A stretch of 64,000 bases of DNA from Gemmatimonadetes bacterium T265 (GTDB taxonomy: Bacteria; Gemmatimonadota; Gemmatimonadetes; Gemmatimonadales; Gemmatimonadaceae): positions 2,802,342-2,866,341 of the forward strand of contig BPUI01000001.1 in assembly GCA_019973575.1 (NCBI GenBank), given 5' to 3'. The notes beneath the pieces were generated by a model. It searched no databases. It saw nothing but the letters and a program-made list of their open reading frames with translations, and was not told the DNA's origin. The stretch's first letter is position 1; each line of letters begins with the position of its first letter. The position numbers were made by a program, and so were the translations under genes. Positions 1-64,000 of the stretch are shown in pieces.

Positions 1-1512
1 GGCGGTCGGCGGGGGGCGGAACGCGTACACGGCGACGACGGGGGCGGGTGCGCCGGGGCGGACGGCGCGGCCGGTCCGTTGGGCCAGGCGCGCTGGGGTC
101 CACGGCAGGTCGAGGTGCACGACGACCGACGCGTCGCGGAGGTCGAGTCCCTCGGACAGCACGTCGGTGGTCAGCAGGAGGTCGATGCGTTCGACGTCGG
201 CGGGCGCGCGGCGGTGCTGGCCGAGCGGGGCGAAGCGGGCGAGGACGTCGGCGCGCGGGAGCGGGCCGGAGGCGATGCGGCCGCCGGCGGCGGTAAGCAT
301 GGCGACGCGGCCGTCGGGCGCGAGGGCGCGGTAGAGTGCGCGGACGGTGTCGGTCGAGTGACTGAACGCGACGACGCGCTCACCCGAGTGCCGGGCGCGG
401 ATGGCGCGCACGTGCGCCGCTCGGCGCGCGTCGCCGAACGTGTCGCACGTGCGCACGAGGAGATGACGGAGGCTGGCCACGTACGCGTCGAGTTCGGCGC
501 GCGTCGCGGGTCGCGGCTTGGCGGCGGGTGAGGCGGGCGTGAGCAGCGAGAGTTGCACCGTCGTCGGGTCGGCCGCGACGCCGCGGGTGAGGGCGCGCAG
601 GTCCGCACGACTCGGCGGTCGGCCGGCGTCGAGCGCGTCGCCCACGGCGAGGGCGCGCGCGAGGCGGCGCCGCAGTCCGGCGCGGAAGGCGGCGTCGCTC
701 GACGTCCAGAGGCGGAGAAGCGTGTAGCGGTCGAGGTCGGGGACGGCGGCGCCGTCGGAGGGCGCGACGGCGGACGGCAGCGCGTGGAGCGCGTCGAGCA
801 GGTCGGGCGCGTCGTCGAGGTCGAGCCATACCGTTGGCGCGACGGTCGGACGTCCGGGAAGTGGCGGCGCGGTGGAGGTGCGGGTGGAAGCGGACGCGAT
901 GTCGGTCGCAGCCCGTCGAACGACGAGCCGCGCGAGGGTCGCCGCGTCGAGCGCGTCGGCGCGGGCGCCGAGCGTGAGGGCGAAGAGCGCGGTGAGGTCG
1001 TCGGGTCGGTTGTGGACCGGCGTGGCCGAGAGGAGCAGGAGGCGGGCGTCGGCCGCGAGCGCGGCGAGGTGGCGCCAGCGGACGGTGCGGCGGTTGCGGA
1101 AGTGGTGGGCCTCGTCGGCAACGATCAGCCGTGGTGCTGCCGCGGTGGCAGCGGGTGGCGAGTCGCGGCCGAGTGCTTCCATTGTGACGACGCGGCGCAC
1201 GAGGCCGGCGTCGCGGAGGGCGGCGGTCCAGTGCGGGCGGAGGGCGGCGGGGGCGACGACGAGCGCGTCCGGCCTGTCGCGGAGGAGCGCGAGTGCGACG
1301 GCGGTCTTGCCGAGCCCGACGTCGTCGGCGAGGAGTGCGACGCGGTAGTGGCGAAGGGCGTAGCGGAGGCGGGCCGCGGCGTGGCGCTGGTGCGGGCGGA
1401 GTTCGAGCGCGCCGACGCGCACGTCGGACGGGCGCGGGTCGAGGCCTAACGCTTCGCGGGCGAGGAGCGCGCGGGCGGCTGCGGCCGGCGGCTGTCGCGA
1501 CGCGTCAGGCAT
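1..1512 (-). CDS. SNF2/RapA-type superfamily 2 helicase, partial (C-terminus beyond window)
   Basis: The reading frame stays open for 504 codons to the window edge. Visible SF2 motifs, in order: Walker A ADDVGLGKT (residues 62-70), DEAH box in VADEAHHFRN (130-139), motif III SATPVHNR (161-168), and a helicase C-terminal domain ending with the arginine-finger-like QRTGRAVRPG near residue 485. This is an ATP-dependent DNA translocase or helicase of the SNF2/RapA type. Its ATG lies 8 bp inside the end of the upstream adenine methyltransferase, so the two are almost certainly co-translated. Helicase plus methyltransferase pairs occur in DISARM, Hma and other restriction-like systems; the partner genes that would decide lie outside the window. 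Confidence 0.85.
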   Translation of the reverse strand, partial: MPDASRQPPAAAARALLAREALGLDPRPSDVRVGALELRPHQRHAAARLRYALRHYRVALLADDVGLGKTAVALALLRDRPDALVVAPAALRPHWTAALRDAGLVRRVVTMEALGRDSPPAATAAAPRLIVADEAHHFRNRRTVRWRHLAALAADARLLLLSATPVHNRPDDLTALFALTLGARADALDAATLARLVVRRAATDIASASTRTSTAPPLPGRPTVAPTVWLDLDDAPDLLDALHALPSAVAPSDGAAVPDLDRYTLLRLWTSSDAAFRAGLRRRLARALAVGDALDAGRPPSRADLRALTRGVAADPTTVQLSLLTPASPAAKPRPATRAELDAYVASLRHLLVRTCDTFGDARRAAHVRAIRARHSGERVVAFSHSTDTVRALYRALAPDGRVAMLTAAGGRIASGPLPRADVLARFAPLGQHRRAPADVERIDLLLTTDVLSEGLDLRDASVVVHLDLPWTPARLAQRTGRAVRPGAPAPVVAVYAFRPPPTA

Positions 1513-4500
1513 GCGGTCGCGGTCCGTCCGGGGCCGGTCGGCCGCGCCGGTCGGGGCGGGGGCGGCGAGCCCAGGCCGGGGGTGCGGGTTCGGCGAGGGC
1601 GGAGCGGAGCGGGCGCGCGGTTGTGATCCGCGCCGAGCCGGCCCAGGCGAGGAGGGGCGCGAGGGCGGCAGGCGTGACTCCGTACGCGGCGGCGACCGTG
1701 CGCGTGAGCGTGTCGGCGTTGGCGGTCGGCGGGAGGTGCGCGAGGGCGAGCCGGGCCGACGCCCAGTGCGGAGGTACCGGGAGTGCCGCGACGGTCCACG
1801 CGAGGTAGCGGTGGTAGCCGCCGCGGGCGGGTTCGGCGAGTGCGGCGAGCCAGGCGGCGATCGGGGGGGAGCGGAGGAGTGCGGCGAACGCGCGGGCGTC
1901 GTCGGATGCGTGGATGGGATCGTCGAAGCGCGCGACGTAGCACGTGTTCAGTGGGACATGGGTGTCGCCGGCGGCGAGGACACGCGGGTGCGGGGTGCGC
2001 GCGAGGTCGGGCCAGACGACGCGCGGTGTGCGCGGGTCGGCGGCGTCGGTGCGGAAGAGCGCCCACCAAGGCGTGTTACCGCGGGCGTCGCTGCGGGCCG
2101 CGAGCTGGGCGCGCGCGGGCGCGAGCCAGCGGGCGACGCCGGGCGGGAGTGCGGGCAGGAGGTGGCCGTCGGCGTCGTACGGCCAGATGACATGGGTCGA
2201 CGTCGCAGTTGGGGCGTCGGCGTGGGCGAGGTCTTCGCCGCGGAGTACCGGGCGGAGGAGGGCGCGTTCGATCGTGCCGTGGCGTCCGGCGGCGCTGACG
2301 AACGCGTCGGGGCCGTCGACGTGATCGAGCTCGACGAGGAACGCGGCGTTGTAGCCCGACTTGACGCCGAGCGTCGGGCGGGTGAGGGCGGTGGCACCGA
2401 GTGCGGGGCCGGCGGCGCGGAGCCGGTCGAAGGCGTCGCGCGCGTCGGGCGGGAGGAGGAGCCAGGGGCTGGCGGGGTCGGCCGGATCGAGCGGATCGGG
2501 GAGTCGGGGGCGGTGGTGGGCGGGGACGGTCACGACGGGTGCCTGGGCGGGGGGTGGAGTGGCGGGCCGGGGCGCCGAGCTGGTGTGACGACGGGCGACG
2601 AGGAGGGAGGGGTAGGTGACCGCGTCGAATGCGGCGGGGCCGTCGGACCAGTCGTCGAGCGCAAGGACGTCGGCGTGGCGCGCGAGGATCGCGCGGACGC
2701 CGCCGCCGGCGAGGGTCCGCCAGAGCTTGGTCGGGAGGAGGAAAGCGACGACGCCGCCGGGGCGGGCGAGGGCGAGCGCGCGTTCGGTGAACGGGGCGGC
2801 GAGGTCGGCCTGGGCGCTGAAGCCCTGCCCGGCGCGGGCGAGGGTGGCGCCGGCGCGCCAGGGGGCGTCGCGGGCGGCCGCGTAGTGGGTGCGGAGCGCG
2901 TCGCGCGTGTCGGCGGCGAGGGCGTGCGGGCGGACCCACGGCGGGTTGCCTAACACGATCGGGAATCCGTCCGACGCGGCCGCGTCGGGGAAATGCCAGG
3001 CGAAGCCGAAGGGGAGTGCGCCGCCGACGGCGTTACCAGCGGCGAGGGCGGCGCGGCGACGAGCGAGCGCGCGCACGTCGGCGCGGAGCGCGGCGAGGCG
3101 GGCGGCTGTGGCGCGGTCGGGGGCGGGGCGGGCGCCGAAGAGGTCGCGCGTGCGGACGGCGGCGAGCAGTTCGCGGCGGGTGTGACGGAGGTGGGCGAGG
3201 GCGCGGTCGAAGGTCGCGAGCGCGTGGGCCCGCTCGAGCGCGTCGAGTCGCCGCGCGGCGGCGACCTTGCGGGGACCGGCGAGCGATGCGTACCGGGTGC
3301 GGAGGGCAGTGACCGCGGGGGCGGCGGGTCGCCTTGATTCGATGCTGGGGGACGGCGCGCCCCACGGGGCGCCGCCCCAGGTGTGGCGCGTGAGCGGCGT
3401 GAGCGCGGGCGGGACGGCGAGGGCGTCGCCGACACGAACGTTGTGGTCGAGGTTGGGAAGCGGAGGGACGCGGTACGGGTCGGGCTCGTCGTGCTCGATC
3501 ACCACTGAGAGCCAGAGGCGGAGTTCGCAGAGCCAGACCGCGGTCGGGTTGACGTCGACGCCGAAAATCGAGGTGGCCGCGACTGCGCGGCGGAGTTCGG
3601 AGGTCGAGCGCGGATCGCCGGCGAGGGTGTGAAGCGCGGCGACGCGTTCGAGGGCGTGGACGAGAAACGCGCCGGAGCCGCAGGCCGGGTCGAGGATGCG
3701 GAGCGGGGTGAGGGCCGCACGAAGGCGCGCCGCGTCGGCGTCGGTGAGTGCGTCGCCGGCGAGCGCGGCGTCGGTGAGCTCGGACGGCAGGGCGGCGTGG
3801 AGGGCCGCGTCCGTCGCGTGGGCGACGAGGGCTCGCGGCGTGTAGAACGCGCCGGACGCGCGTCGGTCGCCGGCGTGCATGAGCGACTCGAACGCGCGGC
3901 CGAGCATTTCGGGGTCGACCGCGGCCTCGGACCACGCGGTCGAATCTTCGCGGGCGGTGAAGCGGTGGCGACCGAGGAGGGTGACGACGAGCGCGCCGAG
4001 TTCGGCGTCGCCGAAGCGGGCGGAACGATGGCGGCGTTCGAGCGGCGTGGGGGAGAACAGGCCGCCGTTGAGGAACGGGATTCGGCCGAACGCGCGTGCG
4101 GCTGGGGCACGGTGCCGCCGTGGGGTGTTGAGCGTGCCGAAGAACAATGGGCGGAGGACCCGGTCGTGGTAGCGGCCGCCGGCCGTCATGCACGCGTCGA
4201 AGCGGCGGGCGAGGAAGGTGGGGTCGCCGTCGAGCCAGTGTTTGGCCTGGAGGAACGCGAGGAAAAGGAGGCGCGTCGTGTAGAGGAGGGCGAGTTCGCG
4301 GGCAATGCTCGTGTCCTCGAGTTTGGTGGAGCGGGCGAGGGCGGCGACCGTGTGTTCGAGGGTGCGGTAGAAGCGGGCGCCGAGCGCGTCGCGGCCGAGG
4401 GCGTCGAGCCAGCGCGCGTGGTGGCGGAGGTCGGTGCCAGGGGCGGCGAGTGCGTCAGCGGGGTCAGCGGCCGCGGCGAGGGCGCGGAGCGTGTCGGCGT

Positions 4501-4945
4501 CGCTGTCGACGATGCGGGCCGGGTCGGCGACGAGGGCGACGAGCTGGGGGCCGCGCGGGGTCGGCGACCAGGCGGCGAGCGCGACGTGTCCGCATCCGGC
4601 GTCGCCGGCCGGCGCGTCGCCGGTTGCCGCGTCGTCGGCGGTCGCGTCGCGGAGGACGAGCAGCCAGAGCAGCTCGGGGGAGCGGGCGGAGAGGGTGATC
4701 GCGAGCTTGCGCGCCGCGTCGCGGAGTGAGGGGCCGCGAACGTCGGCGAGGAGGGCGCGGAGGGCGCCAGGGCCGGTGGCAACACGCGCGCGGGTAACAC
4801 CCGCGTCGCCGAAGGCGGCGTCGGCGAGGGTAGCGCGGGAGAGCGGGGTCGGTCGCCCGTCGACTCCGGCGGCGGCGGCGAGTGGCGCGAGCGCGGCGAG
4901 GGAGCGGGCGCTGGCGAGGATGCGGGCGGCGTGGGCGAGCTGCAC
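1505..4945 (-). CDS. Eco57I-like N6-adenine DNA methyltransferase, large single-chain
   Basis: 1146 residues. An N-terminal helical region (about 1-350) precedes GAFYTP (365-370), SAM-binding motif I LDPACGSGAFL (418-428) and catalytic motif IV NPPW (667-670), the order of gamma-class adenine methyltransferases of the Eco57I/type IIG/PglX group. The C-terminal third (about 790-1110) has the look of a target-recognition region. I see no PD-(D/E)XK nuclease motif in the N-terminus, so cleavage, if any, would come from another subunit. The next gene is an SF2 helicase overlapping by 8 bp. Likely function: modification arm of a restriction or phage-defence system (DISARM class 1, Hma or similar). 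The leucine codon just before NPPW is TTA inside the recurrent GTTAGGC word. Confidence 0.85.
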   Translation of the reverse strand: MQLAHAARILASARSLAALAPLAAAAGVDGRPTPLSRATLADAAFGDAGVTRARVATGPGALRALLADVRGPSLRDAARKLAITLSARSPELLWLLVLRDATADDAATGDAPAGDAGCGHVALAAWSPTPRGPQLVALVADPARIVDSDADTLRALAAAADPADALAAPGTDLRHHARWLDALGRDALGARFYRTLEHTVAALARSTKLEDTSIARELALLYTTRLLFLAFLQAKHWLDGDPTFLARRFDACMTAGGRYHDRVLRPLFFGTLNTPRRHRAPAARAFGRIPFLNGGLFSPTPLERRHRSARFGDAELGALVVTLLGRHRFTAREDSTAWSEAAVDPEMLGRAFESLMHAGDRRASGAFYTPRALVAHATDAALHAALPSELTDAALAGDALTDADAARLRAALTPLRILDPACGSGAFLVHALERVAALHTLAGDPRSTSELRRAVAATSIFGVDVNPTAVWLCELRLWLSVVIEHDEPDPYRVPPLPNLDHNVRVGDALAVPPALTPLTRHTWGGAPWGAPSPSIESRRPAAPAVTALRTRYASLAGPRKVAAARRLDALERAHALATFDRALAHLRHTRRELLAAVRTRDLFGARPAPDRATAARLAALRADVRALARRRAALAAGNAVGGALPFGFAWHFPDAAASDGFPIVLGNPPWVRPHALAADTRDALRTHYAAARDAPWRAGATLARAGQGFSAQADLAAPFTERALALARPGGVVAFLLPTKLWRTLAGGGVRAILARHADVLALDDWSDGPAAFDAVTYPSLLVARRHTSSAPRPATPPPAQAPVVTVPAHHRPRLPDPLDPADPASPWLLLPPDARDAFDRLRAAGPALGATALTRPTLGVKSGYNAAFLVELDHVDGPDAFVSAAGRHGTIERALLRPVLRGEDLAHADAPTATSTHVIWPYDADGHLLPALPPGVARWLAPARAQLAARSDARGNTPWWALFRTDAADPRTPRVVWPDLARTPHPRVLAAGDTHVPLNTCYVARFDDPIHASDDARAFAALLRSPPIAAWLAALAEPARGGYHRYLAWTVAALPVPPHWASARLALAHLPPTANADTLTRTVAAAYGVTPAALAPLLAWAGSARITTARPLRSALAEPAPPAWARRPRPDRRGRPAPDGPRPHA

Positions 4946-5037
4946 GCCGCGAGGGTACCGCGCCGGCGGCGGGCGACCGAGGGCGAAACGTTGCGGGGTG
5001 GGGCGAAGTGTTGCGGCCGCGCGTTAGGTTGGCCGGC

Positions 5038-6222
5038 CTACGCCGGGCGGACCGCCGAGAGGTACTCGCGCCCGCGCCACTCGACGCGCTGGCCGCGGGC
5101 GACGGCCTGCAGCGCGATCACGAGGTAGAGCGCGGCCCCGGCGGGGAAGGCGAGGGCCCAGAGGGGTGACAGTTTGACGCGGTAGTACGCTGCCGCCCAG
5201 AAGGCGAGCGTAGCGCCGAGCGCGATCCACATCCCGAGGCGTTCGGCCGGGCCGATCGTGGCGGGGACGACCGCAGCGAGGAGCAGGCGCGCGGGCGGGT
5301 AGAGCTGGGCGAGGGCTGGGAGGACGAGCAGGAAGGGGAAGAGGAGCTGTCCGAGCCGGCCGAACGGCATCGCTTCGCGCCCGCCGGCGAAGACGTTCTT
5401 GCGCCAGCCCGCGACGAGTTCGCCGAGGGAGGTGTACATGCGCGTGCGGAGCTGGTCCTCGCCGCGGACGAGGTGGACCGAGAGGCCGAGTGCGTAGGTG
5501 CGCTGGGCGAGCTTGAGGTCCTCGACGACGACGTCGCGCACGGCGGCGTGGGTGCCGACGCGTTCGTACGCGTCGCGGGTCATCATCAGGCACTGGCCGT
5601 TGGCGATCTTGTCGACCGCGTGGCGCGCGCGCGAGACGCGGTCCGCGCCGCCGTAGCGGCCGGCGATGACGGCGAACACCTGTGGCTGGACGAGCTTCTC
5701 CCACGCGGTGCCCATTTCCTGCGTGCCGGCGACCGAGAGCAGGGCGGCGTCGCGGGCGCGCAGGGCGGTGACCATGCGCGGAACGAGGTCGGGGGCGTGC
5801 GCGGTGTCCGCGTCGGCGAAGAGCAGGACGTCGGCGTGCGCGCCGGCCGCGGCCGCGCCGGTCGCGCACGCCCACTGCTTGCCCATCCACCCCGCCGGGA
5901 GCGGCGGCGGGGTCACGAGATGGAAGCGCGGGTCGCCCGCGGCCGCGGTCGACGCGCGCGTGCCGGTGTCGTCGTCGCTATGGTCGTCGACGACGACGAG
6001 TTCGAGGCGCGGGTACGTCGTCGCGAGTACCGACGCGACGCAGCGGGCGATGTTGCGGGCCTCGTTGCGTGCGGGGACGACCACGCGCACGGTGGGCGCG
6101 TCGGGCGGCGGGGTCGCGGCGTAGTCGTCCAGGGTCACGCGGTCCCGCGCGCGCCACCAGATGTAGAGCGGGGCCGCGAGCCAGGGCAGCGCGTGACGGA
6201 GGGCGACGAGCCAGACGGGCAT
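5038..6222 (-). CDS. Membrane-anchored family 2 glycosyltransferase (HpnB/CrtQ-like)
   Basis: 394 residues. A hydrophobic N-terminal anchor (about 3-22) precedes a GT-A fold domain: VVPARNEARN near residue 50, VVDDHSDDDT near 76, the metal-binding FADAD near 137, and an acceptor-side ED pair in VVEDLKL near 233. Three or four membrane helices fill residues 275-375. This architecture resembles hopanoid-associated HpnB and carotenoid-glycosylating CrtQ-type enzymes, which use nucleotide sugars at the cytoplasmic face of the membrane. No hopanoid or carotenoid genes are adjacent, so the acceptor is unknown. The gene stands alone, with about 90 bp to the methyltransferase downstream. Confidence 0.75.
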   Translation of the reverse strand: MPVWLVALRHALPWLAAPLYIWWRARDRVTLDDYAATPPPDAPTVRVVVPARNEARNIARCVASVLATTYPRLELVVVDDHSDDDTGTRASTAAAGDPRFHLVTPPPLPAGWMGKQWACATGAAAAGAHADVLLFADADTAHAPDLVPRMVTALRARDAALLSVAGTQEMGTAWEKLVQPQVFAVIAGRYGGADRVSRARHAVDKIANGQCLMMTRDAYERVGTHAAVRDVVVEDLKLAQRTYALGLSVHLVRGEDQLRTRMYTSLGELVAGWRKNVFAGGREAMPFGRLGQLLFPFLLVLPALAQLYPPARLLLAAVVPATIGPAERLGMWIALGATLAFWAAAYYRVKLSPLWALAFPAGAALYLVIALQAVARGQRVEWRGREYLSAVRPA

Positions 6223-6252
6223 GAGTCGACGCCCGACGCGCGGCCGAGCGCC

Positions 6253-6513
6253 TCAGGAGGCGTCGGCGCGCTTGGTGTCCCGGTAGGTGTCGCTCGCCTG
6301 CTGCTCGCGGGCCGACAGTCCGCCCGCGTCGGCGCCCTCGTCCTCGTCGTCGCGCGGCGCGACGCTGCCGGTCGCGAACCCTGTATCGTTGCCGTACCCG
6401 CCCTCGCCGCGGCGCTCGTCCTCGCCCTCGCGCGCGACGCCGTGGGGCGGCGCCTGGTTGTCGGGCGCCGGGGTGCCGGTACTCTGCGTCCCGGTGTTGG
6501 TGTCGTCGGCCAT
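6253..6513 (-). CDS. Small acidic hydrophilic protein of unknown function
   Basis: 86 residues starting MADDTNTG. The frame extends further upstream, but this ATG sits 7 bases after a good ribosome site (GGAGG) on the minus strand, so I place the start here. The sequence is rich in Asp, Glu, Gly, Thr and Arg, without hydrophobic stretches or recognisable domains; it looks disordered. The composition recalls small stress-related hydrophilic proteins, but no function can be assigned. It is divergent from the LD-carboxypeptidase gene. Confidence 0.55.
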   Translation of the reverse strand: MADDTNTGTQSTGTPAPDNQAPPHGVAREGEDERRGEGGYGNDTGFATGSVAPRDDEDEGADAGGLSAREQQASDTYRDTKRADAS

Positions 6514-6613
6514 GCGGATCCTCCGGAATGGTGAGCTACGCCCCCGGGGCAACGCGCGTGCCCGGCCCGCCGGTCGCCCTAGCTTCCCGGGCCATGCGCG
6601 TGATCTGCTCCCC

Positions 6614-7525
6614 GTGATCGTTCCGCCCCCACTCGCCCCCGGCGCCCGCGTCGCGCTCGTCGCCCCCGCCGGCCCGCTCACCGCCGCCGACGTCGAACGC
6701 GCCGTCGCCACCACCGCCTCGCTCGGCTGGACGCCGCAGGTCGGCCCGCACGCGCTGCGACGTCACGGGTACTTCGCCGGGACCGACGCGGAACGCCTCG
6801 CCGATCTCAACGCCGTACTGCGCGACCCGCGCGTCGACGCGGTCTGGTGCCTGCGCGGCGGCTACGGCACGATGCGGCTGCTCCAGGGAATCGACTACGA
6901 CGCGCTCGCCCGCCGGCCGCGCGCGCTGGTCGGCTACTCCGACGTCACGGCGCTCCACTGCGCGGTCGCGGCGCGCGTTCCGGGGCTCGTCACCTTCCAC
7001 GGGCCGACCGCGCGCGCGCCGCTCCCGCCGTTCTCGCGCGCGTCGCTGCTGCGCGCGGTCGGGGATTCGCGCGGCGACCCGTGCGGCCCCGCAGCGGCGC
7101 TCGCGCTGCGCCCCGGGCGCGCCGACGGCCGGCTCGCGGGCGGCAACCTCGCGCTCCTCGCCGCGCTCGCCGGCACGCCGTACGCGCCGCGCTTCGGCGG
7201 GGCGGTCGTCATACTCGAAGACGTGAACGAGGCGGTCTACCGCGTCGACCGGATGCTCCGCCAGCTGTGGCTCGCAGGCGCGTTCGCGGGGTGCCGCGCG
7301 GTCGTCTTCGGCCACTGCACCAACTGCCCCGAGCCGTGCGACGACGACGGCCGCCGCACACTCGCCGACGTCGTCGCGGAGCTCGCGGACGCGCTCGGCG
7401 TCCCGGCCGCGTTAGGCGTCCCGGTCGGCCACGTCGACGAGCAGTGGACCCTCCCGCTCGGCGCGCCGGCGGAGCTCACGGTCGGGGAGGGGTGCGCGGT
7501 GCGGCTGGCGTGGCCGGCGGGGTGA
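6614..7525 (+). CDS. ldcA: LD-carboxypeptidase, peptidase family S66
   Basis: 303 residues from a GTG start; the open frame continues upstream but only from here does the protein match the family, beginning with VIVPPPLAPG before the conserved VALVAPAGPL. The nucleophilic serine lies in GYSDVTALH (about residue 107-115). The C-terminal half carries the conserved Glu in LEDVNEAVYRVDRML and the GHVDEQWTLPLG segment with the catalytic His. S66 enzymes remove the terminal D-Ala from tetrapeptides of recycled peptidoglycan (LdcA) or cleave related substrates such as microcin C7 (MccF); the general role is supported, the exact substrate is not. Family length is about 300 residues, so it is complete. 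Confidence 0.85.
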   Translation: MIVPPPLAPGARVALVAPAGPLTAADVERAVATTASLGWTPQVGPHALRRHGYFAGTDAERLADLNAVLRDPRVDAVWCLRGGYGTMRLLQGIDYDALARRPRALVGYSDVTALHCAVAARVPGLVTFHGPTARAPLPPFSRASLLRAVGDSRGDPCGPAAALALRPGRADGRLAGGNLALLAALAGTPYAPRFGGAVVILEDVNEAVYRVDRMLRQLWLAGAFAGCRAVVFGHCTNCPEPCDDDGRRTLADVVAELADALGVPAALGVPVGHVDEQWTLPLGAPAELTVGEGCAVRLAWPAG

Positions 7526-7561
7526 TGCGACCGGACGACGTGCGCAGCCTCGCCTCTGGTC

Positions 7562-7679
7562 GTCCCGAGCGGCAGCGAGGGACCACTCACCGCGTGACGG
7601 GACTCGCGTGCGACGACCGACCATCACGCCCGATTCGCCCCGTCACCTCGGACGGGAGGTCCCTCGCTGCGCTCGGGAC
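7562..7679. repeat. Imperfect long inverted repeat, likely hairpin
   Basis: Left arm 7562-7584 and right arm 7658-7679 are reverse complements over 22 of 23 positions (one extra G in the left arm), with about 73 bases between them. It lies in the gap between the S66 peptidase and the rhodanese gene and may act as a terminator or be a dispersed intergenic element; the core word CCCTCGCTGCGCTCGGG is of a kind often scattered in GC-rich genomes. Confidence 0.6.
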
Positions 7680-7731
7680 GCCATACTTCCCTGTGCCGCC
7701 GTAAGCGCCTCTCTCCTCCTGATCCGGTTCC

Positions 7732-8088
7732 ATGAAATCCGCCGCCGACCTCGTCGCCGACGCCAAGCAGCGCGTCCGCGAGGTCTCCCCCGAAGACGTC
7801 CGCGCGATGCGCGACCGCGGCGAGCCGGTAACGCTCGTCGACGTGCGCGAGCCCAACGAGTGGGCGATGGGCCACCTCCCCGGCGCGGTCCCGATCCCGC
7901 GCGGGACACTCGAATTCGGGGCGGAAGCCCGCGTGCCGCGCGACGCGCGCGTCGTCGTATACTGCGCGGCCGGGGGCCGCTCCGCGCTCGCCGCCGACAC
8001 GCTGCAGGCGATGGGCTACACCGACGTCGTGTCGATGCGCGGCGGGATCCAGGGCTGGGCCGACGCTGGGGGCGAGATCGACGCGTGA
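7732..8088 (+). CDS. Rhodanese-like sulfurtransferase
   Basis: 118 residues, a single rhodanese domain. LVDVREPNEWAMGHLPGA (about 35-52) is the conserved CH2A-like region and the catalytic cysteine begins the loop CAAGGRSA (about 83-90). A short helical N-terminal extension precedes it. Single-domain rhodaneses carry persulfide sulfur for thiol metabolism or cofactor synthesis; the six-residue loop fits sulfur rather than arsenate or phosphate substrates. Its TGA stop overlaps the GTG of the Nudix gene by 4 bp, so the two are translationally coupled. Confidence 0.85.
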   Translation: MKSAADLVADAKQRVREVSPEDVRAMRDRGEPVTLVDVREPNEWAMGHLPGAVPIPRGTLEFGAEARVPRDARVVVYCAAGGRSALAADTLQAMGYTDVVSMRGGIQGWADAGGEIDA

Positions 8089-8741
8089 CCGCGAGCCGCC
8101 CGACCGCGGGCCGCCGGAGCGACGAGACGCTCGACCGGCTCGCGGCCGCGCTGGCCGACCGGCCGGGCGCGGTCGTCACCCTCGCCACCGACGAGCCCGA
8201 GCCCCGCCGAGCGGCGGTCGCCCTCGTCCTCCGGCCCGCGAACGGCGCGCCCGCGAACGGCGCGCCCGCGAACGGCGCGCCCGCCCCGTCGCTGCTCCTC
8301 GTCAAACGGGCCGAGTACCCCGGCGACCCGTGGAGCGGGCACATCGCGTTCCCGGGCGGGCGGGCCGAACCGGACGACGCGACACCGTGGGACACGGCCG
8401 CGCGCGAAACGTGGGAAGAGACCGGACTCGACCTGCGTCACAACGCCCGCCTGCTCGGCACCCTCGACGAACTACACCCGCGAACGCCGACGCTGCCGCC
8501 GATCATCGTGCGGCCGCACGTTGTCGTCGCGGACGCGTTCGGCCCGCTCCGGCTCAGTGACGAGCTGGCCGACGGGTTCTGGGTCCCACTCGACCACTTC
8601 GCCGCGCCCGGCGTCGACCGCCCGTCGACGGTCACCGCGCGCGGCCGGACGCTCGTCGTCCCGAGCTTCGTCGTCGACGGGCACATGATCTGGGGGATGA
8701 CGGAGCGCATCCTCCGCCAGCTGCTCATGTTGATCGCCTGA
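8085..8741 (+). CDS. Nudix hydrolase, CoA pyrophosphatase type
   Basis: 218 residues from a GTG that overlaps the rhodanese stop (GTGA). The signature HIAFPGG followed by the Nudix box with REXXEEXG (RETWEETG, about residue 113) matches the NudL/coenzyme A diphosphatase group, which cleaves CoA to phosphopantetheine and 3',5'-ADP. Between residues about 52 and 66 is a threefold repeat of Ala-Asn-Gly-Ala-Pro, which is unlikely to be part of the fold and probably forms a surface loop. The overlap with the sulfurtransferase suggests common expression but not necessarily a shared pathway. Confidence 0.8.
   Translation: MTASRPTAGRRSDETLDRLAAALADRPGAVVTLATDEPEPRRAAVALVLRPANGAPANGAPANGAPAPSLLLVKRAEYPGDPWSGHIAFPGGRAEPDDATPWDTAARETWEETGLDLRHNARLLGTLDELHPRTPTLPPIIVRPHVVVADAFGPLRLSDELADGFWVPLDHFAAPGVDRPSTVTARGRTLVVPSFVVDGHMIWGMTERILRQLLMLIA
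8238..8282 (+). repeat. Three tandem copies of a 15-bp unit inside the Nudix gene
   Basis: Three exact in-frame copies of GCGAACGGCGCGCCC encode the pentapeptide ANGAP three times. Copy number could change by slippage without breaking the frame. Confidence 0.9.
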
Positions 8742-8921
8742 CAGGCGGCGCTGCGCGGGGTGGTGTGCGACGCCGCACCCGGCGGTGTGACGTACGTCGC
8801 CGATGAAAGCGAACGTTGCGCCACGCCCCTGCCGCAAACACATGGTCCACGTGTGACATTGCGGCTACTTGCGCGCAGGTGCCCGCACGCCGGCGGGCCC
8901 GCGCGCCCCCCGGAGTCGCTC

Positions 8922-10733
8922 ATGTCGCTTCGCTCAGATCTGCTTCACCGCGCGCGAACGTTCGGCGCGCGTGTCCTCGTACCCGCCGCGGCCGCCGTGC
9001 TCGCGGGCAGCGCCCTGCTCGCGTCCGCATGCGCGGACTCCTCCCACTCGTCGCCCACCGCGCCGGCCGTGGCGAGCACGCCGGCGACCGGTACGACCAA
9101 CGGCTTCAGCAGTACCGCCAGCGTCACGGTCACGGTCCCCGCGTCGATGCGCTCGTCGCCGTTCGACGTGGCGCGCACGTTGAGCGTGCCGACCGGGTAC
9201 GGCATCGCCGTCTACGCGCGCGTCGGCGGGGCCCGGTTCATGGCCGCCGCGCCTAACGGAGACCTGCTCGTCTCCAACCCCGGGTCGGGCAACGTGTACC
9301 GCGTGCGGCCGGGCACCACGGGCGGCGACCCGACGGTGACGACGTGGGCGAGCGGGCTCTACCTGCCGCACGACATCGTCTTCCACTCGGTCGGCGGGAC
9401 GATGTACGTCTACGTGTCGGAGACCGACAAGATCGGCCGCTACACGTGGGACCCGAGCAGCGCGACCGGGCAGAACCACCAGATCCTCGTCGGCCGGCTG
9501 CCCAACGTGAGCGACACGGCGCTCCACGGCGCCTACGCCCACCAGCTCAAGAACATCGCCCTCGGCCCCGACGACAAGCTCTACGTGTCGATCGGCTCGT
9601 CGTGCAACGTGTGCACGACCGACGTGTCGAGCAACCCGGTGCGCGGCGCGATCTACGTCTACAACGCCGACGGCAGCGGCGGGCGACTGTTCGCGCGCGG
9701 GATCCGCAACGGCGAGGGGCTGGCCTTCGTGCCGGGGACGAACATCCTCTGGGCCGCGGTCAACAACCGCGACAACATCGCGTACCCGTACCACAAGGAC
9801 TTCGACGGCGACGGCACGGACGACTACGGAAAGGTGATGCAGGCGTACGTCAACAATCACCCGCCCGACGAGTTCATCCACGTCACCGACGGCGCCAACT
9901 TCGGCTGGCCGTTCTGCAACCCGAATCCGGACTCGACGGTCGACAACATGCCGTTCGACCTGGACCAGCAGGGGAACCCGACCGGCGCGCAGCTCAACTG
10001 CGCCGCCGCGACGCGGGTCAACAAGGGGATCCAGGCCCACTCCGCCCCGCTCGGCCTCACGTTCTTTGCGGGGACGAAGGCACCCGCGGCCGTGCAGAAC
10101 GGCGTCGCCATCGCCCTGCACGGCTCGTGGAACCGCACGCCGCCGACCGGCTACAAGGTCGTCTGGTTCCCGTGGCAGTCGGGGACGAACACCCCCGGCG
10201 CGCAGCAGGATCTCGTCACCGGGTGGCTCGTCAACGGCTCGGCGTGGGGCCGGCCGGTCGACGTCGCGGTCGACTCGACGGGCAACGTGTTCATCTCGGA
10301 CGACCAGAGCGGGACGATCTACCGCCTCGTCCCGCCGGCCGCGCCGAAGTCGGTGTCGTTCGTCGGCAAGCAGTCGGGGCTGTGCCTCAGCGCCGGGGCG
10401 CAGACGTTCGGCACGCACACGACGACGGCGACGTGCAACGGCGCGGCAAACGAGCAGTTCACGATTCCGGCGAGCGGCACGACGGGCCCGATCCACATCA
10501 CGAGCACGCTCTGCCTCGACGCGTACGGCGGACACGGTAACAACGGCGACGTCGTCGGGGTCTGGTCGTGCAACGGGTACGCGAACCAGAACTGGACGGT
10601 GACCGACGCGGGCGCGATCCGCGGGGTGAACAACGCGTGCGTCCTCGTGGCGGGGCAGAGTACGATGCCGGGCGCCGCGGTCATCATGTGGGCCTGCAAC
10701 GGCCGGCCGGACCAGACGTGGACCGTGCGCTGA
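8922..10733 (+). CDS. Secreted lipoprotein: sorbosone/glucose dehydrogenase-like beta-propeller plus ricin B lectin
   Basis: 603 residues. The ATG at 8922 has GGAG eight bases upstream and yields a signal peptide ending in a lipobox-like LLASAC, so a lipoprotein is likely. Residues about 75-475 form a six-bladed propeller of the soluble glucose/sorbosone dehydrogenase type (LYLPHDIVF, YAHQLKNIALGPDDKLYVS, HGSWNR), enzymes that normally hold PQQ. The last 125 residues are a three-repeat ricin B-type lectin with QxW-like ends (NEQF, NQNW, DQTW). The likely role is oxidation of aldoses outside the cell while bound to a polysaccharide. Two other secreted proteins in this window carry the same lectin unit. 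Confidence 0.8.
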   Translation: MSLRSDLLHRARTFGARVLVPAAAAVLAGSALLASACADSSHSSPTAPAVASTPATGTTNGFSSTASVTVTVPASMRSSPFDVARTLSVPTGYGIAVYARVGGARFMAAAPNGDLLVSNPGSGNVYRVRPGTTGGDPTVTTWASGLYLPHDIVFHSVGGTMYVYVSETDKIGRYTWDPSSATGQNHQILVGRLPNVSDTALHGAYAHQLKNIALGPDDKLYVSIGSSCNVCTTDVSSNPVRGAIYVYNADGSGGRLFARGIRNGEGLAFVPGTNILWAAVNNRDNIAYPYHKDFDGDGTDDYGKVMQAYVNNHPPDEFIHVTDGANFGWPFCNPNPDSTVDNMPFDLDQQGNPTGAQLNCAAATRVNKGIQAHSAPLGLTFFAGTKAPAAVQNGVAIALHGSWNRTPPTGYKVVWFPWQSGTNTPGAQQDLVTGWLVNGSAWGRPVDVAVDSTGNVFISDDQSGTIYRLVPPAAPKSVSFVGKQSGLCLSAGAQTFGTHTTTATCNGAANEQFTIPASGTTGPIHITSTLCLDAYGGHGNNGDVVGVWSCNGYANQNWTVTDAGAIRGVNNACVLVAGQSTMPGAAVIMWACNGRPDQTWTVR

Positions 10734-10786
10734 GCGCGGCGCGGGAACGCACGCGCGCGGGGGTCGTGAAGCAGTAAGTTCCGAGC

Positions 10787-12196
10787 GTGACGCTGCCGCC
10801 CGGTCAGGACCTGCCCGACGTTGAGGACGCACGATGGACGCTCGCGGCCGACGACCGGACCGCGGGCGCCGCCGGGCACGGCTGGCGCCGCGCGCGCCTC
10901 ACGCCGTCGCTCGAAGAGGCGTACCGCACGGTCCCGGTCGTCGGCCTGACGTGGTGGCGCAAGCTGCTCGCCTTCGCCGGACCGGGCTATTTGGTCGCGG
11001 TCGGCTACATGGACCCGGGCAACTGGGCCACCGACCTCGCCGGCGGGTCGCGCTTCGGCTACACGCTGCTCTCGGTCGTCTTCCTGTCGAACCTGATGGC
11101 CGTGCTCCTCCAGGGGCTCGCCTCCAAGCTCGGCATCGTCACCGGGCGCGACCTCGCGCAGGCGTGCCGCGACCACTACTCGCGGCCAACCGCGGTCGCG
11201 CTCTGGATCGGCGCCGAGGTCGCGATCGCCGCCTGCGACCTCGCCGAGGTGATCGGGTCGGCGATCGCGCTGAACTTGCTGTTCCACCTGCCGATCACGC
11301 TCGGCATCCTCGTCACCGCGTGCGACGTGCTGCTCGTGCTCGGCCTGCAGCACCGCGGCTTCCGCTGGCTCGAGGCGGTGGTGGTCGCGCTCGTCGCGAC
11401 GGTCGGCGTGTGCTTCGTCTACGTGCTCGTCGCGAGCCGCCCCGACTGGGGCGGGGTCGCGCGCGGGTTCGTGCCCTCGCCCGAGATCCTGCGCAGCCGC
11501 GAGATGCTCTACATCGCCGTCGGCATCCTCGGCGCGACGGTGATGCCTCACAACCTCTACCTGCACTCGAGCATCGTGCAGACGCGCAAGTACGAGCAGA
11601 CGGCCGACGGGCGACGCGAGGCGATCCGCTACGCCTTCCTCGACTCGACGATCGCGCTCAGCGCCGCGCTGTTCATCAACGCCGCGATCCTCGTCGTCGC
11701 GGCGGCGACGTTCCACCGCGCCGGCTACACCCAGGTCGCCGAGATCCAGGACGCGCACCGGCTGCTGACGCCGCTACTCGGCGCCTCGGGGGCGAGCGTC
11801 GCGTTCGCGCTCGCGCTGCTCGCGAGCGGGCAGAACTCGACGCTCACCGGCACGCTCGCCGGGCAGATCGTCATGGAAGGGTTCCTCGACGTGCGGCTCC
11901 GGCCGTGGGTGCGGCGGCTCTTCACGCGCGGGCTCGCGATCGTGCCCGCGGCGGTCGTCAGCATCGTCGCGGGACAGCGCGGGACGGCGCAGCTCCTCGT
12001 GCTGAGTCAGGTGGTGCTGTCGTTGCAGCTGTCGTTCGCGGTCGTGCCGCTCGTGCGCTTCACGGGCGACCGCGCCAAGATGGGCCGGTTCGCGAACGCG
12101 CCGTGGCTGTCGGCGACCGCCTGGGTCGCCGCCGCCGTGATCGCGGCGCTCAACGCGTGGCTGCTGGTGCAGACCGCGAAGGAGTGGCTGGCGTGA
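10787..12196 (+). CDS. mntH: Nramp-family divalent metal (Mn2+/Fe2+) transporter
   Basis: 469 residues from a GTG start. The metal-binding helix-1 motif DPGN appears in [11 protein letters not shown] (about 75), and helix 6 carries [10 protein letters not shown] (about 254), the two sites that coordinate Mn2+ or Fe2+ in proton-coupled Nramp importers. About eleven membrane helices are visible, with a hydrophilic N-terminal tail of about 45 residues. The downstream universal stress gene begins within the stop codon (GTGA), so uptake is coupled to a stress protein. I see no Mn riboswitch or clear MntR/Fur site in the 54 bp upstream. Confidence 0.9.
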
Positions 12197-12687
12197 CGCT
12201 CAACAAGCCGACGCCCCGCGGGGCCGTGCTCGCGGGTGCGACGATGTACGCGCGCATCCTCGTCCCGCTCGAGCACTCGTACGTGGACCAGGCGATCCTC
12301 GCGCACGTGCGGCCGCTCGCGCGGCTGTGCGGGGCGTCGCTCGTCGTCATGCACGTCGCCGACGGGTGGGCGGCGCGCCACCTGAAGTCGCTCTCGCTCG
12401 CCGAAAGCGAGGAGCTGCGGGCCGACCGCGAGTATCTCGAGTCGGTGTGCGCGACGCTCGCCGGCGAGGGGTACGCGGCCGAGGCCCTGCTCGGCGCGGG
12501 CGACCCCGCCGCGGAGATCGTCGCCGCGGCCGACCGGGAGCACTGCGACCTGATCGCGATGGCAACGCACGGACACGGCTTCCTCGCCGACATGGTTTAC
12601 GGCAGCGTCGCGGAGGCGGTGCGGCACCGGAGCCGGGTCCCGGTGCTGCTCGTGCGCGGCGAGCGGCGGGCGGAACCACGGGGCTGA
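12193..12687 (+). CDS. Universal stress protein (UspA family)
   Basis: 164 residues from the GTG overlapping the mntH stop; an internal ATG at 12244 would give 147 residues with the canonical opening [12 protein letters not shown], and could be the true start. The ATP-binding type signature ATHGHG followed by YGSVAEAV and a closing beta strand VPVLLV is present. Such proteins bind ATP and act in starvation and oxidative stress. In some lineages a Usp domain is fused to the C-terminus of Nramp transporters; here they are separate but overlapping, which supports a link between metal uptake and this protein. Confidence 0.85.
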
Positions 12688-12783
12688 CGCGATCTGAGGC
12701 GATCGGGGCGGGGTCGGAACGTTCTTTGCCCTCTGGCGCTTCGTTGACCAGCAGCTGACCCGTTCGGAACCACCGAGGACCCT

Positions 12784-13365
12784 GTGGCCACCCGCCCCGA
12801 CGCCCGCCCCGCCGTCGTCATCGACCCGGATGCCGGGATCCCCGACCTCATCCGCCGCCTCGTCGACGATTCGAAGCGGCTCGCGCAGGATGAAGTCCAG
12901 CTCGCCAAGCTCGAGCTGCGCGAGCGTGCCCACGACGCCACCCGCGGCGGGATCTGGCTCGGCGTCGCCTTCGGCGCGGGCGTGGTCGCGCTCGTCGCGT
13001 TCACGGTCTTCCTGGCCGCGCTCATCGGGCACGCGATCAACCTGCACTACTGGGCGGGCACCCTGATCACGGCGGTGCTCGAGCTTGGCGTCGGCGCGTT
13101 CCTCGTCATGCGCGGGCTTGGGACGCTGAAGAAGCAGTCGTTCACGCTCCCCGAGACGCGCAAGGAGGCGTCGAAGACGGTCGACTGGGCGAAGTCGACC
13201 GGGGCGCAGGTCGCGACCGACGTGCGCGACCCGGAGCGCGTGCTCACGGGGGCGCCGGGCGGCGCGGTCGCGGCCGCGACCGCCGCGCGCCTTCCGGCGG
13301 CCGCGCGCGCGGCGGCGGGTCCGCAGGCCGGCCCGGTCGAGCTGCCGATCGCGCGGCGCGACTGA
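12784..13365 (+). CDS. Holin-superfamily membrane protein (phage holin family/DUF1469-like)
   Basis: 193 residues from GTG with GAGGA upstream. A charged N-terminal helix (IPDLIRRLVDDSKRLAQDEV) leads into two membrane helices (about 55-82 and 88-110). The C-terminal 60 residues are Ala/Gly-rich and soluble. This matches the Phage_holin_3_6/YqjE-like group, which is chromosomal and widespread and despite its name is not evidence for a phage. Its stop TGA overlaps the putative CTG start of the ABC permease, which ties it to the export operon that follows. Confidence 0.75.
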   Translation: MATRPDARPAVVIDPDAGIPDLIRRLVDDSKRLAQDEVQLAKLELRERAHDATRGGIWLGVAFGAGVVALVAFTVFLAALIGHAINLHYWAGTLITAVLELGVGAFLVMRGLGTLKKQSFTLPETRKEASKTVDWAKSTGAQVATDVRDPERVLTGAPGGAVAAATAARLPAAARAAAGPQAGPVELPIARRD

Positions 13366-14243
13366 TCGCGGGCCGAGCAGCACCGCTGCGCGCGACGATC
13401 CTTCGGGCGCTGCGACTCGCGGCGACCCTCGTTCCGGCGGCCGCAGGCGCCCAGCTCGACACCGCCCGGCCGACAGCGCCCCCGCGCACCGTCGCAGTCG
13501 ACGAGCGCCTGCGTGCGGACGTCGGCCTCCGCGTTGGCGACACCGTTCTGCTGAGCGCGCGCGCGGGTGACACGGCCCGCGCGACGCGCGCGGTCGTGAG
13601 CGCGTTCGTGCGCCGCGGCGCCGACCCGAGCGAGATCGCGCGCGGCGAGTACCGCGTGCGCCTCCACCTCGACCAGTTGCAGGACGCGGCGGCCTACGCC
13701 GACCGCGTCGACCGCTTCGCCGTTGGCACGCGCCCCGGCCGCACCGGGCCCGCGCTCGCCGCGATCAACGACGCGGCGTTCGGGTTCCGCGCCTACCGGT
13801 CGGCCGACGTCGCGGTCGGCACGTCGCGCACCTTCGAGGTCGTGCGCCGCTTCCACCGCGCGATCGGCGTGATCACCGTCGTCGCGAGTGCGATGTTCCT
13901 GCTCTGCATCTTGGTCCTCAAGGTGGAAGAGCGCCGCCGCGACGTAGCCGCGCTCCGCCTCATGGGGCTGTCGCGGCGCACGGTCGTCGCGGCGCTCGTC
14001 CTCGAGGCCGCGCTCGTCGCCCTGCTCGGCTCCGCGGCGGGGCTCGTGATCGGCGCGGTCGCGGCGCGCGTCGTGAACTGGCACTACCAGGCCGCGTTCC
14101 GCACGCCCCTGGTCTTCGTGCTCGTCACGCCCGGCGTGGCGCTGTTCGCGACCGCGCTGTCCGTCGCGCTCGGCGTCGGCGCGGGGTTCCTCGCCGCCCG
14201 GCGCCTCGCGACCGCGCCGCCGCTCGCGCTGCTCGGTCGTTAG
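13362..14243 (+). CDS. FtsX/MacB-type ABC permease, N-terminally short, probable CTG start
   Basis: The only canonical start is GTG at 13596 (215 residues), but coherent coding in the same frame extends upstream: a signal-like stretch LRATILRALRLAATLVPAAAGAQ, then the permease-like RVGDTVLLSA. There is no ATG, GTG or TTG there; CTG at 13362 would overlap the preceding stop by 4 bp (CTGA), the arrangement used at many junctions here, giving 293 residues. The C-terminus has the three FtsX helices (about 165-190, 207-235, 250-275). Compared with the next permease it lacks the first half of the periplasmic domain. It should pair with the second permease and the ATPase. Confidence 0.7.
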   Translation: MIAGRAAPLRATILRALRLAATLVPAAAGAQLDTARPTAPPRTVAVDERLRADVGLRVGDTVLLSARAGDTARATRAVVSAFVRRGADPSEIARGEYRVRLHLDQLQDAAAYADRVDRFAVGTRPGRTGPALAAINDAAFGFRAYRSADVAVGTSRTFEVVRRFHRAIGVITVVASAMFLLCILVLKVEERRRDVAALRLMGLSRRTVVAALVLEAALVALLGSAAGLVIGAVAARVVNWHYQAAFRTPLVFVLVTPGVALFATALSVALGVGAGFLAARRLATAPPLALLGR

Positions 14244-14258
14244 GCGGGCGGGCGGCGC

Positions 14259-15458
14259 GTGCGACTCCTGCTCGCCTGGGCCGCGCTCGTGCGCAGCCGC
14301 ACGCGGACCACGCTCGCCGTCGCGGGCGTGGCCGTCGCGGCCGCGCTGCTGCTCGACATGGTCATGCTCGCCGGCGGGATGCGCGACAGCTTCCGCGACC
14401 TGCTGCTCGTGCGCGGGTACCAGCTCCGGCTCTCCCCCAAGGGCACGCTCCCGTTCGACAGCGAGGCGACGGTCGACAGCGCGTCCGCCGTCGTCGCCGC
14501 CCTGCGCGCCGACCCGCGCGTGACCGCGGTGAGCCCGGTGCTCGGCGGCCAGCTCGCGGTGCTCGACCCGCGACGGGCGGGCGGGCCGCCCGTCACCGCG
14601 ATTGCGTTAGGCGTCCTGCCGAGCGTGCAGGGCGACTACGAGCGGCGCGCGGGGCGCGACCCGACCCGCCCCGACCAGTTCGTCGCGAACGAGGCCTTCC
14701 TGCGCGCGGTCGGCGCGCGGGTCGGCGACACGGTCGAGGTCGCGGCGGGCTACGACCCGCAGCTCCGGCAGTACGCCGCGCGCCGCCGGCTCGCGCTCGT
14801 CGGCTCCGCACGCTTCTTCTACACCGTCGCCGACCGGCCCGTGGTCGCCCTGCCGCTCGCCACGCTTCAGACGATGCGCGGCGCGGAGGGCGCCGACCGG
14901 GTGAGCGCGTTCATGGCGCGCGTCGCCGACGACGCGGACGTCGAGGCGGTGCGCGCCGACGTCGAGCGGCGCATCCCGCGCGTGAGTGCGATCTCGACCG
15001 CGACCGCGCTCGCCCAGGTCGAGCAGCGGCTCTCCTACTTCCGCCAGCTCGCCTTCATCCTCGGCGCGATCTCGCTCGGCGTCGGCTTCCTGCTCGTGAG
15101 CACGCTCGTCACCGTGAGCGTGAACGAGCGCGTCGGCGAGATCGCGGTGCTGCGCGCCGTGGGCGTGAGCCGCGCGCACGTCGTCGAGCAGGTCGTCCTT
15201 GAGGGCCTCGCGCTCACGGTCGTCGGCACGCTCCTCGGGCTCGCCCTCGGGCTCGTCACGGCGCGCTACCTCAACACCATCCTGTCGGACTTCCCGGGGC
15301 TCCCGGCGTCGTTCTCGTTCTTCGTCTTCCGCGCGCGCGACGCCTGGAGCGCGCTCGGCCTGCTCGTCCTCTCGGGGGTGCTCGCGGGGGTGTTCCCGTC
15401 GTGGCGCGCCGCGTCGCTCCCGGTCGCGACGACGCTGCGCGAGGAGGCGGTCGGGTGA
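14259..15458 (+). CDS. FtsX/MacB-type ABC transporter permease
   Basis: 399 residues from GTG. Helix 1 (about 15-40) is followed by a periplasmic MacB-like core domain (about 45-255) and three C-terminal helices: LAFILGAISLGVGFLLVSTL, a second pair around 305-330 and one near 365-385. This is the LolC/E- and AttG-like type VII ABC architecture that moves lipids or lipoproteins, or performs mechanical work across the periplasm. It lies 15 bp after the short permease and overlaps the ATPase by 4 bp (GTGA). Together they form a complete exporter of AttEFG type. Confidence 0.85.
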   Translation: MRLLLAWAALVRSRTRTTLAVAGVAVAAALLLDMVMLAGGMRDSFRDLLLVRGYQLRLSPKGTLPFDSEATVDSASAVVAALRADPRVTAVSPVLGGQLAVLDPRRAGGPPVTAIALGVLPSVQGDYERRAGRDPTRPDQFVANEAFLRAVGARVGDTVEVAAGYDPQLRQYAARRRLALVGSARFFYTVADRPVVALPLATLQTMRGAEGADRVSAFMARVADDADVEAVRADVERRIPRVSAISTATALAQVEQRLSYFRQLAFILGAISLGVGFLLVSTLVTVSVNERVGEIAVLRAVGVSRAHVVEQVVLEGLALTVVGTLLGLALGLVTARYLNTILSDFPGLPASFSFFVFRARDAWSALGLLVLSGVLAGVFPSWRAASLPVATTLREEAVG

Positions 15459-16156
15459 GCGACGCCCTCGTCCTCGACGTCCAGGACGCGCGGCGCGACT
15501 ACGCGGTCGGGGCGGAGCCGGTGCAGGCCCTCCGCGGTGTGACGTTCGGCGTCGCGCGCGGCGAGTGGGTCGCCGTCGTCGGCCCCTCCGGCTGCGGCAA
15601 GTCGACGCTGCTGCACCTCCTCGGCGCCGTCGACCGCGCGACGGGCGGGCGGGTGGTCGTCGACGGGCGCGACGTCGGTGCGTTAGGCGACCGCGAGGCG
15701 ACCGCGTTCCGGCTGCGGCACGTGGGGTTCGTCTTCCAGCGCTTCTACCTCCTGCCCACGCTTACCGCGCGCGAGAACGTCGAGCTGCCGATGGCCGAGG
15801 CGGGGGTAAAGGGGGCCGAGCGCCGCGCGCGGGCGCGCGAGCTGCTGCGGTACGTCGGGCTCGGCGGGCGCGAGGGGCACCGCCCGGCACAGCTCTCCGG
15901 CGGCGAGCAGCAGCGGGTCGCGATCGCGCGCGCGCTCGCCAACCGCCCCGCGCTCCTCCTCGCCGACGAGCCGACCGGCGAGCTCGACGCGCGCACGGGG
16001 CGGGAGATCGTCGACCTGTTAGGCCGGCTGAACGCCGACGGGACGACGATCGTCGTCGTCACCCACGACGAGACGCTCGCGCGCGCGGCGCGGCGGCGCA
16101 TCCACATGCGCGACGGCGTGCTGGAGCGGGACGAGGGGGACGAGGGGGACGCGTGA
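15455..16156 (+). CDS. ABC transporter ATPase, LolD/MacB/AttE type
   Basis: 233 residues from the GTG overlapping the permease stop. Walker A GPSGCGKST (about 40-48), Q-loop FVFQRFYLLPTLT, ABC signature LSGGEQQRVAIARALANRP and Walker B LLLADEPTGELD are all intact, as is the H-loop THDE. The QRF(Y)LLPTL region and the signature variant are those of the LolD/MacB branch, which energises type VII exporters. The protein ends in an acidic tail (GDEGDEGDA). One base separates its stop from the start of the AttH-like gene. Confidence 0.9.
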   Translation: MSDALVLDVQDARRDYAVGAEPVQALRGVTFGVARGEWVAVVGPSGCGKSTLLHLLGAVDRATGGRVVVDGRDVGALGDREATAFRLRHVGFVFQRFYLLPTLTARENVELPMAEAGVKGAERRARARELLRYVGLGGREGHRPAQLSGGEQQRVAIARALANRPALLLADEPTGELDARTGREIVDLLGRLNADGTTIVVVTHDETLARAARRRIHMRDGVLERDEGDEGDA

Positions 16157-16157
16157 G

Positions 16158-17702
16158 ATGATCCCACTCCTCGCCTTCCGCAACCTCCTCCACCGCCCGT
16201 GGCGCTCGGCCCTGCTCTTCGCGGGCTACGGGCTCGGCGTCGGCGTGATGGTCGTGCTCCTCTCGATCGGCGAGGCGCTCATCGCCCAGGCCTCGCGCGA
16301 GCAACTCGTCGGGGGCGGCCAGGTCACCGTCCTCCCCGAAGGTGTGGACGTCGAAGTGCTCAAGACGGGCGGGCTCGGCGGTCTCTACTTCTCGATCCCG
16401 AACGCCCGCTTCGTCCAGCTGCAGGTGCTGACCGCGCCGCGCCTCGCTCCCGACGTCGCGACCGTCGCGCCGCAGATCGACGAGAAACTCCTCTACCTCC
16501 GCACGCCGCCCCGCGACGGCCGTCCCGGGCGCGAGCTGCCCGTGCGCGCCACGGGCGAGATCCCGTCGGCGACGCGCGCCGTGGGCGGGCTGCCCGCGAT
16601 CGACGGGGCGTGGCGCGACGACGACGGCGACCGCCGCTGGGCCGCGCCGTCGCTGTTCGAGCTCCGGCACGCGATCGACCACTTCCACCTCCCGCCCGCC
16701 AACCTCGCCAACCGCGCGAGCTACGCCGAGTGGCATTATTTCAACGTGCTCTCGGACGACGGCGCGCGGTGGGCGTTCATCACGCTCATGGTCGTCGGCG
16801 AGGTCGGGAATGCGGACAGCGCGGGGCAGCCGCGCTGGGGCGGACAGGTGCTCGTCACGGCGCACGCGCCCGGCGTATCGGCGCGGCGCTACTCCGCGCG
16901 CGTGCCCCCCAACGCCATCCGCCTCTCGACGCACGACGCCGACCTGCGCGTCGGGGACGCGAGCGTACGCGTGCTGCCGGACGGCCGCTACGCCGTGCGC
17001 GCGCGCGCCGCGGCCGAAGACGGCTCCGGCACGTCGGCGACGGTGGACCTCGTCGTCACGCCCGCACCGCGCGCCTACTTCCCGGGCGCGACGATCGAGA
17101 GCGGCGACTTCAGCTCGGGGTACGCGGTCGCCGGGCTGCGCGCGGACGCGACGGGCGCGGTCTGCGTGCCGGGCTGGGGGCGCGGGCCGGGCGGCTGCGA
17201 ATCGTACGCCGGCGCGCAGGGCTACCACGACCACAACTGGGGCACGTGGCGCGGCGTCACCTGGGAGTGGGGCGCGGGGCGCGGCGGTGCGTACACGCTC
17301 CTCTACGGGCGCGTGCAGCCGCCCGACTCGCTGCACACGAGCTCCTCCCTCTTTCTTTACCTCGTCGACTCGCTCGGCTTCCGCGCACTGTTCCGCCCGC
17401 GGACGATCACGTACGAGGACGGGCGCACGGTCACGGTCGATGGACGTACGGTGCGCGTGCCGTCGCGTGGGGTGATGGAGGACGTACGGGGGAGCGACAC
17501 CGTACGCGTCGAACTCACCGTCGAGGACGCGACGGCCACCGACACGCGCCGCGGGCTCATCGAGCGGGGCGACGCGGAGTACGCGCGACGTCTCGCGCGC
17601 CCGTACTTCGTACAGATGAAGGGGCGCCTGCGGGTGAGCGGACGCGTGGGCGGGCGGCCGGTGGCCGGGGAAGGGCGGGGGTTCTTCGAGACGTACCGAT
17701 AG
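16158..17702 (+). CDS. CrtC/AttH-like lipocalin protein with permease-type N-terminus
   Basis: 514 residues. Residues 1-130 look like the start of an FtsX permease: RNLLHRPWRSALLFAGYG with one membrane helix, then the first part of a periplasmic core domain (GGGQVTVLPEGVDV). From about 175 it becomes a CrtC/AttH tandem lipocalin: AEWHYFNVLSDDG near 190 and the hallmark YHDHNWGTW near 355. AttH proteins accompany AttEFG transporters and are thought to bind or process a hydrophobic cargo in the periplasm. Fusion to permease material is unusual, and it supplies what the first permease of the operon lacks. Confidence 0.75.
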   Translation: MIPLLAFRNLLHRPWRSALLFAGYGLGVGVMVVLLSIGEALIAQASREQLVGGGQVTVLPEGVDVEVLKTGGLGGLYFSIPNARFVQLQVLTAPRLAPDVATVAPQIDEKLLYLRTPPRDGRPGRELPVRATGEIPSATRAVGGLPAIDGAWRDDDGDRRWAAPSLFELRHAIDHFHLPPANLANRASYAEWHYFNVLSDDGARWAFITLMVVGEVGNADSAGQPRWGGQVLVTAHAPGVSARRYSARVPPNAIRLSTHDADLRVGDASVRVLPDGRYAVRARAAAEDGSGTSATVDLVVTPAPRAYFPGATIESGDFSSGYAVAGLRADATGAVCVPGWGRGPGGCESYAGAQGYHDHNWGTWRGVTWEWGAGRGGAYTLLYGRVQPPDSLHTSSSLFLYLVDSLGFRALFRPRTITYEDGRTVTVDGRTVRVPSRGVMEDVRGSDTVRVELTVEDATATDTRRGLIERGDAEYARRLARPYFVQMKGRLRVSGRVGGRPVAGEGRGFFETYR

Positions 17703-17723
17703 TCCACTGCCCTTCCTAGACCC

Positions 17724-17746
17724 GCGCCGGAGACTTACTCCGGCGC
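17724..17746. terminator. Hairpin between convergent genes
   Basis: A perfect 9-bp stem, GCGCCGGAG with CTCCGGCGC, and a 5-base loop lie where the AttH-like gene and the membrane protein gene converge. The loop contains the TAA stop of the minus-strand gene, so the hairpin can serve both directions. No clear U-tract is seen. Confidence 0.55.
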
Positions 17747-18706
17747 CGTCCGCTGCGTGCCGAACACCGCGGCCGCGAGGCTGAGCCCCATGCCGAGGAG
17801 CGCGAGCCAGATCCCCGTGCTCGCGCCCGACGCGGCGCTTTCGGCCACCTGCGGCGCCTTCTCCTGCACCGTCGCCTTCACGTCCTGCGCGGTCTGCGCG
17901 AGCTTCGAGCGCGCGTCGTTCGCCGCCTGGGTCACGCGGTCGGCGAGCTGCTCCGATTCCGCGCGGCTCTTGCCGGTCCGGGCCGAGATGATGTTGATGA
18001 TGTCGTCGCGGCTGATCGTGCGCGTGCGGTCCTGCACGAGGTTGGCGATGTCTTGCGCGGCGGCGCCGTTGTCGGTCGGGCCGTTGGTCGCCACGTTCCC
18101 CGCCTGCTTGGCCGCGGCCTTCAACGAGTCGGGCTGCAGCGCCGGGTTCCCCGTCTGGCGGAGCAGCTGCTCGAACTGGTCACGCAGCGCGCCCGGGTTG
18201 TTGGCTACGGCGCCCGCAGCCGCGCTCGCGCCCGACCCGACGGCGCTCGCCGCACCCGAGGCCACGGCACTCGCCGCCGTGCCGGCCACCCGCCCGACGA
18301 TGCCGAACGTCGTCCCGACGACCGCGCCGATCCCGCGCGAGAGGAGATACACGGTCAGCAGCGTGGACAGCGCCCACAGCAGCGCGCCGTGGAGGAACCC
18401 GTCGGTGCGCGTCAAGCGGCCGGCGAGCCGGCCGGTGGTCGTGCCGCCGAGGAATAGGGCGATGAGCAGCGACAGGATTGCCCAGATCCCGGTGCCGATG
18501 CCGAGGGCCTTCTCGCCACCCGGGTTGTACGAGCCGAGCCCGAAGGCGAGGCCGAAAAGGGTGAGCACGATTTGCAGCGCGGTCGCGATCGCGAGGCCGG
18601 CGAACACGGCGCCCCAACTGAGGCGGAAGCCGGTGTGCGAGCCGCTGACGCGCTCGATCGGGATGTCGGCCGACGCCATGCGCGTCGACCCAGCAGGACT
18701 GGTCAT
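17735..18706 (-). CDS. Integral membrane protein with Ala/Gly-rich linker (PhnA-like annotation family)
   Basis: 323 residues; ATG chosen because GAGAGAG precedes it by 5 bases. Helices at about 28-55, 72-95 and 105-128, then an Ala/Ser/Gly-rich stretch (about 130-170), a soluble region with a TRTISRDDIINIISARTGKS segment and amphipathic helix (about 230-285) and a final helix near 295-318. The family is often annotated PhnA-like, without proven function. It is the last gene of the stress-protein group, separated from the DUF2382 gene by two hairpins, so it may have its own promoter. Confidence 0.65.
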   Translation of the reverse strand: MTSPAGSTRMASADIPIERVSGSHTGFRLSWGAVFAGLAIATALQIVLTLFGLAFGLGSYNPGGEKALGIGTGIWAILSLLIALFLGGTTTGRLAGRLTRTDGFLHGALLWALSTLLTVYLLSRGIGAVVGTTFGIVGRVAGTAASAVASGAASAVGSGASAAAGAVANNPGALRDQFEQLLRQTGNPALQPDSLKAAAKQAGNVATNGPTDNGAAAQDIANLVQDRTRTISRDDIINIISARTGKSRAESEQLADRVTQAANDARSKLAQTAQDVKATVQEKAPQVAESAASGASTGIWLALLGMGLSLAAAVFGTQRTAPE

Positions 18707-18737
18707 TTACTCTCTCGAAGGGTAGAAAACAGATGAA

Positions 18738-18765
18738 GCACGATTGCCACATTCAGCAATCGTGC
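18738..18765. promoter_or_regulatory. Perfect 10-bp inverted repeat upstream of the membrane protein gene
   Basis: GCACGATTGC and GCAATCGTGC flank an 8-base loop, 32 bp before the minus-strand start at 18706. With the larger hairpin at 18792-18830 it occupies the intergenic space; it could be an operator or a second terminator element. Confidence 0.4.
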
Positions 18766-18791
18766 CTCACCGTCACAAAACAGCGAACCCG

Positions 18792-18830
18792 ACTGCGCTG
18801 GGGGCCGGAGTCGCCGGCCCCCAGCGCAGT
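18792..18830 (-). terminator. Strong hairpin terminator after the DUF2382 gene
   Basis: A perfect 17-bp stem with a 5-base loop begins 17 bases after the stop of the minus-strand gene at 18847. Downstream on the minus strand a TTTT run follows after about 12 bases. This is the clearest terminator-like structure of the window besides 41582-41614. Confidence 0.7.
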
Positions 18831-18846
18831 GCGTACCGGCCGGCGG

Positions 18847-19848
18847 TTACCGGCGGTCGCGGCCGGTCACGTCGTCCTTCAGGTCGCGCGCGGCGTCCTT
18901 CGCGCGGTCGACCAGCGACTCGCCCGAGCGCGTGCTCGTCGTGCCGGTGGTGCCCGACGTCCCCGTCGTGCCCGCGGCGTAGCCTGTCTGGTTCTCGAGG
19001 CCCTCGGTGACGAGGCGCTCCTTGCGCAGGTCCGCCTCGACCGTCTGGTTGTCGGTCACCTCGCGCGTGCGCACCACGACCTCCTCGGTCGGGACGACGC
19101 GCTTCTCGACGATCGCCTCTTCACGCGTGAGCGGGACGCGGATCGTCTCCTCGCCGATCGTCAGGTCGCCCGCGTCGGCCGCCGTGAGCGGGCGGCGCTC
19201 GATCGAGACTTCCTCGCGCATCAGGCCGACCTGCTGCTGAACGTGCTCCGTGTCGACGGTCTTGCGCAGGTTGACCTCGCCCGCCTGGACCTGGCGCTTG
19301 CCGACGGCGAGCTGCTCCTCGGAGAGCGTGAGACGGCGCTCCTGACCGCGCGAGTAGGCGTCGCGGGCGTAGTCGCGCACGTCGTCCCACTTGTGCGTCG
19401 TGTTGCTGCCCTGGGCCTCCCAGCCGCGGCGCAGGTCGGTCTCGACGTCGTCGAACTTGCGGTTCGCGTAGTCGGGGTTCAACCCCGCCACGTGCCCGAG
19501 CTGGTAGGCCGGACGCGCCGCGTCGTAGCTGCTGGCCGACGCGCGGCTCGCGGACGTGCTGCCCGACGTCGCGCTCGTGCCGCGCGAGTCGTACTGGTCG
19601 CGGTAGTACGAGTCGTCGCTATCGAACGAGCTCGCCGCCTCGCTCACGGCGCGCCCCGTCCACCAGCCGCTCGCCGCGCCGGCGATGCCGCCGATGATCG
19701 TGCCGATCGGGCCGCCGAGCGAGCCGAGTGCCGCGCCCGTCGCGGCGCCGGCGAGGCCGCCAGTCGTCTCGCCTACCACGTCGCCGGTGGTCGAGCGGTC
19801 GGTCGCCTTCGTGTTGAGCGGGTTGTTGGTGTTGTAATTGTCAGCCAT
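18847..19848 (-). CDS. Stress protein: glycine zipper, GH/NPDY module and DUF2382 (YsnF/AvaK)
   Basis: 333 residues in three parts. Residues about 25-75 are a glycine zipper with GSLGGPIGTIIGG, suggesting membrane insertion. Residues about 110-168 hold the module PAYQLGHVAGLNPDYANRKF ending DDVRDYARDAY. Residues about 170-285 are DUF2382 (YsnF/AvaK): repeated EEQLAVGKRQV, VEKRVVPTEEVVV and VEADLRKERL, typical of general-stress and akinete proteins. The tail is Gly/Thr/Ser-rich and ends highly charged. It sits 29 bp after the PRC-barrel DUF2382 gene and is followed by a strong hairpin. Exact function is unknown; stress or envelope protection is inferred from the family. Confidence 0.75.
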   Translation of the reverse strand: MADNYNTNNPLNTKATDRSTTGDVVGETTGGLAGAATGAALGSLGGPIGTIIGGIAGAASGWWTGRAVSEAASSFDSDDSYYRDQYDSRGTSATSGSTSASRASASSYDAARPAYQLGHVAGLNPDYANRKFDDVETDLRRGWEAQGSNTTHKWDDVRDYARDAYSRGQERRLTLSEEQLAVGKRQVQAGEVNLRKTVDTEHVQQQVGLMREEVSIERRPLTAADAGDLTIGEETIRVPLTREEAIVEKRVVPTEEVVVRTREVTDNQTVEADLRKERLVTEGLENQTGYAAGTTGTSGTTGTTSTRSGESLVDRAKDAARDLKDDVTGRDRR

Positions 19849-19877
19849 GATCGCAGTCCTCTCTCGGGTTGGGACGG

Positions 19878-20948
19878 TTAGCGTTCGTCGGTGCGGCGGG
19901 TCGTGCTAGAGGCAGCAGTCGTACCAGCGTCGTTCACGAGGCCCGCCGCGCGGGCGGTCGCGTCGTCGACTTCGAGCCGTTCCTTGCGCAGGTCGGCCTC
20001 GACCGTCTGCTGGTCGGCCACCTGCCGCTTGCGCACGATGATCTGCTCGACCGGCACCATGCGCTTCTCGACGACGAGCTGCTCCTCCATCACCGGGATG
20101 CGGATCTCGTCGTCGCCGATCGGTTGGGCGTCGAGCTGCGACGCGTCGGTGATCGGCCGCCGCTCGACGGTGACCTCCTCGCGCGTCGTCGCGACCTGCT
20201 CCTGCACGTGGCGCGTGTCGACCACCTTGCGGAGCTCGGCTTCTCCGGCCGACACCTGCTGCTTGCCGACGGCCAGCTGCTCTTCAGCGAGCGTGATGCG
20301 CTGCGTGTTCGCGTCGCGCGCGCCGCGGCGCGGGGCGTAGAGGCGCTGGTCGTCGTAGTCGGCGTGGTTGTACAGGTCGGCGCCCGTATCGCGGGCACTC
20401 GTATCGCGCCCGGTCACCGCGTCCTTCACCTTCTCGGCGCCGCGCTCGACCGCCGCGCCCGTGGCCGCCGCGGCCCCGGCCACCGCGCCGGTCACGCCCC
20501 GGTTCCGGTGCCGGTCACGTAGCGTGCTCTCGTAGTCGCGCGTGATCGTCTGCCCGCCGTAGCGCGGCAGCCCGGCGATCTGCTCGAGCGTGTAACCGTC
20601 GACCATCACGTGGTCGCCCTGCTCGTCGAGCTGCACGTTGCCGATCGGGAGCAGCGTGTGGCGCTCCTGGTCGCCGGGCGTGACCGCGTCCTTCGCCAAC
20701 TCGCTGACCGAGCGGTCGACCTCGACGTCGAGGTAGCGCACGCGCATCGCAGACGTGTCGACGATCAGGTCGCCGACCTTCCCGACCGTGTTGCCGTCCG
20801 TGGTCCGGACGTCCCAGCCCCGGATGTCGGGGTAGCCGTCGGCGACCTTGAACTCGTCGAGGTCGTTCAGGCGGCCCAGGTTCGACGCGCCTGTCGCGGC
20901 GTCCGAACCCGTCGGGACGAGGTGGTTGATCTCGTGGTGCGAAGCCAT
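19878..20948 (-). CDS. PRC-barrel plus DUF2382 (YsnF/AvaK) stress protein
   Basis: 356 residues; the open frame is longer, but ATG at 20948 has AGGAG 8 bases upstream. Residues about 35-125 form a PRC barrel (DIRGWDVRTTDGNTVGKVGD), a domain that binds other proteins or RNA, followed by a linker with a possible short amphipathic part (about 145-200) and DUF2382 from about 220 to 335 (EEQLAVGKQQVSAGE, VEADLRKERLEVDD). PRC-DUF2382 fusions are common in stress-resistant soil bacteria and Deinococcus. It lies between a membrane-anchored Ala-rich gene (29 bp upstream) and the glycine-zipper DUF2382 gene, likely one transcript. Confidence 0.8.
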   Translation of the reverse strand: MASHHEINHLVPTGSDAATGASNLGRLNDLDEFKVADGYPDIRGWDVRTTDGNTVGKVGDLIVDTSAMRVRYLDVEVDRSVSELAKDAVTPGDQERHTLLPIGNVQLDEQGDHVMVDGYTLEQIAGLPRYGGQTITRDYESTLRDRHRNRGVTGAVAGAAAATGAAVERGAEKVKDAVTGRDTSARDTGADLYNHADYDDQRLYAPRRGARDANTQRITLAEEQLAVGKQQVSAGEAELRKVVDTRHVQEQVATTREEVTVERRPITDASQLDAQPIGDDEIRIPVMEEQLVVEKRMVPVEQIIVRKRQVADQQTVEADLRKERLEVDDATARAAGLVNDAGTTAASSTTRRTDER

Positions 20949-20977
20949 TGGTATGCTCCTGTTTGAAAGGTCGGGAG

Positions 20978-21709
20978 TTACTGGCCGGAATCGGTCTTGG
21001 TCGCGCCGGCGCCAGCGGCGCTGCCGCCGGCGGCCGGACCCGACGCGTTCGCGCCCGGGACGTTCATGGCCTGCAGCGCGGTGCCCGCCGAGGTAAAGAA
21101 CTTCTCCACCGTGCCGAGCTGCGGCATGAGCGGCTTCGAGGGGCTGAGCTGGTTGTAGATGGCCCGCATCGGCGCGACGTCGTACGTGCGCCCCTGGGCC
21201 TTGTCGATCGTCGTCATCGCGCTCACCGCCGCGCTGAACGCCGCCTTCGCGTCCTCGGCGTGCACGTCCTTCGGGCTCGACTGCTGGAGCCGGTCGACGG
21301 AGTGCCGCATGCTGTCGGCATAGACCTGGATGGCCGAGCTGCCGTTCTGCCCCGCGACCTGGTCGAGCGCCGCCGCCAGGCGCCGCACGCCCTCGGCCGT
21401 GTAGGCGTGCTGGCCCTCGGTCTCCTTTGTCGTGTCGCGCGCCTGCACGAACTGGATGTACTGGTCGACCGCCGAGCCAGAGCCCGAGCCGGCGCCGGCT
21501 GCGGCGGCCGCCCCGGCCGCCGCGGCCGCGCGCGTGCCCGTGTCGGTCGCGGTCGCTGCCGTGCGCGTCGAGTCGGCGCCCGCGGCCACCGGGGCCGTGT
21601 TGCCCCGCCGGAGGAAGCAGTAGCCCAGGAGTAACAGGAGCAGCAAACCGAGCAGCAGCAACGGCAGCCAGTTTCGGCTTTCCTTGCGTTGGATCGGGAT
21701 TTCGGCCAT
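20978..21709 (-). CDS. Single-pass membrane protein with Ala/Gly-rich stalk, unknown function
   Basis: 243 residues from ATG at 21709 (GAGAGG upstream). A positively charged N-terminus (IQRKESRNW) and a poly-leucine helix (about 15-35) anchor it, probably with the C-terminus outside. An Ala/Thr/Gly-rich stalk (about 40-80) leads to a helical soluble domain (about 85-215: VDQYIQFVQARD, GVRRLAAALDQV, LQQSSPKDVHAEDAKAAF). I do not recognise the domain. The position at the head of the three-gene DUF2382 group implies a shared stress or envelope role. Confidence 0.6.
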   Translation of the reverse strand: MAEIPIQRKESRNWLPLLLLGLLLLLLLGYCFLRRGNTAPVAAGADSTRTAATATDTGTRAAAAAGAAAAAGAGSGSGSAVDQYIQFVQARDTTKETEGQHAYTAEGVRRLAAALDQVAGQNGSSAIQVYADSMRHSVDRLQQSSPKDVHAEDAKAAFSAAVSAMTTIDKAQGRTYDVAPMRAIYNQLSPSKPLMPQLGTVEKFFTSAGTALQAMNVPGANASGPAAGGSAAGAGATKTDSGQ

Positions 21710-21831
21710 GCGAGACCTCTCGTGCGTGGGGTGATGGTGTGGGGTGGTGGCGGTTTGCAAAGACCCTGCCGGGGCGCGTCCGGACGGCCGCGTATTGGTA
21801 ACGCCGTGTAACAATGGGGGCCGGGCGCGCG

Positions 21832-21870
21832 AACGGGGCGGGGCCCGTGGATCCAGGCACCCGCCCCGTT
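21832..21870. repeat. Inverted repeat with 11-bp arms
   Basis: AACGGGGCGGG (21832-21842) and CCCGCCCCGTT (21860-21870) are exact complements with 17 bases between them. It lies upstream of the minus-strand gene starting at 21709 and may be a regulatory hairpin or attenuator. Confidence 0.4.
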
Positions 21871-21908
21871 GCAGGGGTCGGAGGCGGCGCCGCCCCCGAA
21901 GTTCGCGA

Positions 21909-21979
21909 TTCGTTAGGCGCGCCTAACGAAGTAGCCCGTGCGCTACGCGCGCGCCGGCGCGTGGTAGCCCACGGGCTAC
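21909..21979. terminator. Perfect 22-bp palindrome plus a second hairpin
   Basis: 21909-21930 is a perfect palindrome made of GTTAGGC and GCCTAAC face to face, the window's recurrent heptamer in both orientations. Next to it, GTAGCCCGTG (21931-21940) and CACGGGCTAC (21970-21979) form a 10-bp stem. The pair begins 8 bases after the stop of the minus-strand gene at 21987, consistent with a terminator, though a protein-binding site is also possible for the palindrome. Confidence 0.5.
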
Positions 21980-21986
21980 AAGTCCG

Positions 21987-22739
21987 TCACCGGCCCGACG
22001 CGCCGCCCGCGTCGCCCATCACGGTGCCCGCGCCCGCGCCGCCGACCGAGCCGCCGCCCATCCCGCCCGCCGAGCCGGTCGACCCCATGTTGCTGCCGCC
22101 CTGGCCCGTCGCGCCCATCACGGCCGTGCCCATGCTGCGGCTGCGGTCGAAGGCGCTCCGGGCGTAGTCGCGCACCTCGTCCCACTGGCCGTACCGCGAA
22201 CTCACCTCGGGCGTCCACCCGCGGCGCAGGTCGCCCTCGACCTCGTCGAAGCTCCGCCCCTGGTAGTCCGGGTTGCGGCCCGCGAGGTGCCCGATCTGGT
22301 ATGCGGGGCGCACGTCGTCGTAGCTGCGCGTCGCGCCGCTCATGCCGCCCGAGGCACCAGTCGCCGACCCGGCGGCCGCGCCCATGCCGGCCGTCGCGTC
22401 GGCGCTCATCACCCCGGTCGTCCCCGCGTCCAGGCTGTTGCCCATGCCCGCGCTCGTGCGGTTCGTGTCGTAGTGCGTGCGGTAGTACGTCTCGTCCTCG
22501 TCGGTCGCGTGGCTCGCCGCGTCCGAGATCGCGCGGCCGGCCCACCAGCCGCTCACCGCGCCGGCGATCCCGCCGATGATCGTGCCCACCGGCCCGCCGA
22601 GCGAGCCGAGCGCCGCGCCGGTCAGCACGCCCGAGATGCCGCCCACCGCCTCGCCGACCTCGTCGCCCGGATTGCCCACGCCGGCGCGCGCGTCCGCCGC
22701 GTCGTCCATGCCTCTGTTGATATGGTCGTTCGTGTCCAT
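21987..22739 (-). CDS. Glycine-zipper protein with GH/NPDY module
   Basis: 250 residues; ATG at 22739 preceded by GAGGAGC. Its first 175 residues match the N-terminal two thirds of the 333-residue DUF2382 protein: GSLGGPVGTIIGGIAGAVSG zipper (about 45-64), a Met/Gly-rich linker, and the module PAYQIGHLAGRNPDYQGRSF with VRDYARSAF (about 150-205). There is no DUF2382; instead the tail is Gly/Met/Ser-rich (GGMGGGSVGGAGAG). It is therefore a paralogue that lost or never gained the stress domain. Function unknown; the zipper suggests oligomers in the membrane. Confidence 0.65.
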   Translation of the reverse strand: MDTNDHINRGMDDAADARAGVGNPGDEVGEAVGGISGVLTGAALGSLGGPVGTIIGGIAGAVSGWWAGRAISDAASHATDEDETYYRTHYDTNRTSAGMGNSLDAGTTGVMSADATAGMGAAAGSATGASGGMSGATRSYDDVRPAYQIGHLAGRNPDYQGRSFDEVEGDLRRGWTPEVSSRYGQWDEVRDYARSAFDRSRSMGTAVMGATGQGGSNMGSTGSAGGMGGGSVGGAGAGTVMGDAGGASGR

Positions 22740-22817
22740 CGAAAGCTCCTCGCAGTGGATGCAGTGAGTAAGGTGCAGGATGTTACGGAATACCGGCATC
22801 CGGGCGGCGGAGTCCGG

Positions 22818-22847
22818 CCCTGGCCGTCGGCGCCCTGGCCGTCGGCG
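22818..22847. repeat. Tandem duplication of a 15-bp unit
   Basis: CCCTGGCCGTCGGCG occurs twice in direct succession, with a third partial copy (CCCTA) running into the stop codon of the adjacent minus-strand gene. Probably slippage. Confidence 0.8.
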
Positions 22848-22849
22848 CC

Positions 22850-23608
22850 CTAATCGTCCGCGCCCGGGACGCCGGGGACGCCCGGGCCGTCGGCGAGCCC
22901 GGGCACGCTCGGCAGGCCGTGACGCGCGCGGTCCAACTCGACCGGGTCCACCGCGCTGCCGGCGCTGCCGATCACCGAGCGGTCGCGCCGCTCGCCCGCG
23001 CCGTCGGCGCGCGAGTGCCCGTAGGCGTCGTGTACGTACGCGCGCACACTCGCCCAGTCGCCGGCCCGCGCGCGCAGCTCGTCGGTCCACGCCTCGTGCA
23101 GCGCGGGCTCGGCCTCCTCGAACGTCTGCCCGGCGAGCCCGGGCTCCGACGCGGCGACGTGCCCGAACACGTACGCCGCGCGCACCGCGTCGTACGACCG
23201 TCCGCCGGCCGGCGCGTCCTCGTAGAGTGCGCGGTAGTACGCGTCCGCCTCGGGGGTGAACTGCCCGCGCTGTGCGTCCTCGCCGAGTGCGGCGCCCGCG
23301 GCCGCGCCGAGCGCCGCGCCGGCGATCGCGCCAACGCCGAGCGTCACCGCGCCGGCGAGCGCGCCCGACTGCAGTCCGGCCATCGTGCCGGCCACCGCGC
23401 CGGCGGCCGCGGTGCCGGCGTTACCACCGGTGGCCCCGACGCCGCCATCGGCCGGCGCGCCGCCCGCGCCATTCGCCGTCTGGCCGGTCGCGGCGGTGCG
23501 GGCCGCGTCACGCGCGCCCGCCGCAGTCGATTGCGGCGCGGCCGACCGCGCCGCGGCGGAGTCTGACGAACTGGTCACGGCGTCGGAGCGGGGGTCGGAG
23601 CTGGCCAT
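22850..23608 (-). CDS. Divergent glycine-zipper protein with GH module
   Basis: 252 residues; ATG at 23608 has a near-perfect AGGAGG five bases upstream, suggesting strong expression. A disordered Ala/Ser/Gly N-terminus (1-60), a zipper-like region (about 65-115: GAIAGAALGAAAGAALGE) and a diverged form of the shared module (RAAYVFGHVAASEPGLAGQTF then VRAYVHDAYG, about 135-200) are visible, then a Pro/Gly-rich tail. It is the most divergent of the three paralogues and the first gene of the minus-strand group. Role unknown; see the cluster note. Confidence 0.6.
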   Translation of the reverse strand: MASSDPRSDAVTSSSDSAAARSAAPQSTAAGARDAARTAATGQTANGAGGAPADGGVGATGGNAGTAAAGAVAGTMAGLQSGALAGAVTLGVGAIAGAALGAAAGAALGEDAQRGQFTPEADAYYRALYEDAPAGGRSYDAVRAAYVFGHVAASEPGLAGQTFEEAEPALHEAWTDELRARAGDWASVRAYVHDAYGHSRADGAGERRDRSVIGSAGSAVDPVELDRARHGLPSVPGLADGPGVPGVPGADD

Positions 23609-23782
23609 GAAACCTCCTCGGAAGCGCGTGGGCGGGCGGCCGGCGTGCGCCGCATGTCGTGACCGCGGTCGGTCAATCGGGCGCGGCCGTGCGGGCAAGT
23701 TCAGGGCCGATCTCGGCAACGACTGCCGGACAACCCGTCCCAGCCTTGACACGTTCGCCCGCGCGTGCCCATTTGGTCGCGC

Positions 23783-24697
23783 ATGCGCCCAACCCCGCCC
23801 GCGACGCCGTCGGCCGTCGTGCCCGCCGTCGCTCCGGTGCCAGTCGCAGGCCCACGCATCCACCTCGGCACGCAGGGCTGGAACTACGACGCATGGACCG
23901 GCGCGTTCTACCCGACCGGCACCCGCGCGGCCGACTACCTCGCCGTCTACGCGCGCGCGTTCGGGACCGTCGAGGTCGACGCGACGTTTTACGCGGTGCC
24001 GTCCGAAGCGACGGTACGCGGCTGGGCGGCGCGCACGCCCCCCGGGTTCCGCTTCGCCCTGAAGCTGCCGCAGGCGCTGACGCACGAGCGCCACCTCCGC
24101 GGCGGCGATGACGTCCTCGAGTCATTCCTCGACCGCGCCCGCCTCCTCGGCCCCAAGCTCGGCCCGGTCCTCGTCCAGCTCGGCCCCGACTTCGGACCAG
24201 CCGAGCTCCCCGCGCTCGCGCGCTTCCTCCCCAAGCTCCCCGGCGACGTGCACTTCGCAGTCGAGTTCCGTGACCGCGCGTGGCTCGCCGACGGCGCGCT
24301 CGCGACGAGCGTGCTCGCGCTCCTCGCCGACCACGGCGCGACGCCCGCGCTCTCGGACGGGCGGTGGATCCCGCGCCGCTGGATCTTCCGCCTCGCCGAG
24401 CGAATGGCCGAACGCGTGGCGGCGCAGGGCGGCGCGTCCGCGGGGGCCGCCTACGTCCGGTGGATGGGCGCCAACCGCGACCTCGTCGACTACTCGCGCA
24501 TCCAGATCGACCGCACGCGCGAACTCGACGCCTGGGCGGACGTGCTGCGTGCGCTCGCCGCGATGGTCGGCGTGTACGGCTACGTGAACAACCACTTCGC
24601 CGGCCACAGCCCGCAGAGCGTGCGCGACCTGCAGCGGCGGCTCGGGCAACCCCTCGTCCCGCCCGAGGAGCTGGGGGAGCAGCTGACGCTCTTGTAG
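23783..24697 (+). CDS. DUF72 family protein
   Basis: 304 residues from ATG (a GTG six codons upstream is possible). The family signature opens with IHLGTQGWNYDAWTGAFYP (about 25-43), followed by VEVDATFYAVPSEATVRGWAA and FRFALKLPQALTHERHL, and ends with VYGYVNNHFAGHSPQS (about 268-283). DUF72 (YecE-like) proteins form TIM barrels of unproven activity. The length is close to the usual 240-300. A TTGACA word occurs at 23746-23751, at roughly the right distance for a near-leaderless transcript, but the matching -10 is poor. Confidence 0.85.
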   Translation: MRPTPPATPSAVVPAVAPVPVAGPRIHLGTQGWNYDAWTGAFYPTGTRAADYLAVYARAFGTVEVDATFYAVPSEATVRGWAARTPPGFRFALKLPQALTHERHLRGGDDVLESFLDRARLLGPKLGPVLVQLGPDFGPAELPALARFLPKLPGDVHFAVEFRDRAWLADGALATSVLALLADHGATPALSDGRWIPRRWIFRLAERMAERVAAQGGASAGAAYVRWMGANRDLVDYSRIQIDRTRELDAWADVLRALAAMVGVYGYVNNHFAGHSPQSVRDLQRRLGQPLVPPEELGEQLTLL

Positions 24698-24775
24698 CAG
24701 CGCGACGGCGCCGGCGGGCGCGCGGCCCGCGGGACGGGCCGCCGTAGATTGCCGCGCGACCCTCGCCCCGCGTCC

Positions 24776-25531
24776 GTGCCCCGCCGCCTGCTCGTCTTCG
24801 TCCTCATCGCCGTCGCGGCCGCCGCCGTGTGCGTGCGGCTCGGCTTCTGGCAGCTGTCGCGTCTGGCCCAGCGCCGTGCGCACAACGTCGCGCTCGCCGC
24901 GCACCTGCGGACGGCGCCGGTGGGGTACGCCGCCCTCCCCGCCGACACCGCAGCCCGACATTACCGGCGCGTCGCGCTCGCCGGGCGCCCGGAGTACGCG
25001 CGTGAGTTCGTGCTCGCCAACCGCACGCGCGAGGGCGCGCCAGGCGTGCACGTGATGACGCCGGTGCGCGTCGGGGCCGGCGCCCCCGGCGGCGACACCC
25101 TCGTGCTCGTGGACCGCGGGTGGCTCTACTCAGCGAACGGGACCGACGTCGACCTCGCGCGCGCGCGCGAGGGGGACTCACTGACCGTGACGGGCTATGT
25201 CGAGCTGCCGTCGCGCCGCGGCGGCGCGGCGCGGCTCGGCAATGCGAGCGGCGTCCGGGGGTACCGCGCCTACCGGTTTCTCGACGCCTCGGTCGTCGCC
25301 CGCGACGTCGGCGCACCCGTCACGCGCGACTACGTGGTCGCTGAGCCGCTCGCAGACGAGACGCGGCCTCCATACGACCGGCTCAAGCGGCTCCCCACCC
25401 CCGAGGTGACCGACGAGGGGCCGCACCTGAGCTACGCGATTCAGTGGTTCTCGTTCGCGACCGTGTCGCTCGTCGGGGCGGGGGCGTTCGTGCGGGCGGA
25501 GCGCCACAAACGGATGGCGCAGCAGCCGTAA
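24776..25531 (+). CDS. SURF1-like cytochrome oxidase biogenesis protein
   Basis: 251 residues from GTG; a TTG nine codons upstream would only add a hydrophilic tail. SURF1 layout is clear: N-terminal helix (about 4-25) ending in LGFWQLSRLAQRRAHN, periplasmic domain with VLVDRGWLYSANG (about 110-122), then LSYAIQWFSFATVSLVGAGAF as the second helix (about 220-240). SURF1 helps insert heme a into subunit I of aa3-type cytochrome oxidase. No cytochrome oxidase genes are in the window. Family length (230-250) fits. Confidence 0.85.
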   Translation: MPRRLLVFVLIAVAAAAVCVRLGFWQLSRLAQRRAHNVALAAHLRTAPVGYAALPADTAARHYRRVALAGRPEYAREFVLANRTREGAPGVHVMTPVRVGAGAPGGDTLVLVDRGWLYSANGTDVDLARAREGDSLTVTGYVELPSRRGGAARLGNASGVRGYRAYRFLDASVVARDVGAPVTRDYVVAEPLADETRPPYDRLKRLPTPEVTDEGPHLSYAIQWFSFATVSLVGAGAFVRAERHKRMAQQP

Positions 25532-25925
25532 ACTGACGCGAATTGAACGACTCAGATCGGATTCGTTGCGAGTTCGATGGGTCGCGGTAGTTCGGGCCTG
25601 GTCGCAGCTCTATTGCGTGACGGAAGATTCATACGTAGCGTGTGCCCCGGATCACCGAGCACGGACGAGCCCGGCTAGCCGTGTAGGGTGCGCGCCGCGT
25701 CCCCCGTCGCGTCCGGCGCGCTCCGCCCCGCGGCGTCCGAAGGTCCCCCGGTCACGCGACATTTCAAGCGCGACTGGCCAGCGATCATACCTACGGCTCA
25801 CGGCGGCACGCGCCGAGTACGGTGCGCGGTGTCGGTCGCCATTCGTTCAGGGAGGGGCGTATGCCGTCCGGCCGCTTGTGCTCCGATCGACCCGGCGACG
25901 CCCGCTGTTCCAACGGGGAACGTCG
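25532..25925. promoter_or_regulatory. 394-bp leader region of the exopolysaccharide locus, no gene seen
   Basis: An open frame crosses this stretch in frame with the sugar transferase, but its codons lack the third-position GC bias of real genes here and the translation has no family features. Base composition is visibly lower in GC than the flanks in its first 150 bp. It most likely carries the main promoter of the polysaccharide genes; I cannot point to a convincing -35/-10 pair. Confidence 0.4.
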
Positions 25926-27554
25926 GTGAGCGGCTTGCGCCCGACGACGTCCGACGTTCCGCTCGACGGCGTGTTGGCCGCCGTGTCCGGTGACGCGCGC
26001 GCGCCCGACACGCAGTTCGCCCCCCAGCCGACGCATGAGCGGCGTCACCGGCCGACGACGTCCCCACTCGTTGGCGCTGACGAGGCGCCGAGCGGCGTGG
26101 GGCGCGGGTGGGGAGCCGCCGGGGCCGCCGCCTGGATCGCGCCGTGGACACCCGGGGGAGATGCGCTCGTCGTCGTCGCCGCGCTCGCCGCCGCGGTGCT
26201 CCTGCTCCACTCGCCGCCGTTTCCACGCGACATCGCCGAGTTCCTCGCGATGCGCGTGACGATGCGCAACACGTTGACCGTCGCGTTCGTCGTTGCGTGG
26301 GCGACGACCGTGCTGAGTCTCGTCGGCGCGTACGACCTCACGCGGGCGGCCGACGCGCGCGAACTGCTCGCGAACACCGTCGCCGGATGCGCCGTGGCCG
26401 CGCTGCCGGTGCTCCTGCTGGTGCCCGACCACGGCCGGTGGCCGGCCGTCGCGCCGGGCCTCCTCTTCCTCGTCGGCGCGACGGCGGGTGTCCTGGCGTG
26501 TCGCGGCGCGACGTACGTGGCGCGCCGTCTCCACCGGCCCGAGGTGCGCGTGGTCATCGCGGGGACGGGACCGCGGGCCCGCGCGCTCTGGGCACAGCTG
26601 CGCGCCGACCCCACGGTGACGTACCGGCTGCTCGCCGTAGCCGACACGCCGGACGCGCTCGTCGCGCAGCAGGAGTTCCCCCGTGCGTTCTCCGACCGGG
26701 CAGGCAGCGTGCCGGGCGTGGCGGTGGGCCGGTTCGACGAATACCTCATGCACGCGGTGGTCGACGAGGTGTTCGTCGCGCTGCCGCACCGCTCGCACTT
26801 CAGCGAGGTGCACGAGGTCCTTCGGTGCTGCGAGCGCGCGGGCATCCGTGCGCACCACCTCGCCGACGCGTTCGCGCCGGTCATCGCGCGACCGCGCGTG
26901 AGCAGTTCGGGGCGCTTCCCGGCCGTGAGCCTCGACGTAACGCCCGACGAGTCGCGCCTCGTGCTGAAACGGGTGGTCGACGTGCTCGGCGCGCTGGCCG
27001 GGCTCGTACTGCTCTCCCCGCTGCTGCTGGCCATCGCCGCGGCGGTGTGGGTGACGAGCCCCGGGCCGGTGCTCTTCGCCCAGGAGCGCTACGGCTACCG
27101 CAAGCGGCGCTTCCGCATGCTCAAGTTCCGCACGATGGTCGCCGACGCCGAGCAGCGCCAGGCGGCGCTGGAGGGGCAGAACGAGGCGCGCGGCCCGGTG
27201 TTCAAAATCGCCCAGGACCCGCGCGTGACGCGCGTGGGCGCGCTGCTGCGCCGCACCTCGCTCGACGAGCTGCCGCAGCTCTGGAACGTGCTGCGGGGCG
27301 ACATGTCGCTCGTCGGCCCGCGGCCGCTGCCGGTGCGCGACGTCCAGCGCTTCGACGCGCCCTGGCTCATGCGCCGCTTCAGCGTGCGCCCGGGGCTCAC
27401 GTGCCTCTGGCAGGTGAGCGGCCGCAGCGACGTCGGGTTCGACGAGTGGGTCGCGCTCGACCTGCGCTACATCGACGAGTGGTCGTTCGGGCTCGACTGC
27501 CGCATCCTGCTCCAGACCGTCCCGGCGGTGCTGAGCGGGCGCGGCGCCCGGTAG
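25926..27554 (+). CDS. Undecaprenyl-phosphate sugar-1-phosphate transferase (priming enzyme, WbaP/WcaJ type)
   Basis: 542 residues from GTG with GGGGA upstream. Helices near 65-180 lead to a nucleotide-binding-like CoA_binding_3 domain (about 200-330: VVIAGTGPRARALWAQL). The bacterial sugar transferase domain begins with a membrane segment at KRVVDVLGALAGL (about 347) and includes FRMLKFRTMVADAE, RRTSLDELPQLWNVL, GDMSLVGPRPLPVRD and RPGLTCLWQVSGRS, the full catalytic set. It attaches the first sugar phosphate to the lipid carrier at the inner membrane and is the first gene of the exopolysaccharide run. Confidence 0.9.
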   Translation: MSGLRPTTSDVPLDGVLAAVSGDARAPDTQFAPQPTHERRHRPTTSPLVGADEAPSGVGRGWGAAGAAAWIAPWTPGGDALVVVAALAAAVLLLHSPPFPRDIAEFLAMRVTMRNTLTVAFVVAWATTVLSLVGAYDLTRAADARELLANTVAGCAVAALPVLLLVPDHGRWPAVAPGLLFLVGATAGVLACRGATYVARRLHRPEVRVVIAGTGPRARALWAQLRADPTVTYRLLAVADTPDALVAQQEFPRAFSDRAGSVPGVAVGRFDEYLMHAVVDEVFVALPHRSHFSEVHEVLRCCERAGIRAHHLADAFAPVIARPRVSSSGRFPAVSLDVTPDESRLVLKRVVDVLGALAGLVLLSPLLLAIAAAVWVTSPGPVLFAQERYGYRKRRFRMLKFRTMVADAEQRQAALEGQNEARGPVFKIAQDPRVTRVGALLRRTSLDELPQLWNVLRGDMSLVGPRPLPVRDVQRFDAPWLMRRFSVRPGLTCLWQVSGRSDVGFDEWVALDLRYIDEWSFGLDCRILLQTVPAVLSGRGAR

Positions 27555-27571
27555 CCGCACCGAAACGCCGC

Positions 27572-29386
27572 ATGTCGGACATCGCGCCACGCACGAGCAG
27601 CCCGCCCGACGCGCGCGTCGGGGTGGGGGCGTACGTCCCGCCCGCGCCGGGCGCCCCGCCCGCGGGTACGCGACCGGCGGGGCGCGCGACGCACCTGCTG
27701 ACCTTCGCCCTCGAAGAGTACTTCAACAACTTCGACCGGCTCATCGACCGCGCGCACTGGTCGCGCTTCGAGCGCCGCGTCGAGCACGGCACGACGCGCG
27801 TGCTCGACCTGCTCGACGCCCACCGCCAGCGCGCGACGTTCTTCTGCGTCGGCTGGGTGGCCGAGCACCTCCCGGACCTCGTCGGCGAGATCGCGCGGCG
27901 GGGGCACGAGGTCGCGAGCAAGGGCTACGCGCAGCAGCCGCTCGCCGCGCTCACGCCGGGCGCGTTCCGCGACGACCTCGCCCGCGCGCGCGACGTCATC
28001 GAACGCGTGACGGGCACGCGCGTGCTCGGCTACCGCGCTCCCGGCTGGCTCGGGCCCGAGGACCTCTGGGCGCTCGACGTGCTCGCCGCGGAGAGCTACG
28101 CCTACGACTCGAGTCTCAAGCCGTTCCTGCGGCACCCGCACGGCGGCGCGGCGGCGGGCGTCCCGCGGCGGCTGGAGCGCCCGGCCGGCGCGATCTGGGA
28201 GCTGCCGGTGTCGGCGGTCCGCGTCGGCGCGTGGCACCTGCCGGTCGGGGCGGGCAACTACTCGCGCCAACTGCCGCGCTGGCTGATGCGGCGCGTCCTC
28301 CACCGGTGGGACCGCACGCACCAGGCGCCCTTCGTGATGTACTTCCACGCCTGGGAGTTCGACGCGGCGCAGCCCCAGATCAGCGCCGCGCCGTGGCTCG
28401 ACCGCATGCGATTCTACCGCAACCTCGACAAGACCCCGGACATCCTGGCCGACTACCTCGCGCGCTTCCGCTTCACGGGCGCAGCGGAGTACCTCGGGAT
28501 CTCGCCGCTGCCGCCTGCGCCGCAGGCGACGCCCGCGCCCGGCGCCGGCGCAACGGTGGCCCTCGCACACCCGGCGCCCGCACCGCCCGTCGGCGTATCG
28601 CTCGTGGTGCCGTGCTACAACGAAGAGCGCACGCTGGCCTACCTCGCCAACACGCTCGACAGCGTGCGCGCGTCGCTCGCCGGGCGCTACGCGCTCGAGG
28701 TCGTCTTCGTCGACGACGGCAGCACCGACGAAACGGCCGCGGCGCTCGCCCGGCACTTCGGCGCGCGCGCGGACTGCCGCGTCGTCCGCCACGCCGTCAA
28801 CCGCGGCGTCGGGCAGGCGATCCTCACCGGCGCGGCCCGCGCGCGGTACGACGTCGTCGCCTCGATCGACTGCGACTGCACCTACGACCCGCACGAGCTG
28901 GTGCGCATGCTCCCGCTGCTCACCGACGGCGTCGACGTCGTGACGGGCTCGCCCTACCACCCGGACGGCGGCGTGCGGAACGTGCCGCGCTGGCGGCTCG
29001 GGCTCTCGCGCTCCGCTTCGGCGTGCTACCGACGCGTGCTGCGCCAACAGCTCCGTACCTACACGAGCTGCTTCCGCGTCTACCGCCGCACCGCGCTCGA
29101 GGGGCTCACGCTCGCGCATGGCGGCTTCCTCGGCGTCGCGGAGACGCTCGGCCGGCTCGACCTCGCGGGCGCGCGCATCGTCGAGTTCCCGACCACGCTA
29201 CACGTGCGCGTGCTCGGCCGCTCGAAGATGAAAGTCGTCCGCACCGTCGGTGGCCACGTCGTCCTCCTCGCCCAACTGGCCGCACTCCGCGCTCGCGACG
29301 CACTCGCGGCGCGGCGGACCGCGCCGCGGCGCGGCGCGCCGGCCGCCCCTTCGCCCGCGCTCACGCGCGACTTCCCGAGCAGGTGA
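27572..29386 (+). CDS. Fusion: degenerate XrtA-type polysaccharide deacetylase plus family 2 glycosyltransferase
   Basis: 604 residues. Residues 41-310 follow the XrtA/PEP-CTERM-associated NodB deacetylases (RATFFCVGWVAEHLP, YRAPGWLGPEDLWALDVL, YFHAWEFDAAQP), but the catalytic DVED is ALEE (46-49) and both zinc-binding His of ASHGYxH are replaced (Lys117, Gln121). Arg155 and His259 remain. It is probably not an active deacetylase. A Pro/Ala linker (312-340) joins a GT-A domain: VVPCYNEERT (345-), VFVDDGSTDET, and DCD in SIDCDCTYDP near 435, like DPM1-type transferases. So the working part is likely the transferase, the N-terminus binding polymer. Confidence 0.8.
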   Translation: MSDIAPRTSSPPDARVGVGAYVPPAPGAPPAGTRPAGRATHLLTFALEEYFNNFDRLIDRAHWSRFERRVEHGTTRVLDLLDAHRQRATFFCVGWVAEHLPDLVGEIARRGHEVASKGYAQQPLAALTPGAFRDDLARARDVIERVTGTRVLGYRAPGWLGPEDLWALDVLAAESYAYDSSLKPFLRHPHGGAAAGVPRRLERPAGAIWELPVSAVRVGAWHLPVGAGNYSRQLPRWLMRRVLHRWDRTHQAPFVMYFHAWEFDAAQPQISAAPWLDRMRFYRNLDKTPDILADYLARFRFTGAAEYLGISPLPPAPQATPAPGAGATVALAHPAPAPPVGVSLVVPCYNEERTLAYLANTLDSVRASLAGRYALEVVFVDDGSTDETAAALARHFGARADCRVVRHAVNRGVGQAILTGAARARYDVVASIDCDCTYDPHELVRMLPLLTDGVDVVTGSPYHPDGGVRNVPRWRLGLSRSASACYRRVLRQQLRTYTSCFRVYRRTALEGLTLAHGGFLGVAETLGRLDLAGARIVEFPTTLHVRVLGRSKMKVVRTVGGHVVLLAQLAALRARDALAARRTAPRRGAPAAPSPALTRDFPSR

Positions 29387-29387
29387 G

Positions 29388-30170
29388 ATGATGTCCTCGA
29401 TTCGGCGTCCCGCCGAGCCGTCCGTCGCGTGTGGCGCGTCCCGCCGGCGCGCCGGGCAGCTCGCACGACGGACACGCGGCGCGTTCTTCGCGGCGATGCT
29501 CGCCGTCGGAGCGGCGGGCGGTGCGACGGCCGAGGCGCAATCGTCGGTCGCGCAGTCGCCAACCACGCAGTCCGCCACGGCGCCATCCCCGGCCGCCGAT
29601 TCGTCGCGGACGAGCGACGCCGCGCGGCGGGCGGGCCTGCGGCCGGTGCAGCTCCGGCCGGGCGACGTGGTCAAGCTGTACGTCTGGCGCGAGCCGGAGA
29701 TGTCGCGCGACTACGAAGTCAACGGTGACGGCGCGATCGACCTCCCGAAGCTCGGCCTCGTGACGGTCGCCGACGTCTCGCCCGACTCCCTGCGCCGGGC
29801 CCTCGAGGTCCGTTACGCCCGCTACCTGCGCACGCCGACGGTCGAGGTCTCGATGCGCCGGCGCATCAGCGTACTCGGCTCCGTGCGCAACCCGGGCGTC
29901 TACCAAGTCGATCCGTACGTCAGCGTCGCGGACGCGCTCGCGCTCGCTGGCGGCGTGACGCCCGAGGCGCGCACCGACGAGGTGCGCGTGCTGCGCGGCG
30001 ATCAGACGCTGCGCACGCGCGTGTCCACGCGCACGATCATCGCCGACTCGCCCGTCCAGTCGGGCGACCAGCTGTACGTCCCGGACCGCGGCTGGGTGAG
30101 CCGGAACCTCACGCTCATCAGCGCGGCGGTGTCCGCGGTCGGCATCCTCGTGTTCGCGCTCAACCGTTAG
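29388..30170 (+). CDS. Wza-type polysaccharide export protein (Poly_export plus SLBB)
   Basis: 260 residues; starts MM right after the previous stop with AGGTGA as ribosome site. A signal peptide ends about AEAQS. The Poly_export domain begins LRPGDVVKLYVWREPE (about 86) and runs to VEVSMRRR; an SLBB domain follows (SVLGSVRNPGVYQVDPYVSVADALALAGG). A final helix (LISAAVSAVGILVFALNR) closes the protein. It would form or contact the outer-membrane channel. The stop codon TAG lies inside GTTAGGC. No lipobox cysteine is seen, unlike E. coli Wza. Confidence 0.85.
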   Translation: MMSSIRRPAEPSVACGASRRRAGQLARRTRGAFFAAMLAVGAAGGATAEAQSSVAQSPTTQSATAPSPAADSSRTSDAARRAGLRPVQLRPGDVVKLYVWREPEMSRDYEVNGDGAIDLPKLGLVTVADVSPDSLRRALEVRYARYLRTPTVEVSMRRRISVLGSVRNPGVYQVDPYVSVADALALAGGVTPEARTDEVRVLRGDQTLRTRVSTRTIIADSPVQSGDQLYVPDRGWVSRNLTLISAAVSAVGILVFALNR

Positions 30171-30183
30171 GCATCGCCGCCCC

Positions 30184-32610
30184 ATGTCGCTCTCCCTCCG
30201 CCCCGCGCCCGCGCCGCCCGCGCTCGAGCCGACGGCCGCCGCGCCCGCCGCGTTCGGCCGCGACGCGACGTCCGAGCCGCCGCCCCGCCGGATCGCCGCC
30301 TGGGGCGCGGTGCGACGCCACCTGTGGCTCGTGCTCGGCGCCGGCGCCCTCGCCGCGACCGGTGCGGCCGTGGCGGAGCGGTTCGTCAACCCGGTCTACG
30401 AGTCGGTCGCGTCGGTGCGCGTGCAGCCCAAGGACGCCCATCTCCCCGGCGTCTACCAGCCGGCGGTGACGGGCGTCGAGGTGGGGAACGAGCTCGACCT
30501 GCTCCACAGCCGCACGCTCGCCGAGGACGTCGTCGACGCCCTCGCCCTGCGCGTGCGCGTGCTCGCGCCGCGCCCGGCGCGGGCCGGACTGCTCGGCCCC
30601 GTGCGCGCCTCGCGGAGCGCCGACACGGGCACGTTCACGTTCGAGCGCGGCCGCGACGGGTTCGTCGTCACCACCGGGCGCCCGAGCCGACGCGTCGCCG
30701 TCGCGACCCCGGGGCGGGCGGTCGAGCTGGCCGGCACGACGCTCGTGCTCGCCCCCGCCGCGGCGGCCGAGCCGCGCGTCACGGTGCGGGTCGACGGCTT
30801 TGACGCCGCGGTCGCCGCGCTCGGCGAGGCAATGACGGTCGAACGCGCGGGCCGCGAGTCGCAGGTCATCACCGTGCGATACCGGAGTTCGGACCCGGCG
30901 CTCGCGCGCGACGTCCCGAACGCCGCGGTCGGCGGCTTCCTCGCCATGCGCCGCCGCGGCCAGCAGCTCGAGACGAGCGGCACCGCCGACGCGCTCCGCG
31001 AGCAGGTGCGCACGGTCGGCGCGGAGCTCGCGCAGGCCGACGCGACCCTGCGCGCGTTCCGCGAGCGCCAGCGCGTCGTGAACCCGCACGAGGAGGGGAC
31101 GACCGAGATCGCGCGACTCGCGCAGCTGCGGACGGAGCGGCTGCAGGTCGGCTCCGAGCGCGACGCCCTCACCGCCGTCATGCACACGCTGGGCGAGCGC
31201 ACCCGCAACCCGGACGCCGGCGAACTCCCATTCCGGCAGCTCGGCGGATTCCCGACGCTCACGCGCAACGAGGCGTTCTCGTCATACGTGCGCGCGCTCA
31301 CGGCGGTCGAGGACCAGCGCGCCGCCCTGCTCATGCGCCGCACGCCAGAGGATCCGGAAGTCCTGGTGCTGACCGACCGCGCGCGCGCCCTCGAAGGGCA
31401 ATTGCGCGCGACCGCGACCACGTACCTCGACGGCCTGACACGCCAGACGGCCGACATCGACGCGGAGCTCGCGCGCTCCGAGGCGCAGCTCTCGCGCCTT
31501 CCAGGGCAGGAAGCCGAGTACGCCCGGCTCGAGCGCGGGCCGAAGGTGCTCGGCGAGATGCTGACGCTCCTCCAGACGCGGCTCAAGGAGGCCGAGGTCG
31601 CGGAGGCGATCACCGACCCCTCGGTCCAGCGCCTCGACGTCGCCCCGCTGCCGTCGCGTCCGCTCCGACCGCGCCCGGCCCACGATATCCCGCTCGCGGC
31701 GTGCGCCGGACTGCTCGTCGGCCTCGCCGGCGTGTTCGCGCGCGAGCGGCTCGACCGGACGGTGCGCACGCGCGACGACGTCCGCCGCTGGACCGGCCTC
31801 CCCGTGATCGGCGTCATTCCGCACGCGCCGCCGGGTGCGGGCCCGGGGTGGCGCGAGTCGACACCGCGGCCGACCGCCCGCGCGCGCGCCCTGCTCCCGG
31901 GTGCGGGCGCGCGGCGCGTCCGCGAAACGAGCGGGCTGATGCTCGCCGAGGCGTTCGCCCGGCTGCACGCGACCGTCGCCGTGTCGCGTCCGGGCGGCGA
32001 GTTGCTCACGATCGTCGTCACGAGCCCGCTCTCGGGCGAGGGGAAGACGACGACCGCCGGCTACTTCGCGGCCGCGGTCGCGCGCGCGGGGTCGCGCACG
32101 CTGCTGGTCGACGCCGACCTGCGGCGCGGCACGCTGCACACGCGCTTCGGCCTCCCGCGCGCGCCGGGGCTCGCCGAGGTGCTCGCGGGCGAGGCGACGC
32201 TGGAGGACGTCACGCACGCGGTGGACGTCGGCGACGGGGCGACGTTGGCCGTCGTGTGCGCCGGCGGGGCGGCCGACCCGGCGCGACGCCTCCTCACGGC
32301 GGCGCGGGCGCGCGAGGTGCTCGCGTCGGCCGCCGCGCGCTTCGACAGCGTGATCGTCGACGCGTCGCCGATCAACGTCACGGCGGACGCCGCGGTGCTC
32401 GCGTCGGAGGCCGACGGCGTGCTGCTCGTCGCGCGCGCGGGCCAGACGTCGCTCGACGCCCTCGCGTACGCCGCGCAGCAGCTCGGGCAGGCGCGGACGA
32501 CCCTGCTCGGCGTCGTGATGAACGACATCGACCCCGTGCGGGACGCCGCCTACGACGCGGAGTACCGCTTCTACCACGACCCGTACTTCCAGCCGTCCGG
32601 CGCGGCCTGA
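30184..32610 (+). CDS. Wzc-type chain-length regulator and tyrosine autokinase
   Basis: 808 residues. An N-terminal Wzz region has membrane helices near 48-66 and 503-520 with a long coiled periplasmic part between (RTVGAELAQADATLRAF, RTPEDPEVLVL). The cytoplasmic BY-kinase holds Walker A SPLSGEGKTTT (about 615-625), Walker A' LLVDADLRR and Walker B VIVDASP (about 723). The C-terminal tyrosine cluster YDAEYRFYHDPYF has four tyrosines for autophosphorylation. With the export protein 13 bp upstream it makes the usual Wza-Wzc pair of Wzy-dependent polymer export. Confidence 0.9.
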   Translation: MSLSLRPAPAPPALEPTAAAPAAFGRDATSEPPPRRIAAWGAVRRHLWLVLGAGALAATGAAVAERFVNPVYESVASVRVQPKDAHLPGVYQPAVTGVEVGNELDLLHSRTLAEDVVDALALRVRVLAPRPARAGLLGPVRASRSADTGTFTFERGRDGFVVTTGRPSRRVAVATPGRAVELAGTTLVLAPAAAAEPRVTVRVDGFDAAVAALGEAMTVERAGRESQVITVRYRSSDPALARDVPNAAVGGFLAMRRRGQQLETSGTADALREQVRTVGAELAQADATLRAFRERQRVVNPHEEGTTEIARLAQLRTERLQVGSERDALTAVMHTLGERTRNPDAGELPFRQLGGFPTLTRNEAFSSYVRALTAVEDQRAALLMRRTPEDPEVLVLTDRARALEGQLRATATTYLDGLTRQTADIDAELARSEAQLSRLPGQEAEYARLERGPKVLGEMLTLLQTRLKEAEVAEAITDPSVQRLDVAPLPSRPLRPRPAHDIPLAACAGLLVGLAGVFARERLDRTVRTRDDVRRWTGLPVIGVIPHAPPGAGPGWRESTPRPTARARALLPGAGARRVRETSGLMLAEAFARLHATVAVSRPGGELLTIVVTSPLSGEGKTTTAGYFAAAVARAGSRTLLVDADLRRGTLHTRFGLPRAPGLAEVLAGEATLEDVTHAVDVGDGATLAVVCAGGAADPARRLLTAARAREVLASAAARFDSVIVDASPINVTADAAVLASEADGVLLVARAGQTSLDALAYAAQQLGQARTTLLGVVMNDIDPVRDAAYDAEYRFYHDPYFQPSGAA

Positions 32611-32716
32611 CCGGCGCCCCCTGACCGGCGCCCCCGTTCCCGGACCGTCCCGCCCGGGCGCCCGACCTCGCCCTCCCTGCCGCCCCCACCGCACCCCGCA
32701 CCGGAGAACCGACTTC

Positions 32717-33784
32717 ATGCCTAACAACGACCACCGGAGCCCGTCCCGGGTCCTCGTCACCGGGGCCGGCGGGTTCATCGGCCACCACCTGACCACCTAC
32801 CTCAAGGGGCTCGGCTACTGGGTGCGCGGCGTGGACGTGAAGGCGCCGGAGTACGCGCCGACCGCGGCCGACGAGTTCCTGCTGCTCGACCTGCGCCGCT
32901 GGGAGCACTGCCTCACGGCGACCGCGGACGTCGACGAGGTGTACGCGCTCGCGGCCGACATGGGCGGCATGGGGTTCATCTCGCGCAACCACGCGCAGAT
33001 CCTCCACAACAACATCCTCATCAGCACGCACACGCTCGACGCGGCCCGCGAGCACGGCGTGAAGCGGTACCTGTACACCTCGTCGGCGTGCATCTACCCC
33101 GAGTACCGCCAGCTCTCGGCCGACGTCGTGCCGCTCCGGGAGGAGGACGCCTACCCGGCGCAGCCGCAGGACGCCTACGGCTGGGAGAAGCTCGTCACCG
33201 AGCGGCTCTGCGCGCACTACACCGAGGAGCACGGCATCGAGACCCGGGTCGTGCGCTTCCACAACATCTTCGGCCCGTTAGGCACGTGGGACGGCGGCCG
33301 CGAGAAGGCGCCGGCCGCGATGTGCCGCAAGGTCGCGCTCGCCAAACTCACGGGCCGCCCGGAGATCGACATCTGGGGCGACGGCGAGCAGACGCGCTCG
33401 TTCTGCTACATCGACGACTGCGTCGAGGGGATCTACCGCCTCATGCGCTCCGACTACCGCGAGCCGCTCAACCTCGGGCAGGACCGGCTGATCTCGATCA
33501 ACGAGCTCGCCGACATGGTCGCGGCCGCGGCGGGCACGCCGATCGTGAAGACGCACGTGCCCGGCCCGCAGGGCGTGCGCGGGCGCAACTCCGACAACGC
33601 GCGGCTGCGCGAGGTGCTCGGCTGGGAGCCGGCGATCTCGCTCGAGGACGGGATCGCGCGGACGTACGCGTGGGTCGAGGGACAGGCGCGCGCGCGCCTC
33701 GCGAACGCGGCCCCGGCCGCGCCCGTCGCCGCGCCGGCCGACGCGCTGCGCGCCACCTCGCGCGGACCGACCCTGACCACCTGA
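32717..33784 (+). CDS. gme: GDP-mannose 3,5-epimerase, plant GME type
   Basis: 355 residues. Rossmann motif TGAGGFIG (15-22) and the GME hallmark ADMGGMGFIS (80-89). All catalytic residues known from the plant enzyme align by eye: Cys125 in SSACIYPEY, Tyr154/Lys158 in DAYGWEKL, Lys197 in GGREKAPAAMC, and the Arg pair in GPQGVRGRNSDN (288-290). GME turns GDP-D-mannose into GDP-L-galactose and GDP-L-gulose; in a bacterium this would feed L-sugars into the polysaccharide. The C-terminal 25 residues are a Pro/Ala tail. A 106-bp gap separates it from the kinase gene, and the start codon overlaps a GCCTAAC word. Confidence 0.85.
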   Translation: MPNNDHRSPSRVLVTGAGGFIGHHLTTYLKGLGYWVRGVDVKAPEYAPTAADEFLLLDLRRWEHCLTATADVDEVYALAADMGGMGFISRNHAQILHNNILISTHTLDAAREHGVKRYLYTSSACIYPEYRQLSADVVPLREEDAYPAQPQDAYGWEKLVTERLCAHYTEEHGIETRVVRFHNIFGPLGTWDGGREKAPAAMCRKVALAKLTGRPEIDIWGDGEQTRSFCYIDDCVEGIYRLMRSDYREPLNLGQDRLISINELADMVAAAAGTPIVKTHVPGPQGVRGRNSDNARLREVLGWEPAISLEDGIARTYAWVEGQARARLANAAPAAPVAAPADALRATSRGPTLTT

Positions 33785-33786
33785 GC

Positions 33787-34623
33787 GTGGGCGACATCCT
33801 AACGACCGCCGCCACCGAGCCCGACGCCGAGCCCGTCCGCGTCGACGTGCTCGGCGTCGGCGTGAGCGCGATCGACGTCCCCGCCGCGCTCGCGGCGTTC
33901 GACCGCTGGATCGCGCGCGGCCGGCGGCACTACGTCTGCGTCAGCGGCGTCCACGGCGTGATGGAGAGCCAGCGCGATCCCGGCCTGCGCGACGTCCATA
34001 ACGCCGCCGGCCTCGTCACGCCCGACGGGATGCCACTCGTCTGGCTCAGCCGCCTCGCGGGCCACGCGACGGTCCGACGCGTCTACGGGCCCGACCTCAT
34101 GCTCGCCTACTGCGCGCACGGCGTCCCGGCGGGACGGCGGCACTACTTCTACGGCGGGAACGACGGCGTCCCGGAGCTGCTCGCCGACCGGCTCCGCGCG
34201 CGCGTGCCCGGGCTCCAGGTCGTCGGCACCTACTCCCCGCCCTTCCGGGCCCTCACGCCCGACGAGAACGACGCAGTCGTCGCACGCATCAACGCCGCCG
34301 AACCCGACGTGGTCTGGGTGGGCCTCAGCACGCCGAAACAGGAGCGCTGGATGGCGGCGCACCGCGCGCGGCTCGACGCGCCGGTCCTGGTCGGGGTCGG
34401 GGCGGCGTTCGACTTCCACGCGGGGCGCAAGCGCCAGGCACCGCGGTGGATGCAGCGCAGCGGCCTCGAATGGGCGTTCCGGTTCGCGAGCGAGCCCCGG
34501 CGCCTCGGCCGGCGGTACCTCGTCAACAACCCCCTGTTCGTCTGGCACGTCGCGCGGCAGCTGCTCGGGCGAGGGCCGTTCGCGCCAGGCGGGCGCGCCG
34601 GCGCGGCGGGAGCCGGCGTCTGA
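33787..34623 (+). CDS. WecG/TagA/CpsF family glycosyltransferase
   Basis: 278 residues from GTG two bases after the epimerase stop. Family landmarks are all present: VHGVMESQRDP, NAAGLVTPDGMPLVWLSRL with the conserved Thr-Pro-Asp-Gly-Met, RVYGPDLM, YFYGG, VGLSTPKQERWMA and GVGAAFDFHAG, then LEWAFRFASEPRRLGRRYL (about 237-255). Members transfer ManNAc(A) or similar sugars from a UDP donor to the undecaprenyl-linked acceptor at the membrane. With the UDP-GlcNAc 2-epimerase gene at 45475, a UDP-ManNAc donor would be available. Confidence 0.85.
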   Translation: MGDILTTAATEPDAEPVRVDVLGVGVSAIDVPAALAAFDRWIARGRRHYVCVSGVHGVMESQRDPGLRDVHNAAGLVTPDGMPLVWLSRLAGHATVRRVYGPDLMLAYCAHGVPAGRRHYFYGGNDGVPELLADRLRARVPGLQVVGTYSPPFRALTPDENDAVVARINAAEPDVVWVGLSTPKQERWMAAHRARLDAPVLVGVGAAFDFHAGRKRQAPRWMQRSGLEWAFRFASEPRRLGRRYLVNNPLFVWHVARQLLGRGPFAPGGRAGAAGAGV

Positions 34624-34667
34624 CACACGTCGCCGAGCGCTCCCCGCGCCCGCACGCGGTCCCGGCC

Positions 34668-35972
34668 GTGCGGCGGGCCGAGGTGTCGTGGTGGATCGGC
34701 CGTGGCGTCTGGTCGCTCCTCGACCAGGGCCTGTTCGCGGCCTCGACCTTCCTCGTCAACGTCCTGCTCGCGCGCCGCACGTCCGCCCACGACTACGGCG
34801 CGTTCGTCGTCGCGTACTCCGCGCTCCAGGTGGTCGGCCAGTTGTACGTGGGCATGCTCATCGACCCGATGCAGGTGTTCGGCGCGGGCAAGCACTCGGC
34901 ACGGTTCCCGGCGTACGTACGCACGCTACTCCGCACGCACTGGCAGTTCACGGCACTCGGCGCGGCGGTGTTCGCCGCGATCGCCGGCGCGGTCGCGCGG
35001 ACGGGCGACGCCACGCTCGCCGGCGCGTTCGCCGGCGTCGCCGTGGGCGGGCCGTTCCTCACCCTCAGCTGGTTCATGCGCGGCGCGTGCGCGGCGCGGC
35101 TGCGCCCCGAACTCTCGTCGGCGGCCGGCGCCGTGAACCTCGCGCTCGTTCTCGGCGGCATCCACCTGCTGTACGAACGCGGGGTGCTCTCGCCACTTTC
35201 GGCCTTTGCCGTCATCGGCTGCGCGAGCGCGGTCTCGGCCGGGTGGCTGATCATGCGCCTCGGCGTGCGCGCCGCACCCGCGTTCGCCACCGCCGACCGG
35301 GCCGCCGCGTTGGTCGATCACCGGCAGTACGGCCGCTGGGCGTCCGGGGCCGGCGTGCTGAACTGGGTGCCGACCGAGATCTTCTACCTCGTCATGCCGA
35401 TCTGGGGCGGCCTCTCCGCGACGGCCGCGGTCAAGGCGATCGCGAACCTCATCCTCCCCGCCGTCCAGACGCAGTACGTGCTGACGAATGTGCTGACGCC
35501 GTCGCTCGTGGCGGTGCGCGGGCAGCCCGCGTTCGCGCGCATCCTGCGCGCGGCGGCGGTGACGGCCGCGGCCGGCTACTGCGCGCACTGGCTGTGCCTC
35601 GGCGTCCTGCGCGAACCGCTGCTGCGGCTGCTCTACGGCGGACGCTTCGCCGAGCACGCGGAGCTGCTGTGGGTGTTCGGCGCGGTGCCACTCGTCACGG
35701 GGCTCGGCGCGGTGCTGACGAGCGCACTCCGCGCGCTCGAGCGGCCGCGGGGGATCTTCTGGGCCGCCGTCGTGTCCGCGGCCGTCGCGCTCGCATGCAT
35801 CGCTCTCGTCGCCATGCGCGGCGCCGAGGGCGTGGCCGTGGCGCGCGTCGTGAGCGCGGCGGCATTCCTTGCGGTGCTCTGGAGTTACTACGCGGCCGCG
35901 CGGCGCGACGGTCGGCTGACGACCGGCGCCGTCGCGCCCGCACCCGCCCTCGACCTGGCGGCGGACGCATGA
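34668..35972 (+). CDS. Wzx-type polysaccharide flippase
   Basis: 434 residues from GTG at 34668; no in-frame canonical codon lies between the previous gene and this one. About twelve hydrophobic segments are visible, starting with WSLLDQGLFAASTFLVNVLLA, whose early Gln/Phe pattern and following RRTSAHDYGAFVVAYS are typical of the MATE/PST flippases. It would turn lipid-linked repeat units from the cytoplasmic to the periplasmic face. Its stop overlaps the ATG of the polymerase gene (ATGA). Confidence 0.85.
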   Translation: MRRAEVSWWIGRGVWSLLDQGLFAASTFLVNVLLARRTSAHDYGAFVVAYSALQVVGQLYVGMLIDPMQVFGAGKHSARFPAYVRTLLRTHWQFTALGAAVFAAIAGAVARTGDATLAGAFAGVAVGGPFLTLSWFMRGACAARLRPELSSAAGAVNLALVLGGIHLLYERGVLSPLSAFAVIGCASAVSAGWLIMRLGVRAAPAFATADRAAALVDHRQYGRWASGAGVLNWVPTEIFYLVMPIWGGLSATAAVKAIANLILPAVQTQYVLTNVLTPSLVAVRGQPAFARILRAAAVTAAAGYCAHWLCLGVLREPLLRLLYGGRFAEHAELLWVFGAVPLVTGLGAVLTSALRALERPRGIFWAAVVSAAVALACIALVAMRGAEGVAVARVVSAAAFLAVLWSYYAAARRDGRLTTGAVAPAPALDLAADA

Positions 35973-37531
35973 GTGCCACGCCCGCGTTCGACCGCGTCGG
36001 CGCCGGTTGGTTCAGCCCGAGCCACCGTGGTCCAACGCCGGCCGCCGCCGCCGCCCTGCTCGCCGCGGGCGTGCTCGGCGCCGTGGGCGGTATCGCGCCG
36101 GTGTGGGCGCTCGCTGCGGCAGTGGTCGCCTTCGCCGTCGCGGTGAGCGCGGCCTACTCCGAGCGGCTGCCGCGCGCCTTCCTCGCCGCCCTCGCCGCCC
36201 TCTTGCTCGTGTACCTCGTCCTCGGCAAGGGCGGCGCATACCTCAACGTTGGCGGGGTCTTCGTCGGCGAGTTGGTGCTCGCCTTCGGCCTGCTCGCCGC
36301 CGTCGCGAGTGGCGTCGCGCCGCTGGCGTTCCGCACGCCGCTCGCCTGGCTGGTCGTCGCGTTCGGCATCTGCGGCGCGCTGCAGACGATTCCCTATGTG
36401 CCGGTGTACGGCCGCGATGCGCTCCGCGACGCGGTGGTCTGGGGGTACGGCCTTTTCGCCCTGCTCGCGGCCGCATGCCTCATCCGCACGGGGTGGGTGC
36501 CGCGCACCGTCGCGGAGTACGGACGCTACCTCGCGTGGTTCCCGTTCTGGGTCCCGCCGCTCTGGGCCATCTTCACGTACGGCGGCGCGGCCGCGCCCAA
36601 AGTGCCGGGCACGGGCGGCGAGGTCCCGCTCATCTTCTTCAAGTCGGGCGACCCCGCGTTCCACCTGACGGGCATCGCGGCGTTCGTGATGCTCGGGCTC
36701 CACGAGTACGGTCGCGCGCGCAAGCCCACCGGCCTAACGCGGCTGCTCGGCCCGGGGGAGTGGGTCTGGTGGGGCGCGTGGCTCGTCGCGTTCGCGATCA
36801 CGGCCGCGACGAGTCGCGCGTCTCTACTCGCGATGCTCATCGCCCTCAGTCTCGTCCCGCTCGTCCGCCCCGCGACCAAGCTGCTGCGGCCGGCCGTCGT
36901 CACCGGCGCCCTCGTCTCGCTCTTCTTCGCGTCCAACATCCGCGTCGAGGTGCGCGACGGGCGGTACCTCTCGCCGCAGGAGATGGTCGCCAACCTGCGC
37001 AGCTTCGGCGGCGAGGACGCCCCGGGCAACCGCGACGCGACGCGCGAGTGGCGGCTGCAGTGGTGGAAGGACATCGTCGGCTACACGGTGTACGGCAAGT
37101 ACTTCTGGACGGGCAAGGGATTCGGCGTGAACCTCGCCGACGACGACGGCTACCAGGTCGAGGACGGCCCCTCGCCCCTACGCAGCCCGCACAGCGGGCA
37201 CCTCAGCATCCTCGCGCGCGCGGGCGTGCCCGGTTTCACACTGTGGGTCGTCATGCAGGCCGGGTTCGCCGTCGCGCTCGCGCGGGCGTACGCCCGCATG
37301 CGGCGTGCGGGCGAGGACTGGTGGGCCCGCGTCGACCTGTGGCTCCTCGCCTACTGGACCGCGTTCCAGGTGAACACGGGTTTCGAGGTGGCGCTCGAGG
37401 GGCCGCACGGGGGCATCTGGTTCTGGAGCCTGTTCGGCTTCGGACTCGCCGCGCTGGACGCGCAGCGCAGGCTCCCGCGTGCGCTGCGGCGGGGCACGGG
37501 CCGCCCGGAGGGCGCGCCATGGACCGCGTGA
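35969..37531 (+). CDS. Wzy/O-antigen ligase-like membrane polymerase
   Basis: 520 residues with around eleven helices (for instance about 25-60, 70-110, 125-155, 275-320) and a large periplasmic loop (about 325-415) containing REWRLQWWKDI, FWTGKGFG and SPHSGHLSILARAGVPG, the loop signature of the Wzy_C/O-antigen ligase family where an essential Arg and His lie. It joins repeat units in the periplasm or ligates chains. ATGA overlap with the flippase and a 13-bp overlap with the following transferase show tight coupling. Confidence 0.85.
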   Translation: MSATPAFDRVGAGWFSPSHRGPTPAAAAALLAAGVLGAVGGIAPVWALAAAVVAFAVAVSAAYSERLPRAFLAALAALLLVYLVLGKGGAYLNVGGVFVGELVLAFGLLAAVASGVAPLAFRTPLAWLVVAFGICGALQTIPYVPVYGRDALRDAVVWGYGLFALLAAACLIRTGWVPRTVAEYGRYLAWFPFWVPPLWAIFTYGGAAAPKVPGTGGEVPLIFFKSGDPAFHLTGIAAFVMLGLHEYGRARKPTGLTRLLGPGEWVWWGAWLVAFAITAATSRASLLAMLIALSLVPLVRPATKLLRPAVVTGALVSLFFASNIRVEVRDGRYLSPQEMVANLRSFGGEDAPGNRDATREWRLQWWKDIVGYTVYGKYFWTGKGFGVNLADDDGYQVEDGPSPLRSPHSGHLSILARAGVPGFTLWVVMQAGFAVALARAYARMRRAGEDWWARVDLWLLAYWTAFQVNTGFEVALEGPHGGIWFWSLFGFGLAALDAQRRLPRALRRGTGRPEGAPWTA

Positions 37532-38697
37532 CCGTCGCACTCGTACACAACTACTACCAGCACCCCGGCGGCGAGGACGTCGTGTTCCACGCCGAGGCCG
37601 ACCTGCTGGAGCGGTGTGGTCACCGCGTGCTGCGCTATACGCTCGACAACGCGGCCATCGCCCGGACGCCCCGCGTGGCGCTCGCGCGCGCGACGGTCTG
37701 GAACGGTGATGCGTACCGCGACCTGCGGCGTCTGCTCGCCGGGTCCGGGGTCGACGTCGTGCACTTCCACAATACGTTCCCGCTCGTCTCGCCTGCCGCG
37801 TACTACGCCGCGCGCGCCGAGGGCGCGGCGGTGGTGCAGACGCTGCACAATTTTCGGCTTCTGTGCGCCAACGCGAACCTCTTTCGCGACGGCCATCCGT
37901 GTGAACAGTGCGTCGGGCGGACCGTGGCCTGGCCCGGCGTCGTACACGGGTGTTATCGCGGCAGTCGCGCGGCGTCGGCCGTCACGGGCGCGATGCTCGC
38001 CGCGCACCGCGCAGCCGGTACGTGGTCGCGCGCGGTCGACCTGTACATCGCGCTCAGCGAGTTCGCCCGCGGCAAGTTCCTCACGCACGGCCTCCCGGCC
38101 GACCGAGTCCTCGTAAAACCGAACTTCGTCGCCGCCGACCCCGGGGCGGGTCGTCACGACGGACGGTTCGCGCTCTACGCCGGGCGCCTGACGACCGAGA
38201 AGGGCGTCGAGACCCTGCTCGCCGCGTGGGCGCGGCTCGGACCCGGGTACGCCCTGCGCGTGGCCGGCGACGGGCCGCTCGCGGCGCGTGCGGCGGCGAC
38301 CGCTGGCGTCGAATGGCTCGGCCAGCAGTCCAAAGCCGAGGTGATCGCGGCCATGCAGGCGGCGACCGTGCTCGTCTTCCCGTCCGAGTGGTACGAGCCG
38401 TTCGGGCTCACGCTCGTGGAGGCGCTCGCCACGGGGCTCCCGGTAATCGCGAGCGCGCGCGGGGCCGCGCCGGAGATCATAGAAGACGGCGTGAGCGGGC
38501 GCATCGTGCCGCCCGGCGACCCCGACGCCCTCGCGGCCGCGGTCGCCTGGGCGTTCGAGAACCCGGGCGCGCTTGCGACAATGGGCGCGCACGCCCGCGG
38601 CGCGTACGCGGCGCGCTACGGCGCCGCACGCGGGTACGAGGACCTCATGGCCGTTTACCGCGTCGCGACGGCGCGCGCGGCCGCCCAGCGCAGCTGA
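37519..38697 (+). CDS. Family 4 glycosyltransferase (GT-B fold)
   Basis: 392 residues from ATG at 37519, inside the end of the polymerase gene. The N-terminal domain opens VALVHNYYQHPGGEDVV and includes a CxxC-like CEQCVGR segment (about 131-137) seen in some GT4 subfamilies. The C-terminal donor domain has LYAGRLTTEKGVETLL and the E-x7-E motif in EPFGLTLVEALATGLPVIAS. It uses a nucleotide-activated sugar to extend the lipid-linked unit in the cytoplasm. It ends with TGATGA, overlapping the methyltransferase start by one base. Confidence 0.85.
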   Translation: MDRVTVALVHNYYQHPGGEDVVFHAEADLLERCGHRVLRYTLDNAAIARTPRVALARATVWNGDAYRDLRRLLAGSGVDVVHFHNTFPLVSPAAYYAARAEGAAVVQTLHNFRLLCANANLFRDGHPCEQCVGRTVAWPGVVHGCYRGSRAASAVTGAMLAAHRAAGTWSRAVDLYIALSEFARGKFLTHGLPADRVLVKPNFVAADPGAGRHDGRFALYAGRLTTEKGVETLLAAWARLGPGYALRVAGDGPLAARAAATAGVEWLGQQSKAEVIAAMQAATVLVFPSEWYEPFGLTLVEALATGLPVIASARGAAPEIIEDGVSGRIVPPGDPDALAAAVAWAFENPGALATMGAHARGAYAARYGAARGYEDLMAVYRVATARAAAQRS

Positions 38698-39617
38698 TGA
38701 CGACACCCACGCCGACCGCGACCGCGCGGACCCGCACCGCGCCGACCCCACCCGCGCCCCCGGCACCCGCCGACGCGCCCGATCCGGCGGTGGCCAAGCC
38801 GCGGCCCACCGAGCCGGCCGCGCTCGAGCGCGATTTTTACGTCGACACCGTGCGGCGCCTTCTGCGCGACGGGACGCTCACGCCCACGACGCGCGTGCTG
38901 GTCGTCTGCGGCGGCGACTACGACCGTCAGTCGCTGCTCGCCTGCGGCTTGACGGACGTCGTGATCTCCAACGTCGACCCGCGCATGCAGGGCGACGAGT
39001 TCGCGCCGTACGCGTGGAGCTTCCAGGACGTCGAGGACATAACGCTTCCGGACGGCGCGTTCGACTTCGTGATCGCGCACAGCGGCCTGCACCACTGTCG
39101 CTCGCCGCACCGCGGGCTGTGCGAGATGTACCGCGTCGCGCGGCGCGGGGTACTCGTGTTCGAGCCGCGCGACGGGCTGCTGCCGCGGCTGGCCGTCCGC
39201 CTCGACCTCGGGCAGGAGTACGAGGTCGCCGCGGTGTTCGACAACGGGATGGCGTTCGGCGGCGTCCGCAACACCGAGGTGCCGAACTTCGTGTACCGCT
39301 GGACCGAGGGCGAGGTGCGCAAGACGATCCAGAGCTACGCCCCGATCGGGCGTCACCACTTCGCGTTCTACTACGCGACCCGACTCCCGTGGAGCCGGCT
39401 GCGGATGCTGAAGAGTCGTGTCCAGCGCGCGGCCGCGCTCGCCGTGCTGCCGGTCGTCCGGCTCGCGGGCGTGTTGTTCCCGCGCGCCTGTAACAACTTT
39501 GCCTTTCTCGTTCTGAAGCCCGAGATCCCGCGCGGGCTGTTCCCCTGGCTGTCCGCGCCCGACGGCGTGCCCGCCCTCAACCGGGAGTGGGTGCGCGCGC
39601 GCTACACCGGCGCGTGA
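38697..39617 (+). CDS. Class I SAM-dependent methyltransferase
   Basis: 306 residues. After a Pro/Thr-rich leader of about 40 residues, motif I is the variant VLVVCGGDYDRQSLLACG (about 71-88) followed by motif II VISNVDPR and the post-II segment LPDGAFDFVIAHSGLHHC (about 120-137). The pattern is that of Methyltransf_11 enzymes, with an unusual Cys-Gly-Gly in place of GxGxG. The second half (200-306) is family-specific. As the last gene of the plus-strand run it probably methylates a sugar of the repeat unit, by analogy to other polysaccharide clusters. Confidence 0.75.
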   Translation: MTTPTPTATARTRTAPTPPAPPAPADAPDPAVAKPRPTEPAALERDFYVDTVRRLLRDGTLTPTTRVLVVCGGDYDRQSLLACGLTDVVISNVDPRMQGDEFAPYAWSFQDVEDITLPDGAFDFVIAHSGLHHCRSPHRGLCEMYRVARRGVLVFEPRDGLLPRLAVRLDLGQEYEVAAVFDNGMAFGGVRNTEVPNFVYRWTEGEVRKTIQSYAPIGRHHFAFYYATRLPWSRLRMLKSRVQRAAALAVLPVVRLAGVLFPRACNNFAFLVLKPEIPRGLFPWLSAPDGVPALNREWVRARYTGA

Positions 39618-39638
39618 TTACGACCGCCTGAACGCCGT

Positions 39639-39660
39639 GCGCGCGCCGGCTGGCGCGCGC
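39639..39660. terminator. Hairpin between convergent genes
   Basis: GCGCGCGCC and GGCGCGCGC pair perfectly around a 4-base loop in the 65-bp space where the methyltransferase and the lectin/beta-helix gene converge. It can act in both directions. No U-tract. Confidence 0.5.
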
Positions 39661-39682
39661 GGACAACCGGCGCCGCGCCCGG

Positions 39683-41416
39683 TCAGCGCGTGGTGAACGT
39701 GCCGCTTGGCTCCTGGCCGTACGCGCGCCAGGTGCCCCAGTCGCGGAGCGCGTCGTTCCAGTGGAACGGGTCCGCGAGCCCGGTCGGCGCGACGTAGACG
39801 TTCGCGTCGAAGCGGTTGCCGCGCGCCATGTAGTAGCTGGTGCCGTCGGGCACATCCTGGCCGATGCCGGCAAGCACGTTCATCGCGCCGGCGTGCGGGG
39901 CCGAGAGGGTCACCGTGTTCCCGTGCACCCAGAGCCGCTCCAGCGAGTGGGGGCCGTACTCGGCGGGCTCGCCGCGGACCTGCTGCTTGCCGGCGATGCC
40001 GACGGCGTTGTCGGCGACCGTGTTGCCCGTGACCTCGACGTCCGGCGACTCGGAGATGAGGATCCCGGCGCCGAAGAGCCACCCCTGGCTGCCGAACCCG
40101 TTCCGGGCGACTTGGTTGTTGCGGATCAGCGCCTGGTAGCTGATCTCGTGGAAGATGCCGGCGTGCGTGTTGTCCTCGACGCGGTTATTCTCGTAGAGGG
40201 TGTAAATATTGTTGATGTCGGTCCAGAGCCCCGCGCCGGTGTTGTGGTGCGCGAAGTTGCCGCGGATCACGGCCCAGCGCGTCTCCGTCAACTTCATCCC
40301 CGCGCCGCCCCACGCCGGATCGACCGTGCGCTGGTAGTTGTTGTACGCGAGTTCGTTGTTCTCGACAACGATCGAGTCGCCGACGCCCATCACGCCCGAC
40401 ATGCCGTTGTAGAAGATCCGGTTGTCGCGGACGGTCGTCAGGTGTCCCACGCGCACGCCGCCCATTGCGTTGTGGTGGATGTAGTTCCCGACCACGGTCC
40501 AGCCGCGGGACCCGTCGGCCGGGAGGTGGCCGCCGGCGCGCACCGGCGCGAACGCCTGCGGCGGGTTGTAGCCGCGGATCTCGAGGCCCTGGATGCGCAC
40601 GTTGCTGGGGTACGGCGTGGCGTCGCCGAGCCAGAACGCGTACTGGGCGGCGCCGCCCCCGTCGAGGACGGCGCCGGAGTCGCCGACGAAGGCGTCGCCG
40701 CTCTTCGGGACGACCGTCTGCTGCACGTACGTGCCCGCGCGGAACACGAAGGTGGTGCCCGCCGGATTCGCATCCACCTTGGCCTGAATGTTGTCCCCCG
40801 GGTAGACGGGCACGCCGCTCGGGGACGACGTGGCGCGCTGGGCCGCCGAGCGCACCACCCACCCCTGGTTCGCGCTGCCGCTGCACGTCCAGATCGTGAG
40901 GCGCGTCCCGTTCTGCGAACGCGCGCCGGTCACGTCGAGGCACTTGCCGTTGATCGCCGAGCGCAGCTCTCCCGCCGCCGTGAGCGTCCAGCGCTGGTTC
41001 GAGCCGCCGTGGCACGGCCAGGCAACGATCGCGTCGCCGTTGTTCCCGCGCGCGCCCCACACGTCCATGCAGCGCGCGCCGTTGTACGCGGTGATCATGC
41101 CGGAGGGCTGCAGGACGAGCTGTTGGTTCGCGCCGCCATGGCAGGTCCAGATCTGCACCGGCGCGCCCGGAGGGGGCGCGACCGCGGTGCCACCCGCAAT
41201 GTCCATGCACTTACCCGCCGCAAGGCGGGTGGTGATCATCGGAGTTGGCGTACCGCCGGAGATGTCGAGACTCGCCGAGGGCGTCGCGGGGGCCGCGGCC
41301 GCGGTCCGGCTGACGTCGAGCCCCGCCACGTGTTGGTCGGCGGTGCACGCCGTGGCGAGGGCGGCCGCGGTCACCGCCAGCGCGCAAGCTGCGACCGACT
41401 GCATACGAACGTACAT
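39683..41416 (-). CDS. Secreted ricin B lectin plus right-handed beta-helix protein
   Basis: 577 residues with a lipoprotein-type signal ending LATAC at about residue 24. Residues about 55-190 contain three ricin-B repeats (each CMDI/CLDV ... NQxx: NQQL, NQRW, NQGW). From YPGDNIQAKVDANPAGTTF (about 203) to the end it is a parallel beta-helix with repeated N-x-I/V-x-x-N turns (NYIHHNAMGGVRV, RNNQVARNG, VEVTGNTVADN). Such helices bind or cleave polysaccharides; I cannot identify catalytic residues. A paralogue follows immediately upstream on the same strand. Its place within the exopolysaccharide locus suggests that polymer as substrate or ligand. Confidence 0.8.
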   Translation of the reverse strand: MYVRMQSVAACALAVTAAALATACTADQHVAGLDVSRTAAAAPATPSASLDISGGTPTPMITTRLAAGKCMDIAGGTAVAPPPGAPVQIWTCHGGANQQLVLQPSGMITAYNGARCMDVWGARGNNGDAIVAWPCHGGSNQRWTLTAAGELRSAINGKCLDVTGARSQNGTRLTIWTCSGSANQGWVVRSAAQRATSSPSGVPVYPGDNIQAKVDANPAGTTFVFRAGTYVQQTVVPKSGDAFVGDSGAVLDGGGAAQYAFWLGDATPYPSNVRIQGLEIRGYNPPQAFAPVRAGGHLPADGSRGWTVVGNYIHHNAMGGVRVGHLTTVRDNRIFYNGMSGVMGVGDSIVVENNELAYNNYQRTVDPAWGGAGMKLTETRWAVIRGNFAHHNTGAGLWTDINNIYTLYENNRVEDNTHAGIFHEISYQALIRNNQVARNGFGSQGWLFGAGILISESPDVEVTGNTVADNAVGIAGKQQVRGEPAEYGPHSLERLWVHGNTVTLSAPHAGAMNVLAGIGQDVPDGTSYYMARGNRFDANVYVAPTGLADPFHWNDALRDWGTWRAYGQEPSGTFTTR

Positions 41417-41581
41417 CTGCTGCGACTTCTCCTACCAGCGCCGGCGGTGTGATTCGATGCGGCAACTCGGCGCGCCGCGCTGGGACGAGCGAGCTGGACG
41501 GGACGCGAGCCGTCCCGCGGTTCGGACGCCGAACCCCCGCCCGTCGTAACTGATGAGTTCGCCTGGCGCGACCAAACGCAA

Positions 41582-41614
41582 AGGCGCCCCAGGGACATCG
41601 TCCCTGGGGCGCCT
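41582..41614 (-). terminator. Strong intrinsic-type terminator between the two paralogues
   Basis: A perfect 15-bp stem, AGGCGCCCCAGGGAC with its complement, and a 3-base loop ATC. It begins 79 bases after the stop of the minus-strand gene at 41693; on the minus strand the stem is followed by TTTGCGTTT. The downstream paralogue therefore probably has its own promoter. Confidence 0.8.
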
Positions 41615-41692
41615 CACGTCGGCCGAGCGTCGGCCCGTCGAGCCGCGGGCGGTGTGCCTTAGGGCATCACCGCGCCCACGTCCCGCGTCGCG

Positions 41693-43381
41693 TCACGGGT
41701 TGAACGTGCCCGTCACGTCCTCGCCGTATGCCTTCCACTGCGCCGCCGTGTGCACGCCGTCCATCCACTGGAACGGGTACGTGTTTCCGGAGAGGGTGTA
41801 CGTGTTGTGGACGAAGCGGTTATTGCGGGTCGTGTAGTACGAGCTGGCGTCCGACATGCCGCCCTGGCCGATGCCCTGCCAGCCCGTCGACAGCATCGTC
41901 ACGTTGTTGTCGTGCACGTAGAGGTTGTTGAGCAGGTGGGGGCCGTACTGCGCGGCCTCCGTCCGGACCTGCTGGATGCCGACGATCCCCGAGTAGTTGC
42001 CCGTCAGCGTGTTGCCGTAAACCTCGACGTCGGGCGACGCCGAGATCACGATTCCGGCCCCGTAGAGCCACCGGCCCGTCTTGAGCCCGTTGCGGGCGAT
42101 CACGTTGTTGCTCACGACCGCCGCGTAGCTGATCTCGTGGAAGATCCCGGCGTCCGCGTTGTCCTGGATGCGGTTGCCGTCGTAGGTCGTGTTGATGTTG
42201 TTCAGGTCGGTCCAGAACCCCGGGCCTTCGTTGTTGTGCGAGAAGTTGTTGCGCACGACGAGGCCGTTGGTCTGCACGAATTTCGAGCCGCCGCCCGTGT
42301 TCCAGGTCCAGTCGAACTTGTCCTGATAGTTGTTGTAAGCGATCTCGTTGCCGGCGACGAGGATGTTGGCGCCGGCGCCGGTCAGCCCGACCTCGCCGTT
42401 GTGGTGGATGTAATTATTGAGAACCTGCGTCTGATTCCCGACGCGGATGCCGACGCGCGCGTTGTAGCGGATCTCGCACGAGTCGACAGTCCAGCTCGTG
42501 CCGCCGGCGGCCGGGTCGTTGTCTGCCACGCGGACGGCGCCGAAGTGGTCCGGCGAGTTGTAGTTCTGGATGACGATGTTGTGGACGCGGACGTTGTTCG
42601 GGTACGACGGCCCGCAGCACCCGGCCGTGAAGGCATACTGGGCCGAGTTCGCGCCGTCCATGATCGCGCCGGGGTCGCCGCGGAACACGTCGCCGGTCTT
42701 CGGCACGACGCTCTGTGCGCTGTACGTCCCCGCCCGCAGCAGGAAGGTCGTCCCGGCGGGATTCGCGTTGACCTTGGCCTGCAGGTTGTCGGTCGGGTAC
42801 ACGACCACGCCGCTCACCGTCGTGCTCGACACGGTCGGCGACTCGTTCCACGCCTGGTTCGCGCCGCCGGTGCACGCGTACACGTCGAGCGCCGCGCCGT
42901 TGGCGTTCTTCCAGCCGCCGACGTCGAGGCACTTGCCGTTGATGCCGACGATCTGGCCCGCGGAGGTCGCGACCCAGTTCTGGTTCGCGGCGCCGGTGCA
43001 CGTCGCGATGACGACCGCGTCGAGGTTGGCGCCGGTCCCCGTGCCCCCGACGGCGAGGCACAGCGACCCGTACTTGAGCGGGCCGGTCGAGAGCCACGTG
43101 AACTTCTGGTTCGCGTTGCCGTTGCACGAGTAGAGTTGGACCTGCGTGCCGGGCGTGGTGCTCGCGCCGGGGACGTCGACGCACTTGTCGGGCGCCATCT
43201 GGCTCACGAACGAGACCGCGGTCCCGCTCCCGGGCACGCTGCTCAGGGAGAACGACGGCGTGCCGAGCTGCGGCGCGACCGACGAGGCCGGCGCGGTCGC
43301 GTCCGAACAGGCAGTGACGACGACCAGCAGGGAAACGAAAGTTGCTGCGAGCGCGCGAATCCGATGCAAGGTGCCCTCCAT
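41693..43381 (-). CDS. Secreted ricin B lectin plus right-handed beta-helix protein, paralogue
   Basis: 562 residues from ATG at 43381; the open frame reaches further upstream but the lipoprotein signal (ending LVVVTAC, about residue 25) starts here. Three ricin-B repeats (about 50-185; NQKF, NQNW, NQAW) precede YPTDNLQAKVNANPAGTTFL and a beta-helix laid out as in its neighbour, including FHEISYAAVVSNNVIARNGL. The shared order and the near-identical turns show a tandem duplication followed by divergence. Target and activity are not determined. The C-terminus ends with a short conserved cap (FQWMDGVHTAAQWKAYGED). Confidence 0.8.
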   Translation of the reverse strand: MEGTLHRIRALAATFVSLLVVVTACSDATAPASSVAPQLGTPSFSLSSVPGSGTAVSFVSQMAPDKCVDVPGASTTPGTQVQLYSCNGNANQKFTWLSTGPLKYGSLCLAVGGTGTGANLDAVVIATCTGAANQNWVATSAGQIVGINGKCLDVGGWKNANGAALDVYACTGGANQAWNESPTVSSTTVSGVVVYPTDNLQAKVNANPAGTTFLLRAGTYSAQSVVPKTGDVFRGDPGAIMDGANSAQYAFTAGCCGPSYPNNVRVHNIVIQNYNSPDHFGAVRVADNDPAAGGTSWTVDSCEIRYNARVGIRVGNQTQVLNNYIHHNGEVGLTGAGANILVAGNEIAYNNYQDKFDWTWNTGGGSKFVQTNGLVVRNNFSHNNEGPGFWTDLNNINTTYDGNRIQDNADAGIFHEISYAAVVSNNVIARNGLKTGRWLYGAGIVISASPDVEVYGNTLTGNYSGIVGIQQVRTEAAQYGPHLLNNLYVHDNNVTMLSTGWQGIGQGGMSDASSYYTTRNNRFVHNTYTLSGNTYPFQWMDGVHTAAQWKAYGEDVTGTFNP

Positions 43382-43822
43382 GGGCGGTGCTGCCGAGCGT
43401 GCGGCGAGGGTGGTGAGGGGCGTGACGAGCGCACCCGTGGAACCAGCGGAGGCTGGTCCGGCGGAGCGCCGAGCTAAGAGGCGTGCCGGTGTGTCGGCGG
43501 GAACTGAATCCACGCCGTCCGGCCTGATATCGAGCTGTACGGGGCCGGCACACATCGCCGACCGACCCGCGACGTGAGAGGTAACCGTCTCGGAATCCCG
43601 AGCGGTGACGCGTCTCACTTAGGACGCATGTTTGCGCACGCCGCATGTAGCAGACGCGACGTAGGTCACATCGGCACGCGCCGACGACGCGGCGCCGCGT
43701 TCCGGCGCGTCGCTGGTGGCGCCGGCGGCGAGCACGGGTATAATCACGCCGGCCCTTCACCGGCCGGTCGCGGGCGCGGAACGCCCACGCGCGCGACGGC
43801 CAGGACGCTCTTCGAGGCACCC
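43382..43822. promoter_or_regulatory. 441-bp divergent promoter region, no gene seen
   Basis: This stretch separates the divergently read lectin gene and the membrane transferase gene. Open frames cross it, but they lack gene-like codon use and family features. The only conspicuous element is TATAAT at 43739-43744. Confidence 0.45.
43739..43744 (+). promoter_or_regulatory. Candidate -10 box TATAAT
   Basis: A perfect consensus hexamer in DNA where AT-rich words are rare, 79 bp upstream of the GTG at 43823. No convincing -35 lies 16-18 bases upstream. Confidence 0.35.
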
Positions 43823-45478
43823 GTGACGCTCGCCGCCCGACGCTCCGCCGCCTCCACGTCGGGCGCGCTCCGAGACCACTGGCCCGGCGAGGAGCGGCTG
43901 CTCGGCGTCGCCTTGATTGCACACGTGGCGGTCGCGCTCGGCCTCCGGCACTTCCCGTATCAGGACGTGCCTAACCACCTCGCCCGCTACACCCTGATCG
44001 CGCGCGCGTGGGCGGGCACGGCGCCGGCGTGGATCGACGTGCACCTGCAGCCGACGAGTTACGTGGCGCTCGACCTGCTCGGGGCGGCGCTCGTCGCGAC
44101 CGTGGGGGCGCTCGCGACCGAGCGCGTCTTCGCATTGATCGCCGCCGTCGCACTGCCGGTCGGCATGTACCTGCTGCTGCGCGCGGTCGCGCCGGCGCAG
44201 CGGGGGTGGGCGATCGTAGGCGTACTGCTCAGCTTTTCGGCGTTCTTCCTGAGCGGGTTCCTGAACTACGTGACGGGGATCGGCTGCGCGTTCGTCTGGC
44301 TTGCCGTGTGGTGGCCGCGCCGGCGCACGACGGCGTGGTCGACGCGGGGGGGGCTGGCACTCGGCCTCGTCGCCCTCTTCATCCTGCACCTCTCGGCGCC
44401 GCTCGTTGCGCTCTTCGTAGTCGGCCTCGACCTCGTGTGGACGTCGGGCCGCTCCTGGTCTCCCGCCGGCACGGCCCGCGAGAGTGGCGTGGCCCCGCGC
44501 GCTACGGGCCTCGCCGCGGCGCGCCCACAACTCGCGACGCTCGGCGTGTGCGTGGCCGTCCTCGGGGCCGTGTGGGGGACGGTCGCGATCGTCGGCTCCG
44601 CCAGTATCCCGCCCATCCTCGATCCCGTGCCGGTCGTGCCGGATCCGGCGATCCTGTTCCGGACGCCGACCAGCAAACTCCTCGCGCTCGCGACGCCGTT
44701 CTACTCGCTCTCGATTCCTGAACTTCTGCTGATGACGGCGGCGTATGGCACGGCGCTGGTCCTCTACCTGGCGCGTCAGGGTCGCGAGACGTTCACGCAC
44801 CCGCTCACCGTCGCCGCGCTCGGGTTTCTCGCGCTGTACGTCGCGTGGCCGATGACGATCGGCGCCGTGCGTGCGGTCGACGCGCGCTGGCTCCTCCCCG
44901 CGTACCTCCTCCTCTTCTGTGGCGCCGCCCGGCCGGAGCGCGCGCCGAGCGCAGGCGTGCTCGTCGCGGTGACGACCCTCGTTGTACTGCACGCGGGACT
45001 CGTGTGGCAGATCGGCCGCCGGATCGACCGCGACCTCGACGCCTTCGACCGCGTGCTCGCGCGCGTCCCGCCGGGCGCGCGCGTCCTGCCGCTCGTCACC
45101 GCCGTGGCGCGGTACGGGCCGCGCGTTTCGCCGTACCGGCATTACGCGATGTGGCACCTCGTCCGCACCGGCGGGCGCGTGGCCGGGCTGTTCGCGGCGA
45201 ACGGGCTCTTCGACGACGGCTACCCGTACACGCACATGGCCCACGTGCGCGAGCGCGCCCGGGTCTACTACCCGAACGAGGACTGGGGCGTCCGCGTCTT
45301 CACCGCGCTGCCCTGGCCGCGCATTCGTCGCGACTTCGACTATATCGTACAGGCGGGCGACGACGACGCGCGCGTGCGCGCCGCCATCGCCCCGTACGCA
45401 CGCCCGGTGTTCCGCGACGGCGACGTCACCGCATACGCCGTGGGGTCCGGCGGTGCGGCGGCCCTCCCCGCCCGATGA
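43823..45478 (+). CDS. Multi-pass membrane glycosyltransferase-like protein (GT-C fold)
   Basis: 551 residues from GTG; an upstream open extension lacks gene-like composition. About ten helices, with the first luminal loop carrying an Asp-containing YQDVPNHLARY (about 48-58), similar to the acidic loop motif of GT-C mannosyltransferases. The C-terminal 130 residues are soluble (RVLPLVTAVARYGPRVS, YPNEDWGVRVF). GT-C enzymes use polyprenyl-phosphate sugars on the periplasmic side. It may decorate the polymer. Its stop overlaps the WecB start (ATGA). Confidence 0.65.
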   Translation: MTLAARRSAASTSGALRDHWPGEERLLGVALIAHVAVALGLRHFPYQDVPNHLARYTLIARAWAGTAPAWIDVHLQPTSYVALDLLGAALVATVGALATERVFALIAAVALPVGMYLLLRAVAPAQRGWAIVGVLLSFSAFFLSGFLNYVTGIGCAFVWLAVWWPRRRTTAWSTRGGLALGLVALFILHLSAPLVALFVVGLDLVWTSGRSWSPAGTARESGVAPRATGLAAARPQLATLGVCVAVLGAVWGTVAIVGSASIPPILDPVPVVPDPAILFRTPTSKLLALATPFYSLSIPELLLMTAAYGTALVLYLARQGRETFTHPLTVAALGFLALYVAWPMTIGAVRAVDARWLLPAYLLLFCGAARPERAPSAGVLVAVTTLVVLHAGLVWQIGRRIDRDLDAFDRVLARVPPGARVLPLVTAVARYGPRVSPYRHYAMWHLVRTGGRVAGLFAANGLFDDGYPYTHMAHVRERARVYYPNEDWGVRVFTALPWPRIRRDFDYIVQAGDDDARVRAAIAPYARPVFRDGDVTAYAVGSGGAAALPAR

Positions 45479-46587
45479 GCGACGCCGTCATGAGACCGTC
45501 AGCACTCCCGCCGCTCGCGCTCCTGTACGGCACGCGCCCGCAGGTCATCAAGGCGTCGGTGCTCGCGGCCGCGCTCGCGCCGCACTGGGACGTGCTAACG
45601 GTCGACACGGGGCAGCACTACGACTACGCCCTCAACGCCCTCCTTTACGCGCAACTCGGCGTGCGCCCGCCCGACGTCTGCCTCGACGTCGGCTCCGGCG
45701 ACCAGGCGACACAGACCGCGCACGTACTCACACGCGCTGCGGAGGTGCTCTCGGGACGCGGCGCGCGACGGCCGTGCGCCGCCGTCGTCATCGGAGACAC
45801 GAACAGCACGCTTGGCTGCGCGCTCGCCGCGGCGAAGCTGCGCATCCCGGTCGTGCACGTCGAGGCGGGCCTGCGCTGCCACGACCCGCTCATGGCCGAG
45901 GAGATCAACCGCCGCGCGGTGGACGCGATCAGCGCAGTGCTGTGCGCGCCGTCGGACGCCGCCGCGGCGCGGCTGCGCACCGAAGGCGCGCCGGGCGTGG
46001 TACGCCGGACTGGCGACGTCGCGCGCGACGCGTTGCTGCGGGCACTGCCGCGCGCCGCCGCGGCGTCCGACGCCGGTGGTTGGCCGCTCGCAGCCGGGGC
46101 GCCGTTCGTCTTCGCGACGCTACACCGCGCCGAGTTGGTCGACGACGAGGCGCGACTCGCGGCGGCCGTCGACCAGCTCGGCCGACTGCCGCTGCCCGTG
46201 GTCTTCGCCGCGCACCCGCGTACGCGCGCGGCGCTCGCGGCGGCGGGCGTCGCGCCGCCGGCCGGCGTGCATCTCATCCCACCGCTGGGCTACCTCGAAG
46301 CAATCGCGGCCGTACGCGACGCGGCCGCGGTGGTCACCGACTCCGGCGGCCTCCAACGCGAGGCATACTGGCTCGGCGTCCCGTGCGTCACCGTGCGGGC
46401 CGAAACCGAATGGGAAGAAACCGTCGCGCTCGGCGCAAACCGACTGCTCGCGGTCGACCGCGTCGCCGAATTGCCCGCCGCGGTAGCGGCCGCGGTGGCT
46501 GGCGGGGCCGGGTCGTGGGACCGTGATGCCTATGGCGACGGCAGCGCGGCGGCGCAGGTCGTCGACGCGGTCGCCGGCCTGCGCTGA
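45475..46587 (+). CDS. wecB: UDP-N-acetylglucosamine 2-epimerase (non-hydrolysing)
   Basis: 370 residues. GTRPQVIKASVL near the start is the family opener with Gln where Glu is usual. Then GDTNSTLGCALAAAKLRIPV, VHVEAGLRCHDPLMAEEINRR, TLHRAE and DSGGLQREAYWLGVPCVTVR follow in order. It converts UDP-GlcNAc to UDP-ManNAc, the donor for WecG/TagA-type transferases such as the one at 33787. The Glu-to-Gln change at the first motif could lower or alter activity and is worth a structural check. It closes a two-gene unit with the GT-C protein. Confidence 0.85.
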   Translation: MSDAVMRPSALPPLALLYGTRPQVIKASVLAAALAPHWDVLTVDTGQHYDYALNALLYAQLGVRPPDVCLDVGSGDQATQTAHVLTRAAEVLSGRGARRPCAAVVIGDTNSTLGCALAAAKLRIPVVHVEAGLRCHDPLMAEEINRRAVDAISAVLCAPSDAAAARLRTEGAPGVVRRTGDVARDALLRALPRAAAASDAGGWPLAAGAPFVFATLHRAELVDDEARLAAAVDQLGRLPLPVVFAAHPRTRAALAAAGVAPPAGVHLIPPLGYLEAIAAVRDAAAVVTDSGGLQREAYWLGVPCVTVRAETEWEETVALGANRLLAVDRVAELPAAVAAAVAGGAGSWDRDAYGDGSAAAQVVDAVAGLR

Positions 46588-46925
46588 CGCGAGCCCCGGG
46601 GGCGGCCGTACGCTTGCTGCAACAGTTCTGCTGCGGCGTTCCGGTCGTCGTAGCACTCCGGACGGCGTACGCGGCGTGGCGCTTTCGGGGCGATGGCGGG
46701 CTTGAGGTCGTCGCGCGATCCCAACCAGTATTGCGGGAATGACAAGTCCGTCATAGCGTGTGCTCAGCATCACGGCGCGAGGGATTTCCGCACTCACCCG
46801 GTGACGCGTGATACGGCGTTCCTGCCCTCAATTCGGTGCGAAGCGGCCCCCCGACCGGTGGGTGCCGCACCCCACCTCCGACCGCGAGAGCGATGTCGAC
46901 TGCGGCCCATGAGGTAGGGATTGTC
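46588..46925. promoter_or_regulatory. 338-bp intergenic region, no gene seen
   Basis: Likely promoter region for the FAD oxidoreductase run. It contains a small inverted repeat ATGAC(6)GTCAT at 46739-46754 that could be an operator. AT content is raised around 46720-46800. No open frame with gene-like codon use. Confidence 0.4.
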
Positions 46926-48377
46926 ATGCCGCCCCCCATAGCGGGGGAGCGCCGGTCGCCCGCGATCCCTGCTCCGATCACGCCAGTCACGGCGGCGCCT
47001 TACACCGCCTACCCGACTCGCCGTCGCGGCGCGCGGCACGTCGGCGTGGTCGGGGGCGGCATGCTCGGCCTCACGCTCGCGCTCCGGCTCCGGCAGCAGG
47101 GGCACGAGGTGACCGTGCTCGAGGCCGCGGCGGACGTCGGCGGACTCGCCGCCTCGCAGACGCTCGCCGGCTGGGCCTGCGACCGCTTCTACCACGTCGT
47201 CCTCCCGGCCGACACGGCGCTCCAAGCACTCCTCGCCGAACTCGGCGTCGCCGACCGGCTGCGCTGGCGGACGACGCGCACCGGGTTCTACACCGACGGG
47301 CGCCTGGTTTCGATGTCGAGCGCGCTCGACTTCCTCGCCTTCCCGCCGCTGGGTCCGGTCGACAAGCTGCGGCTCGGCTACACGGTGCTGCACGCCGCGC
47401 GCGTCCGCGACTGGCGGCGCCTCGAAGCGATCCCCGTGGCCGACTGGCTGCGCCGCCTCTCCGGGCGTCGCACGTTCGAGCGGATCTGGCTGCCGCTGCT
47501 GCGCAGCAAGCTCGGCGAGAACTACCGCGAGACGAGCGCGACGTTCATCTGGGCGACGATCGCGCGGCTGTACGGCGCGCGCCACACCGGCGCGAAGCGC
47601 GAACGCTTCGGCTGGATCGAGGGCGGCTACGCCGGCGTGCTCGCGCGCTATGGCGAACACCTCGCCGCCCTCGGGGTCAACGTGCGGTGCGGCGCGCGCG
47701 TCGTCGAGGTGTGCGACCGCGGCCGAGAAGGTGAGGCCAGCGACAGGGCCGCCGTCGACGTCCGGCTCGGCTCTGGCGAGCGGCTCGCGTTCGACGCGGT
47801 CGCGCTCACGCTGCCGACCGGGCGGATTGCCGCGCTCGCGCCGCAGCTCGGCGAGGCCGAGCGGACGCGGCTCGCCGGCGTGACGTACCAGGGGATCGTG
47901 TGCGTGGCGGCGCTGCTGCGCCGCCCGCCGGCGGGCGGCTACTACGTCACGAACATCACCGACGCGGGGCTGCCGTTCACGGCCGTGATCGACATGACCG
48001 CGCTCGTCGACTCGGCGGGCGTCGGCGGGCACGCGCTCGTCTACCTGCCGCGCTACGCGGCACAGGACGACCCGATCTGGGACGTGCCGGACGCGGAGGT
48101 CGCGTCGCGCTTCCTGGCCGGCCTAACGCGCGTGCACCCGCACCTCGGGCCCGCGGACGTACTCAACGTGCGCGTCTCGCGCGCGCGCGAAGTGCTCGCG
48201 CTCACCACGCTCCACTACTCGGAGCGGTGGCTGCCGCCCGTGCGCACGTCGCTGCCGGGCGTGTTCGTGGTGACCTCGGCCCAGATCGCCGCGGGCACGC
48301 TCAACGTGAACGAGACGCTGCACGTGGCGGACGCCGGCGCGGCGGCGGTCGGGCAGGCGTTAGGCGTCGCATGCTGA
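46926..48377 (+). CDS. NAD(P)/FAD-dependent amine-oxidase-type oxidoreductase
   Basis: 483 residues; ATG at 46926 is preferred over 46893 because GAGGTAGGG precedes it by 6 bases. After a Pro-rich leader the dinucleotide-binding motif GVVGGGMLGLTLALRL (about 38-53) and VLEAAADVGGLAAS follow. The mid-part LWLPLLRSKLGENY and IEGGYAGVLARYGEHL resemble protoporphyrinogen oxidase/HpnE-type flavoproteins that recur in polysaccharide loci next to NodB deacetylases, as here. Substrate unknown. It overlaps the deacetylase by 7 bp. Confidence 0.75.
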   Translation: MPPPIAGERRSPAIPAPITPVTAAPYTAYPTRRRGARHVGVVGGGMLGLTLALRLRQQGHEVTVLEAAADVGGLAASQTLAGWACDRFYHVVLPADTALQALLAELGVADRLRWRTTRTGFYTDGRLVSMSSALDFLAFPPLGPVDKLRLGYTVLHAARVRDWRRLEAIPVADWLRRLSGRRTFERIWLPLLRSKLGENYRETSATFIWATIARLYGARHTGAKRERFGWIEGGYAGVLARYGEHLAALGVNVRCGARVVEVCDRGREGEASDRAAVDVRLGSGERLAFDAVALTLPTGRIAALAPQLGEAERTRLAGVTYQGIVCVAALLRRPPAGGYYVTNITDAGLPFTAVIDMTALVDSAGVGGHALVYLPRYAAQDDPIWDVPDAEVASRFLAGLTRVHPHLGPADVLNVRVSRAREVLALTTLHYSERWLPPVRTSLPGVFVVTSAQIAAGTLNVNETLHVADAGAAAVGQALGVAC

Positions 48378-49420
48378 CCGACGCGCGCCCGGTCGCGAGC
48401 GTCTCGCTCGACGTCGACGACCTCTGGACGTACCTGCGCACGCACGGCGACCCGGCGTGGGAGCGGCGCCCGTCGTACCTCGCGGCGTTCGTCCCCGCGG
48501 TGCTCGACGCGCTCGACGAGGCCGGGGCGACGATCACCTTCTTCCTCGTCGGCGAGGACGCGGCGCGCGACGCGGACGCCGGGCGCCTGCGCGCGCTGGC
48601 CGAGCGCGGGCACGAGATCGCGAACCACACCTTCGGCCACGACGTCTGGATGCAGGCGTACGGCGAGGCCGCGGCGGACGAGGAGATCGCCCGGGCCGAG
48701 GCGGCGATCGAGGCGGCGACGGGGCGGCGGCCGGCGGGCTTCCGCGGGCCGGGGTTCAGCTGGGGGCCGCCGCTCCTGCGCGTCCTCGCCCGGCGCGGCT
48801 ACCGGTACGACGCGTCGACGCTCCCGACCTTCGTCGGCCCGCTCGCGCGGCGCTACTTCCTCGCGACCGCGCGGCTCACCCCCGCGGAGCGCGCGGAGCG
48901 CGCGGCACTGTTCGGGTCGTTCGGCGACGGGCTCCGCCCCAACCGCCCGTACCGGTGGGCGTTAGGCAACGGCCTCGAGCTGCTCGAGCTGCCCGTGACG
49001 ACGGTGCCCGGCGCGCGCACGCCGTTCCACCTCAGCTATCTGATGTACCTCGCCGGGTATTCCGAGCGGGTCATGTTCGGCTACCTGCGCGGGGCGCTCG
49101 CGCTCTGCCGCGCCACCGGCACGGAGCCGAGCTTCCTGCTGCACCCGCTCGATCTGTTAGGCGCCGGCGAGGCGCCGGGGCTCGAGTTCTTCCCCGGCAT
49201 GGCGCTCGGCGCCGCGCGCAAGCGCCGGCTCTTCGTGCGCGTGCTGCGCGTGCTCGGCGAACACTTCGCCCTCGTCCCGATGGCCGCGCACGCCGAGCGT
49301 GCGGGCCGCGGGCCGCTCCCCCGCCGCGCGCCGGACCGCGAGTCCGGCGGCCGGCCGCCCTCCGTCGCGCCCGCCCCCCTGGCGCCCGCCCCCCACCAGA
49401 AGCCCTCCCATGCGTCGTGA
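48371..49420 (+). CDS. NodB-type polysaccharide deacetylase, catalytic residues intact
   Basis: 349 residues. Catalytic Asp pair in SLDVDDLW (about 12-19), zinc His pair in HEIANHTFGHD (about 80-90) and Arg in GFRGPGFSW (about 120) are all present, in contrast to the degenerate deacetylase of the fusion at 27572. No signal peptide, so the enzyme probably acts on lipid-linked or nucleotide-linked sugars in the cytoplasm, removing N-acetyl groups. The last 60 residues are Pro/Arg-rich and disordered. Overlaps at both ends (7 and 11 bp) place it in one transcript with its neighbours. Confidence 0.8.
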   Translation: MLTDARPVASVSLDVDDLWTYLRTHGDPAWERRPSYLAAFVPAVLDALDEAGATITFFLVGEDAARDADAGRLRALAERGHEIANHTFGHDVWMQAYGEAAADEEIARAEAAIEAATGRRPAGFRGPGFSWGPPLLRVLARRGYRYDASTLPTFVGPLARRYFLATARLTPAERAERAALFGSFGDGLRPNRPYRWALGNGLELLELPVTTVPGARTPFHLSYLMYLAGYSERVMFGYLRGALALCRATGTEPSFLLHPLDLLGAGEAPGLEFFPGMALGAARKRRLFVRVLRVLGEHFALVPMAAHAERAGRGPLPRRAPDRESGGRPPSVAPAPLAPAPHQKPSHAS

Positions 49421-50429
49421 GCCGTACAAAGCCCTCGTGATCGGCGCCGCCGGGAACATCGGGACGCGTCTCGTCGCCCACCTGCGCGCGGTCGGCCACG
49501 ACGTCGTCGAGGCCGACATCAAACCCGGGCTGCGCGAGGGCTACGTCGTGGCCGACATCACCCAGCCCGTCGACTTGCTCCCCGCCTTCGACTGGGGGCC
49601 GGACGTCGTCTTCCACCTCGCGGCGGCCGTCGGGCGCACGACGTGCGAACAGGCCGGCGCGCTCGCGGTCTCGACGAACCTCATGGGGCTCGGGAACGTG
49701 CTGCAGCTCTGCCGCCGCGCGCGCGCCACGTGCGTGTACTTCTCGACGTCGGAAGTGTACGGGCCGAGCGACACCGTCCACGACGACGCGGCGTCGCGCC
49801 CGCACCCCAACAACCGCTACGGACTGTCCAAGTACCTCGGCGAACAGCTCGTCGAATACGAGGTGCGGCACACCGGGCTGCGCGCGGTCACGGTCCGCCC
49901 GTGCATGATCTACGACGAGCGGGAGACCGTCGGCGAGCACCGGTCGGCGATGATTCGGTTCGCGTCCAACCTCGCGCGCGGGCGCCGCGTCACGGTGCAC
50001 GCCGGCAGCGCGCGCGGCTGGCTGCACGCGACCGACGCCGCGCGCGCGATCGAGGCCGCGGGGTACGTGCGCGAGTACGCGACGATCAACCTCGGGCACC
50101 CCGACGTCGTCCCGATGCAGCAGCTCGCCGCGATGATGTGCGCCGAGCTCGGCGCGGACCCGGGGCTCGTGACGGTGGAGTCTCTGCCCCCGCGCATGAC
50201 GCTCGTGAAGCGCCCGACGCTGGAGCGGCAGCGCGCGCTGTTAGGCTTCGAGCCGGCGGTCTCGCTCGCCGAGGGGGTCCGGCGGGTGTGCGCCGTGCAG
50301 GCGTGGGCGGCGGCGCGCGACCGCGCCGCCGCGGACGGCGGGCCGCGCGTGGTCGACGCGGCCGAAGCGGCCTACCCCGGGTCGCCGACCGCGGCCCGTC
50401 CTGCCGCGGCCGCCTCGGGCTTTGCCTAA
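49410..50429 (+). CDS. NAD-dependent sugar epimerase/dehydratase (extended SDR)
   Basis: 339 residues. Rossmann GAAGNIGTRL (about 11-20), VFHLAAAVGRTTCEQ, catalytic Ser/Thr in FSTSEVYGPS (about 111-120) and YGLSK (about 137-141). This is the GalE/RmlB-like extended SDR group that epimerises or dehydrates nucleotide sugars. The exact sugar cannot be told from the sequence. TAA stop lies in a GCCTAAC word. It belongs to the exopolysaccharide locus by position and overlap. Confidence 0.8.
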   Translation: MRREPYKALVIGAAGNIGTRLVAHLRAVGHDVVEADIKPGLREGYVVADITQPVDLLPAFDWGPDVVFHLAAAVGRTTCEQAGALAVSTNLMGLGNVLQLCRRARATCVYFSTSEVYGPSDTVHDDAASRPHPNNRYGLSKYLGEQLVEYEVRHTGLRAVTVRPCMIYDERETVGEHRSAMIRFASNLARGRRVTVHAGSARGWLHATDAARAIEAAGYVREYATINLGHPDVVPMQQLAAMMCAELGADPGLVTVESLPPRMTLVKRPTLERQRALLGFEPAVSLAEGVRRVCAVQAWAAARDRAAADGGPRVVDAAEAAYPGSPTAARPAAAASGFA

Positions 50430-50449
50430 CTCGCGTCGGGCCGTCTGAC

Positions 50450-51319
50450 GTGGACACGGCCGCCTGCAGCACCGCCGTCCGCGGCGCGGTCGCGAGCATC
50501 CAGCCCGCGAGCCTCGTGGACGCGCGCGCGCCGGACGCGCCCCGACCGGACGCGCCCGCGCCGGGCACGCTCGTGCCCGCGACGTGTGCGTTCTGCGGCG
50601 ACGACGACGGCGTGCCGGTGGCGGTCGGGACGAACTTCGCCGACCCGGCCGACGCGGCGAGTTACCTCGTGCTGCGATGTCGGCGCTGCCACTTGTTCTA
50701 CCTCAACCCGCGACCCGCGCCCGGCCGCGTCCGGGACGGCGGCGCGGCCGCGGCGGAGCGCGTGCGCGGCTGGCTGCGGACCCGGCCGCGCGAACTCCCG
50801 CCGGGCGGAGATGTGCTCGCGATGGACGGCGCTGCGGGGGCCGCCGCGGCCGGCGCGTACGACGTCGCGCTGTTCGCCGGGACACTCGAGCGGTACGACG
50901 ACCCGATCACCGCGCTCGTGCACGCGCGCATGGCACTGCGGTCCGGAGGTCGCGTCGTCGTGATCGCGGCCAACGCCGGCGGCGCGGCGGCCCGCCTGTT
51001 CGCCGGCCGACACTGGGCCGGCTACGACTTTCCGCACGGGCGTTTCTTTTTCGACGCGCGCACGCTGCGCGCCGCCGCGAGCCGCGCAGGGCTCGCCGTC
51101 GAGCGCCTCGTCGTGCGGTACGACGGGCGGTGCTGGGCGGGCTCGCTGGAGTACCTGCTGGCCGACGTGGGCGGCCCGCCACATCCCGCCGACCGCGTGC
51201 GTGCGACCCACCCCGCCGCCCGCGCCGCCCTGCGCGCGCTCGGCGCGGCGCTCGACGCCGCGGCCACCCTTGTGGGCCGCGGCGCGCGGCTCGAGGCGAC
51301 GCTCCGCCCCAGCGTCTGA
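50450..51319 (+). CDS. Methyltransferase-like protein with zinc ribbon but no SAM motif
   Basis: 289 residues from GTG. Residues about 45-85 form a CxxC...CxxC zinc ribbon (CAFCGDD and CRRCHLFYLNPRP), the normal N-terminus of a group of sugar-related methyltransferases. Then PPGGDVLAMDGAAGAAAAGAYDVALF jumps to the late part of the fold (LERYDDPITALVHARMALRSGG), with the glycine-rich SAM loop and about 50-60 residues missing. The C-terminal half (WAGYDFPHGRFFF) is retained. It looks like an internal deletion that leaves a non-catalytic or binding-only protein. Confidence 0.6.
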   Translation: MDTAACSTAVRGAVASIQPASLVDARAPDAPRPDAPAPGTLVPATCAFCGDDDGVPVAVGTNFADPADAASYLVLRCRRCHLFYLNPRPAPGRVRDGGAAAAERVRGWLRTRPRELPPGGDVLAMDGAAGAAAAGAYDVALFAGTLERYDDPITALVHARMALRSGGRVVVIAANAGGAAARLFAGRHWAGYDFPHGRFFFDARTLRAAASRAGLAVERLVVRYDGRCWAGSLEYLLADVGGPPHPADRVRATHPAARAALRALGAALDAAATLVGRGARLEATLRPSV

Positions 51320-51324
51320 CGCGC

Positions 51325-52695
51325 ATGCCCGCATCCGCGGCCCACACCCTGCCCATTGCCGTCGTCGGGGCCGGCATCGGCGGGCTCGTGGCCGCGCGCG
51401 CCCTGCGCCGCCGAGGGCTGCCGGTCGCCGTGTTCGAGGCCGGGCGGCGCGTCGCGGGGATGGCGACGAGCTTCCAAGACCCGGACGGGTTCACGTACGA
51501 CTTCGGCGCGCACTTCATCACCAACCGGCTCGCCGCCGCACTCGGCGTCGGCGACCGCTGCCGCGACGTGCGCCACTACGGCGAGACCGTGTTCGTGCGC
51601 GGGCGGAGCTATGGATACCCGTTCGGACTGCTCCGCGCCCCGCGGTACGTCGCAAGCGCGGCCGCCGCGCGGGCGGATCCGCGCACGCGCGCGGCCGGCG
51701 CGGCCTCCGCGGCCGATTGGTACCGCGCCACCTACGGTCGGGCGGTCGCCGACGAGATCGCCATTCCGCTGGTCGAGGCCTGGTCCGGCGCGTCCGCCGA
51801 CGACCTCGCGCCGTCGGTCATCGCGCCGCAGCTCGAACGCGGCATCGCGCACGTGGCCCGGCTCAAGCTCGCGTCGCGCGTGTTCGGGCGCGCCGTCGCG
51901 AACGGGTACTCGCGCGAGATGCCCGAACGGGCGCACGTCTGGCACGTCTACCCCGACGGCGGCGTGGCCGTGCTCTGCGACGCGATCGCGCGCGAGCTCC
52001 CCGACGCCGTCCACCTCGAATCGCCGGTCGAGGCGATCTACGTCGACGACGGCCGCGCCGCGGGCGTCCGGGTGGGCGGGCGCGACGTCGGCGTGCGGGC
52101 GGTGGTCAGCACCGCCCCTGTCCACGTGCTCGCCAAACTCGTGCGTGGGACCGACGCGTTCGCGCACCTGGCGCGCTTCCGCTACCGCCCGATGACCTTC
52201 GTCAACCTTCGCTTCGAAGGGCGCGGCCTGCTGCCCGACGTGGTCACGTGGACGCCGGAATCGCGCTTCCCATTCTTCCGACTGACGGAGGCGCCGACGT
52301 CGATGCCGTGGCTCGCGCCCGCGGGCATGACGATGATCACGGCGGACATCGGCTGCGAGGTCGGCGACGCGACGTGGACGGCCCCGGACGACGCGCTCGG
52401 CGACCAGTGCGTCGAAGCGCTGCTCCCCATCGTGCCCGACGCGCGCCGGCGCTACCGCGGTTGCCGCGTACTCCGCACGCCGGTCGCCTACCCGGTGTTC
52501 CTCCGCGCGTACGAGGCGGACCGCGTCGCGCACGCGCGCGACGCGGCCGTGCGCGGCCTGTACAACGTGGGCCGCAACGCGGAGTTCTCCCACATTCTCA
52601 TGGAAGACATCTACTGGCGGACGCTCGCCAAGATGCACGCGCTCGCCGCGGCGCACGGCCCGCACGCCCGCCCCGACCCGAGGACGCCGACATGA
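51325..52695 (+). CDS. FAD-dependent NAD(P)-binding oxidoreductase (protoporphyrinogen oxidase/UGM-like)
   Basis: 456 residues. FAD-binding GAGIGGLVAARALRRRG (about 14-30) and the second loop GMATSFQDPDGFTYDFGAHF (about 45-64), which is the layout of UDP-galactopyranose mutase and protoporphyrinogen oxidase relatives. C-terminal FAD contact in GLYNVGRNAEFSHILMED (about 412-429). Such flavoproteins in sugar clusters can isomerise or oxidise nucleotide sugars; which applies is open. Start codon four bases after the previous gene; 4-bp ATGA overlap with the next. Confidence 0.75.
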   Translation: MPASAAHTLPIAVVGAGIGGLVAARALRRRGLPVAVFEAGRRVAGMATSFQDPDGFTYDFGAHFITNRLAAALGVGDRCRDVRHYGETVFVRGRSYGYPFGLLRAPRYVASAAAARADPRTRAAGAASAADWYRATYGRAVADEIAIPLVEAWSGASADDLAPSVIAPQLERGIAHVARLKLASRVFGRAVANGYSREMPERAHVWHVYPDGGVAVLCDAIARELPDAVHLESPVEAIYVDDGRAAGVRVGGRDVGVRAVVSTAPVHVLAKLVRGTDAFAHLARFRYRPMTFVNLRFEGRGLLPDVVTWTPESRFPFFRLTEAPTSMPWLAPAGMTMITADIGCEVGDATWTAPDDALGDQCVEALLPIVPDARRRYRGCRVLRTPVAYPVFLRAYEADRVAHARDAAVRGLYNVGRNAEFSHILMEDIYWRTLAKMHALAAAHGPHARPDPRTPT

Positions 52696-53468
52696 CCGTT
52701 GCCGAGCACGGCCCCGCCCACGACGACGCGGTCGCGCGCGAGCGGGACTACTGGACCGCGCACGACGAGTTCGACTGGATGAGCGACGCGTCGAAGGCGG
52801 ACACCGTGGCGGCCCTCGGGGAGGTCCGCGGCGACGTGCTCGAACTGTGCATCGGCTCGGGACTGTTGAGTGACCGCATTGCGCCGGCGGCCCGGTCGTA
52901 CACGGGGCTCGACATCTCACAGCCGCTGCTCGACGCCGCGCGACGGAAGGTGCCCGGCGCGACGCTCGTGCAGGGCGATGCCGAGGACCCGCCGTTCCCC
53001 GATGCGAGCTTCGACGCGGTACTCGTCTTCGCGGGGCTGCACCACCTTCCCGACTACCGCCGCTCCGTCGTGCACGCGCACCGGCTGCTGCGGCCCGGCG
53101 GGGTGTTCGCGTGCTTCGAGCCGAACAAGCGGGCGTGGTATCGTGCCCCGATGTGGCTGATGCGCGACCTCATCGGCATCTACACCGACGACGAGGTGTT
53201 CCTGGACCCGCGCGCGGTCGGTGCGGCGATGCGCGACGCCGGGTTCGCCGACCTGCAGACCCGCCACATGACGCCGCGGCTCAAGCCGTCGTTCCTCACC
53301 GCGCCGAACCGCGTACTCGCACACTGCATGTACGCCGCGGCCGCGTTCGGGACGGCGGCGCACACGCAGTCGTTCTTCCTGCTGCGCGGGCGGAAGCCGG
53401 AGCGTCGGGCGTGCCGGCCGCGGGACGCGCTCAGGCCGCCGCCCCCGACGCCGGCATCCGCCCGGTGA
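52692..53468 (+). CDS. Class I SAM-dependent methyltransferase
   Basis: 258 residues. Motif I VLELCIGSGLLSDRI (about 48-62), motif II YTGLDISQPLLDAARRK, the acidic loop GDAEDPPFPDASFDAVLVF and motif post-III RLLRPGGVFACFEP are complete and in order (Methyltransf_11). Last gene of the exopolysaccharide run. Its 3' end overlaps the convergent DUF4383 gene by 38 bp. Confidence 0.85.
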   Translation: MTVAEHGPAHDDAVARERDYWTAHDEFDWMSDASKADTVAALGEVRGDVLELCIGSGLLSDRIAPAARSYTGLDISQPLLDAARRKVPGATLVQGDAEDPPFPDASFDAVLVFAGLHHLPDYRRSVVHAHRLLRPGGVFACFEPNKRAWYRAPMWLMRDLIGIYTDDEVFLDPRAVGAAMRDAGFADLQTRHMTPRLKPSFLTAPNRVLAHCMYAAAAFGTAAHTQSFFLLRGRKPERRACRPRDALRPPPPTPASAR

Positions 53469-53832
53469 TCATCCCCGACAGCAGCAGCCCGAGCCCGAGG
53501 AACAGGTGCAACCCGATGTCGCTCCCGCCGAGCGGGACGAGCCCGAGCCCGTCGGGCACGACGAAGCCGAGCGCGGCGAGCACGAGGTAGGCGAGGCCCG
53601 CGCCTAACAGATACGTGCGCGACGCGCCGAGCCAGCGCGCGGCCAGCACGCCCCACGCCCCGAAGACGAGGTGGACGACGTTGTGCGTGACGTTGACGGG
53701 GAACACGCCGAAGAGGCGCGGCGCGGTCAGGTGGTTCGGGTCCATGCTGCCGCCGGTCGCGGCGAAGCCCGCCAGCCCGACGACGACGAAGGCCCATCCG
53801 AAGATCTGCGAGAGTCGTTGGGAGGCGTGCAT
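53431..53832 (-). CDS. DUF4383 membrane protein
   Basis: 133 residues from ATG at 53832, the point from which the protein resembles the family: four helices (about 8-28, 48-65, 70-90, 105-125) with the conserved FGVFPVNVTHNVVHLVFGAWG (about 37-57). Function unknown; the family is common in actinobacteria and soil bacteria. The stop is inside the 3' end of the methyltransferase gene on the other strand. Confidence 0.75.
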   Translation of the reverse strand: MHASQRLSQIFGWAFVVVGLAGFAATGGSMDPNHLTAPRLFGVFPVNVTHNVVHLVFGAWGVLAARWLGASRTYLLGAGLAYLVLAALGFVVPDGLGLVPLGGSDIGLHLFLGLGLLLSGMITGRMPASGAAA

Positions 53833-53957
53833 CGGGGCAGCGGGGCGGGGGGAAGACGACGTACGGGAGCGGAGCGGCGTCGGTGCAAACCGCTTGCCCG
53901 CCCGTTGGGTGCGCGACACGTGCGCGGCACCGGGGGTGCGGCGTCAGTCCGCGCCGG

Positions 53958-54926
53958 TCAGTCCGCGCCGGCGCGCCGGCGGTGCAGGAGGAGCACCGCG
54001 CCCGCGATGAGCGCGCCGCCGACGAACGTCCCCGCCCCAGCGGGCTGGTCGAGGACGAGCGCGCCGAGGAGCGCGGTGAAGAACGGCTCGACGGTGGACA
54101 CGATGGCGGTGCGCACGGGGCCGAGCCGCGCGAGCCCCGACAGAAAGGCGATGAACGCGAGCACGGTGCAGACGAGCGCGAGCACCGCGATGGCGAGCCA
54201 CGACGCGGCCGGGAGCGCGACGAGCGGCGCGCCGCGCCCGGCGCCGTAGAGCGCGGGTCCGGCAAAGAGCGCCGCCGCCCCCGCGCAGACGAACGCCGAC
54301 GCGCCCGTCGGCGTGAACCGCGCCTGGAGCGCGCCCAGGTACGGGATGTAGAGCGCGTAGACTACCGCCCCCGCAAGCGCGAGGACCACGCCCGGCCACG
54401 TGCCCGCGGTGGCCGCGCCCGGCGGCCCGATCGTGCACGCGATCCCGGCGAGCGACAGGGCGAGCGCGAGGAGCTTCCGGCGGTCGAGCGGCTCGCTCCC
54501 CCGCGCGGCGGCGAGCACGGCGACCCACGCCGGGTACGTGTAGAACAGGAAGCCGAGCGTGCCGACGGTGATCCAGCGGAGGGCGGAGAGCGAGAGGAAG
54601 GCGACCCCCGCCTGCCCGAGCCCGCCGACGAGCACCGCGGTCGCGGTCGCGCCGGCTCCCCCGCGCCGCCAGAGGCCGCCCTCCTGCCCGGCCGCGAGCG
54701 CCGCGAGGGCGAGGGCCGCGAGCCCGTACCGCCACAACAGTACGCCGGTCAGGGTCGCGCCCGGGCGCGCGGGGGTGCCGCGCGTCGCGACGAGGATGAG
54801 CGTGCTGATCGACCCGAAGCAGCACGCTGCCGCGGCGACAAGGAGCGCGCCGCCGAGGAGCGAGCCGCCGCGGACGCCGGCGGGCGCGCGCCCGCGTGCC
54901 GCCTCGGGTGCGCCCCCCGCGCTCAC
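53958..54926 (-). CDS. EamA-family drug/metabolite exporter
   Basis: 322 residues with two five-helix EamA repeats (about 22-150 and 165-305; LSALRWITVGTLGFLFYTYPAW and LGPVRTAIVSTVEPFFTALLGAL are the paired family segments). Exports small metabolites or amino acids; substrate not predictable. It begins 7 bases after the mgtE stop, so the two are cotranscribed. Confidence 0.8.
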   Translation of the reverse strand: MSAGGAPEAARGRAPAGVRGGSLLGGALLVAAAACCFGSISTLILVATRGTPARPGATLTGVLLWRYGLAALALAALAAGQEGGLWRRGGAGATATAVLVGGLGQAGVAFLSLSALRWITVGTLGFLFYTYPAWVAVLAAARGSEPLDRRKLLALALSLAGIACTIGPPGAATAGTWPGVVLALAGAVVYALYIPYLGALQARFTPTGASAFVCAGAAALFAGPALYGAGRGAPLVALPAASWLAIAVLALVCTVLAFIAFLSGLARLGPVRTAIVSTVEPFFTALLGALVLDQPAGAGTFVGGALIAGAVLLLHRRRAGAD

Positions 54927-54933
54927 GCCCCTC

Positions 54934-56376
54934 TCACAGCAGCGTGCCGTGCAGGATCAGGTAGGCGACCGAGAAGTAGATGCTGAGCCCTGTTACGTCG
55001 ACGAGCGTGGCGACGAACGGCGCCGACGCGCTCGCCGGGTCGAAGCCGAGCCGCCGCAGCAGGAACGGCAGCATCGACCCCGCGAGCGAGCCGAAGGTGA
55101 CGATCCCGATCAGCGCGCACCCGACCGTGGCCGCGACGAGCGCCCAGTGCGGGCCGTAGCTGTACAGCCCTAGGTGCTGCCAGATGGTGATGCGCAGGAC
55201 CCCGATCACGCCGAGGATCGCGCCCAACGCGAGCCCGGCGGGGAGCTCACGGAACGCGACCCGCCACCAGTCGCGCAGGGTCACCTCCTTGAGCGCCATC
55301 GCGCGCGTGATGAGCGACGTCGCCTGCGACCCCGAGTTGCCTCCGCTCGACATCACGAGGGGGATGAAGAGGGTGAGCACGACGGCCTTCTCGAGCTCCC
55401 CCTCGAAGCGCTGCATCGCGCTCGCCGTCAGCATCTCCGACAGGAAGAGGGCCGAGAGCCACCCCGCGCGCTTCTTGATCATCGCGCCGAGCCCGATCTG
55501 CATGTACGGCTCGTCGAGCGCCTCCATGCCGCCGAGCTTCTGCACGTCCTCGGTCTGCTCCTCCTGGATCACGTCGATCACGTCGTCGACGGTGACCACG
55601 CCCAACACGCGCCCGTCGGCGTCGACCACCGGCAGCGCGACGAGGTCGTAGTCCGAGATCAGGCGCGCGACCTCCTCCTGCGTGGCGTTCGCGCGCACGC
55701 TCCGCACGTCGGTCCAGGCCAGGTCGCCTAACTTCGCGCCCTCGGGCGCGGCGAGCAGCTCGCGCAGCGACAGCACCCCCGCGAGCCGGCCCGCCGCGTC
55801 GGTGGTGTAGATCGCGTACATCGCCTCCTTCCGCCCCGTGCGCGCCACGCTCCGCACGCCCCGCAGCGCGTCGTCCACGGGGAGCGTCTCGGGGGCGTAG
55901 ACGAACTCGGTCGTCATCAGCCCGCCCGCGGTCGACGGGTCGTAGGCGAGCAGCCGCTCGGTCTCGGCGCGCTCCGCCTCCGGGATCTCGGCGAGGATCT
56001 CGTCGGCGCGCTCCTCGTTCTCGTGCGACAGCTCCTCGAGCAGGTCGGCGCGGTCGTCGGGCGACATCTCGGTGACGAGCGCGGCCGCCTGACGCGTCGT
56101 CATCGCCTCGAGCGCGAGGGAGCGGCGGTCCTCGTCAAGGTACTCGAGCACGTCGGCCGCGCGCGCCGGCGGGAGTGCCGTCAGCAACGCGACGACGCGC
56201 TCCTCCGGGATCGCCTCGGCCACGTCGGCGAGGTCGGCCGGGTGCAGCTCTTCGGTCTCGAGCGCCAGGCTCGCCGGGTCCTCGTCGAGGAGCGCGAGGA
56301 TGTCGGGCGCGAGCAGCGAGCCGACCGGGCGATCGTCCGGCGCCCGGGCGCTGTCCGTGGGATTAGGTGGCGTCAT
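54934..56376 (-). CDS. mgtE: Magnesium transporter MgtE
   Basis: 480 residues; ATG at 56376 chosen as the upstream extension is basic and gene-unlike. MgtE N domain (about 30-145: LHPADLADVAEAIPEE), tandem CBS domains (about 150-275), connecting helix and five membrane helices (about 300-480) with the pore segment SGGNSGSQATSLITRAMAL. The N and CBS domains sense cytoplasmic Mg2+ and close the channel. Complete (family 450-480). No Mg2+ riboswitch visible in the 125 bp upstream. Confidence 0.9.
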   Translation of the reverse strand: MTPPNPTDSARAPDDRPVGSLLAPDILALLDEDPASLALETEELHPADLADVAEAIPEERVVALLTALPPARAADVLEYLDEDRRSLALEAMTTRQAAALVTEMSPDDRADLLEELSHENEERADEILAEIPEAERAETERLLAYDPSTAGGLMTTEFVYAPETLPVDDALRGVRSVARTGRKEAMYAIYTTDAAGRLAGVLSLRELLAAPEGAKLGDLAWTDVRSVRANATQEEVARLISDYDLVALPVVDADGRVLGVVTVDDVIDVIQEEQTEDVQKLGGMEALDEPYMQIGLGAMIKKRAGWLSALFLSEMLTASAMQRFEGELEKAVVLTLFIPLVMSSGGNSGSQATSLITRAMALKEVTLRDWWRVAFRELPAGLALGAILGVIGVLRITIWQHLGLYSYGPHWALVAATVGCALIGIVTFGSLAGSMLPFLLRRLGFDPASASAPFVATLVDVTGLSIYFSVAYLILHGTLL

Positions 56377-56501
56377 GCGGACGGTCCGGGCGAGACGGAG
56401 AGAGGGCGCGGTTCGTCGGCGGCAATGTAGACCCGCCGCAAGGGGGCGCCTACCGAGGCGACGCTCGAGCGTGCGCCGAGACGGCCGCGTGCACGGGGCG
56501 C

Positions 56502-56732
56502 CTAGAGGGTGCGCAGCCGCCGTTCCGCGCGCGCGTCCACCACGGTACACCCGGCCAGGGCCACCGCCGCCTCGAGGGCCGCACGCGTGACGGTCCCGTC
56601 GTGGTCGATCGCCGCGCCGCCCATCCACACCTCCGCGCCGACGACCCCCGGGACGCCCGCAAACGCGGTCTCGACGGCGCGCACCGCGTGCACGGCGGGC
56701 ATGTCGGCGATCGTCAGAACCCAGCGGCGCAT
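56502..56732 (-). CDS. Heavy-metal-associated (HMA)-like domain protein lacking CxxC
   Basis: 76 residues with the babbab pattern of an HMA domain: LTIADMPAVHAVRAVETAF, then VPGVVGAEV and a closing strand. The metal-binding MxCxxC is replaced by ADMPAVH, so no cysteine is at the site (one Cys remains at about residue 62). It may have lost metal binding or hold a ligand by another route. Stands alone between mgtE and a divergent dehydrogenase. Confidence 0.6.
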   Translation of the reverse strand: MRRWVLTIADMPAVHAVRAVETAFAGVPGVVGAEVWMGGAAIDHDGTVTRAALEAAVALAGCTVVDARAERRLRTL

Positions 56733-56792
56733 GGCGGCTAAGCTACGCGCGCCGAACTACTCGCCGCCGGGCGCCCGCCGGTGCGAAGGACG

Positions 56793-56862
56793 GGTGGACC
56801 CCCGCTTGCGCGGGGTGACGGCGTCACGGCTGTCCCCCCCCCCGCGCAAGCGGGGGTCCACC
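56793..56862. repeat. Perfect 23-bp inverted repeat in a divergent promoter region
   Basis: Arms 56793-56815 and 56840-56862 are exact complements around a 24-base spacer, which itself contains GTGAC/GTCAC. The arms read GGTGGACCCCCGCTTGCG on the outside and resemble dispersed GC-rich intergenic repeats. Lies between the HMA gene and the dehydrogenase gene. Confidence 0.7.
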
Positions 56863-56900
56863 TTCTCTCCGGCGACCTCCGCCGCTTCTCACGACATCGC

Positions 56901-57881
56901 ATGCACGTCGCCTTCCTCGGGCTCGGCGCGATCGGCGCGCCGATGGCCCGCCACCTCGCAGGGCCGCCGTTCACGCTCGCCGTCTGGAACCGCACCCGGG
57001 CGACGGCCGACCGCTTTTCCGCCTCGCTCGCCGCACCCGCCGCCGCGCGAGTGGCCGAGATGCCGGCCGACGCCGCACGCGGGGCCGCGGTGGTCGTCAC
57101 CTGCCTGCCGACCTCGCGCGAGGTGGAAGCGCTGCTCGACGGGGCCGACGGGCTGCTCGACGGGCTCGCGCCGGGCACGGTGCTCGTCGACTGCACCTCG
57201 GGCGACCCCGACGGCTCGCGCCGCATCGCCGCCCGGCTCGGCGAACGCGGCGTTGCCTTCCTCGACGCGCCGGTGAGCGGCGGGACGATCGGCGCCGAGC
57301 GCGGCACGCTCACGGTCATGGTGGGCGGCGACGCGGCGGTCCTGGAACGCGTGCGGCCGGTGCTCGCCGCGTTCGGCGCGAAGATCGTGCACGCCGGCCC
57401 GGTCGGCGCGGGCGACGCGCTCAAGGCGGTCAACAACGCGCTGCTCGCCGTCCACGTGTGGAGCACGGGCGAGGGGCTCGCCGCGCTCGAAAAGGCGGGC
57501 GTGCACGCGGACGCCGCGCTCGCGGTGATCAACGCGTCGAGCGGGCGCTCCAACAGCTCGGAGAACCTGTTCCCGGACCGCGTCCTCACGCGCGCGTTCC
57601 CGCGGACCTTCCGCCTCGCGCTGCTCGCGAAGGACGCGGGGATCGCGGCCGACTTCGTGCGCGAGCAGGGCGTCGACGCGCCGCTCATCACGCGGGCGGC
57701 GGAGCTGTTCCGCGACGCGCGCGCGGCGCTGGGCGAGGAGGCGGACCACGTCGAGGCGGTCCGCGTGATCGAGGCGCAGGCGGGCGTGACGATCGGCGGG
57801 GCGGGGCCGCACGCGGCCGACGCGGGAGAGGCCGAAACGCCGGAAGAGCAGGCGACCGACACGCTGGAGCAGCCGCTGTGA
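56901..57881 (+). CDS. NAD(P)-dependent beta-hydroxyacid dehydrogenase (HIBADH/GarR family)
   Basis: 326 residues. Rossmann motif [15 protein letters not shown] (about 5-19), substrate-binding [16 protein letters not shown] (about 125-140) and catalytic lysine in [14 protein letters not shown] (about 172-185). Family enzymes oxidise 3-hydroxyisobutyrate, tartronate semialdehyde or related acids. An acidic tail of about 25 residues follows. The aminotransferase starts in its stop codon (GTGA), which suggests a shared amino or hydroxy acid pathway. Confidence 0.85.
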
Positions 57882-59212
57882 CGGCGGTCGCGGCGCCCGC
57901 GACCGCCGGGGCCGCGGAGGCCGACGCGGGCCTGGCGGGGCTCGCGCGCGACGCGTTCCCCGCGCTCGCGCGCGTGCACAACGGCCACCCGGTCGCGTAC
58001 TTCGACGGCCCCGGCGGTACGCAGGTCCCGCGCGCCGTGGCCGACGCCGTCGCGGGTTACCTCCTGCACCACAACGCGACCGCGCGCTGGGCCACGCCGA
58101 CGAGCCGCGAGACGGACGCCGTGATCGCGGGCGCGCGCGCGGCCGCGGCGGACTTGTTAGGCGCGTCGCCGCACGAGGTCGCGTTCGGCCACAACATGAC
58201 GACGCTCGCCTTCCACCTCTCGCGCGCGCTCGGCCGCGCGCTGCCCGCCGGCCCCGGCGAGGGGCGGGCGCTGCGGCCGGGCGACGAGGTCGTCGTGACG
58301 GAGCTCGACCACCATGCCAACGTCGCGCCGTGGCAGGCGCTGGTCGACGAGCGCGGCGCGGTGCTCCGGACGGCCCGCCTGGACGCTGCCACGGGGACGC
58401 TCGACTGGGCGGACTTCGCCTCGCTCCTCGGCCCCCGCACGCGGGTCGTCGCGGTGAACGCGGCGTGCAACGCGCTCGGCACGATCACCGACGTCGCGCG
58501 CGCCGCGGGCCTCGCGCGGCACGTCGGCGCGCTCGTCTTCGTCGACGCGGTGCACTGGGCGCCGCACGCCCTCGTGGACGTCGGCCGGCTCGCGCGCGCG
58601 GGCGTCGACTTCCTCGCCTGCTCGCCGTACAAGTTCTACGGGCCGCACGCCGGCATCCTGTGGGGGCGCGCGGAGCTGCTCGCGGCGCTCGACGTGCCGC
58701 GCGTCGCGCCGTCGGCCGACACGGTCCCGGAGCGCGTCGAGACGGGGACCCGCAACCACGAGGCGCTCGCGGGCGCCGCCGCGGCGGTCGACTTTCTCGC
58801 CTCGCTCGGGGACTCCATCACCGCCGATACGTTAGGCACCGGCGCGCCGGTGCCCCGCCGCGCCCGCCTCGCGCGCGCCTACGCGCGGATCGGCGCGGCC
58901 GAGCGGGCGCTCGCCGAGCGGATGTGGGAGGGGCTGCGGGGCGTGCACGGCGTGACGGTGTACGGCCCGCCGCCCGACGCGCCGCGCACGCCGACGGTCA
59001 GCTTCACCGTGGCCGGCCGCCACCCGCGCGAGGTCGTCGCCGCAGCGGCCGAGGAGGGCGTGTTCCTCTCGCACGGCGACTTCTACGCGGCGACCGTCGC
59101 GGATCGCTACGGCGTGCGCGGCCGCGGCGGGTTCGTGCGCGCGGGGGCGGCGTGCTACACCTCGGCCGAGGAAGTCGACCGGCTGGTCGCGGCGGTACGC
59201 GAATTCAGGTGA
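57878..59212 (+). CDS. Cysteine desulfurase-like class V aminotransferase
   Basis: 444 residues from [17 protein letters not shown] (about 43-56), [28 protein letters not shown] (about 143-153), [10 protein letters not shown] and the PLP-lysine in [13 protein letters not shown] (about 246-258). This fits the SufS/CsdA-like family; the cysteine loop of true desulfurases is not obvious, so it may be a lyase or isomerase relative. Its stop overlaps the convergent DNA methyltransferase by 8 bp. Confidence 0.8.
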
Positions 59213-60905
59213 GCGTCGCGTCTCCGGGAGTCGCTCCCTGCACACCATGGCGTTCCGGATCGATGGCGAACGCCTGGCCCGGCCAGTACGCGCGCGGGCG
59301 GCGCCGGAGGATGTCGTAGATCCCGACGTCCGACAGCAGCGCGGCCGCGGCGTGCCGCGGAGCCTCGCTGAGCGCGTAATGGTTGAGCGCTCCGGCCGTC
59401 GCCCCGATGACCTTGCGCACGACTAACGGATTCGGCGTCCGCTCGGCGGCGGCGTCGATGTCGAACACGTAGATCCACGCGGGGACCTTCCCGTCCGGCA
59501 TGGCGTCGCCCGGACTGTCAGGGCGGAGGACGCCGGCGTCGAAGACACGATACGGGTACGCCACCCCGTCCTGCCGCGGGCCGTTGCTGCTCGAGCTCAC
59601 GGTGCACACGCCTTTTGCGGCGGGACCCTTGATGCACTCCCGGCTCTCGTGCTTCACGTGCGACAGGAACAGGCACCGACGCGCCCGCTGATCGGCGATG
59701 CTCGCCCCGGTCGCCGTGACGTGGGGGTTAGATGCGGTGTCCGAACCACTCGGCGATGTGGTTCGTCGGGGCGCGGTCGACGGCCCCGCCATGCGGGCGT
59801 TTCCCGACGCGTCGGCGCCGCGAGCGAGCTCCGCGTCGAGCTGTCCGCGTGCCGCCGCCGCGAACGACGTCGACACCTCGAGTCCGATCGCGTGCCGACC
59901 CTGTCGAACCGCGACCGCCAGCGCACGCCCAGTGCCGGCAAACGGATCCAACACGGTCCCGCCGGGCGGGCAGGAGCTGAGGATCCGGGGCGTGATGAGC
60001 GCCTCAGGAAATGTCGCGGTGTGCCCGTCCTGGCCCGATCGGACGTAACACGTCGTGACGTCCGTGCCGGCCGTTTCCACGGCCGGCAGGTCGTAGTAAT
60101 ACTTGTGATACTTCGCACTACCCTGCGTAAGGCGGTGGACGAAGTGAAAGAAGTGCTCGTGCGCGAGGCGCAGCAGGTCCGTTTCCGGGCGCGGTGGCAC
60201 GTTCGGTTTGTGCCAGATCAGATCATTGCGCAGGATCCACCGCGCGTCCTGCATCGCGATCGCGAAGCGGGCCGGAATAAGCAGCAACTGCTTCTCCTGG
60301 CAGTAGCCGCCCATCGGGACGCGGCGTCGCTCCCGCGGATTGCCGCCGAGCCCCTGTCGTCCGCGGTCCCGGATGCTCGCCCAACGCGCGAAGTACGTGT
60401 CGCCGAGGTTTACCCATACGCTGCCGGCCACCTTCAGGGCGGGCTTGGCGAGCGCGAAGATCTCGGTGAGGTGTGCGACGTACCACTCCGGGAACGGCTC
60501 CAACCCGAGCTGCCCGCCGTGCGCGCGGTATCACGCGTAGCCCGGCACCGTCCCGGGTTTAGCGTCGGTTGACTCCCACTCGAGGAGGATCTCCCAGTTG
60601 TGATCTCCCTCGTACGTTCTCAGTCCCCAGTACGGCGGACTCGTGATGACGAGATCGATGCTCCGCTTCGCGAGGCGCGGAAGGAGGTCGTAGGCATCAC
60701 CGGTGCGTACTTCGGCGCACACGGACGGTCCCGCGTGGCGCTCGGTCGAAAGGGCGGCAGTTGCCACGAAGCGGGCGGCCGGTCCGGGGAACAGACGAAG
60801 TTGGGCGGTCGCGCGGGCAGGGCGTCGGGTGTCACCGCAGGGTGCCGTCGACCCGCCACAAACCACTAGCTCGTAGTGTTGCGTTCTACATCGTAACCTG
60901 GCCAC
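59205..60905 (-). pseudogene. Beta-class DNA methyltransferase split by an in-frame TGA, with extra C-terminal domain
   Basis: Two open segments in the same frame, 60905-60531 and 60530-59205, are parted by TGA at 60531-60533. The first carries motif IV TSPPYWGLRTYEGDHNW; the second starts YRAHGGQLG-LEPFPEWYVAHL, which in intact homologues follows directly, then VWVNLGDTY, RNDLIWHKPN and motif I VLDPFAGTGRALA. So one N4-cytosine/N6-adenine methyltransferase (order IV then I) is interrupted by a nonsense codon. A further 190 residues after the methyltransferase (YPYRVFDAGVL, IYVFDIDAAAE) are unrecognised. GC is lower than in the surroundings, suggesting transfer. The 5' end is uncertain. Confidence 0.65.
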
Positions 60906-60921
60906 ACATGACGGCGTGCGC

Positions 60922-61605
60922 CTACGGATCCGTGATGACGACCGCCAGCGCGAACCCGTCGTACCCCTTTCCCCCCACGGTCTGGAGTGCCGTCGCGTCC
61001 ACGCGCGGGTCCGCGGCGAGCAGCTCCATCGCCCGCCGCACGCCCTGCACCCGGGGGTCCGGGCTGTGCGGGTCCGCCACCGCGCCGCCGCGCACCACGT
61101 TGTCGAGCACGATCACCGCGCCCCGGCGCGCGAGCCGCACCGCCCACGCGACGTACTCCGGCGCGCTCGGCTTGTCGGCGTCGATGAACACGAGGTCGAA
61201 CGGCCCGAGCCCGTCCGCCTCGACCGCCGGCAGCGTGTCGAGCGCGGGCCCCTCGCGCAGCTCGACCACGTCCGCGAGCCCCGCCCGGGCGAAGTTCGCG
61301 CGCGCCACCGCCGCGTGCGTCGGCTCCGCCTCGAGCGTGACCACACGCCCGCCCGCGGGGAGCGCGCGGGCGAGCCAGATCGTGCTGTAGCCGCCGAGGG
61401 TCCCGATCTCGAGCACGCGCCGCGCGCCGACGAGCCGCGCGAGCAACTGGAGGAACTTCCCCTGCGCCGGCGCGACGTGGATCGCCGGGAGTCCGGCCTC
61501 CGCGCTCAGGACGAGCGCGCCGGCGAGCGCCGGGTCCTCGGCAACGAAGAGGCCGTCGACCAGCGCGTCGACCGCGCGCCAGGTCGTCACCGCGTCGTCG
61601 GTCAC
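60922..61605 (-). CDS. SAM-dependent O-methyltransferase (caffeoyl-CoA OMT type)
   Basis: 227 residues. SAM site VLEIGTLGGYSTIWLARAL (about 64-82), VVTLEAEPTHAAVARANF, metal-binding VFIDADK (about 137-143) and VIVLDNVVRGG. Mg2+-dependent methyltransferases of this group act on catechol-like hydroxyls. Complete for the family (210-230). It ends 16 bp before the interrupted DNA methyltransferase and follows the AI-2E gene by 10 bp, with which it may form an operon. Confidence 0.85.
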   Translation of the reverse strand: MTDDAVTTWRAVDALVDGLFVAEDPALAGALVLSAEAGLPAIHVAPAQGKFLQLLARLVGARRVLEIGTLGGYSTIWLARALPAGGRVVTLEAEPTHAAVARANFARAGLADVVELREGPALDTLPAVEADGLGPFDLVFIDADKPSAPEYVAWAVRLARRGAVIVLDNVVRGGAVADPHSPDPRVQGVRRAMELLAADPRVDATALQTVGGKGYDGFALAVVITDP

Positions 61606-61615
61606 CGGCGTCGCC

Positions 61616-62908
61616 TTACGCGGGGCGCCGCACGGCGGAGGCGTCGTGCGCGTGCCGCGGGATGGGCGCCGTCGCCGCGTGCGCCGCGTCGTCGGCGATC
61701 GCGTCGGTCACCGCGACCTCGCCGGCCGGGCGGCGCGAGACGACGAGCTCGCGTACGAGCACCATCACCGCCGCGAGCAGCGGCACGGCGACGAGCAGGC
61801 CTAACGGGCCGAAGAGCAGCGTCATTACCCCCTGCGCGAGCAGCGTCAGCGCCGGCGGCAGGTCGATGCGCTGCATGAGGACCGGCACGAGCAGGTGGTT
61901 CTCGAGGAACTGGAGCAGCACGAACGCGACCGCGACAAGCACCGCCGTGTGCGGGCTGGTGAGGAACGCCATCGCCACCGCCGGCACCCCGCTCAGGAAC
62001 GCGCCGACGGTCGGGATGAACTTGGTGAGCGCGGTGAGCACGCCCAGCGCGAGCGCGGCGCGCACGTGCAACCCGAGCAGGATGGCGGTCGTCGCCACGC
62101 CGAGGACCGCCATGGTCAGCAGCTGCGCGACGAGCCAGCGCCGGAGGGCGATCGCGACCGAGGAGAGCACCGCCGCCCCACGCTCGCGCCGCTTGGCCGG
62201 CAGGAGCGCGAGCACGCCGCGCGCGTACTGGGCCGGGTCGACGGCGAAGTAGAGCGCGAGGAAGATCGCGAGCAGCAGGCCGGTGAACGCGGCCACCGTC
62301 GCGCGCACCACGCGCAGCGGGTCGCCGTGCCCCGCGCCGGCCGTGCGGATCCGCTCGACGAGTCGCGCGCGCAGCGCCGCGCCGACTACCGACGGCGGCT
62401 GCCCCGCCGTCGGCTGCCCGACGGTCGGCCCGGCCTGGGGCGGAGCGACGACGGCCGGCGCGGGGGTGACGACGACGGTGTCGACCCGGTCCGCGGGCGC
62501 GGCCGGGGCGCCGAGCACGAAGCGGAGTGGCCCCGTGTCGTGCGAGGCGAGCCAGGCGTCGAGCTGCCCGAGCGCGTCGGGCACGCGCGCCTGGATCTCC
62601 GCCGACTGCCGCCGGAGCGTGGGCGCGAGCCACGCCCCCACGCCGCCGAGCACCGCACACGCGCCGACGACGATGAGCGCCGCGCCCGCCGCGCGCGGCA
62701 CGCGGAACTTCGCGAGCCGCTCGGCGCCCGCCGCGGCGGGCAGTCCGAACAGCACGCCGAGGAACGCGACGAAGACGAGGTCGCGCACCTCCCAGAGCCC
62801 GAGCGCGAGGGCGATCACGCCGAGCGCCGCCGCGGTGGCCGCGGCCGCGAAGCGGGCGATGCGGAGCGTCCCGGGCGGCGCGGACGGGTCGCGCACGGGC
62901 TCGGTCAC
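61616..62908 (-). CDS. AI-2E family transporter (TqsA/PerM-like)
   Basis: 430 residues from a GTG overlapping the previous stop (GTGA). Eight helices in the family layout, with the Pro/Thr-rich periplasmic loop (about 140-180) longer than usual, and the conserved FIPTVGAFLSGVPAVAMAF and FLENHLLVPVLMQRIDLPPAL (about 290-345). Members export AI-2, indole or Na+; the substrate here is unknown. Confidence 0.85.
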   Translation of the reverse strand: MTEPVRDPSAPPGTLRIARFAAAATAAALGVIALALGLWEVRDLVFVAFLGVLFGLPAAAGAERLAKFRVPRAAGAALIVVGACAVLGGVGAWLAPTLRRQSAEIQARVPDALGQLDAWLASHDTGPLRFVLGAPAAPADRVDTVVVTPAPAVVAPPQAGPTVGQPTAGQPPSVVGAALRARLVERIRTAGAGHGDPLRVVRATVAAFTGLLLAIFLALYFAVDPAQYARGVLALLPAKRRERGAAVLSSVAIALRRWLVAQLLTMAVLGVATTAILLGLHVRAALALGVLTALTKFIPTVGAFLSGVPAVAMAFLTSPHTAVLVAVAFVLLQFLENHLLVPVLMQRIDLPPALTLLAQGVMTLLFGPLGLLVAVPLLAAVMVLVRELVVSRRPAGEVAVTDAIADDAAHAATAPIPRHAHDASAVRRPA

Positions 62909-63720
62909 AGGATGTTGACGGCGCGCGCGGCGAGCACCGCGACGGTGGAGAACGAAATGAGCGACTGGAGCATCATCAGCAGCTTCGCCCAGCGCGAGAG
63001 CACGGGGGCGTCGGTGGGCGAGAAGGCGGTACTCGTGTTGAAGGCGAGGAACAGATAGTCCACGAACTCCGGGCGCCAGTGCACCGCGCGAGCGCCCGCG
63101 CCGCCGTCCGCGTCGAGCGTCTGCTGGGGGAAGAGGAACGCGCCGCGCCAGGCCGTGTCGCGCGGGTGCGAGCGCGAGCGCGCGTGCGGGCCGCCGGCGT
63201 CGACCCGCCAGTACCACGACGCGAAGACGAGTATGTTCGCGAGCCAGAGCGCCGCCGCGGAGCGCAGGAGTGTCTCCGGCGCCTCGGCCTTCGTCGGTAG
63301 CGCGGCGACGAGCCGGATCAGCCCCGCGACGAGCGCTGTCGTCATCACTCCGAGCATCGCCACGCCGAACGCCTGGTTCCACCGGCTCTGCCGCATGCGA
63401 TGTGCGACGACGGTGGGGACGAGGAGCACGAGAACGATCGTCGGCAGGAGCCACGGCGGCCCGAGCGTGAGCGAGCCGGGGAGCGCGAAGTAGAGCAGGG
63501 CGACGCCGACCACCGCGAGCAGCGCCGGCCACCGCGGTTCGTGCGGCAGCGGCTGCGGCTCGGGGTGCGCGGGCACACGGGTGGCGGGGTGCGCCGGCGC
63601 GTGCGGCGCGAAGTGCCGGGGGTGCGGGGCGAGGTGGGTGGCCGCCGCGACGTCCGGGCCAGCGGCGTCCGGGCTGGCGGGGGCCGAGCCGGGGGCGGGC
63701 GGGCGGGGAGGCGCGGACAT
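62905..63720 (-). CDS. DUF1345 membrane protein
   Basis: 271 residues. A Pro/His-rich cytoplasmic N-terminus (1-60) precedes six helices. Family signature DYLFLAFNTSTAFSPTD (about 222-238) is at its normal place, followed by LLMMLQSLISFSTVAVLAAR. Function unknown; first gene of a probable operon with the AI-2E transporter. Divergent from the partial gene at the window end. Confidence 0.8.
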   Translation of the reverse strand: MSAPPRPPAPGSAPASPDAAGPDVAAATHLAPHPRHFAPHAPAHPATRVPAHPEPQPLPHEPRWPALLAVVGVALLYFALPGSLTLGPPWLLPTIVLVLLVPTVVAHRMRQSRWNQAFGVAMLGVMTTALVAGLIRLVAALPTKAEAPETLLRSAAALWLANILVFASWYWRVDAGGPHARSRSHPRDTAWRGAFLFPQQTLDADGGAGARAVHWRPEFVDYLFLAFNTSTAFSPTDAPVLSRWAKLLMMLQSLISFSTVAVLAARAVNIL

Positions 63721-63775
63721 GAACGACCGCTGTGCGCAAGGATGACACCGCCGGCCTCTCTATATTGCGCAACGT

Positions 63776-64000
63776 ATGCCCGCGTCCCGCCGTCGCTCGG
63801 CCCGTCGCGCCCGCGGCGGAGTCGTCGCCGCGGGCGCGACGGCCGTGCTCCTTGTCGCCGCGCACGCCCGCGGGCGGGCCGCCGGCGCGCGGACAGGCGC
63901 ATGGGCGGCCGACGCCGCGCCGGTCGCCGAGTTCCTCGCCGTCGCCGGCGACTCCACGTACTGGGTGACGAGTGGGCCGGGCGGCGTCCACGTCCGCAGC
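63776..64000 (+). CDS. Start of a secreted protein, partial at window end
   Basis: 75 codons open to the edge. An Arg-rich start (MPASRRRSARRARGG) and hydrophobic core (VVAAGATAVLLVAAH) form a signal peptide or anchor, then APVAEFLAVAGDSTYWV. TATATT at 63761-63766 lies just upstream and would give a very short or no leader. No domain can be named from what is visible. Confidence 0.5.
   Translation, partial: MPASRRRSARRARGGVVAAGATAVLLVAAHARGRAAGARTGAWAADAAPVAEFLAVAGDSTYWVTSGPGGVHVRS

Follow-up and report, generated by a model that had tools for sequence, protein, structure and literature searches.

The N-terminal NodB domain of a two-domain protein encoded in a polysaccharide cluster appears, from its fold and its lost residues, to be a CE4/NodB pseudoenzyme. 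It is joined in one chain to a GT2 glycosyltransferase and was found in the window, by which we mean the whole 64,000-nucleotide stretch of Gemmatimonadetes bacterium T265 that was analysed (Table 1). The fused family is old and monophyletic, and its members have lost both the catalytic Asp and the first His of the metal site; the domain is under purifying selection and is not decaying, and its gene occurs together with that of an intact deacetylase.

Translation of the fused reading frame contains no internal stop. Three Pfam models each exceeded their cut-off: PF01522 (residues 66–158), PF11959/DUF3473 (180–307, 94.7 bits), so that the DUF3473 part is present, and PF00535 (343–510, 112.6 bits). 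The acidic motifs that the initial annotation had seen in the GT2 half are both in place, DDGS at 381–384 and DCDC at 433–436, and this protein also gave a weak NCBIfam match to the model of mycobacterial polyprenyl-phospho-GalNAc synthase. By sequence, the dead domain is closest to the XrtA deacetylases (TIGR03006 plus DUF3473), which resemble it in fold and over the full length of the match. However, the fused protein lacks the catalytic Asp and a metal His, is joined to a GT2 and reaches only 238.7 bits with TIGR03006 (over 43–304), below the cut-off of 276.2. The window contains no exosortase; the sole PF09721 match of the genome lies on contig C2, while the window lies on C1. Another dead fused member (L017, genome G131) scores 276.7 and just passes. 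TIGR03006 thus lets through at least one dead member, which automatic annotation may label an active deacetylase.

Table 1. Fused gene, its domains and neighbouring features, in window positions
Feature	Position	Strand	Remarks
Polyprenyl glycosylphosphotransferase (TIGR03025)	25566..27554	+	Ends 17 bases upstream of the fused gene
Fused protein, XrtA-type predicted pseudo-deacetylase plus DPM1/ArnC-like GT2 (604 aa)	27572..29386	+	
Predicted pseudo-deacetylase domain, NodB plus DUF3473, residues 40-307	27689..28492	+	Ala46, Glu48, Lys117, Gln121, Arg155, His259
GT2 domain, residues 340-575	28589..29296	+	DDGS, DCDC and RVLGRSK motifs; C-terminal helix 555-583
Wza-like polysaccharide export protein	29250..30170	+	True start probably near 29388
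Wzc-like chain-length determinant/tyrosine autokinase	30184..32610	+	
UDP-GlcNAc 2-epimerase (wecB-like)	45469..46587	+	Near the fused gene in many relatives
FAD amine-oxidoreductase-like protein, PRK07233 family	46836..48377	+	Follows the fused gene in most relatives
Live NodB deacetylase DAC2, partner of the fused gene	48371..49420	+	D14, D16, H86, H90, R125, H258
NAD-dependent epimerase/dehydratase	49413..50429	+	After DAC2 in the window, G227, G218 and G224
Second FAD amine-oxidoreductase-like protein	51316..52695	+	Order as in G227

In the window protein residues 46–49 read ALEE (46 Ala, 48 Glu and 49 Glu), with Lys at 117 and Gln at 121. Alignment of the fused relatives revealed that Asp46 and His117 are absent from all 38 members whose site is readable, a set that excludes a planctomycete member (L056) ending before residue 158. 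Position 46 is occupied by Ala (22), Leu (4), Ser (4), Val (3), Gly (3), Asn (1) or Thr (1) and never by Asp, and position 117 by Lys (23), Arg (8), Gln (3), Ala (2), Tyr (1) or Ser (1) and never by His. Glu48 and Arg155 are invariant (38/38 each), His121 is kept in 33 of 38 and His259 in 33 of 39, with Q, P or G at 121 and Q, N or R at 259 in some members; Glu67 is specific to the fused clade. Around WELDPDQP and Arg155, conservation is no lower than in live enzymes. Asp46, His117, His121 and His259 are all present in the 14 of 14 standalone relatives taken as intact, and the plasmid-encoded XrtA enzymes have an intact site as well. One standalone XrtA-type gene outside the fused clade (L046, genome G242), left out of that intact set, carries a separate loss (H46 and L117).

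These data refine the claim of the initial annotation that ALEE replaces the catalytic DVED: the first Asp is gone, but it is the only residue truly lost, since dead and live members alike always have Glu48, and position 49 varies between D and E among live enzymes also. Its second claim, that Lys117 and Gln121 replace the two zinc histidines, is correct for the window protein, where both residues are read; Lys117 is typical of the clade, but Gln121 is an added loss in the window protein and its sister L005. The annotation had raised the question whether a clade shares the losses, and those of Asp46 and His117 are clade-wide. A frame or alignment error at 46–49 and 117–121 was ruled out, as independent homologues carry the same losses.

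Because the catalytic Asp and one metal His are missing, the domain is a pseudoenzyme by its residues and presumably performs no catalysis. The fused-clade alignment contained no clade-specific His or Cys as a new metal ligand; that Lys or Arg at 117 stands in for the metal charge beside Glu48 is our guess. Since Glu48 is invariant and His121 and His259 are mostly kept, a weak or altered site is conceivable, and a deacetylase acting feebly through Glu48 and His121 with an alternative base would account for these residues and for Arg155. However, no member has the catalytic Asp or the first metal His, the window protein is also without His121, and a live deacetylase is nearly always there, which makes residual activity very unlikely.

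Whole-genome searches recovered whole-chain relatives at about 42–57% identity. The fused gene was found in 28 of the 288 genomes of the window's order (29 matches, among which the standalone L046 was not counted) and in one more genome of its class. Fused relatives also occur, among the matches listed, in Acidobacteriota and in proteobacterial and Planctomycetota MAGs, a spread of at least three phyla; the relatives are mostly MAGs. The 38 fused NodB domains form one clade (ultrafast bootstrap 97, SH-aLRT 94), which 99% of the bootstrap trees contain and whose stem measures 0.74 changes per site. A member truncated at a contig end (L045, genome G252) nevertheless falls within the clade, in which the window protein has L005 as its sister (97/94). 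In one member (L014, genome G005) the GT2 motifs are degenerate too (ECDS and FGRTSPR), and both halves are possibly dead.

Among pairs with usable dS, the seven closest gave a dN/dS of 0.02–0.12 for the dead domain, and in six of them the value for the GT2 half was higher; the dead domain reached 0.27 in one distant pair, but dS is close to saturated at such distances and the argument rests on the close pairs. These values already contradict a functionless, decaying relic carried along by the fusion. That the window protein and L005 have additionally lost His121 would fit such decay, but conservation across phyla, a confident fold and invariant residues throughout the domain also oppose it, and we regard it as scarcely credible. 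A one-off pseudogene was ruled out by the clade, the dN/dS values and the fold.

Structure prediction, which had been suggested as a check, gave a confident fold for the full fused chain (AlphaFold2, pLDDT 87.8, pTM 0.80), whose NodB half matches CE4 structures. The NodB half matched 3RXZ (Z 24.2, rmsd 2.9, 241 aligned), HpPgdA (Z 22.9), PuuE (3CL6, Z 21.2), ArnD (Z 20.2) and the pseudoenzyme BA3943 (7BKF, Z 18.8). The GT half matched DPM1 (Z 26.9, rmsd 2.2, 229 aligned), ArnC (Z 23.7) and GtrB (Z 22.6), and its DDGS, DCDC and R..G.SK motifs are conserved. The best structural neighbours of the GT half load sugar onto polyprenyl phosphate. Its fold and motifs therefore suggest a lipid-linked acceptor, a suggestion weakened by the fact that DPM1-like folds include non-lipid enzymes such as glucosyl-3-phosphoglycerate synthase, which is also among the fold matches of this half. 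The single predicted C-terminal helix at 555–583 could anchor the protein.

NodB domains without active-site residues are known from the CE4 pseudoenzymes BA3943 (7BKF) and BA0150 (4M1B) of B. anthracis and from 2VYO of E. cuniculi. Both 4M1B and 2VYO are described as CE4 pseudoenzymes (PMC10967932), 7BKF is BA3943 and 6HM9 its activity-restored mutant according to the PDB titles, and BA0330 and BA0331 were inactive in assays yet bind peptidoglycan (PMC4505593). The sources used describe for these proteins neither a GT fusion nor a link with a live deacetylase within a polysaccharide module, in contrast to the fused family. PuuE allantoinase likewise has a NodB fold without the metal residues, lacking the Asp pair and the second metal His (PMC10967932), and yet it is an active enzyme of purine breakdown without a GT. 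A repurposed domain with a different, metal-independent chemistry of the PuuE type would agree with this precedent, with the match of PuuE to the model, and with the invariant Glu48, the frequent Lys or Arg at 117 and the clade-specific Glu67. Nevertheless, some members carry Q, S, A or Y at 117 and some carry Q, P or G at 121, and no new invariant His or Cys has arisen, so that we consider repurposing unlikely. The same genome encodes a long GH18-like/NodB/GT2 protein (L160, G000:C1:2009519-2010745 region) in which NodB also precedes GT2 in one chain; its NodB site is intact (TFDDGP and NHTYTH) and its GT2 is followed by membrane stretches, so it is a different fusion.

An intact deacetylase 21 kb downstream of the fused gene, pointed out by the initial annotation, is indeed there: DAC2 carries the motifs SLDVDD, NHTFGH, RGPGFS and LLHPLD. 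Its six site residues (Table 1) are invariant in 20 aligned orthologues; the sole departure beside the last motif is HAAD for HPLD in the distant orthologue L054. The DAC2 model (pLDDT 86.5) matched 3RXZ (Z 25.3) and ArnD (Z 21.0); the closest structures of ArnD itself include 3RXZ and 3QBU (PMC10967932).

In genomes the dead domain is usually accompanied by DAC2, and outside the window their genes lie in contiguous runs. At 17 other loci, three of them outside the window's phylum, the fused gene is followed by the FAD oxidoreductase, orthologous to 46836–48377 of the window, and then the live deacetylase, and at three more the latter two lie about 8–10 kb from the fused gene; at other loci examined for order, the contig or locus ends before the module does. 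The window keeps this module, but its first gene, the fused one, stands apart from the other two. In G227 the run continues with an epimerase, a methyltransferase and a second oxidoreductase, matching window positions 49413–52695. Within the polysaccharide cluster, two ricin-lectin plus right-handed beta-helix proteins (39683–41416 and 41693–43618) are encoded on the minus strand, opposing its genes.

Among the 288 genomes of the order, 28 carry the fused gene, 24 the live deacetylase and 23 the oxidoreductase. The fused gene accompanies the deacetylase in 23 genomes (Fisher p 4e-28) and the oxidoreductase in 23 (p 2e-29), although genomes of one order share descent and these p values overstate independence. 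Counted by genus, the fused gene and the live deacetylase occur in 16 and 15 genera and have 14 of these in common (p 1e-12). Put the other way, 23 of the 24 order genomes with the live deacetylase carry the fusion, and the five genomes that have the fused gene but gave no deacetylase match are 68–85% complete. In the 159 genomes at least 90% complete, both genes are confined to the same 15. Among the matches listed, the live deacetylase is present in eight of nine fused genomes outside the window's phylum. Genomes with only the GT2 half have it in two of five cases, once beside a separate GT2 gene, and a rule that such genomes always lack it was dropped. DAC2 occurs without the fusion in G097, G465 and G466, so it is not strictly dependent on the dead domain. 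In Desmonostoc vinosum (L180, G465:C74:37203-39095), a DAC2 orthologue adjoins a separate GT2 gene and there is no dead domain. Four unfused GT2-half relatives (L057, L058, L060 and L061), from cyanobacteria, Chloroflexota and Verrucomicrobia, lie near a UDP-GlcNAc 2-epimerase and/or the FAD oxidoreductase.

The initial annotation proposed that the dead deacetylase may have been retained to bind polysaccharide or to regulate, and purifying selection bears out the retention, while either role stays conjectural. Pseudoenzymes often serve active paralogues as scaffold or regulator. The dead domain might accordingly bind no sugar but dock the live deacetylase, the oxidoreductase or both, or regulate the GT2 allosterically. 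Close linkage and co-occurrence with the two partners, and the further drift of the site in several members at 121 and 259, are what such a role would lead one to expect, but the undiminished conservation around WELDPDQP and Arg155 suggests that the cleft still matters. We give this scaffold role a lesser though appreciable chance.

The explanation that we find best, and somewhat probable, is modelled on ArnC and ArnD, the Und-P-Ara4FN transferase and deformylase. In this pair, a GT2 with the fold of the GT half and a hydrolase with the NodB fold act in sequence on an Und-P-linked acylated amino sugar (PMC12650200), and a GT2 and a live NodB-fold hydrolase are likewise encoded together in the fused-gene genomes. 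The fused GT2 differs from ArnC in carrying a dead NodB domain and in having one C-terminal helix in place of ArnC's membrane part. By this analogy, the GT2 half would work at the membrane, taking an N-acylated amino sugar from its nucleotide donor and loading it onto polyprenyl phosphate or onto a lipid-linked glycan. The UDP-GlcNAc 2-epimerase encoded near many of the fused genes may point to an N-acetylated amino sugar, for example ManNAc. The dead NodB half would bind this sugar in the former substrate cleft without hydrolysing it; that it holds or presents the sugar is suggested by the conserved Arg155 and WELDPDQP regions in a domain whose chemistry is gone. The live deacetylase of the module would then deacylate the GT product, as ArnD does after ArnC.

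More tentatively, and with rather less confidence, the dead deacetylase–GT2, the FAD oxidoreductase and the live deacetylase may form a three-protein module in several phyla, in which a built-in sugar holder passes the acylated amino sugar to the live deacetylase, yielding a modified amino sugar for polysaccharides. Our literature search, which left most subscription journals outside its range, found no paper on DUF3473, on a dead XrtA-type deacetylase–GT2 fusion or on the module, a polysaccharide module that is defined here. CE4 pseudoenzymes and NodB–GT2 fusions with an intact site were already known. The present family is a clear example from nature of an enzyme domain whose catalysis was lost while selection continued to act on it, and which came to be linked with a functioning relative; this combination makes a role of a CE4 pseudoenzyme testable. 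Kept in at least three phyla, the dead domain probably serves to hold the sugar or to pass it on, not to cut it.
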